DNA from: a virus
Virus record (IMG/VR): IMGVR_UViG_3300043396_000036
Span: 1-28,650 of that record
DNA length: 28,650 nt
Strand: one strand, 5' to 3'
Positions within the stretch are counted from its first letter, which is position 1. Each line of letters opens with the position of its first letter. The notes under the pieces are model-generated. The model did not search any database. It worked only from the letters and a program-made list of their open reading frames with translations, and had not been told where the DNA came from. The translations under genes were made by a program, and so were the position numbers. This document shows positions 1 to 28,650 of the stretch, one piece after another.

Positions 1-1625
1 ACAATTTCGTACTCTCGGGCGCGGAGCGACTGGTTGCTGGTGTTCTCCAGAATCTTCGCCACGCCCAGGGTGTCCTGGCCGGGCACGTCGGCCACGCTGG
101 CCTCGGCCGGGCTGGTCAGGCCGGCGCTGATTTCGCCACGGCCCACGGCTTTTTCCATGAGCTGCCCGAAGATTTCGATGTTGGCGGGCTGGACGGTCTT
201 AACGGAAAGGGCGTCGTCGGCCGTGAAGCCTGCCCGAAGCTGGTAGCCCTCAGAGTTGCGGAACTGGATGCCGCCGCCGTCTATGCCCTGCTGGGTGGCT
301 AGGGGGTTCTCAAAGATGACGTTGCCGGAGGTGTTGGCGTCAAACTCAATGCGGTTCAGCATCTTGTCGGCCACCTCGGCCCAGGTGTCCAAAAGCTCGT
401 AGTAGCCTCGGCCCGTCCAGCGGTGAAGCTTGGGCCAGATTCGATGGCAGGTGTAGGGGTGCGGGTGCTCCTTATCGTTCCAGGGGAGGATGATGGAGGC
501 GTATTCGTAGTGAATCGGGATTTTGGCGTCCCAGTCCAGCAGGACGTAAATGCTTTCGTCGTAGCCGTCGTTGTCGGCGTCGTAGCGAATCCAGCACTCC
601 ACATAAACACGGCGCTTGCAGCGGTGGATGCTTTGGTCTGCTGGGCGCTGGGTGTTCTCGTCCTCGCCATCCCGCACGCGGTTCATTTCGGCGCGGACGG
701 TGTAGTTGTCATAGACGCCACCGGGCAGGTTGCCAGACTTCATCCGCTCGAAATACTCGTCATAAGTCTCTTTGATCCTGGTAGCCGGATCGTAGGAAAT
801 AAGCAGGTCGCCTGGGTTGGCTGCAAAAACGTGGCCTTTGACCGGGCTAGCGTCGATGCTTTCGGCGTTCGGGTGGCAGAAGAAGTCCCCGTAGTGAATC
901 ACGGCCACCTCGCACCCTGGGTCTTTGCTGGTGCGCTGCATGACCACATGCGGCTTTGCCATCTCCAGGGCCGCGCCCTTCATGGCCCATACGGTCGGAT
1001 CGCGCTGCAAAACCTGACGCTCGGGGTAAACCGGATCGTCAATCCAAATGTCGGAGGCCAAGACCGGCTGGCCCTGGCTGTCCTTGAGCGTCTTGCCGTC
1101 CAGTTTCACGCCCTGGACAATTACGGGCTTCATGTAAAAGGCCTCGGCTAGGCCTGCCCGGGTGATTTCCTGGCCTCGGATCAAGGCCCCCTGCATGGCC
1201 TTCTTGCCAGTCTCGTTAAGGTTGATGGCCTGCGCCCGGTGTTTCAGGCGGCGCATGAGGGTGTCAATGCTCGGGTTCTCGTCCTCGCTGCCCTCTGCCG
1301 CCGGGCCAAAGAAGGCCGCTGAGGCAAGTAGGTCGTTTGCCATCTTGTCGCCGTGCTGAAGAACGGGCGTCATCGGCAGGTTGATCGACAAGTTACTGTC
1401 CCTGAACAACATGCACCGGGCTTTGCGGTGTTCAAAGTCCTGCTCGAACTCCAGTTGGTAGTTGTCCCAGCGGTAGAGCGTAGAACCTACCCGGTATTGT
1501 CGGGAGGTGGTTTGCACGCCCATCAGGTCGCGCTTGTCGTTCACCTCGGCGATGACGTGCTCAATAAAGGCGTTTTCGTCAGCGTCGGAGGCAAACGTCA
1601 GGTGTGATTCAATGAGGCGCTTCAT
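1..1625 (-). CDS. Portal-like protein, truncated by the window's left edge
   Basis: About 541 residues are visible from an ATG whose first bases overlap the TGA of the giant gene (ATGA), so the two are translationally coupled. The visible part has the look of a phage portal: an N-terminal helical region, an acidic strand region at about residues 342-365 (ECWIRYD, DNDGYDESIY, LLDWD), a YEYAS..LPW segment, then WTGRGYYELLD near residues 402-413, followed by a long helix (WAEVADKMLNRIEFDANTSGN). Portals form the dodecameric ring at the capsid vertex that docks the terminase and passes DNA. The family call rests on this recalled pattern and on position after terminase and a virion-type giant protein, not on a search. 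No promoter or Shine-Dalgarno sequence of its own is seen. An alternative is another large structural protein of the neck. Confidence 0.6.
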   Translation of the reverse strand, partial: MKRLIESHLTFASDADENAFIEHVIAEVNDKRDLMGVQTTSRQYRVGSTLYRWDNYQLEFEQDFEHRKARCMLFRDSNLSINLPMTPVLQHGDKMANDLLASAAFFGPAAEGSEDENPSIDTLMRRLKHRAQAINLNETGKKAMQGALIRGQEITRAGLAEAFYMKPVIVQGVKLDGKTLKDSQGQPVLASDIWIDDPVYPERQVLQRDPTVWAMKGAALEMAKPHVVMQRTSKDPGCEVAVIHYGDFFCHPNAESIDASPVKGHVFAANPGDLLISYDPATRIKETYDEYFERMKSGNLPGGVYDNYTVRAEMNRVRDGEDENTQRPADQSIHRCKRRVYVECWIRYDADNDGYDESIYVLLDWDAKIPIHYEYASIILPWNDKEHPHPYTCHRIWPKLHRWTGRGYYELLDTWAEVADKMLNRIEFDANTSGNVIFENPLATQQGIDGGGIQFRNSEGYQLRAGFTADDALSVKTVQPANIEIFGQLMEKAVGRGEISAGLTSPAEASVADVPGQDTLGVAKILENTSNQSLRAREYEI

Positions 1626-4600
1626 TTATTGGATGTAGTTATGGCCGGGGTTTTGGGCTTCTGCAAGCCATAGAGTATGCGGGCCTTCTTTCGGGCTTCG
1701 GTCATGGCCTTGGCAAGGCCTTCGATTTGCTCAGGGCCGGGCCGGGCCTTTAGGGCGGGCGGCAGGCTGGCTACGTAGTTGCGCACTTCTTTGGTGTATT
1801 CCTGTCCCACCATTTCGGCAAAGCGGCGCTTCCCGGCAGCATCTTCAATCGGGACGTGGTAGCCGGGCGTTTTTGGCTTGGCTCCTGGAGCTCGGTAGAA
1901 AAATTCGTCCCTTTGAATGCCTGACGGCCATTTGGCAGCGGTCGGGTTAAGCCTGTTGGCCCGGTAAAGCAAGGCGTCGGGCTGTGGGGTGACAACTGTA
2001 TTTGCCGGGAACAGCAAACGTGCCGGGGCGCTCAAGTCTTTGCGCATTTTTTGGCCCGTGGTCGATATTTTGGGCTCGGCGGCAAAGGTCGGCAATTTGG
2101 GCGAAAGGGCCGGATTCGGCAGGGCCGAGTAGCCGGCTCCGGCCGTTTTAGTTTCCCTTACTACCTCGTCCCAGTTGCGCATGGGCTGCTTGATGATGTT
2201 CGGGACAACGTTGCGCAAAAATAGCTTGGTGTTGGCGTCCACGTCGGGGTTTTCCCGGCGCTCCTCAATGTCACGAATCCATTCCATTATGTTGGATAGA
2301 CCTTGCAGGAATGACTTGTTTTCCAGACCTGAAACAAAGCTGGAAAGCATGTAGGTCTTGAAGCTGGCCGCCTCTCCAGCCTTCTGTCTGCGCCGGACTT
2401 CTTGAAAGTTCCGGTAAGCGTCCACCCAGGTTGTCAGGAGCGTGCCAATCGGCTCGTATCGGCCAAACGACTTTGAAGCGATGACGTTACCCTTACTATC
2501 CTGCCAAACGAAGGAGCTTTCGCCACCGTATTTGTTCAGGAACGCCTGCTTCTCAGGATAGCCTTGCCGCGAGCTTGGCCGGGAACCAACAATCAAAAAT
2601 GGCTTCTTTTCGTCGTCGTCGTCACCCTCAAACATGCTAGCAAGCATGAGCCAGCCCATGACGGCAATGCCAGTCTCGGACAAATCCTTGATCTGCATGG
2701 CCTTGGTGTAGGATTCCAGCATTGGCGTGCCGTCCTTGTATTTGAGCCAGCCGCCGTGCAGGAGGTGGTAAAGCCCGACAATGGCGGAGCCGCCGCCTTT
2801 TCGTAAGCCAACGCGAATAATGTTCGTCGGGGTGCGCTGGAAGGGGAAAATGAACCGCATAATCCGATTCACGGCTTTCGCCCCAGCAATCATGGCATTC
2901 AAAACCGCCACCGTCTTGGAATTACCGGACGCCTTGGCCTCGGCTAGAGCTTTCTCAAAGGCGTTAACGCCACGATAGCCACCAAGCATTGTGTCAACAA
3001 TAGCAGTTGCCACGTTGTCGTCTTGGAAAAGCAGTTCTTCCGCCGTGTCCATGACATCCGCCCAAACCGGGCTCTGAGGGTCTTTCAGGGTATTGTCGAT
3101 TTCCGTGTCGATGAAGTCACGGCGGGCCTGCCCCTTGAGGCCCTGGGCCTTGGCGGAGGCGTGGGCCTTGCGGTAGGCCACGGCGGAGGCCTCGGCGTAA
3201 AGCACGGCGGTTTTGAAGAATGAATCCGTCCAGCGAAGCACACGGCCCGGCAGGCGATTCAGGCGGCCTAGCTTGCCGCCCACGGCTGCCCGGATGCCGC
3301 CAACTTTGTCAATGTCGCCATCAACAATGTCGATTTGCAGCGGCTCGTTGAGGAACTTGTGTCGCACCGTATCGCCTTCGGTGAGAAACGACTGGCGGGC
3401 CATGTCCAGGGCCGGGCCAATGCTTTTCCAAAAGCCCTTCATAATGTGCCAAAACTCGCGGAGTTGGGCACTGTTTGGATCGTGGTAAACCAAGCTGTTT
3501 AGCGTGGCTTCGGCCAGGCGCTGGCCGGTGTAGTGCCAGGCCACCTGGGCGGCGTTGCCTGTGAAGTTCACAACCTGGGTCTGCGGGCCAGAAAGTAGCG
3601 GCCAGTTGATCCAGTATTCGTAGAACTTGTCGAATACATTGGCCTTGGCGGCGGAGTATTCGCGGGCGAATGAGTAGTAATTGGTGGCGTCGTCGGGGTC
3701 GAACGGCACAAAAACGCGGACTCGCTGGCCTGTCGGGGTATTAATAACCTTCGACATCAGTTTCTTGGAGTCGCGAGCCTTCTGCGATTGCAGGGCGTAT
3801 CCCATGACGCGGTTCACCTCGGCGGTCACCTCGTCCAAAGTCTGCCTTTTCCCAGTGATAAGCGTCCGCCAGTTCTCCAGCGGACGAGTTGATGGCGGCT
3901 GGCGCAGTCCGGTTTTCCGGGCCAGGATGTCTAGACCGGACTTGATCCAGTCGCCGAAAGTCTTACCTGCCTTCACTTGCTCGGTAACGGCTGGGCGGAT
4001 GATGGCGTCATTAGCCTGCTTGATGAAGTCTGCAACGTCGCCTTCGGGGATTTGAAGAGCGCCGGCGATGTGCTCATTTGAAAAACCACGGAAGGCAAGG
4101 CGCATAATGTCTCGCCCGTTGTCGAACTTGCCTAGGGCCTCGCGGACGGCTGGCAGGTCGAGAATTGCCGTTTGGAGGCCGTAGCGCTCCAGCGGCGAAT
4201 GCATAATGTCGTCTCGCGTGACTCCTCCCATCTTGTCGATGATGTTGTCCATGAGCCGTTCGTTCTCAGCCGTGATTTCCTCCAGCACCTCGGCGCGGGA
4301 TTTCTGGCGCTTGGCCTTGGCTAGGGCGGCCTCAATGTCGGCCCGGCGGGCGGCGGAGGCCTTGGAAAGCTGATCCTCCAACTCGGCGATCCGGCGGGCC
4401 TTCTCGCGGGCAGACGGGGCAATGCGCAGCATGGCGGCCTGCTTAGAGTCCGGGCCTTTGATGTGGTAGAAGGCGCGTTTCCAGCGCTGCTGGGGCGTCT
4501 CCACCCGGTCGCGGCCATAGCGGAGCATTCGGCCCGTAGTGCCTCGGCTCTCGCGGATGTAATGGCCTAGCTTGACCATTTCCTGATCGAAGCCGGGGCG

Positions 4601-7600
4601 ATTAATAAACGGGCTGTCATCGGCCTGGGCGCGGTCGAAAAGCTCAAACAAGACGGCCTGCTCTTCGTCGTTGAGGCTTTCGCCCTCGTCGGCCTTGTCC
4701 AATGCCCATTCATAGACGCCTTCCGGGTCGGAATTGAATTGCTTGCGAGCAAAGTCCTGAAGCTCTTTGTCGCTAATGTATGTCCTCATGCCAAGCTCAG
4801 CGCGGGCCACCAGAATGGCCTGATAGAAGCGGCGGGCGGCTGGGTTTTTGAAGATCAAAGATGGGTTACGGGCGTCAATCTTCTCGCCTTCGCCAATGGC
4901 GCGAACAGCCTTCGGATCGTTAGCCAAAGCCAGCCGGGCGGCCTCATCCTTGGCCTTGGCCCGGGCCTCCTGCTCGCCCTGCTGCTGAAGATCGCGCAGA
5001 ATCTCGCCCGCCTCCCTCACGGCCTCGTTGGCGGCCTCTTCAAGCTCGGCGGCCTGGGCCTCGTCGGACTGGCGGGCCGGGCCGGGCGGGTTGTAGAGGA
5101 TGGACGGGCTGGCTGGGTTGAACCGCTGGGAAAGCGGGATCACGTTGCCGGACTCGTCGTAGGTTACGGGGTCGGCGGATTTGACAAGAGAACCGTTTCT
5201 GACAAGGAGATGGTCTGTCGGCCATGATGTATTTAAAAGCGTGACATTGACGTTTTGCAGCATAACCGCATCAGCGTCGCCGGAGTCAATCATACGTTCT
5301 GCCTCTGGGTTTAGCTTTGCATAAGGGATTCCGTCACCACCGAAAACTTGCCCCTTTGCTCCACCGTCAATTTTTCCTAATTTTTTTGGAAATGCGTAAA
5401 ACACATAAACATACCCATCGCCGTTGTTGGCTATATATGGCGTCTGTCGATCAGCATCTAACTCTCCTTCAGCCATTTTGCCAAAATTGGCATGTTCATA
5501 AAGCTCGTCCCAAGATATTAAATCATCTGATCCTGTATAAGCGACAGCCTCAACAGGCGAGTCTGTTAAAAAAAACAGATCATGTTTAGTAAAACCGGAC
5601 CTACCGGCATTAGCTAAATTAATTTCATTCCCGTCTAACTCTTGGGCTGTGCCGTGCAGCCAGAATTTAACGCTGCCTTCTTCGTTAAGCATGGCACCAG
5701 CCGCCTTAGCCGCCTCATCCACCATGCGCTGCGCCTTGGCCATGTCTCCAGCCTCCACGGCGGCCATGTATTCGGCGTCCTGGGCGGGCGTGACGGCCGC
5801 CTGGCCGCCGGGCGGGTTGGCTAGGCCGGACTGGGCGCCTTCGTCGGCGGGCAGGGGCGTGGGCGTGGCGGGCGGATTGCGAAGCATGACGCCCGTCTCC
5901 GTGGGAACGGAATCAAGAATGTTGAACAGATTGTCATAGGCTGCTTGAATACCATCGGCCATTTCGGCAGATGTTGGCAGAGCCGGGCTTTCGTCTTTGA
6001 CGATGTTTACTAAGTAATCATTGGTGATGTCTTTGCCAAGAAGCCTGTCGGCAATGTATTTCTCAAACGCGCGGGCGGATTTCTCAACAAGAGTCGAGTA
6101 ATAAGGCTTGCTACGGGCATCATCCAAGGTTGCCGAACGTTCGGCAAATGGCCCGGTTTTCAGTGTGGTTGCGATTTGACGGAAAGCCTGCCAGACTTCT
6201 GGGCGCATATTTTTGGGCGCGGCTGCTGGCTTTTGCGTGGTCGCGTATTTATCCAGAGCTCGTGCTTTAGTAGCTCCCGTGTCGTCCAGACGGGCAAAGT
6301 AGTTGTCGAAAGCGTGGAACCACTCATGGGCAAGCGATCCTGGTCCGGTTTTCTTTGTGAGATTAATCACCACTTCTCCTGGCTCGTAGTGTGCCTTGTA
6401 TTTGGATACACCACGGGCACCAAAAGCCAGTCCAAGGGAGCCGTCTAGCGACATGGCTTTAGGAGGCACGCCCAGGGCCTCGGCAAGGTCCATCAGCGCA
6501 TCGTATGCCTGATTTAGGTCGGTTTGGCGGCGGTCGCTTTCAACCCAGTTCCCGAACTGGACGCCTCGGAAGCCGAAAGCGTCTTGGAACATTTGAGGAG
6601 AAACGTCGCCGTCGCGGCGGGCAGGCCCTTGGCGCGGCTCGTTGACCGTGCGGCGGTATTCTGGGTGCTCCTTCATCCCCTGCCACATAGCTTCAAGGTC
6701 TGCCCGGTTGTCGGCCAAGTGCTGCCTTGCCGCTTTCACGTCAGGGAAGCCTGTTTTCAAGCGGACAACTCCGTTGATTCCACGAATACCAACAAAGTAT
6801 TGGCCTGTTCGGCGGTCTTGCCATACGGCAAACGGCAGCTTTTTGGCTTCTTTGGCTTTTGGCGTTTCGGCTGGCTGTCCCGCTAGGGTAATTTTAATCA
6901 TTTCCGCCACTTCACGCCATGCCTCTTCACCAACGCGAAGAACAAGCATGTCCGTGCTTCGTTCATCTTTGGTGGCAATAGTTGCGGGTGTGAACTTGTC
7001 TAGCTTCTGGCCTTTGTAGTAGCCAACATCCCAATTAGCCACAGTCCAGCCTTTTGCTTTGGTGAAAAGCGGGTAGCCAAGATACTTGTATAGCTTAATG
7101 GCGTTAGAAAGCCCCGAAAGGCGCTGCGTGCGTTCAAGTCCTGTCAAAACAGCCGGATCAATTCCTTTGCCTGCAATCAGGTCTTGCGTGAGTTGATGCA
7201 GGAATTTTACAGCATCTCCCCAGCTTTTCAGCTTCCATGATTTTTTTGGTTTCGGCGGCAAATTGTCTCGGATGGCTTTCAGCAAAGCCAAATCATCTAC
7301 AGACACACCTGCCTCTATAGCTGCCTCGTAATCTGGTTCTGGCACATTTCTGGAAAGCGTAACGTCATCATAGGATTCGGGGAAAGCCTGATCCATGATG
7401 CGTTTGAACTTGCCCCATACGTCTTTTCGCGCTCCAAAGATTTTTTCGCCAAAATCCGTAATCTTTCCGACTGGCGGCTTGTCTGCGGCCTCCTCCCGGC
7501 CCTGCCAGGCCTCGGCGGCGGTGGCCTGGCTGGCTGGCTGGGCCTCGGCCTTCCCGGCAGCCTGCACGGCGGGCGGCTGGGCCGTCACGGGCGGGGCCGG

Positions 7601-10600
7601 GCGGCCGGGCGGTGTCCATTCAATGTCGGCGGCGGTGGCGGCCTGCTTGGCACGCATTTCTAGCCAGTCTCGAAGTTGGCCCCAAGTTGGATTGCCCTTT
7701 TCCTGCGTCGTGCGTTTCCATGCCTGCACAACAGGAACGAGAGTTTTGCGGTAGGTGCGTGATCCAAGATAAGTGTGGCCGTCTGGAATTTTTTGATCGG
7801 GATTTTTCTCCAAATCATCCGCATTGTGCAAGTTATAATCTTTGTATTGGTCAAGGGCGGTGAGGTAACTAGCCTCTGTTCCCCACTCCAAATCAAAGGT
7901 GGATTTATCGCTTTTAGCTAAACCTGCTTTCTCTGGCTTGGCGCTGTCTTTAACATCCAACGCCCGCACACGCTTGAGCAAATCTTTCAACTGCGGGGCG
8001 GTGTTGAGTAGGGTAAAAGTGCCGTCGCCTGGAATCTGAATGGTTATTTTAGCCTGTGTTGCCACACCCGTTTCAGCGTTCTTAATGGCCTGTCCAAGCG
8101 CAAGCACAAGCTCGGCTTTAATGTCCTTAGCTGGCCGTGCGCCAGCTTCCTTAGCTACGTCCTGCACATGTTCCTCCACCTTGGCCTCGGCTTGGGCGGG
8201 GCTATCGGCCACGGCCTCGGCCTGGGATGGCGTCACGGAGGCGGGCAGGGAGGCAGGCGGTTCTTTTGCCATTCCTGGGAAACCGCCTTTTGGCGCTTCT
8301 TTTTCTGCGGCGTCTGCTGCTGACTTTACAAGCAGCTTGGCGGCATCTTCTGGGGCGTAGGAACCTTGGCCGTTGGCGAGGTAAACCCAGCCGTCGTTAC
8401 CGATAGACTCAATCCTGAACACTGGACCTTTGCCATTCACTCTGACGTAATCGCCTGTTTGCAGTTCGGATTTGTCTGTCTCCTGCCCGGCCTGGGCGGC
8501 CTGCTCGGCAGGCTGGGCGGGGGCCGGGGCTTGGCGCTCGGCCAGCCATTTGGCGTAATCGTGTTCGGCCTTGGTGACGACGAACATAGAGCCGGAAGGA
8601 AGGGTAAGGCTATATTGGGTGGTCGTCCCGGCCTCTTTGCGTCTGCGCTCGTATTCCTGCTCCTGACGCATATCCATGCGGTTCAAACGTTTACCTGTAA
8701 GCTCCTTGATAGCTGGCACCTGCTCAGATTCGGCGCGGAATCCATCGGCCACCATTTCTTGAATGGCATTGAATCGTGGGCCTTGGTAGAGTTTGCCTGT
8801 GCTCTGGCTTTGTTTGGCCGTGCTGGCATCCAGAGCCGCCTTGAGCTTCCCTCGCTGCATGGCGGACAATCCAAGCGAGTCCAGATAGTCGTTCAGCGGC
8901 TTCATCCTAGCTTCCTCAGCCTCCTGGGCCGTCTTTGCAGCGGCTTCCTGCTTGGCTGAAAACTCGGCATTTTTGCGATCCCTTTCCTGTTTGCGCAGGG
9001 ATTCCTTCACGGCCTTTTCTTTTGAATCAAAGATGTGGTCGCCAAAGCCGCGCTTGTCGGACTGCTGGACAAGCCAGCGGTCTTTCATTGCATAAACGCT
9101 ATATTTGCCTTCTTCGGGAATGCCAGGCGTTGATTCTTCTGCCGTCTCCGCCTGCGGCCTCTCGGCCAGCCCGGCCTTCTCCGCCATCTGCCTGACGGCG
9201 GCCTCCACGGCGTCGGCCTCGGCCCGGATTTGCTCGGCCATGGCCGGGTCTTTGACCAGCCCGGCGATGTCGCGGAGGGCGGCCACGAACTCGCGGAACA
9301 GGGCGGCCAGTTTGTCGCGGAAGGCCGGGTCGTCGGAAGCCTCGATCAAGGCTTGGTTGCTGATCTCGCCGGACATGCGGGCTTCGACTAACTGGGCAAA
9401 CCATTCGTGCGCGGCCTGGAACTCGTCCAATTCGCCTTGGCCTTCGCCTGCCTGGGCCAAGTAAAGGCGGCGGCTGGCGGCCTTGGCCTCGGGCGTCAGG
9501 GCGTTGTAGAGGTCGAGGATGCGGCGTTTGCTAAGACGCGACAAGGCGGCCTCATGGATGAACTCATGCACCAGGAACTTGTCGATGGCCTTGTAGAGGG
9601 CATCTTTGCCGAGGTTGTTCCTGGAAAGCAGGTCAATAAGTCCTTCTGGATTGATGACCAACAAGCCTCCTTTGAGGGTTGGCTTTACCATCATGCCTTC
9701 AATCGGCTTGCCATTATCTTCTTTGGCTACCTCATACTCCACCACGCCGTCAAAGGCTTCCAAGCGCTTGGCGAGCCAGGCGGCCCCCACAATCTTCCTG
9801 TTGGCGGCGTTCTTGGCCTCCTGAGTCTTGGCGGCGGCCTTCTCGGCCTTGGCCTTGGCCGTGTAGTCGGCAATGGCGGCCTTGGCCTTGGCTAGGGGAA
9901 CATTTGGCGCAGATTGTGATTCCAGTTTGCCTCCATCTCTTCGCGTGTCGGCGGCGGAACGCCTAGTCTCTCCCTCTGTTTGATCCACTCCTGCCTGCGT
10001 TTTTTGGACATTTCCGCCAGTCGTTTGCGCTTCTCCAAGTCCAGCGTCTTTGGCTTGTTGAATAAGTTGCTCAATAGTTTCATCGGTAGTAGGTTGTTGC
10101 GGAGATTGCTCTGCAATTTGATCTTCAATTTTTTGAAGTTCTCTAGTGTCGGCTTTGAGTTTGGATTCAAGCTGTGTTTTTTCGTCCTCCAAAGCGCGAA
10201 TTCTGGCGGCTCTTTTCTTTTCATTCAAAGAACCTAAATTAACTTCCTTAACGCCAAAAAAGTTGGCGGGATTTTTATCGTTAATAACTTCGGTGCCTTG
10301 AGTTGATTTATAGCGGCGCGATTTCCAGTCCGTTAAAGCGGCGTCAATTTCTGTAATCCTTGCTTTTGCCTGTGCAATTTGGCTTTCAACATACGCCTTG
10401 GCCTTGGCTAGGGGCGTGGCCGGGGCAGGCTCGGACACGGCTTGTCCGGCTTGGGACACGGGCTGTCCTGGCTCGCGGGCGGCTTTCTCTCGGGCCGTCA
10501 TGTCGGCAAGCCCGGCCTTGAACTCGTCCAGGCTCATTTCCTGAATGCCTCCAAAGCCCTGCCAATCGGCGGTGTAGTTGGCCCGGTAGGCCAATTCGGC

Positions 10601-13600
10601 CTCGGCGGCAGTGTCGTAGCCGATGATGGTCTTGAACTCGTCGAACTTGCCCGTTTTTGGATCGTTCTGAGTCACCACAAACACAGGCCCGGTGTAGTCC
10701 TCGGGCGTGCCCGGCTTAATGAACACGTCGGCATGTTCGCCCGTATTGTCCACGGTGCCCTTGATGTAGCCGTAATGGTCGGACAACGCGCCCCATTCCG
10801 GGCGGCGTTTGGTGCCTGCCTCGTTTTCAATGGAGATGTCGAGGCCGCCAATCTTGGCATGGCCTTTCTTGTAGTTGCCTGCCTCTTTCTGGGCCTCGCT
10901 AGGCTCCGGCGCAGGGTTGGCCGGGCTTGTGGCGGCCTGGGCGGAGGCTTCGTCCACGGGGGCGGGCGGGGCCTCCTGCCGGGCCGTGACTTGGCTGGCT
11001 GGCACGGCCTTGGTGGTGCCATCCTCAAAGCGGACTTTGACCTTACCAAAAGCGTTGCCTGTCACCACGGCCGGGCGGCCTTCTACGGCCACGGGCTTGC
11101 TTTCGTAGTTGCTGGCCTCGCGCTTGGCCTGGGCGGCGGATTCCTTAGCCGTGAGCTTGCCGGTGATCTGGCGCTTAACGGCGGCGTGCTTCATGCCCTC
11201 GGCCTTGAGTTGCTTGGCGCGTTGTTCGGCGTCGGCCTCCATCTTGGTGATGGTTTCCACGCGCTTCTTATGAGCGGCCTCGGCCCGGGCAAGCTGGTCT
11301 TGCTGGGCGGGTGTCAGTCCTCCGCCTGCTGCTGGCTCAGGCTCAGGAGCCGCTTCTTGTGCCGGTGCTGGCGGTTGTTCTGGCACCACGGGCAGCTTCC
11401 GTGATTCCTGCATGACCTGTCCACGGATCGGCTCTGGCGATACGGCTGCTTGCGGCTGCGGCTCATTGACTGGGGCGGGCTCTGGTGTCGGCGCTGTTGC
11501 CTCGCCAGCCGTTGCGGGCTGCACAGGCATTTCAGCGGCCATTTCCGCGTTGGAGCCTGTGATGGTTTGCGAGGACTTGGGTGCTTCTGTCGCGCCAGAA
11601 ATGGTTGCAGGGGCGAGAGTCGAACTCGCTTCTGAAGATAATGAATCTCCCGTGATGACCGTTTCACTACCCTGCGGTTTTGATTCTGCGGCCTTCTCCT
11701 TGGCCTGTCCAGCCTTTTTCTTGGCGGCTGGCTTGGCTTCGGCCTCGTCGATCTGGGCTTTGCGCTCGGCTTCGTCCAGGCGGATTTGCCGGGCAAGCAG
11801 GGGCTGGCCTTCGTCGTCCAGCCATTCGGCGGCCTCGTTGCGAATGACGAGTTTGCCCTTGTAGTTTTCCACCAAAGGCGTTGTTTTTGGGGCCGGGATG
11901 ATTTTGCCGTCCTTGCTGACGAATCCCAGGGCCTCGCGCTCGCGGGCGTCCAGGCTTTCCAGGCTTGCGCCCTGGGCCACCTTGACGAGGCCGGAGGCGG
12001 CGGCCCGGGAAACGTCCTCGGTGGTGCGGTTGGTGCGCTTCACCGTGTCGGCCACGGCCTGCGGCAGCATGGCCTCGCCCGTGGGCGTGAAGGCCTTGAT
12101 TGCGCCGGCGATGTCGCCCGTCTGGGCGGGCTGGCTGATCTGGGCGGGGGCAACGGGGCCGGGCATGGGGGCCGTGGCCTGGGGCTCGGCTGACGCTTCG
12201 GGTGCGTTGCGGTCGAGGTAGCCACGCAGGCCAGAGGCACCGCCGCCTAGCACGCCGCCGACAAGGCCCGCCTCGGTGGCTTCGGCAAACACCTGTTCCA
12301 GGGGTTTGTTCGGATCGTAAGAGAGCTGGGCAATAATACCCTGCATCATCTGGTCTGACCACTCTTCAAGGGATTCATCCGCCACGCCTTCGCCCACTTG
12401 GGCCATAATGCCGCGTTTGATGGCGGCCTTGGCGAGGGCCTGCCCTTCAGGGCGAAGCAGGCTTTCCACACCTCCCGACCCCAGGGCGGTCAGCACGCCG
12501 GTAACAAGGCCGGAGGCGATGGCCGGGGCGGCCGCTTTGGCCTTGGCTTCTTCCTGACTCAAGCCCTGCTGCATGTAGGCGTCCACGGCGTCCACGAATG
12601 TCCCGCCTCCGCTTTGGGCGGCTGCGTCGATGGCGGATGCTCCCAGGGCGGCGGCCCCTGCGCCAAGCACACGGCCAGCCACGCCACCAGCGGCTAAGCT
12701 CTCCATCACGGAAGGCACGCCACCAGCCACGCTTGCCATGAATCGGCCCGCCATGTTTGTGCCCTTGCCTGCCTCGCCTGCTGCGGTCTGGTAGGCCTGG
12801 GCGCGGTCCTGCCAGTAACGGGCGTAGTCCAAGGCGGTGTCGGAGTTGGTGAGGCCCGCGATTGCGCCGAGCCAGCCGGACGGAAGGCCTGCGGTGGAGC
12901 CCAGGAACTTCATCACGGCGGCATTGAGCGCCCCGCCTTCCTTCATGGAGGCGTTAAACTGCTCCATGCGTTCCACGTCGTTCCCCTTAGTGTTCTTGTC
13001 CAGCCACTCGGCAAACGAGGAGTTTTTGCGCAGATTCTTCAGGGCCTCGGCGGCCACTGGCCCGGCAAGCTCGGCCCGCATGGCTTTGGCGCGTTCCTTG
13101 GCTTCTGGCGTGGTGTCGGCCTCGTCCACGGCGGCGTTGTAGGCCTCGGGGTCGAGGAGTAGGCCAGGATTCACCGTCACGTTGCCGTCTGGAAGCACGC
13201 GGGCTTTTTCGTTCAGTGGCTTGGCCGTTTCCGGGTCGCGGTGCGGGTTGCTCCAGTCAAGTTGGCGGTAAGTCTGCAAGGCCTGCTTGGCCTCGGCCGG
13301 GTCAAGGCCATGCTTGGCAGCCTCCTGGTTGAGGCGCAAGAAATCCTCTTTCGTCCAGTCGTCCGAATACATTTCCTTGGCCCATGTGTCGTAAAGCGGC
13401 TTGGCCTTCTCCAGCACGGCGGCTTTTTCGTGCGGGTAGAGCAAGTCGGGTTCTCCGGTCTGGCTGGCCCAGTCCTCGGCGGTCATGGCTTCTTCGGCCT
13501 GGGCCTGCCAGTAGGCCCGTTCCTTGGCGATTTTGGCCTTGGCCTCGGGCGTGGTGGCCTGCTGCTCGGCCTTGTTCAGGCCTTCAATGAGGCTTTCCGT

Positions 13601-15166
13601 GTCCCTTGCCCCTGCCCTATCGCCTTCCGGCTCGCCGGGCTGGCCGATGAAGCGGGGCTGCTGGATGCCCATGCGGTCCAGGCGGTCGAAGGCTTCCACC
13701 ATCAAGGCCCGGCCCGGGCTGTCGGAACTGCGGCTGCTGGGTGCGGGAATGCCTGCGGCCTTGGCCTCTTCGACCATCTGCTTCTGCATCTCGCCCCATT
13801 TGCCTTCAAGCGGGCGTGCCCACTGGTTGTTCCGGCGGTCCATCTCCGCCCCGGCGGCGGCCAGCACTTCGCGGCGGTCCTGCGAGGCCTTGAGAGCGCC
13901 CTGGGCCGATGTCACGGCCTCGGCGTTCCAGTCGTCGTAATCGGCCATCTCGGCCTCAAGCTGGGCCTGCTGGTCGTCAAGCGCCTGCTTCTGCTCCAGG
14001 CTAAGGCCTTGGGCCTCGGCGGCCTGCCGTTCGGCCATGAAGGCGGCGTGCTTCTGCTCAAGGTCGGCCCGGCCCTTGGCGACAAGTTCAAGGGTGCCCT
14101 GGGCTTCCGTCTCCTGTTCGGTGATGATGTCTGCCTGTGCTTGGGCCTCGGCGGCAAGATCGGCGTCCGGCAGTTTGGCGAGGCTGGCGGCCTTGCCTGC
14201 CTTCCAGGCGTCCGGGTCGAGCATCTGCTCTTTCAGGTCGAGGGCGCGGAGCTTCAGTTCTTTGGCTTTGGCCTCGGCATCCTTGGCGGGCTTCACTTTG
14301 TCGCGCAAAGAAAGGTAGCTCTGCGCCGTGGCTTTGGCAGCGTTCTGTTCTTCGTCGGCGCTGTCGGGTGCGTTGGCAAGCTCCTGGGCGGCGGTGTCGA
14401 GGTCTTTGCCTGCGGCGAAGGATTCCAGAGAGGAAACGGCGGCATCGTAGGCGGCGGACTCTTCCGGGCTGGCCTTGGGCGCGGTCAGGCTCAGGCGGTC
14501 GGCGTCAATGTCGAGCTTGTCGGCCTGGGCCTTCAGCTTCTTCACGGCGGCAGCCTCGGCCAGTTTGTCGGCCTTCTCCTGCTTGGATTTGGCCCATTCC
14601 TCATCACTTTGGACTGGCACCGGGCGGCCTGCCACGCGGTCCCAATTGTAGGGGCGTTTCTCCTGGGCGTATTGCAGGCGCAGGTTCTCGGCCTCGCGCT
14701 TGGCGGCCTGTTCTTTGGCCTTCTTCTCGGCCTCGGGGTCGGCTCCTAGCTCGCGCTCGCCAACACCGGGCACCACAGCAAAGAGCTTGCCGTCACGGGC
14801 GACCTTGCGGGCCGTCTCAAACGCGGAGCGCAGGCCGGTAGGCTTGCTCGGGTCGGCCTGGAACGGCTCGCCTGTGCCTGGATCGACAAACAGGTTAGAG
14901 CGTCCCGGCACCTTGACGATCTGGCCGGACTGCGTGGCTGGCTTGACGTAAGTGCCGTCTGGCAGCTTCACCTTGTCGATCACTTCGCCGGTCTCTAGGA
15001 CGCCCGCCTCTTCTTCGCTTTGGCTGGCTCGCGGAGAGGCCCGGCGGCCCACACGGCTTTGGCTGGTTCCGGCGAAAGACAAGGCGGCCGGGTAGTTGCC
15101 GGGAGTTTCGGCGAATTGCTGGAGGCGGCGAGGGTTGCGGAGGAGCGAGGCGAGGCCGTTGGACAT
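1622..15166 (-). CDS. Giant polyvalent protein: InPase-like, two zincins, ART-like, LPD38-like (4,514 aa)
   Basis: One uninterrupted frame of 4,514 codons. Residues about 130-560 are Ala/Lys/Glu coiled coil. Residues about 800-985 hold Gly/Ala-rich hydrophobic stretches that could enter a membrane. A Ser/Thr/Pro linker at 1164-1189 coincides with a tRNA cloverleaf. Residues about 1430-1555 match the InPase domain of polyvalent proteins (GNYKKGH, HYGYIKGT, DVFI, DEFK). A zincin follows with HEFIHE at 1867-1872 and a later HEW as possible third ligand. Residues about 2570-3110 resemble the conserved LPD/zincin block (FGEKIFGARKD, DAFGFRGVQFGNW, HEWFH at 2947-2951). Residues about 3120-3360 look like the polyvalent ADP-ribosyltransferase (WLHGT, VTYDESGNVIPLSQRFNP). 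A helix-turn-helix-like segment lies near 3685-3715. The C-terminal part from about 3840 resembles LPD38 and includes a hydrophobic segment near 4163. Such proteins are thought to be packaged and injected. The start is chosen because a promoter ends 6 nt before it. Domain names are recalled, not searched. Confidence 0.93.
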   Translation of the reverse strand: MSNGLASLLRNPRRLQQFAETPGNYPAALSFAGTSQSRVGRRASPRASQSEEEAGVLETGEVIDKVKLPDGTYVKPATQSGQIVKVPGRSNLFVDPGTGEPFQADPSKPTGLRSAFETARKVARDGKLFAVVPGVGERELGADPEAEKKAKEQAAKREAENLRLQYAQEKRPYNWDRVAGRPVPVQSDEEWAKSKQEKADKLAEAAAVKKLKAQADKLDIDADRLSLTAPKASPEESAAYDAAVSSLESFAAGKDLDTAAQELANAPDSADEEQNAAKATAQSYLSLRDKVKPAKDAEAKAKELKLRALDLKEQMLDPDAWKAGKAASLAKLPDADLAAEAQAQADIITEQETEAQGTLELVAKGRADLEQKHAAFMAERQAAEAQGLSLEQKQALDDQQAQLEAEMADYDDWNAEAVTSAQGALKASQDRREVLAAAGAEMDRRNNQWARPLEGKWGEMQKQMVEEAKAAGIPAPSSRSSDSPGRALMVEAFDRLDRMGIQQPRFIGQPGEPEGDRAGARDTESLIEGLNKAEQQATTPEAKAKIAKERAYWQAQAEEAMTAEDWASQTGEPDLLYPHEKAAVLEKAKPLYDTWAKEMYSDDWTKEDFLRLNQEAAKHGLDPAEAKQALQTYRQLDWSNPHRDPETAKPLNEKARVLPDGNVTVNPGLLLDPEAYNAAVDEADTTPEAKERAKAMRAELAGPVAAEALKNLRKNSSFAEWLDKNTKGNDVERMEQFNASMKEGGALNAAVMKFLGSTAGLPSGWLGAIAGLTNSDTALDYARYWQDRAQAYQTAAGEAGKGTNMAGRFMASVAGGVPSVMESLAAGGVAGRVLGAGAAALGASAIDAAAQSGGGTFVDAVDAYMQQGLSQEEAKAKAAAPAIASGLVTGVLTALGSGGVESLLRPEGQALAKAAIKRGIMAQVGEGVADESLEEWSDQMMQGIIAQLSYDPNKPLEQVFAEATEAGLVGGVLGGGASGLRGYLDRNAPEASAEPQATAPMPGPVAPAQISQPAQTGDIAGAIKAFTPTGEAMLPQAVADTVKRTNRTTEDVSRAAASGLVKVAQGASLESLDAREREALGFVSKDGKIIPAPKTTPLVENYKGKLVIRNEAAEWLDDEGQPLLARQIRLDEAERKAQIDEAEAKPAAKKKAGQAKEKAAESKPQGSETVITGDSLSSEASSTLAPATISGATEAPKSSQTITGSNAEMAAEMPVQPATAGEATAPTPEPAPVNEPQPQAAVSPEPIRGQVMQESRKLPVVPEQPPAPAQEAAPEPEPAAGGGLTPAQQDQLARAEAAHKKRVETITKMEADAEQRAKQLKAEGMKHAAVKRQITGKLTAKESAAQAKREASNYESKPVAVEGRPAVVTGNAFGKVKVRFEDGTTKAVPASQVTARQEAPPAPVDEASAQAATSPANPAPEPSEAQKEAGNYKKGHAKIGGLDISIENEAGTKRRPEWGALSDHYGYIKGTVDNTGEHADVFIKPGTPEDYTGPVFVVTQNDPKTGKFDEFKTIIGYDTAAEAELAYRANYTADWQGFGGIQEMSLDEFKAGLADMTAREKAAREPGQPVSQAGQAVSEPAPATPLAKAKAYVESQIAQAKARITEIDAALTDWKSRRYKSTQGTEVINDKNPANFFGVKEVNLGSLNEKKRAARIRALEDEKTQLESKLKADTRELQKIEDQIAEQSPQQPTTDETIEQLIQQAKDAGLGEAQTTGGNVQKTQAGVDQTEGETRRSAADTRRDGGKLESQSAPNVPLAKAKAAIADYTAKAKAEKAAAKTQEAKNAANRKIVGAAWLAKRLEAFDGVVEYEVAKEDNGKPIEGMMVKPTLKGGLLVINPEGLIDLLSRNNLGKDALYKAIDKFLVHEFIHEAALSRLSKRRILDLYNALTPEAKAASRRLYLAQAGEGQGELDEFQAAHEWFAQLVEARMSGEISNQALIEASDDPAFRDKLAALFREFVAALRDIAGLVKDPAMAEQIRAEADAVEAAVRQMAEKAGLAERPQAETAEESTPGIPEEGKYSVYAMKDRWLVQQSDKRGFGDHIFDSKEKAVKESLRKQERDRKNAEFSAKQEAAAKTAQEAEEARMKPLNDYLDSLGLSAMQRGKLKAALDASTAKQSQSTGKLYQGPRFNAIQEMVADGFRAESEQVPAIKELTGKRLNRMDMRQEQEYERRRKEAGTTTQYSLTLPSGSMFVVTKAEHDYAKWLAERQAPAPAQPAEQAAQAGQETDKSELQTGDYVRVNGKGPVFRIESIGNDGWVYLANGQGSYAPEDAAKLLVKSAADAAEKEAPKGGFPGMAKEPPASLPASVTPSQAEAVADSPAQAEAKVEEHVQDVAKEAGARPAKDIKAELVLALGQAIKNAETGVATQAKITIQIPGDGTFTLLNTAPQLKDLLKRVRALDVKDSAKPEKAGLAKSDKSTFDLEWGTEASYLTALDQYKDYNLHNADDLEKNPDQKIPDGHTYLGSRTYRKTLVPVVQAWKRTTQEKGNPTWGQLRDWLEMRAKQAATAADIEWTPPGRPAPPVTAQPPAVQAAGKAEAQPASQATAAEAWQGREEAADKPPVGKITDFGEKIFGARKDVWGKFKRIMDQAFPESYDDVTLSRNVPEPDYEAAIEAGVSVDDLALLKAIRDNLPPKPKKSWKLKSWGDAVKFLHQLTQDLIAGKGIDPAVLTGLERTQRLSGLSNAIKLYKYLGYPLFTKAKGWTVANWDVGYYKGQKLDKFTPATIATKDERSTDMLVLRVGEEAWREVAEMIKITLAGQPAETPKAKEAKKLPFAVWQDRRTGQYFVGIRGINGVVRLKTGFPDVKAARQHLADNRADLEAMWQGMKEHPEYRRTVNEPRQGPARRDGDVSPQMFQDAFGFRGVQFGNWVESDRRQTDLNQAYDALMDLAEALGVPPKAMSLDGSLGLAFGARGVSKYKAHYEPGEVVINLTKKTGPGSLAHEWFHAFDNYFARLDDTGATKARALDKYATTQKPAAAPKNMRPEVWQAFRQIATTLKTGPFAERSATLDDARSKPYYSTLVEKSARAFEKYIADRLLGKDITNDYLVNIVKDESPALPTSAEMADGIQAAYDNLFNILDSVPTETGVMLRNPPATPTPLPADEGAQSGLANPPGGQAAVTPAQDAEYMAAVEAGDMAKAQRMVDEAAKAAGAMLNEEGSVKFWLHGTAQELDGNEINLANAGRSGFTKHDLFFLTDSPVEAVAYTGSDDLISWDELYEHANFGKMAEGELDADRQTPYIANNGDGYVYVFYAFPKKLGKIDGGAKGQVFGGDGIPYAKLNPEAERMIDSGDADAVMLQNVNVTLLNTSWPTDHLLVRNGSLVKSADPVTYDESGNVIPLSQRFNPASPSILYNPPGPARQSDEAQAAELEEAANEAVREAGEILRDLQQQGEQEARAKAKDEAARLALANDPKAVRAIGEGEKIDARNPSLIFKNPAARRFYQAILVARAELGMRTYISDKELQDFARKQFNSDPEGVYEWALDKADEGESLNDEEQAVLFELFDRAQADDSPFINRPGFDQEMVKLGHYIRESRGTTGRMLRYGRDRVETPQQRWKRAFYHIKGPDSKQAAMLRIAPSAREKARRIAELEDQLSKASAARRADIEAALAKAKRQKSRAEVLEEITAENERLMDNIIDKMGGVTRDDIMHSPLERYGLQTAILDLPAVREALGKFDNGRDIMRLAFRGFSNEHIAGALQIPEGDVADFIKQANDAIIRPAVTEQVKAGKTFGDWIKSGLDILARKTGLRQPPSTRPLENWRTLITGKRQTLDEVTAEVNRVMGYALQSQKARDSKKLMSKVINTPTGQRVRVFVPFDPDDATNYYSFAREYSAAKANVFDKFYEYWINWPLLSGPQTQVVNFTGNAAQVAWHYTGQRLAEATLNSLVYHDPNSAQLREFWHIMKGFWKSIGPALDMARQSFLTEGDTVRHKFLNEPLQIDIVDGDIDKVGGIRAAVGGKLGRLNRLPGRVLRWTDSFFKTAVLYAEASAVAYRKAHASAKAQGLKGQARRDFIDTEIDNTLKDPQSPVWADVMDTAEELLFQDDNVATAIVDTMLGGYRGVNAFEKALAEAKASGNSKTVAVLNAMIAGAKAVNRIMRFIFPFQRTPTNIIRVGLRKGGGSAIVGLYHLLHGGWLKYKDGTPMLESYTKAMQIKDLSETGIAVMGWLMLASMFEGDDDDEKKPFLIVGSRPSSRQGYPEKQAFLNKYGGESSFVWQDSKGNVIASKSFGRYEPIGTLLTTWVDAYRNFQEVRRRQKAGEAASFKTYMLSSFVSGLENKSFLQGLSNIMEWIRDIEERRENPDVDANTKLFLRNVVPNIIKQPMRNWDEVVRETKTAGAGYSALPNPALSPKLPTFAAEPKISTTGQKMRKDLSAPARLLFPANTVVTPQPDALLYRANRLNPTAAKWPSGIQRDEFFYRAPGAKPKTPGYHVPIEDAAGKRRFAEMVGQEYTKEVRNYVASLPPALKARPGPEQIEGLAKAMTEARKKARILYGLQKPKTPAITTSNK
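9879..10414. repeat. 20-bp direct repeats flanking an AT-rich insert in the giant gene
   Basis: The identical 20-mer GCCTTGGCCTTGGCTAGGGG occurs at 9879-9898 and 10395-10414 on the plus strand. In the protein it encodes the motif PLAKAKA at both borders. The 496 bp between the copies are visibly poorer in G+C than the flanks and encode a charged coiled coil plus a Gln/Thr-rich linker. The copies would allow gain or loss of the cassette by homologous recombination without breaking the frame, since the repeat-to-repeat distance of 516 bp is a multiple of three. Confidence 0.85.
11602..11676 (-). tRNA. tRNA-like cloverleaf with CAU anticodon and encoded CCA, inside the giant ORF
   Basis: On the minus strand, in the sense direction of the giant gene, 75 nt fold as a standard tRNA. 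The acceptor stem is GCAGGG/CCCTGC below a C1.A72 mismatch. T8 and A9 follow. The D stem is GTGA/TCAC with a GG-containing 8-nt loop. The anticodon stem is GGAGA/TCTTC (one G.U) with loop TTCATTA, giving T33 and anticodon CAT. The variable loop is AGAA. The T stem is GCGAG/CTCGC with loop TTCGACT, which fits TTCRANY. Discriminator A is followed by CCA. The C1.A72 mismatch is the bacterial initiator signature, but the GGG/CCC anticodon pairs of initiators are absent, the D stem is elongator-like, and T37 is unusual. It is translated as residues 1164-1189. No separate promoter is seen. It could be a functional tRNA processed from the mRNA, a relic captured by the ORF, or a tRNA mimic. Confidence 0.72.
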
Positions 15167-15294
15167 TCGGCATTTTTAGCCTTCGCCCGCTCAAACGTCA
15201 ATGCCACTTTCACGTCCCCTGTGCAAACACAGCAGCCCGCCCAAAGCTCTTTACCCCACCGATCCCAGCAGGTCTGGCAGATTGGCCGGGCCAT
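14995..15294 (-). CDS. Small cysteine-rich hypothetical protein overlapping the start of the giant gene
   Basis: The ATG lies 3 nt after the stop of the preceding gene, so coupled translation is possible. The first 30 residues contain CQTCWDRWGKELWAGCCVC, a zinc-ribbon-like spacing of cysteines. The last 57 codons overlap the giant gene in another frame, and that part is Pro/Ser/Arg-rich as expected of a shadow. The gene would fill the otherwise empty 130 bp between its neighbours. It may be real, truncated, or chance; I favour uncertain. Confidence 0.3.
   Translation of the reverse strand: MARPICQTCWDRWGKELWAGCCVCTGDVKVALTFERAKAKNAECPTASPRSSATLAASSNSPKLPATTRPPCLSPEPAKAVWAAGPLREPAKAKKRRAS
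15173..15201 (-). promoter_or_regulatory. Promoter of the giant gene
   Basis: Minus strand: TTGACG (15201-15196), 17 bp, TAAAAA (15178-15173), then 6 nt to the ATG at 15166. The -10 ends so close to the ATG that transcription would start at or next to it, giving a leaderless mRNA. This fixes the start of the giant gene and lets it be expressed apart from the upstream operon. Confidence 0.6.
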
Positions 15295-15297
15295 GGC

Positions 15298-15951
15298 TTA
15301 CTTGGCAGAGGCGGCAAGGCGTTTCTTGGCCTCGGGGTCGCCCGCCAGCCATTTGCCAACTCCGCCGTAGAACTTGCGGCCCTTTTCGACTTCGTTGCCA
15401 ATGTATGTTCCAAGCCTGGAATACGAGCCGCCTACGGTGCGCTTGGCAGCCTTGGCGGCGGCGGCGATGCCTGATCCGGCCTTGCTCGCCAGGATTCCGG
15501 CCCCTTGAGCCAGCTTGACCGGGCCGGGCGTGGCGTCGGCGATGTCGCGCTTGTGCTCGGCTTCACGGGCAATCTTGTTCTCGGCCTCCTGTTTGGCATC
15601 AGCCTTGGCCTTTGTCTCGGCAATTTCCCTTTGGCGCACGCTTTCAGGGCGGCGGGTTGCCAGATGCTCGGCAATCATGCGCTTGGCGTTGGCGATGCGT
15701 TCCTTCCCCTCTTCCTCGGCTGTTTTTGCCACCGGGGCGGGCTTGGCCTCCGGCTTTTTGGCTGGGGCAGGCGCAGGCTTGGCCGGGCTGGCATGATCGG
15801 CGGCCTTGGGCATGGCGGCCACCTGCCGGGCGGGCTCAGGCGCAGGCTTGGGGGCTTCGGGCGTGTAGCTGGCGTAGGCGTTGCTGCGCTTCTGGCGCTG
15901 GGCGGCGCTTTTGAACCATTCGGCGGCGGGCTTTCCTTCAATCGTAGCCAT
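15298..15951 (-). CDS. Hypothetical Ala/Lys/Pro-rich protein, probably virion-associated (217 aa)
   Basis: Residues 1-30 include WFKSAAQRQKRSNAY. Residues about 33-75 are a Pro/Ala/Lys linker. A charged coiled coil rich in Ala, Lys and Glu follows to about residue 135. The C-terminal 70 residues alternate Gly/Ala-rich helices with basic patches (GILASKAGSGIAAAAKAAK, RLGTYIGNEVEKGRKFYGG). No family is recognised. It sits between the terminase and the giant gene with two other low-complexity proteins, the position in which podoviruses often keep internal or ejection proteins, so a virion role is inferred only from context and composition. The ATG follows TCCCCTA with no Shine-Dalgarno sequence. 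It lies 19 nt after the stop of the upstream gene, suggesting one operon. Confidence 0.75.
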   Translation of the reverse strand: MATIEGKPAAEWFKSAAQRQKRSNAYASYTPEAPKPAPEPARQVAAMPKAADHASPAKPAPAPAKKPEAKPAPVAKTAEEEGKERIANAKRMIAEHLATRRPESVRQREIAETKAKADAKQEAENKIAREAEHKRDIADATPGPVKLAQGAGILASKAGSGIAAAAKAAKRTVGGSYSRLGTYIGNEVEKGRKFYGGVGKWLAGDPEAKKRLAASAK

Positions 15952-15970
15952 TAGGGGAGTGCGTGAGAGG

Positions 15971-16459
15971 TTACTGGATGACGAATGTTCCGCGCCTGCG
16001 GGCCTTGCGGGCCATGTCGATAAGGCCGGACGGCGAGGCCATGCCCACGATGTCGGCTACGCGCTGATCGGCTGGGCGCTGGTAGTTCAAGGGTGTCGAG
16101 CGAACGGGCTTGGGAGGCACATACTGGTAAGGCTTGGCGTTGTCTCCTGCATACCCGACGTTCACGCCTTTGTGGATGTTCCCAGAGGAATCCATCTGGT
16201 ATTCGTTCTGCCCGTTCTGGTTGTAGGCTTCCCGGGTGGCGTCAAATGTGCCTGCGGCCTTGGCCTCGGCGATTCTTTGGGCGCGAAGCCTCGCAGAGGC
16301 AAGGCTAGGATTCCATCCCTCCGCGATTCTTTGATTTGCTCGCGCCCGGGCTTGATCCGCCCCTCCTTGAGCGATACGGCTGTAACCGAGAATCTGGCGG
16401 CGCGGAGCCGAATCAATGCGTGGAAGACTGCGGTAGCCTTGGTCGTCGTAGCGTGCCAT
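15971..16459 (-). CDS. Hypothetical Arg/Gln-rich protein (162 aa)
   Basis: The start is placed at the ATG of MARYDDQGYRSL because it lies just after the upstream gene's stop; an in-frame ATG 14 codons earlier would overlap that gene. The middle is an Arg/Ala-rich helix (ARLRAQRIAEAKAAGT), followed by an Asn/Gln/Gly-rich segment and a Pro/Tyr-rich segment (PYQYVPPKPVRS). No family is recognised. The leader is TTACCACCACA, C/A-rich with no Shine-Dalgarno sequence, as in several neighbours. Context between TerL and the giant gene suggests a structural or ejection accessory. Confidence 0.7.
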   Translation of the reverse strand: MARYDDQGYRSLPRIDSAPRRQILGYSRIAQGGADQARARANQRIAEGWNPSLASARLRAQRIAEAKAAGTFDATREAYNQNGQNEYQMDSSGNIHKGVNVGYAGDNAKPYQYVPPKPVRSTPLNYQRPADQRVADIVGMASPSGLIDMARKARRRGTFVIQ

Positions 16460-16473
16460 TGTGGTGGTAAGGG

Positions 16474-16983
16474 TTAGGCTTGGCGTTTGGGCATGGCCCA
16501 TTTTGGAACGGATGGCGTTACGGTCTTAGCCATGTCAAGCTGCTGCTGTGCAGCCATCACGTCGGGGTTTGCGGCCACCCTGGCGTTGGCAAGGCCCTGC
16601 TGGGCTTTCCGGCGGGCGGCTGCATTGGCGGCGGCCAAGCCTCCCGTGGCGGCGTTCAGGCTCATGCCTCGGCGGCCCATGCCCCCACGGGCAATGCCTC
16701 CGCCCGGTGCCCGGCGGCTTCCGGCTTGTGACAGGGCGAACTGAAAGGCGTTCTGGCCTGCCTGCCGGTTCTGTTCGGCCTCGAAGTTTTGCGCGTCGGC
16801 TTCGACCTCGGCGTTAGCGAGGTTTTGCTGGGTGGTGACTTGCTTCTGAAGCTGGTTCGTCATCACAGACCGTTGTTTGGCCTGGAGTTGCTGCCCCTCG
16901 GGGGAGGCAACGTCAACGTATGCGCCTGTTACAGGGTCCATGACCTGCACGCCTGATCCGCCGGTTGATGCCCAAGTATTCAT
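16474..16983 (-). CDS. Hypothetical Ala/Gln-rich protein, possible internal virion protein (169 aa)
   Basis: Starts MNTWASTGGSGVQVMDPVTG, then a long helical Gln/Ala/Asn-rich stretch (residues about 30-85), a Gly/Arg-rich segment (APGGGIARGGMGRRGM), and a second Ala-rich helix. The alternation of Ala/Gln helices and Gly-rich hydrophobic parts recalls the small internal core proteins of T7-like podoviruses, but I see no diagnostic motif and treat that as a guess. It begins 35 nt after the TerL stop, so it is probably cotranscribed. No Shine-Dalgarno sequence is present. Confidence 0.72.
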   Translation of the reverse strand: MNTWASTGGSGVQVMDPVTGAYVDVASPEGQQLQAKQRSVMTNQLQKQVTTQQNLANAEVEADAQNFEAEQNRQAGQNAFQFALSQAGSRRAPGGGIARGGMGRRGMSLNAATGGLAAANAAARRKAQQGLANARVAANPDVMAAQQQLDMAKTVTPSVPKWAMPKRQA

Positions 16984-17018
16984 TATTTCATGGAGTGGTG
17001 AAGTGGAGGGTTGAAATG

Positions 17019-19472
17019 CTAGAAGAGTTTTCGCCGCCCCTGCTCAAATGGCAAGCCTGAATTTTCGGCAATGGCATCCTTGGTGTAACCATCCCCCTCC
17101 CACCTCGCGCCAGACCCGGCCCCGGGCCTCATCGCCGGCGCGGCAAGGCCCAGCGTCCAGACGCCCAGGGCGGCCACGTCCAGCCATTGCGTGCCGTAGC
17201 CGGTCAGCACCTCAAAACAGCCGGACTCCGTGGCCGTGACGCCGAACATCTGGCGGAGCGTGGTCGGGCACCAAAGCTCGGCCCCGCCGTCGCGCCAGAG
17301 GCTTTGCAGCACGGCCCAGGCTTGCGCCCTGTCCTCCTCCTTGAACTCATGGCCTGGCTTGCGGATGGCCGTTGCCTGCCCCACCCGGCGCTCGGCCAAG
17401 CTCTGCTGCCGGGCTGCCACGCCTACGCCCTGCTCGCGGAGGCGTTCCACGGCCCCGGGAATGTTGGTGATGTCGGCCACCACCGGGCAGAGGCCGTAGT
17501 AGGTCGAGGCCATGGCGGCCCAGGCCAGCACCTTGTCTTGGTTGATGCCTGCCTCATCCACGCAGGCGGCCACCATCCGGGCCGGGCGCTCGGCGTTGGC
17601 GCTGGCCTCCCAGCCTGACGCCCGCCATACGGCCACGGCCCCATTGGTGACGGCCACAAGGTAGCGCGGGCCGTGCAAGGGCGTTTCCCAGACGCGGAGC
17701 CACCCCGCCGGGTCTTGCCGGGCGGCCACATGCGCCCAGGTCGTGCCCTGCCGGTCGAGGGCCATGAGCGTAGGCTGGTGGTCGATAATGCCCGCCGTGG
17801 CGGCCTGGAGGCGGGTCGAGTCGAAGTAGAGGTTTGCCATGATGCCGTTGGAGGTGTGGGGGAGGTGGCCTTCAAGGTAGGCCTCGGAGATGTAGCGAAC
17901 GCAGTCGGAGCAATGGTTTGACCAGTCGGCCACGATGTCGTCCAAAAACTTCCCTTCTTTGGTCGGGTCCGGCTTCCGGCGGTAGGCCGCGATGGATTCC
18001 AGCACGAAGGCGCACTTTTTGTCGTCAATCCAGACGGATTTTTTCAGCAGGCCGGTGAAGTGGTTGATGCCAAGCCAGCGGTTGCCGGTCTGGCGGAGCT
18101 GGACCACGCGGCCCGTCACGCCCTGGGCCTTTAGCTCGGCCTCGAACTCTGAAAAGTAGGTCTTGCCGTTCTTTTGGCGCTGCCCGGCGTCGTGCGGCAA
18201 ATAGTGCGTGCCGTATCGGTATCCTTTCTCCTTCAGCAGGCGCACGCGGTCGGCCACCTCGCCGCCTTCGATTTCCGTGTCGCTGTCGATGATCCGGCGC
18301 TGTTCGTGGTCGTGCTGGACATAAACGCACGGTGAGTTTTCCGGCGCTCCCAAGTCCCAGAACGTATCCACTTCCAGGTCAGGCCTGTGCGGCACCTCGC
18401 CCACCCGCCCGGCGGCTTTTGCCATGGCTAAGGCCGTGCCCCAGATGGCTCCCTCAATATTGGCGTTCCAACATTCGTGAATGTTGGTCGGATAGATAAA
18501 CTGCGTTTCGTGGTGGTAAACGTCCAGGGCCGCTTCCTGATACCAGTAAATCTGCTCGTCGTCCAAGACATCGCCCGTGCCTTCCAGGGCCTTGGCGAAG
18601 TAGGCCCGCACCTCGGGCCGGATCAGGCCGGGCTTTGGGCAGGCAAGGCGGCGGCTTTTGATGACATACCACGGGAAGAACAGGATGCGAGGCGTCAGGG
18701 CCGTGCATTTGTCGCGGGGAAGTGGCAGGCCGGTATGCGGGTCTAGGCCTTTCTTGGCAATGCCCCAGACATCGCCGGACTTCCCCCCATACCATGTGGA
18801 CTCAATGATGCGCAGGCCTTCGGCGGCGGCAGGCCAGGCCCCCCGCAGGTATTCAGCCGACATGGCCGGGTGCTTGGCGGCCAGTTCGGCCCATTCTGAC
18901 ATCCAGAGGATTTGATTCGTGCCGCCTCGGGCCTTCTGGCCTGCATAGAACGTGGATTTGCTGGTGGTGTCGGTGCCGTGCTGAATGGTGAAGATGCCGG
19001 GCGAAAGCGTCTTTTTGATCGGCGTCCAGTAGTGGCGCAGGGCGGCGGGCAGGCGCTCAAAGGCGAAGAATACCTTTTCGTCCAGTTTCCTGTCGGCGTT
19101 TGGAATGTCGATGTCGCAGAGTGAGCATTGCACCGATGAGCCGAACAACACGGTGTCGAGCACGATCATAGCGATCACCGTGGACATGCGAACCTGCCTA
19201 GCCTTGGGAATCACCAACACTTTGGCGGCATGAATGTAAATCTCCTCAATAACGGCCAACTGCTGCGGCGTCGGGTGAAACGGGATCGGCTCGCCGTCCT
19301 CTGACCGGATCACATACAAGGCCCCGCTTGTCAGCCTCCAAAGCGGATCGGCCAGCTTGGTCAACAAGTCCTCATGCCCCAGGCCAAGCTCCCCAGCCAG
19401 GGCCGCCGTGTCCAGGCTGGCGGCCTCGGGCTTGGCCTTGGCGGGCTTGCGGCGTGGCTTGGCGGCGGGCAT
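17019..19472 (-). CDS. Terminase large subunit with an extra degenerate nuclease-like domain (817 aa)
   Basis: ATP-driven DNA-packaging motor with headful or site-specific nuclease. Residues 90-98 (KARQVRMST) align with the KARQ.G.ST Walker A of this terminase branch, but the usual glycine is arginine. ILWMSEWAE at 188-196 is the Walker B region. The RNase H-fold nuclease follows: WDLG with D373, LPHDAG with D428, and DDIVADWSNHCSDCVRY with D516, H520 and D523. Typical large subunits are about 450-650 residues. Here a further 280 residues follow, of which about 600-775 again read like a terminase nuclease (YLVAV, YYGLCPVVAD, WLDVAALGVW) but lack most of the acidic residues expected (TN where an Asp would sit first). 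The start overlaps the DUF3310 stop as TGATG. Identification as TerL is firm; the duplicated-domain reading is inference. Confidence 0.92.
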   Translation of the reverse strand: MPAAKPRRKPAKAKPEAASLDTAALAGELGLGHEDLLTKLADPLWRLTSGALYVIRSEDGEPIPFHPTPQQLAVIEEIYIHAAKVLVIPKARQVRMSTVIAMIVLDTVLFGSSVQCSLCDIDIPNADRKLDEKVFFAFERLPAALRHYWTPIKKTLSPGIFTIQHGTDTTSKSTFYAGQKARGGTNQILWMSEWAELAAKHPAMSAEYLRGAWPAAAEGLRIIESTWYGGKSGDVWGIAKKGLDPHTGLPLPRDKCTALTPRILFFPWYVIKSRRLACPKPGLIRPEVRAYFAKALEGTGDVLDDEQIYWYQEAALDVYHHETQFIYPTNIHECWNANIEGAIWGTALAMAKAAGRVGEVPHRPDLEVDTFWDLGAPENSPCVYVQHDHEQRRIIDSDTEIEGGEVADRVRLLKEKGYRYGTHYLPHDAGQRQKNGKTYFSEFEAELKAQGVTGRVVQLRQTGNRWLGINHFTGLLKKSVWIDDKKCAFVLESIAAYRRKPDPTKEGKFLDDIVADWSNHCSDCVRYISEAYLEGHLPHTSNGIMANLYFDSTRLQAATAGIIDHQPTLMALDRQGTTWAHVAARQDPAGWLRVWETPLHGPRYLVAVTNGAVAVWRASGWEASANAERPARMVAACVDEAGINQDKVLAWAAMASTYYGLCPVVADITNIPGAVERLREQGVGVAARQQSLAERRVGQATAIRKPGHEFKEEDRAQAWAVLQSLWRDGGAELWCPTTLRQMFGVTATESGCFEVLTGYGTQWLDVAALGVWTLGLAAPAMRPGAGSGARWEGDGYTKDAIAENSGLPFEQGRRKLF

Positions 19473-19963
19473 CAGTCAGGGCAACTAGGATGGAGCGTCT
19501 TGTCGGCTGGGTAATCCAAGGCCAAGATCAGTTCCAGTTCGTGAATTGCCTTGCGGATGTCCTCGGCACCGTTCTTGCGGCGGTGGCGACAAATGCGCTT
19601 GAGCACGCAAGCCTCCAGAAACGGCAGCTTGTTGGCGTGGATGAACTCCACAGGCTGAATGGCGTATTCCTTGTAGTGGCTTCCGCCTTCCTGCCGGGCC
19701 AGGGCTGGCGGCTTGGCGGCCCCGGCCTGGCCTTTGGGGTCGGCGGAGGCGGGCGGCGTGACCTCGGCTTGGATGGGCAGGGCAAAGATGACTTGGCCTT
19801 TCAAGTAGGGTAAGACGCCCTCCTCTTTTTTAAAGCCTGAGTGCTTCCATCCGCGTTGTTCTTTATAGAACAAAGGCTGGGCTGGCAGGCAATCAAGCCT
19901 GGGGTCGTCGGCGGGCACGATGGCCCAGCCCTCGGGCGGGGGTGGCGGGGTGTCGGTTGTCAT
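19472..19963 (-). CDS. DUF3310-family protein (163 aa)
   Basis: The N-terminal half (about residues 1-95) is Pro/Ala-rich, with GWAIVPADDPRLDCLPA near the start. The C-terminal half carries the DUF3310 signature: GGSHYKEYAIQPVEFIHANKLPFLEACVL, then RICRHRRKNGAEDIRKAIHELELIL. (The two stretches are consecutive but separated here by a few residues.) DUF3310 is widespread in phages, sometimes labelled nucleotide-kinase-like, and its role is not settled. The gene lies between a Dps-like gene (10 nt gap) and TerL (1-nt overlap) in one operon. The leader is GATCCACCC directly before ATG, with no Shine-Dalgarno sequence. Confidence 0.85.
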   Translation of the reverse strand: MTTDTPPPPPEGWAIVPADDPRLDCLPAQPLFYKEQRGWKHSGFKKEEGVLPYLKGQVIFALPIQAEVTPPASADPKGQAGAAKPPALARQEGGSHYKEYAIQPVEFIHANKLPFLEACVLKRICRHRRKNGAEDIRKAIHELELILALDYPADKTLHPSCPD

Positions 19964-19973
19964 GGGTGGATCG

Positions 19974-20390
19974 TTAGGCGGTCAGGGCTTTGAGCTTGTA
20001 AACGCGCTTGCTGGATTCGGTGGCGAGGCCCTGAATGAGGTTCTGCGTGCCGTCTGGCAGGGCTTTGTCCTTCATCATCTCGGCAATCTCCTCCTGAAAC
20101 TCGCGCTCAAAGCCAAGTAGGCGGTCAAAGAACTTCTGGTTGCCGGAGTCCTTGAACGTCGGAATCAGCCGCTTTGTCACGGCCTGCATGATTTCCGCCG
20201 GGCTGTATGGCTTGCCCTGGGCCAGTGATTCCTCACAGAGGTCGTCAAAGGCCGTCTCATAGGCCGGGTAAAGCTCCCCGAAGAACTCATGGTCTTGAAG
20301 AAAGGTCGGCCCCTTGGCGAGGTGATGGGCCGAGTGGGCGTAAAGCTGGGCGGCGCGGTAGCAGGAGGCAAGTTCAAGGAGGGCGTGCAT
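19974..20390 (-). CDS. Dps-like ferritin-superfamily protein, one metal ligand missing (138 aa)
   Basis: Residues 22-60 match the Dps ferroxidase region. H22 and H34 are 12 apart, D49 is 15 after H34, and E53 is 4 further, the spacing of E. coli Dps H51, H63, D78 and E82. The local pattern AKGPTFLQDHEFFGELY also matches Dps (KGP.F...HE.F.ELY). The residue equivalent to Dps D67 is Gly38. A later helix (LLGFEREFQEEIAEMM) fits the fourth bundle helix. At 138 residues it is shorter than typical Dps (about 160-170). Dps proteins sequester iron and protect DNA; in a phage it might condense or shield DNA, but no phage role is established here. It leads the operon with DUF3310 and TerL and has a near-consensus promoter whose -10 ends 6 nt before the ATG. 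Confidence 0.72.
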   Translation of the reverse strand: MHALLELASCYRAAQLYAHSAHHLAKGPTFLQDHEFFGELYPAYETAFDDLCEESLAQGKPYSPAEIMQAVTKRLIPTFKDSGNQKFFDRLLGFEREFQEEIAEMMKDKALPDGTQNLIQGLATESSKRVYKLKALTA

Positions 20391-20396
20391 TGGCTT

Positions 20397-20425
20397 ATTT
20401 TAAGGCGGCCCGGCTGGCCTGTCAA
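20397..20425 (-). promoter_or_regulatory. Near-consensus promoter of the Dps-like/TerL operon
   Basis: Minus strand: TTGACA (20425-20420), 17 bp, TAAAAT (20402-20397), then 6 nt to the ATG at 20390. The -35 is perfect and the -10 has one mismatch from TATAAT. The short distance to the ATG implies a leaderless transcript. It is the best sigma-70-type promoter seen in the window together with the one at 24284-24312. Confidence 0.72.
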
Positions 20426-20514
20426 CATCTGGCCCTGTCTCCCACGCCCTATGGCCTTTATGGAGGCCAGGCCCGCCTGGACACTGCCCGGCCGGGCTGG
20501 CAGGATGGCAGGCT

Positions 20515-20748
20515 ATGACTGAAAAGCAGCTAAATGTCCTAGAAGCGGAAGTGTGCGCCAATCTCAAGGAGGCGGACACCTGGGAAATCCATGAAACAGA
20601 CATCATGCGCATTTGCCAAGCAGAATCGCCGTTCTGGCCCGATCTGGATAAACACTTTAATGCGCCGTCTGGCCCCTACACAGTTAGGGACAAATGGCAC
20701 GCTTCCCATTTTGAGCCGACTTGGTTTGTGTTTCGTCGCAGAAGGTAA
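20515..20748 (+). CDS. Hypothetical small acidic protein (77 aa)
   Basis: Starts MTEKQLNVLEAEVCANLKEAD and ends FEPTWFVFRRRR. The composition (charged, Trp-containing, few repeats) looks protein-like, and the base composition is more AT-rich than the structural genes. Upstream TGGACA, 17 bp and CAGGAT, ending 8 nt before ATG, form a weak version of the promoter pattern used elsewhere. It is convergent with, and overlaps by 65 bp, the minus-strand gene that ends at 20684. No family recognised. Confidence 0.5.
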   Translation: MTEKQLNVLEAEVCANLKEADTWEIHETDIMRICQAESPFWPDLDKHFNAPSGPYTVRDKWHASHFEPTWFVFRRRR

Positions 20749-20905
20749 TGCTACTTCCCCCTCTGTCGATTGAGTGAAGCCTGACTTCCTTGCCTTCCAC
20801 TTCGACAAAGGCGGGCCAATCGCCCATACCAAACTCGTTAACGAATCTCGTCAAGATGGCGTGAGCCGTGGCTATGGTCATTCCCTTGCATGGAATTTTA
20901 CTCAT
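20684..20905 (-). CDS. Hypothetical small protein from a leaderless-type promoter (73 aa)
   Basis: Start MSKIPCKGMTIATAHAI is chosen because a TAACAT box ends 5 nt upstream. An in-frame ATG at 20920 lies inside that box and so is less likely. The protein has a predicted helix (ATAHAILTRFVNEFG) followed by beta-rich sequence (PAFVEVEGKEVRLHSI). No family recognised. It diverges from the gene at 21210, and the two share mirror-image promoters. Confidence 0.55.
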   Translation of the reverse strand: MSKIPCKGMTIATAHAILTRFVNEFGMGDWPAFVEVEGKEVRLHSIDRGGSSITFCDETQTKSAQNGKRAICP

Positions 20906-20910
20906 GTCCG

Positions 20911-20940
20911 ATGTTAACATAACACCGCCCGGCTGTACAG
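20911..20940 (-). promoter_or_regulatory. Left arm of a mirror-image promoter pair
   Basis: Minus strand: CTGTAC (20940-20935), 18 bp, TAACAT (20916-20911), 5 nt to ATG at 20905. Bases 20929-20911 read GGCGGTGTTATGTTAACAT, identical to the plus-strand element at 21185-21203, and the upstream TGTAC has the same offset in both. The element ends in the 10-bp palindrome ATGTTAACAT, which could be an operator. Confidence 0.65.
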
Positions 20941-21173
20941 GCCAAAATGCGCCCGGCCTGGGCCTAGCTTGGCATTCCACCGCTGGCCGGGTCCAGATAC
21001 CAGGGCGTAGGCAGGCGGTCTTTAGGCGTCGGCGTGTAGGCCTTGGGCGTGGTCCTGGGCCGGGTCCACTTGGCCTCGAAAGCTAGAGGCGGCGGCCAAG
21101 CAGGCCGGGGCCAAGTTCTCTGCCTGGGCTCGCGGTGTTCTTCTGGAAGCTGCCAAGGATAGCAAATAATGCC

Positions 21174-21203
21174 TTGTACGTTCTGGCGGTGTTATGTTAA
21201 CAT
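21174..21203 (+). promoter_or_regulatory. Right arm of the mirror-image promoter pair
   Basis: Plus strand: TTGTAC (21174-21179), 18 bp, TAACAT (21198-21203), 6 nt to ATG at 21210. It shares a perfect 19-bp inverted repeat (21185-21203) with 20911-20929. The 255 bp between the two repeat arms hold no gene I can support; one minus-strand frame is open there but has no usual start codon. Confidence 0.65.
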
Positions 21204-21209
21204 TACCGA

Positions 21210-21512
21210 ATGAAAACGGCTCTCCTGCGCTTTATCCGGTGGTCTGGACTACTCAAAAACGCGACGATTGTTTTTGACCCGCTAAGAGAACAATTCGCCA
21301 TCTCTGTCGATGTTGGAACGCTCAGGTTGATTCAGTGGCAATTTCCGCCCCAAGGGGTTGATTCAATTCGTTCTATTTTAGCAAATTACGAATCTTTGCG
21401 CGTAATTCGTCATTCCCCAGCTCCATCTCGTTCATCAAATGATGTACTTGGGTCGCCTCTTCCCCTTGAAGAACCTCGGATTTTCCTGAAACGAAATCCA
21501 GTCGCAGGCTAG
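21210..21512 (+). CDS. Hypothetical small protein (100 aa)
   Basis: Starts MKTALLRFIRWSGLLKNATI. The first 70 residues look like a folded alpha/beta protein (FDPLREQFAISVDVGTLRLI), while the last 30 are Ser/Pro-rich and lie over a convergent gene, so the true functional part may be shorter. The start is supported by the promoter box ending 6 nt upstream. AT-richer than the structural genes. No family recognised; the setting among small two-strand genes suggests an accessory gene. Confidence 0.5.
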   Translation: MKTALLRFIRWSGLLKNATIVFDPLREQFAISVDVGTLRLIQWQFPPQGVDSIRSILANYESLRVIRHSPAPSRSSNDVLGSPLPLEEPRIFLKRNPVAG

Positions 21513-21663
21513 AATCGTCCGAAACTCCAACTACCGCTTCGGCTCCGTAATCAATAGACCGCTTCACCTCTTTTGTTCCGGGGTAGTATCTTATTTTTTC
21601 CACAAGGAGAGGGTTGATTGAACCTTTATTGCCCAAAAGCTGGATCATGCGGTATGGCTGCAT
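21373..21663 (-). CDS. Hypothetical small protein (96 aa)
   Basis: Reads MQPYRMIQLLGNKGSINPL from the first ATG; the ATG at 21648 (MIQLLGNKG) is an equally good start. Beta-rich in the middle (EAVVGVSDDSSLRLDFVSGK), then a helical charged tail (HLMNEMELGNDELRAKIRNL). The composition is convincingly protein-like through its whole length, including the 140 bp that overlap the convergent plus-strand gene. No promoter directly upstream; it may be transcribed from the promoter at 21871-21899 through the 46-residue gene, whose stop is 60 bp away. No family recognised. Confidence 0.6.
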   Translation of the reverse strand: MQPYRMIQLLGNKGSINPLLVEKIRYYPGTKEVKRSIDYGAEAVVGVSDDSSLRLDFVSGKSEVLQGEEATQVHHLMNEMELGNDELRAKIRNLLK

Positions 21664-21723
21664 AGGCCGCCAGCCTGCCGGGGCCGGGCCTAGGCGCGCA
21701 AGCCTAAAGAAGGCCGGGCGGCC

Positions 21724-21864
21724 TCATTTGCCCGGATCGGCCTTGCCCAGCACCTTGGCAAACACGCCCTGGGCTGCCTTAATGCCAGACTCGGCGGCCT
21801 TGCCCGCCTTGGTGGCGGCGGCCTTCTTGGCGGATTCACGGCGGGTCTTGGGGCGGGCTGGCAT
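21724..21864 (-). CDS. Tiny Lys/Ala-rich basic protein (46 aa)
   Basis: Starts MPARPKTRRESAKKAAATKAG and ends VFAKVLGKADPGK. The N-terminal half is strongly basic, in the style of histone-tail or AlgP-like DNA-binding peptides; the C-terminal half could form one amphipathic helix. It is below the usual length cut-off for gene calling. The evidence that it is real is a TTGATC, 17 bp, TAGATT promoter ending 6 nt before the ATG. A nucleic-acid-binding role is only a suggestion from composition. Confidence 0.5.
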   Translation of the reverse strand: MPARPKTRRESAKKAAATKAGKAAESGIKAAQGVFAKVLGKADPGK

Positions 21865-21870
21865 GGTGGT

Positions 21871-21899
21871 AATCTAGCAGGATTCAGGGCCGGGATCAA
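21871..21899 (-). promoter_or_regulatory. Promoter of the 46-residue gene
   Basis: Minus strand: TTGATC (21899-21894), 17 bp, TAGATT (21876-21871), 6 nt (ACCACC) to the ATG at 21864. Same leaderless geometry as at 15173-15201 and 20397-20425. Confidence 0.6.
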
Positions 21900-21955
21900 G
21901 GCGGCTGACGTTTCAGCTTGCATCAAAAGGGCGTTTTGGGCGTACTGGCGGCACT

Positions 21956-22291
21956 ATGCAACAAAGCCAGCTTGATAGCCTACGCACACAGCTACAGGAA
22001 TGGAGCACCCAGCGGGTCAAAGAGGAAATGACCGGAGTTGATTCAACTCATCCGGATTATGAAGTCAGGAGGGCCTTGTGTCTGCAAGAGCTTTCAGACC
22101 GCAGAGAGCGAAGGAACTTTAAGCTTAACCTCCTGATTATCGTCCTGACTCTAGCCGGGATTGGGGCAACGCTGCTGGCGAGTCAGTGGAAGGGGAGCGT
22201 CCTGGAAGCTTGGCTCCAGCGTAAAATGCCCCCGTCACAAGAAGGAAAAGCGCCGCCCTCCCCACATTCGTCTCCTCAATTAAAACCTTGA
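21956..22291 (+). CDS. Small single-span membrane protein (111 aa)
   Basis: Residues 1-60 are polar and helical (MQQSQLDSLRTQLQEWSTQR), followed by one hydrophobic span at about residues 60-77 (LLIIVLTLAGIGATLLA), then a Pro/Ser-rich tail. With Arg/Lys just before the span, an N-in orientation is likely. It could be an accessory or lysis-related membrane protein, but no family is recognised. The last 155 bp overlap the convergent minus-strand membrane gene. The promoter is poor: TTGCAT is present, but the -10 (CGTACT at 17 bp) is a weak match. Confidence 0.55.
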   Translation: MQQSQLDSLRTQLQEWSTQRVKEEMTGVDSTHPDYEVRRALCLQELSDRRERRNFKLNLLIIVLTLAGIGATLLASQWKGSVLEAWLQRKMPPSQEGKAPPSPHSSPQLKP

Positions 22292-22361
22292 TAATCAAGG
22301 CGGGAACGAGAAAAACGGCCGGAAGTAACGCGATTAAAATATCAAGAGTTTCGCTGTTCAT
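22137..22361 (-). CDS. Small membrane protein, holin-like in size and topology (74 aa)
   Basis: The start at MNSETLDILIALLPAVFL gives an N-terminal hydrophobic span (about residues 8-24, with Pro), a short charged turn (KVLIEETNVGR), a second span (AALFLLVTGAFYAGA), and a polar tail. Two spans in 74 residues fit a class II holin, but no other lysis gene is visible, so this is a guess. A TTG start at 22412 would fuse it directly to the upstream stop. No promoter of its own is seen; it is last in the 23509-22137 operon. It overlaps the convergent plus-strand membrane gene by 155 bp, so one of the two tails may not be essential. Confidence 0.5.
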   Translation of the reverse strand: MNSETLDILIALLPAVFLVPALIIKVLIEETNVGRAALFLLVTGAFYAGAKLPGRSPSTDSPAALPQSRLESGR

Positions 22362-22412
22362 CTGAGTGTCTTTTGGGTTGTAGGTTCCATAACTGAAGGA
22401 GGACAGGGCCAA

Positions 22413-23255
22413 TTACTCGCCCGTCGTCAACCCCATGGGCGTGGCGACCATGGCAAACCAGCCGGGCTTGGCCGGATGCGGGCCGTATTCGGCGAGGGCC
22501 TGGAACTTGTCGGCAAAAGCCCGTTTGAGGCCTGTCACAATGTCGGGATGCACCTCGCCGGGGAACTCCATGCCGCACATGCCCCGCAAATCAAGGTCTT
22601 GGCGGATGTCCTGGGCCTTGTCGTCCAGGCTGGCCTCAATCTCGGCCAGGGCAATGGCCGGATCGTCGGACATGGGCTGCATTTCGACCTTTGGCATGAT
22701 GAGCGGCCGGGCCTGGGCCTCTTGGCCGATTACGGGCTGGTGGACGGGCGCGGCCTGGGTCTGGATGCGGGACACGCACCAATTCAGCACTTTCTTGGTC
22801 AGGCCTGGAATGCGGCCGCCCTCGCCCTGATCCCAAAGCAGGCGGCTGAACGGGCAGGCGGCATAGACGGGATGCTCCTCAAAGCCTTCGTTTGCCGCAA
22901 ACCTGGGCACCGGCCAGTTCCAGGCGGCGGCCAGCGGGGCGGGCATGTCCAAGGCCACGATGGGCACGGCCGGGCCGTCCGGCTCCACGGGCAGGGCAAG
23001 CAGGATGCTGGGCAGGCGGCCGTCCAGGCAGGCCCGCATGAAGCCGTCCTCAAGCATGGTCCGTTTCTGTGCAGCTCTTTCGCCGGCGACGGCCAGGGCC
23101 AGCTTGCGCGGGATCGCCATGAATGAGGGCGGCTTGCCGGTCTTGGCGCGGAGCTGGCGGGCCAGGGTTGCCAGCACCTCCAGCATGGGCGTGTCTCCGG
23201 GCAGGGGGGCGAAGGCTTCGGGGGCGGGCGTGTCGGGTGTGGTGTCGGCGGTCAT
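22413..23255 (-). CDS. Hypothetical protein (280 aa)
   Basis: Residues 1-23 are Pro/Thr-rich. Then come a helical region (LEVLATLARQLRAKTGK), a Leu/Pro-rich segment (RLPSILLALPVEPDGPAVPIVALDMP), a Trp-containing patch (AAAWNWPVPRF), and a C-terminal acidic helix (DKAQDIRQDLDLRG). No catalytic motif or known family is recognised. The ATG overlaps the preceding stop as ATGA, so the two are coupled. The coding signature (third-position GC, GCC/GGC codons) matches the late genes. Confidence 0.78.
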   Translation of the reverse strand: MTADTTPDTPAPEAFAPLPGDTPMLEVLATLARQLRAKTGKPPSFMAIPRKLALAVAGERAAQKRTMLEDGFMRACLDGRLPSILLALPVEPDGPAVPIVALDMPAPLAAAWNWPVPRFAANEGFEEHPVYAACPFSRLLWDQGEGGRIPGLTKKVLNWCVSRIQTQAAPVHQPVIGQEAQARPLIMPKVEMQPMSDDPAIALAEIEASLDDKAQDIRQDLDLRGMCGMEFPGEVHPDIVTGLKRAFADKFQALAEYGPHPAKPGWFAMVATPMGLTTGE

Positions 23256-23509
23256 GGTCGGGTGATGGTGATATGGGACTTAACGCGGGCTGGGCCGTCG
23301 CTGAAATGGTGGACCTTGCCATGGTAGGGCGTGCGGTCAATCTTGTAGCCTGGGAAGGCGGCGGCGAGGGCGGACATGGTTTCGGCGTCCTCTGGATCGT
23401 GGCTGGTATCCTGGCCGGGTTTGTAAACAAGTGTCAGGCGGACAGTCTGGCGATCCGGCTCGCGCTCAAATTTCGTCCGGGCATCGGCAATCATTGCGTC
23501 GGTTGTCAT
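23252..23509 (-). CDS. Hypothetical protein (85 aa)
   Basis: Starts MTTDAMIADARTKFEREPD. It alternates beta segments and charged turns (RQTVRLTLVYKPGQD, SHITITRP), suggesting a small alpha/beta fold. No family recognised. First gene of a short operon with a clear promoter ending 9 nt upstream and a terminator of the previous unit just behind that promoter. Confidence 0.72.
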   Translation of the reverse strand: MTTDAMIADARTKFEREPDRQTVRLTLVYKPGQDTSHDPEDAETMSALAAAFPGYKIDRTPYHGKVHHFSDGPARVKSHITITRP

Positions 23510-23518
23510 GGTATCACA

Positions 23519-23547
23519 ACCCTACCCCACTCCCGGCCTCCTGGCAA
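23519..23547 (-). promoter_or_regulatory. Promoter of the 23.5-22.1 kb operon
   Basis: Minus strand: TTGCCA (23547-23542), 17 bp, TAGGGT (23524-23519), 9 nt to ATG at 23509. The leader would be only a few nucleotides. Confidence 0.55.
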
Positions 23548-23548
23548 G

Positions 23549-23583
23549 CAAAAGCCCCGTTGGGCGCGAGGCCTGACGGGGCT
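23549..23583 (-). terminator. Intrinsic terminator
   Basis: Minus strand: AGCCCCGT, a 15-nt loop and ACGGGGCT form an 8-bp perfect stem, followed by a run of four T. It separates the lipoprotein operon from the next promoter, which begins 2 nt further on. Confidence 0.7.
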
Positions 23584-23825
23584 GGGGCGAGCCGGGCCAG
23601 CTTTGGCGGTGCCTCGCCTGCGGCTCACAGGCGCTATGAGAGGGCGGATTGACCCCGGCACCGACTCGGGAGACAAGGCTGGCTGGCCCCGGCCGCCTCG
23701 GTAGGCTGGCCCCCAGGCTGTCGAAATCAGCAGCCTGGGCCGTGGAAATTTTCCGGCCTATTTTCGCACCCGGGCCGGGCGGTCGTTGGCCTTTGATGAG
23801 ACAGGAGGCGCTGCCGTGAAGATTG
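23584..23825. other. Gene-free stretch with one strong hairpin
   Basis: No supported gene. CCCAGGCTG (23712-23720) and CAGCCTGGG (23731-23739) form a 9-bp perfect stem with a 10-nt loop and no T tract, so it may slow or protect the 3' end of the lipoprotein transcript. Confidence 0.5.
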
Positions 23826-24047
23826 TTACTTCGTCGCCGTCACGGCCTCGGGCTGGCCCACGACCACAAGCCCGGCTGCCCGAAGGTCGGCGGCATCGGC
23901 TGGCGTGATGGCCCCGCGCCGTTCGGCGTAGGTGATGGCGATGTTGCCCAGGCGGGCGAGGCGTTCGTTCTCGGCGGCGGTCTTGCAGGCGACGAGGCCG
24001 AAGCCGAAGGCCTGGCAGGCGAGGGTAATGAGGATGGCGCGTTTCAT
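23826..24047 (-). CDS. Small predicted lipoprotein (73 aa)
   Basis: Residues 1-20 (MKRAILITLACQAFGFGLVA) form a basic start and hydrophobic core, then C21 completes an LVAC lipobox, so a signal peptidase II lipoprotein is likely. The mature part (ENERLARLGNIAITYAERRG, then DAADLRAAGL) is short and helical. Phages encode small lipoproteins as spanin outer-membrane subunits or superinfection excluders. No partner spanin gene overlaps here, so the role is open. The ATG lies 4 nt after the stop of the DUF2158 gene. Confidence 0.68.
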   Translation of the reverse strand: MKRAILITLACQAFGFGLVACKTAAENERLARLGNIAITYAERRGAITPADAADLRAAGLVVVGQPEAVTATK

Positions 24048-24051
24048 GGCG

Positions 24052-24255
24052 TTAGGCGGCTTGAGTTGGAACGCTGACGGGGTTCACGCTGTCATGGCCA
24101 AAGTCCATGGTTTCAAAAACACCGTTGCTCCACCAAGAGCACACGATTCCGGTCTGGGTTTCGCCTTCCTGCGGTTCAAAGACGGCATCGACAATCATAA
24201 TCGGCCCTCCTGTTTTGTGCTGAACGGCCTGGCCTTGCTTGAGTGTAGGTTTCAT
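24052..24255 (-). CDS. DUF2158-family small protein (67 aa)
   Basis: Starts MKPTLKQGQAVQHKTGGPIM. It matches the DUF2158 pattern: G.VV..K.GGP.M.V, then C.WW or C.WF followed by F. Here this reads QAVQHKTGGPIMIVD and GIVCSWWSNGVFETMDF. The family is small, beta-rich and of unknown function. The upstream ATG at 24312 is rejected because it lies inside the -35 box. A second DUF2158 domain lies in the protein at 25848-26657. Confidence 0.75.
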   Translation of the reverse strand: MKPTLKQGQAVQHKTGGPIMIVDAVFEPQEGETQTGIVCSWWSNGVFETMDFGHDSVNPVSVPTQAA

Positions 24256-24283
24256 GGGTGTGGATCGGTTATCTGACGGCCCA

Positions 24284-24312
24284 AGCCTAAGCCGGGCGGG
24301 CGGGCTTGTCAA
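24284..24312 (-). promoter_or_regulatory. Promoter of the DUF2158/lipoprotein unit
   Basis: Minus strand: TTGACA (24312-24307), 17 bp, TAGGCT (24289-24284), followed by TGGG. The ATG is 28 nt downstream, so this transcript would carry a short leader. The same TAGGCTTGGG occurs at the promoter 280 bp upstream. Confidence 0.68.
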
Positions 24313-24321
24313 GGCCTGGGC

Positions 24322-24540
24322 CTATCTGGCGGCCTCCTTGGCGTTGTAGATTCGGTTGTCCTCCTGCTTCAAAGCGGCCTGCCTCTCGGCGTGGTCGGCC
24401 TCGGTGATTAGCTCGGCCTTGAGGAGCTGGGCGCAGTCGGCCCGGCGGATGGCGGCCCCTCGGGCCTTGGTTTCCGGCCCGCCGTAGCTCCGGCGTTGCA
24501 GGCGGCCTTTAAAGTCTCGGTATGTGATGAGGTAGGGCAT
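24322..24540 (-). CDS. Hypothetical small basic protein (72 aa)
   Basis: Starts MPYLITYRDFKGRLQRRSYG, a beta-hairpin-like opening, followed by two charged helices (AAIRRADCAQLLKAELI, DHAERQAALKQEDNRI). No family recognised. The start is preferred over an upstream ATG because the earlier part is Arg/Pro-rich and contains the promoter. Leader CCAGACACC directly before ATG, with no Shine-Dalgarno sequence. Confidence 0.68.
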   Translation of the reverse strand: MPYLITYRDFKGRLQRRSYGGPETKARGAAIRRADCAQLLKAELITEADHAERQAALKQEDNRIYNAKEAAR

Positions 24541-24563
24541 GGTGTCTGGTTGTCGTGGTCCCA

Positions 24564-24592
24564 AGCCTAGCACGGCCCTGGCCTGCCTGCAA
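24564..24592 (-). promoter_or_regulatory. Promoter of the 72-residue gene
   Basis: Minus strand: TTGCAG (24592-24587), 17 bp, TAGGCT (24569-24564), then TGGG; the ATG is 23 nt downstream. Confidence 0.58.
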
Positions 24593-24678
24593 GCCCGGCG
24601 GGCGGCTTTCTGGCCTGGCCTGTGGCTTGGCTTTGGCCGGGCGGGGCTAGGCCTGGGCCTGACAGTGAGCAAGCACAC

Positions 24679-25154
24679 GCATACTTAACCTCTGTCTGGG
24701 TGGTGAATGGGTATGGTGAGCCGTGGAAAGCCGTCCTGTCTGATACAGGATAGGCTTGTCTGCCAGGGGGATTGGCCGTCTGTCTGGTATGGAGCCAGGG
24801 ATACGGAGCCGCCGTGTAGGCTTTGCTGTTGGGTGCCGGTCAGCCGGGCAAGGCATTATGTCGCAGCAGGGAGCCTCAATGTGCTTTGACGGAAAGCAGG
24901 CCAAGCTATGATGAGCCGGGCCGCCTCGGGGAAGGGAACTCTCGATGCCGACTAGCATCTCCTAACCTCCGTGAGCACTACGCCCGCCAAACTGCGGTGG
25001 ACAGCCCGGCGCGTTTTCTCCCCGATCCCGCCAAGAACTGATCTGCGCGGGTCGCCCGGCTCCGGCCTGTTCGGCACGGCGGCGGGGTGGTTGAGCCGTA
25101 TGGGGAGGCTGGCTAGGCCGTGGATCAAGCGCCGGGGCATTACTCCCGGGGCAA
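24679..25154. other. Non-coding region with several tight hairpins
   Basis: About 480 bp with no supported gene. The open frames here are Arg/Pro/Ser-rich and lack promoters. Local perfect stems occur at 24734-24739/24745-24750 (TCCTGT/ACAGGA), 24882-24887/24893-24898 (TGCTTT/AAAGCA) and 24944-24948/24955-24959 (GATGC/GCATC). The sequence also lacks the GGCC-rich texture of nearby spacers. It could be a structured RNA gene, an origin or a decayed gene; I cannot tell which. Confidence 0.35.
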
Positions 25155-25197
25155 GAAAAAGCCCGCCTCCGGGGTGCAAGCGAAGGCGGGCTTTGAA
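25155..25197 (-). terminator. Intrinsic terminator, possibly bidirectional
   Basis: Minus strand: AAAGCCCGCC, a 17-nt loop and GGCGGGCTTT, followed by further T (five in all) and C. The stem is 10 bp. On the plus strand it also ends in TTT. It closes the TerS-to-25265 gene block. The bases after the stem (CTTGCC) are the same as after the terminator at 23549-23583. Confidence 0.8.
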
Positions 25198-25264
25198 AAC
25201 GGCTTCGGTGAAATCGAATTGCTCCGATTGCACCCGAAGCAGGCCATCTCTGGCCGGGCACAGG

Positions 25265-25537
25265 CTAGGCGGCGGCGGGCTGGCTGTCCACTGATTTTTC
25301 TTTGAGAAGCCAATTTATCTGGCGAAGCAAAGCGTTGGCCCTAGCCTTTTCTCGCTGCCAGCCTACCTGGGCCTCTACGTCCTCGATCAGTTGGCACGTC
25401 ATGGTCCATTTGAGCGCCCAGCCTACATTCAACCATTGTTCCAGCTTGTCGCGCCGCCTCATTCTTTCCTGGGTTATCCTGCCCCAGAAATCGGCCTGCC
25501 TAGCCTCGGCCACGGCGGCTTCGTGGGCGTGGCTCAT
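25265..25537 (-). CDS. Hypothetical helical protein (90 aa)
   Basis: Starts MSHAHEAAVAEARQADFWGR and continues as charged, Trp-rich helices (DKLEQWLNVGWALKWTMTC, KARANALLRQINWLL). No family recognised; a small structural or regulatory helical bundle is possible. It is one of two genes in the window with a strong Shine-Dalgarno sequence (AAAGGAGG, 6 nt before ATG), which lies in the last codons of the upstream gene. The ATG overlaps that gene's stop as ATGA. Confidence 0.75.
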   Translation of the reverse strand: MSHAHEAAVAEARQADFWGRITQERMRRRDKLEQWLNVGWALKWTMTCQLIEDVEAQVGWQREKARANALLRQINWLLKEKSVDSQPAAA

Positions 25538-25851
25538 GGCTGGCCTCCTTTCTCCGGCGTGGCAAACACGGCCCTTGGCTTCCTCGGCCTCCCCGGCCTA
25601 TGCGGGGCCTGCCCAGCTTGCCGGCGCTGGTAGCCGACTGCCCGGGACGTGCAGCCGATCTGCCGGGCAATGGCGTGATCCGTCATGGCCCAGTCCACGC
25701 CCGCCCAGTCGTAGCGCAGGCGGGTATTCCGGTAAGGCCCGCCGTGGCAGGCCTCGCACCGGGCGTGCCCAGGCTCGGCCTTGGCCGTGCCGCAGGTGAT
25801 GCACAGGCCCTCGGCGGCCTTGCGGTGCTGGTAAAGGCTCTGCGGGCTCAT
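25534..25851 (-). CDS. Zinc-ribbon and helix-turn-helix DNA-binding protein (105 aa)
   Basis: Residues 17-35 carry CITC and CEAC, two CxxC pairs of a zinc ribbon. Residues about 48-80 read as a helix-turn-helix (DHAIARQIGCTSRAVGYQRR). GRPRKPR near the C-terminus resembles an AT-hook. Together these suggest sequence-specific DNA binding and a role as a phage regulator, by inference. The start has AAGGAGG 7 nt upstream and overlaps the preceding stop as ATGA. Its own stop overlaps the next gene the same way, so three genes are coupled. Confidence 0.72.
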   Translation of the reverse strand: MSPQSLYQHRKAAEGLCITCGTAKAEPGHARCEACHGGPYRNTRLRYDWAGVDWAMTDHAIARQIGCTSRAVGYQRRQAGQAPHRPGRPRKPRAVFATPEKGGQP

Positions 25852-26657
25852 GGCTGGCCCTCCTTGGCTGGGGTGAGGCAGTCAATAAGGAATGTGAAAT
25901 GGTTGTGACCATTCAAATCAAACCAACTGCATTCTACGATATGAGGAATGCGAGCTATCGTAACCGTCATCTCCGGCCCGCCGCTCTTGAGCCGCACCAC
26001 GTCGCCGGGCTTGGGCGTCCAGGGCTGGGCGGGCTCGGGCCTGTCCATGCTTTTCAGGAGGTCGTCGTAAGGCCAGCCGTGGCCGGACTTGGCCGGGGCG
26101 GGCTCGTCGGCCTTGCTGGCCGCCTGCGGGCCGTCGGCGGCCTGAACCTGCTCCGGCTCTGCGCTGGCCTCGGCGGGCAGGGGGCGGCGGGTGCGACAGT
26201 GGGAAGTCTTTTTGGTGGCTGGCTCGCCAATAACATCAAAACCAATCTGCCCAGCCACATCCCATCTTGTGCTCCTGGTCCTCCGGATTTCATCGCCGCG
26301 TAACCACGCCTCCCCCTCCAACAACGGCCTGTATCCGTCCGGCAGCATGTCAGCCGTCCAGTCCTCGCGGTGCCAGCGGCGGCCAGGAGGCGGGGCTGGC
26401 AGGGTCCAGGGCTGAGCCTTTTGGTCGGCTTCGACGCAATGGCCGGGCTGGGCGGGCAGGGCGGCCAGGAAGGCGCGGGCTTCATATACGGCGGATTTCT
26501 CGGGATCGTCTTTAACTGCTTCCCATGCCGCGTCAATCGCGGACTGAAGCTGCTCGTCGGTGAAGGCCTCGGCCAAGCCGGGCGGCTGGCTGACTGGCGT
26601 GGAGGCGGGGATGCTGGCGGCCGAATAGGGGCCGGGTGTGGCGGGTGTCGTGCTCAT
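25848..26657 (-). CDS. Protein with C-terminal DUF2158-like domain (269 aa)
   Basis: The start at MSTTPATPGPYSAAS is chosen because a promoter ends 9 nt upstream; an upstream in-frame ATG would place 31 implausible residues before it and overlap the HNH gene. Residues 1-30 are Pro/Ser/Thr-rich. A helix (DEQLQSAIDAAWEAVKDD) follows, then a Pro/Arg/Trp-rich middle (PPPGRRWHREDWTADMLPDG) and a linker. The last 50 residues match DUF2158 (GDVVRLKSGGPEMTV, VECSWFDLNG). Function unknown. The N-terminal part is not recognised. Confidence 0.75.
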   Translation of the reverse strand: MSTTPATPGPYSAASIPASTPVSQPPGLAEAFTDEQLQSAIDAAWEAVKDDPEKSAVYEARAFLAALPAQPGHCVEADQKAQPWTLPAPPPGRRWHREDWTADMLPDGYRPLLEGEAWLRGDEIRRTRSTRWDVAGQIGFDVIGEPATKKTSHCRTRRPLPAEASAEPEQVQAADGPQAASKADEPAPAKSGHGWPYDDLLKSMDRPEPAQPWTPKPGDVVRLKSGGPEMTVTIARIPHIVECSWFDLNGHNHFTFLIDCLTPAKEGQP

Positions 26658-26666
26658 GGCGGGCCA

Positions 26667-26695
26667 AGCATAGGCCGGAAATGCGCAAAAGGCAA
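26667..26695 (-). promoter_or_regulatory. Promoter of the 26.6-25.3 kb operon
   Basis: Minus strand: TTGCCT (26695-26690), 17 bp, TATGCT (26672-26667), 9 nt to ATG at 26657. It lies between the HNH stop and the next gene, so that unit is expressed independently of the HNH insertion. Confidence 0.58.
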
Positions 26696-26703
26696 GGATG
26701 GCT

Positions 26704-27051
26704 TTAGATTTCCAGCAATCCCGCATGAACTTCGCGGTGGCAGTTGGCACACAAGAGAGTGCATTTCATAAGTTCCTCTATCACTTCGCTCTCATCTCGG
26801 TTTGCTGCTATTGAAATGGGAAACTTCTTTTCGGTTCTGCTTCTGTGGTGAAACTCAAGCGCTTGGGAGCATTTGGTGTAGCCGCATGAAAAGCACCCCT
26901 CCTTTTTTATTCCTTCTATCAACCTTTGAATCCTTGCCTGCTCCTCGGGTTTGATTTTTTTGGCCTTTCTTTGAGGGCGTTTGGTTTGTTTTTGGCTTTG
27001 TGCCAAAAGATGCATAGCCAGCCTTTCAATGTAATTCGGCTTTGTTTTCAT
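26704..27051 (-). CDS. HNH endonuclease (115 aa)
   Basis: The C-terminal half has the HNH metal and catalytic pattern: CFSCGYTKC, then LEFHHR, then LLCANCHREVH. The N-terminal half is basic (KTKRPQRKAKKIKP) and would contact DNA. It cuts or nicks double-stranded DNA. HNH proteins beside terminase genes can assist packaging (as in HK97-like phages) or be homing endonucleases. The gene is clearly AT-richer than TerS upstream and the genes downstream, which favours recent arrival. The start is taken at MKTKPNYIERL, 40 nt after the TerS stop; an earlier in-frame ATG would overlap TerS. Confidence 0.88.
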   Translation of the reverse strand: MKTKPNYIERLAMHLLAQSQKQTKRPQRKAKKIKPEEQARIQRLIEGIKKEGCFSCGYTKCSQALEFHHRSRTEKKFPISIAANRDESEVIEELMKCTLLCANCHREVHAGLLEI

Positions 27052-27091
27052 GGTTTGTGTATTTTTGTGCGTGTCAGCCGCCGGAGTTCTT

Positions 27092-27739
27092 TCATTTCGC
27101 CGTCCCTTTAGTATCAGCCAGCCTCCTGGCAATGGGCGAGCCCGCCCCGATGATCCGCGCCAGAGCCCGGCCTAGTGCCTGCTGCTCGGCCTGCTCGTCG
27201 CTGGGCTGGCCGGAGGCCTGGTCTGGCTTGGGGGCCAGGCAGCCGTCGGCCCCGATCATCTTGGCCATGGCCTGCACGGCCGAGAGCGGGCTGTCTTTCT
27301 CTACCTCCAGCGTGGTCTTGGGGCCGGCGTCGGTCATGGTTTCTGTCACCTTGTATTTCTTCGTGTAGATGTTGTCCGGCCCGAGTTTGGAAATGGGCGT
27401 CTCCAAGATGGCCTTGGCGTGCCCCAGCAGGTAGGCGGCGTTGATGCCGTGGGCCATGGCGGCCGCGTCGGCGGCGGCCTGCTTGAGGCGGGCGATCTCG
27501 GCGGCGTGCGTCACGGACCAGCGGTGCCCGGCCAGGCGGGCCGAGTCCAGGGCAACGTGCGGGAAAAGCGTCTGGTAGGCTTGGCCTAGGCTCATGCCGG
27601 TCGCCACCAAGGCGCAGAACTGCTGGCGTTCGAAGAGCTTGGCGGGCCTGCCGCCGGCCTGGACAACCTCGGGCTCGACGTAGGCGAGAGGCGGCTTTTT
27701 GCGTGGCTTCTTCTTGGCTGGCGGCTTGGCGTTTGGCAT
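27092..27739 (-). CDS. Probable terminase small subunit (215 aa)
   Basis: Residues 1-20 are a basic Lys/Pro tail (PPAKKKPRKKPP). Residues about 35-75 (RQQFCALVATGMSLGQAY, then HRWSVTHAAEIARLKQ) resemble the N-terminal helix-turn-helix of small terminases that bind the packaging site. A helical region with AHGINAAYLLGHAKAIL and a beta pair (YKVTETMTDAGPKTTLEVEK) follow, also as in that family. The Ala/Gln-rich tail may contact TerL. The start at 27739 avoids the promoter and operator region. TerL lies 7.6 kb away, an unusual split. If not TerS, it is another DNA-binding protein. Confidence 0.58.
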   Translation of the reverse strand: MPNAKPPAKKKPRKKPPLAYVEPEVVQAGGRPAKLFERQQFCALVATGMSLGQAYQTLFPHVALDSARLAGHRWSVTHAAEIARLKQAAADAAAMAHGINAAYLLGHAKAILETPISKLGPDNIYTKKYKVTETMTDAGPKTTLEVEKDSPLSAVQAMAKMIGADGCLAPKPDQASGQPSDEQAEQQALGRALARIIGAGSPIARRLADTKGTAK

Positions 27740-27764
27740 GGTGTCGGGGTGTTCAATGCTGTAT

Positions 27765-27795
27765 ATCATATATGATCGGAAGAAAAAAGCAGCAA
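27765..27795 (-). promoter_or_regulatory. Promoter with overlapping palindromic operator upstream of TerS
   Basis: ATCATATATGAT at 27765-27776 is a perfect 12-bp palindrome. On the minus strand TTGCTG (27795-27790), 17 bp, then TATATG (27772-27767) form a possible promoter overlapping it. The surrounding 27745-27889 is strongly AT-rich and separates divergent genes, the expected place for a switch or operator. Confidence 0.5.
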
Positions 27796-27889
27796 AGCGA
27801 GGATTTTTGTTGATATATTTGTTAATTTGCGCATTTATAGGTCACGGCTGGCGCGTTTGCTGGCCGATAAACAGACATCCGACACCATT

Positions 27890-28480
27890 ATGATCGACCT
27901 TACCATTGAATCCCTTCGCTCCGGCGACTTCCGGGCAACTGCCCGCCATCACGGCACCACGATTGCTTGGCGTGACGCCTCCACGGCCAAGGCGGCGTTG
28001 CTGGCCGTCCTGAACGAGGCTTGCGGATCTCATCGTTGCGGCAACGGCAAGTTCGACATGACGCATTTGCAGCCCAGTGCCTTGGCTTGGTCTATCATGG
28101 CCGAGGCCGGGCTGATCCAGCCGGAGGCGGCCGGGCCTGGGGCGGGCGATCTGGCCGGGCAGCTTGCCCAGATTGAGGGCCTGCTGTTTGAGGCGCGTTC
28201 TGATATTCCCGAGGGCGACCGGGCGCGGCGTGACGTTACCACGGCCATGGGCATGGTGCGGGGCCTTATGGCTGGCGTGGCTGCCAAGCCGGAGCCTGCG
28301 GCCGTGGACTGGTCGGTTGTGGGGCCGAAGTTGGCCGTGGCTTTGGCGGGGGCGCGTAAGGCCCTGCGCGTGGCTTTGCCTCATTGCCCGGCCGATGAGG
28401 AGCACAACGGGCCTGCCGTGTATGTTGGCGAGTGGCTGGACGAAGTGAACGAAGCCCTGGCCCTTCTGCCCTCTGCCTAG
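27890..28480 (+). CDS. Hypothetical protein divergent from TerS (196 aa)
   Basis: Starts MIDLTIESLRSGDFRATARH; an in-frame TTG at 27827 would add 21 residues from AT-rich sequence and is less likely. The first 45 residues resemble a small alpha/beta module. Then come a Cys/His patch (ACGSHRCGNGKFD), a helical middle (DLAGQLAQIEGLLFEARSD), and a C-terminal helical region (ALAGARKALRVALPH, VGEWLDEVNEALALL). No family recognised. Codon use matches the late minus-strand genes. It is transcribed away from TerS. Confidence 0.75.
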   Translation: MIDLTIESLRSGDFRATARHHGTTIAWRDASTAKAALLAVLNEACGSHRCGNGKFDMTHLQPSALAWSIMAEAGLIQPEAAGPGAGDLAGQLAQIEGLLFEARSDIPEGDRARRDVTTAMGMVRGLMAGVAAKPEPAAVDWSVVGPKLAVALAGARKALRVALPHCPADEEHNGPAVYVGEWLDEVNEALALLPSA

Positions 28481-28586
28481 CCTGCCCCGTCCTGCCCGTC
28501 TGGCCTTGTGCTTGGCGGTCAGTGGGGGCGGGCTTGGCCGTGGTGGTTGGGCCTGACTTGAGAAAACCGATTAACTACACACAACT

Positions 28587-28650
28587 ATGACAGCAATCTT
28601 TGATATGCTTTCCCCAGCCCGGGCGGCTGGCTTTGTGCGGGCCAACGGCC
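28587..28650 (+). CDS. Start of a gene cut by the window's right edge
   Basis: Twenty-one codons are visible (MTAIFDMLSPARAAGFVRAN, continuing). TTGAGA lies upstream but no convincing -10. Too little to assign a function. The 106 bp between this and the preceding stop contain nothing else that I recognise. Confidence 0.5.
   Translation, partial: MTAIFDMLSPARAAGFVRANG

Follow-up and report, generated by a model that had tools for sequence, protein, structure and literature searches.

Divergent leaderless-type promoters as the probable nature of a 19-bp inverted repeat in a phage accessory island

The window analysed here, a whole stretch of 28,650 nucleotides of viral DNA, carries a 19-bp perfect inverted repeat that is best explained, and probably correctly so, as two divergent leaderless-type sigma-70 promoters driving an accessory gene pair. 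The promoter match and the layout rest on sequence comparison, and from these we infer transcription from both arms. The feature is ordinary in kind, belonging to a known promoter type, and new as an instance; promoter function by itself does not account for the identity of its two copies.

20911 to 20929, minus strand: left arm of the 19-bp inverted repeat (GGCGGTGTTATGTTAACAT), exact match
21185 to 21203, plus strand: right arm of the 19-bp inverted repeat (GGCGGTGTTATGTTAACAT), exact match

An earlier note on this DNA had placed the 19-mer at 20929-20911 (-) and 21185-21203 (+), and both coordinates and strands were correct, with no mismatches. It had proposed a search of the whole phage for more copies; across the 28,650-bp virus contig, which is the entire record, this disclosed exactly two, and no third with up to three mismatches (chance expectation 0.01). 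The sequence ATGTTAACAT inside each copy is the perfect 10-bp palindrome the note had seen, and TGTTAACA has no other occurrence in the window. No exact inverted repeat in the record is longer, and in 100 second-order Markov simulations the longest inverted repeat measured 14-18 bp, never reaching 19 bp. The repeat is a real, non-random feature. Also as claimed, TGTAC lies exactly five bases upstream of each copy, at 21175-21179 (+) and 20939-20935 (-), which lengthens the arms to 34 nt at 82% identity; all six mismatches fall in the outer 15 nt, identity ending sharply after 19 bp. The ATG said to follow each copy begins 6 nt away at 21210 (+) and 5 nt away at 20905 (-). A genome scan with GTGTTATGTTAACAT returned more than 100 matches in unrelated organisms, the chance level for 15 bp. 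Four matches to TGTAC-N5-GGCGGTGTTATG in viral contigs, all in contigs of lower G+C and none running on into TTAACAT, were likewise judged to be chance.

Both arms follow a common promoter pattern: yTGTAC, 18 nt, TGT-TAACAT (an extended -10), 5-6 nt, and ATG.

20911 to 20916, minus strand: left promoter, -10-like hexamer TAACAT with TGT extension, then 5 nt to ATG; promoter score rank 21 of 57,230, scored with hexamer TGTACA at 17 nt
20935 to 20940, minus strand: left promoter, -35-like hexamer CTGTAC, in the same 18-nt register as the right arm
21174 to 21179, plus strand: right promoter, -35-like hexamer TTGTAC, 18 nt from the -10
21198 to 21203, plus strand: right promoter, -10-like hexamer TAACAT with TGT extension, then 6 nt to ATG; promoter score rank 27 of 57,230

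The suggestion of two mirror-image promoters is supported by the rank of both arms in the top 30 of 57,230 sigma-70 scores, obtained with a matrix for -35, -10, spacer and TG extension whose generic frequencies may not fit the sigma factor of the host, and by the -10, 5-6 nt, ATG layout, which matches promoters conserved in related phages. The -35 hexamers are poor matches with few consensus bases (TTGTAC and CTGTAC at 18 nt), TAACAT agrees with TATAAT at only four of six positions, and a stricter consensus scan (at least 9 of 12 matches) lists neither arm.

Between TAACAT and ATG stand TACCGA in the right arm (21210) and CGGAC in the left (20905), so both arms place a TANNNT-like -10 about 5-8 nt before a start codon (TAACAT-N6-ATG and TAACAT-N5-ATG). 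A TANNNT motif some 12 bp ahead of the start codon is a published mark of bacterial leaderless genes, which are commonest in Actinobacteria and Deinococcus-Thermus (PMC3160421; PMC12340547). The arms have no Shine-Dalgarno sequence upstream of the ATG, and with only 5-6 nt separating the -10 from the start codon a leader could not be accommodated; the predicted transcripts would therefore be leaderless. The -10-like hexamer 5-6 nt before ATG, the missing Shine-Dalgarno sequence and the high-G+C genome are shared with leaderless (TA-led) bacterial promoters (PMC3160421; PMC12340547 for Deinococcus-Thermus), from which the present case differs in that the phage group has recognisable -35 boxes at strong promoters and the two arms share extra spacer sequence. 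In the proposed mechanism, the main sigma-70-type RNA polymerase of the host would recognise both arms as a divergent promoter pair, each combining a weak -35 (yTGTAC) with an extended -10 (TGT-TAACAT) across an 18-nt spacer. Each transcript would begin at the start codon, give or take a base or two, and would be translated as a leaderless mRNA, and the promoters would drive the two small accessory genes outward from the 255-bp spacer.

The same layout was sought in relatives, contigs whose terminases are related (79-82%, 64% and 56-57% identical), of which the longer ones were read. In the window and its eleven relatives, 12 contigs in all, strong -10s show an excess of ATG starts, for ORFs of 40 aa or longer, at a distance of 4-8 nt, with a peak of 16 at 6 nt versus 2.5 expected, homologous genes being counted more than once. 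Counting distinct starts in six contigs gave 19 at 5-8 nt versus 6.2 (sd 2.9) with scrambled hexamers, and only one of 91 scrambles reached the real value. One core gene retains such a promoter in relatives.

1622 to 15166, minus strand: giant gene with conserved leaderless-type promoter; 4,514 aa here, 4,410-6,123 aa in relatives G001, G002, G005, G006 and G007

In nine contigs the promoter of this gene retains TTGAC and a -10 that are 17-18 nt apart, with ATG 5-6 nt further on, while the spacer sequence diverges. The offset enrichment and the conserved giant-gene promoter together place the layout in use elsewhere in the same phages. The DUF3310 gene in relatives such as L005 and L017 also has, by eye, a leaderless-type promoter, with its -35 (TTGAAA) inside the end of the upstream gene. 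In the window, again by eye, TTGACG is kept at 22430-22425 (-), in the place of the relatives' DUF3310 -35, but there is no longer a -10 to match it, and the gene lies 2.4 kb away. The DUF3310 promoter appears to have been split by an island, within which both arms and both small genes lie.

19974 to 22412 (approximate), no strand: accessory island of 2.4 kb, absent from related contigs spanning the site, where the flanking genes are adjacent
19974 to 20390, minus strand: ferritin/Dps-like gene (PF00210 and PHROG 3636 matches) whose promoter, TTGACA-17-TAAAAT-6-ATG (hexamers 20425-20397), scores highest in the window
21724 to 21864, minus strand: 46-aa Ala/Lys-rich ORF with the second-best promoter, TTGATC-17-TAGATT-6-ATG

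Only this phage has the island, which stands between the DUF3310 gene (19963-19472) and the gene at 22413-23255; in relatives the counterparts of these two genes are adjacent, about 22 bp apart in L015. Presence in one phage and absence from the same site in relatives mark it as accessory. At the DNA level, relatives offered only short, weak matches to 19974-22412, and phage records and plasmids gave no counterpart. In L014, different short genes occupy the same insertion site (L014:3312-3874), which appears to be a hot spot of accessory genes.

The window's two top-scoring promoters both lie in the island, each with a 6-nt gap to ATG, and that of the ferritin/Dps-like gene is listed by the stricter consensus scan. 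This gene matches PF00210 at E = 1.2e-4, just under the curated cut-off, and PHROG 3636 at E = 9e-10, and it has remote relatives in other viral contigs. The DUF3310 and terminase genes follow immediately downstream of it, and it may supply their transcription. The island also holds a 111-aa ORF and two opposing small ORFs, 20515-20748 (+) and 21663-21373 (-), which overlap the 3' ends of the two small genes. An Rfam search gave no match in the island, and terminator-like sites were about as frequent as in shuffles (21 vs 17, sd 4). Like phage morons or accessory loci (term per PMC7067206), the island consists of extra genes between two core genes, with their own promoters and with codon scores below the core, near 0 compared with 0.37 for the terminase; unlike morons, it comprises several genes, on both strands, where a moron would be a single promoter-gene-terminator unit, and its terminators are only putative.

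20684 to 20905, minus strand: left gene, 73 aa, best of six frames by codon score; no known relatives
20930 to 21184, no strand: G+C-rich spacer between the arms, 255 bp, with no convincing gene or RNA family
21210 to 21512, plus strand: right gene, up to 100 aa, supported by codon score, no known relatives; 3' half shared with the opposing ORF 21663-21373

The standing of the two small ORFs as putative genes rests on codon score, promoter and start. Their frames are the best of six, though with scores well under those of core genes; such low scores are expected for recently acquired genes. Searches for homologues of the left gene, the right gene and the opposing ORF 21663-21373 detected none, and no phage with the same gene pair was found among the relatives. 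Structure models of the two ORFs from single sequences were of low confidence (pLDDT 57 and 50). Within the spacer, the plus-strand stretch 21080-21168 (KLEAAAKQAGAKFSAWARGVLLEAAKDSK) is a short frame lacking a start that resembles the C-terminal half of a ribbon-helix-helix protein; the NikA-like match is sub-threshold (E = 0.12), no relative was found, and we make no claim for it.

The other island promoters have unrelated spacers, and no other promoter in the phage group carries the spacer sequence of the arms, so promoter function alone leaves the identity of the arms unexplained. It reflects either recognition by a regulator of GGCGGTGTTATG together with ATGTTAACAT across the two -10 boxes, or the copying of one arm to the other side. 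We find it plausible, though tentatively and with a little less than even confidence, that a single regulator uses the identical spacer half, together with the palindrome covering the -10, as a common operator. A recent inverted duplication, in which a short promoter-bearing segment was copied across the spacer and gave the second gene the same promoter, is the main alternative, a possible account that we would not favour outright; the arms would then be promoters with no dedicated regulator. In favour of copying, the other island promoters have unrelated spacers, so that function alone does not force identity, and the confinement of all six mismatches of the 34-nt arms to the outer 15 fits a copy boundary at 19 bp. 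Nevertheless, TGTAC stands in exact register past the first mismatches, which indicates that the hexamer is constrained, not that copying simply stopped there; four of the five bases between TGTAC and GGCGG differ between the arms while TGTAC is kept, a slight lean towards constraint. Co-regulation of the two genes through a common repressor or activator, as the earlier note had it, is a possible reading, its one piece of evidence being the identical spacer half that duplication could also explain. Its more specific form, a two-promoter regulon confined to the island, with a single regulator that would occupy ATGTTAACAT and the neighbouring half of the spacer at each -10 box and control the two orphan leaderless genes jointly, we regard as doubtful.

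Two further explanations of the arms fare worse. In a small mobile (MITE-like) element the arms would be terminal repeats, AACACCGCC...GGCGGTGTT, and the 10-bp palindrome ATGTTAACAT a target duplication; the palindrome does occur at either outer end, and the inverted arms enclose a core in which no gene is evident. We consider such an element very unlikely: neither a second copy of the core nor an empty site was found in relatives, phages or plasmids, the 19-mer has no copy in viral contigs, a palindromic target duplication would need coincidence, and each end stands 5-6 nt ahead of an ORF start, as is the case for promoters in this group. Identical inverted sites flanking a short segment could also suggest site-specific recombination that inverts the 255-bp spacer, but inversion would leave the 19-mers of both promoters unchanged, and no tyrosine or serine recombinase was found in the window or in six relatives (records possibly incomplete), which makes this reading highly improbable.

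As to which protein might act on the promoter arms, the earlier note had nominated an HTH protein encoded at 25534-25851. The product matches no HTH or DNA-binding family, and L014, a 12.8-kb contig that lacks both the repeat and the gene pair, carries the gene at 96% identity; together these make a dedicated role at the repeat unlikely. Divergent operator regions are known in phages, as in the lambda OR-type switches. The arms resemble these in their divergent promoters and in the palindrome over the -10, and differ from them in that no adjacent repressor gene was found, each promoter has one palindrome, and the promoters are 255 bp apart.

Read as promoters, the arms offer a case of phage accessory genes that apparently have leaderless promoters of their own, and they point to an uncultured phage group with leaderless-type promoters on several genes, including one for a protein of 4,400-6,100 aa. 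The leaderless layout helps to fix start codons and hints at the translation habits of the host.

Elsewhere in the contig, an HNH endonuclease-like ORF (PHROG 2255) at 26704-27081 (-) has lower G+C at codon position 3 than the core genes. The giant gene contains a perfect 18-bp palindrome, TTGCCGAACGTTCGGCAA, at 6130-6147, and a predicted tRNA-Met (anticodon CAT) lies within its reading frame on the same strand, at 11602-11676 (-). DNA alignments to four relatives start exactly at 11601-11602, at this predicted tRNA-Met, with G006 95% identical over 11602-12181.
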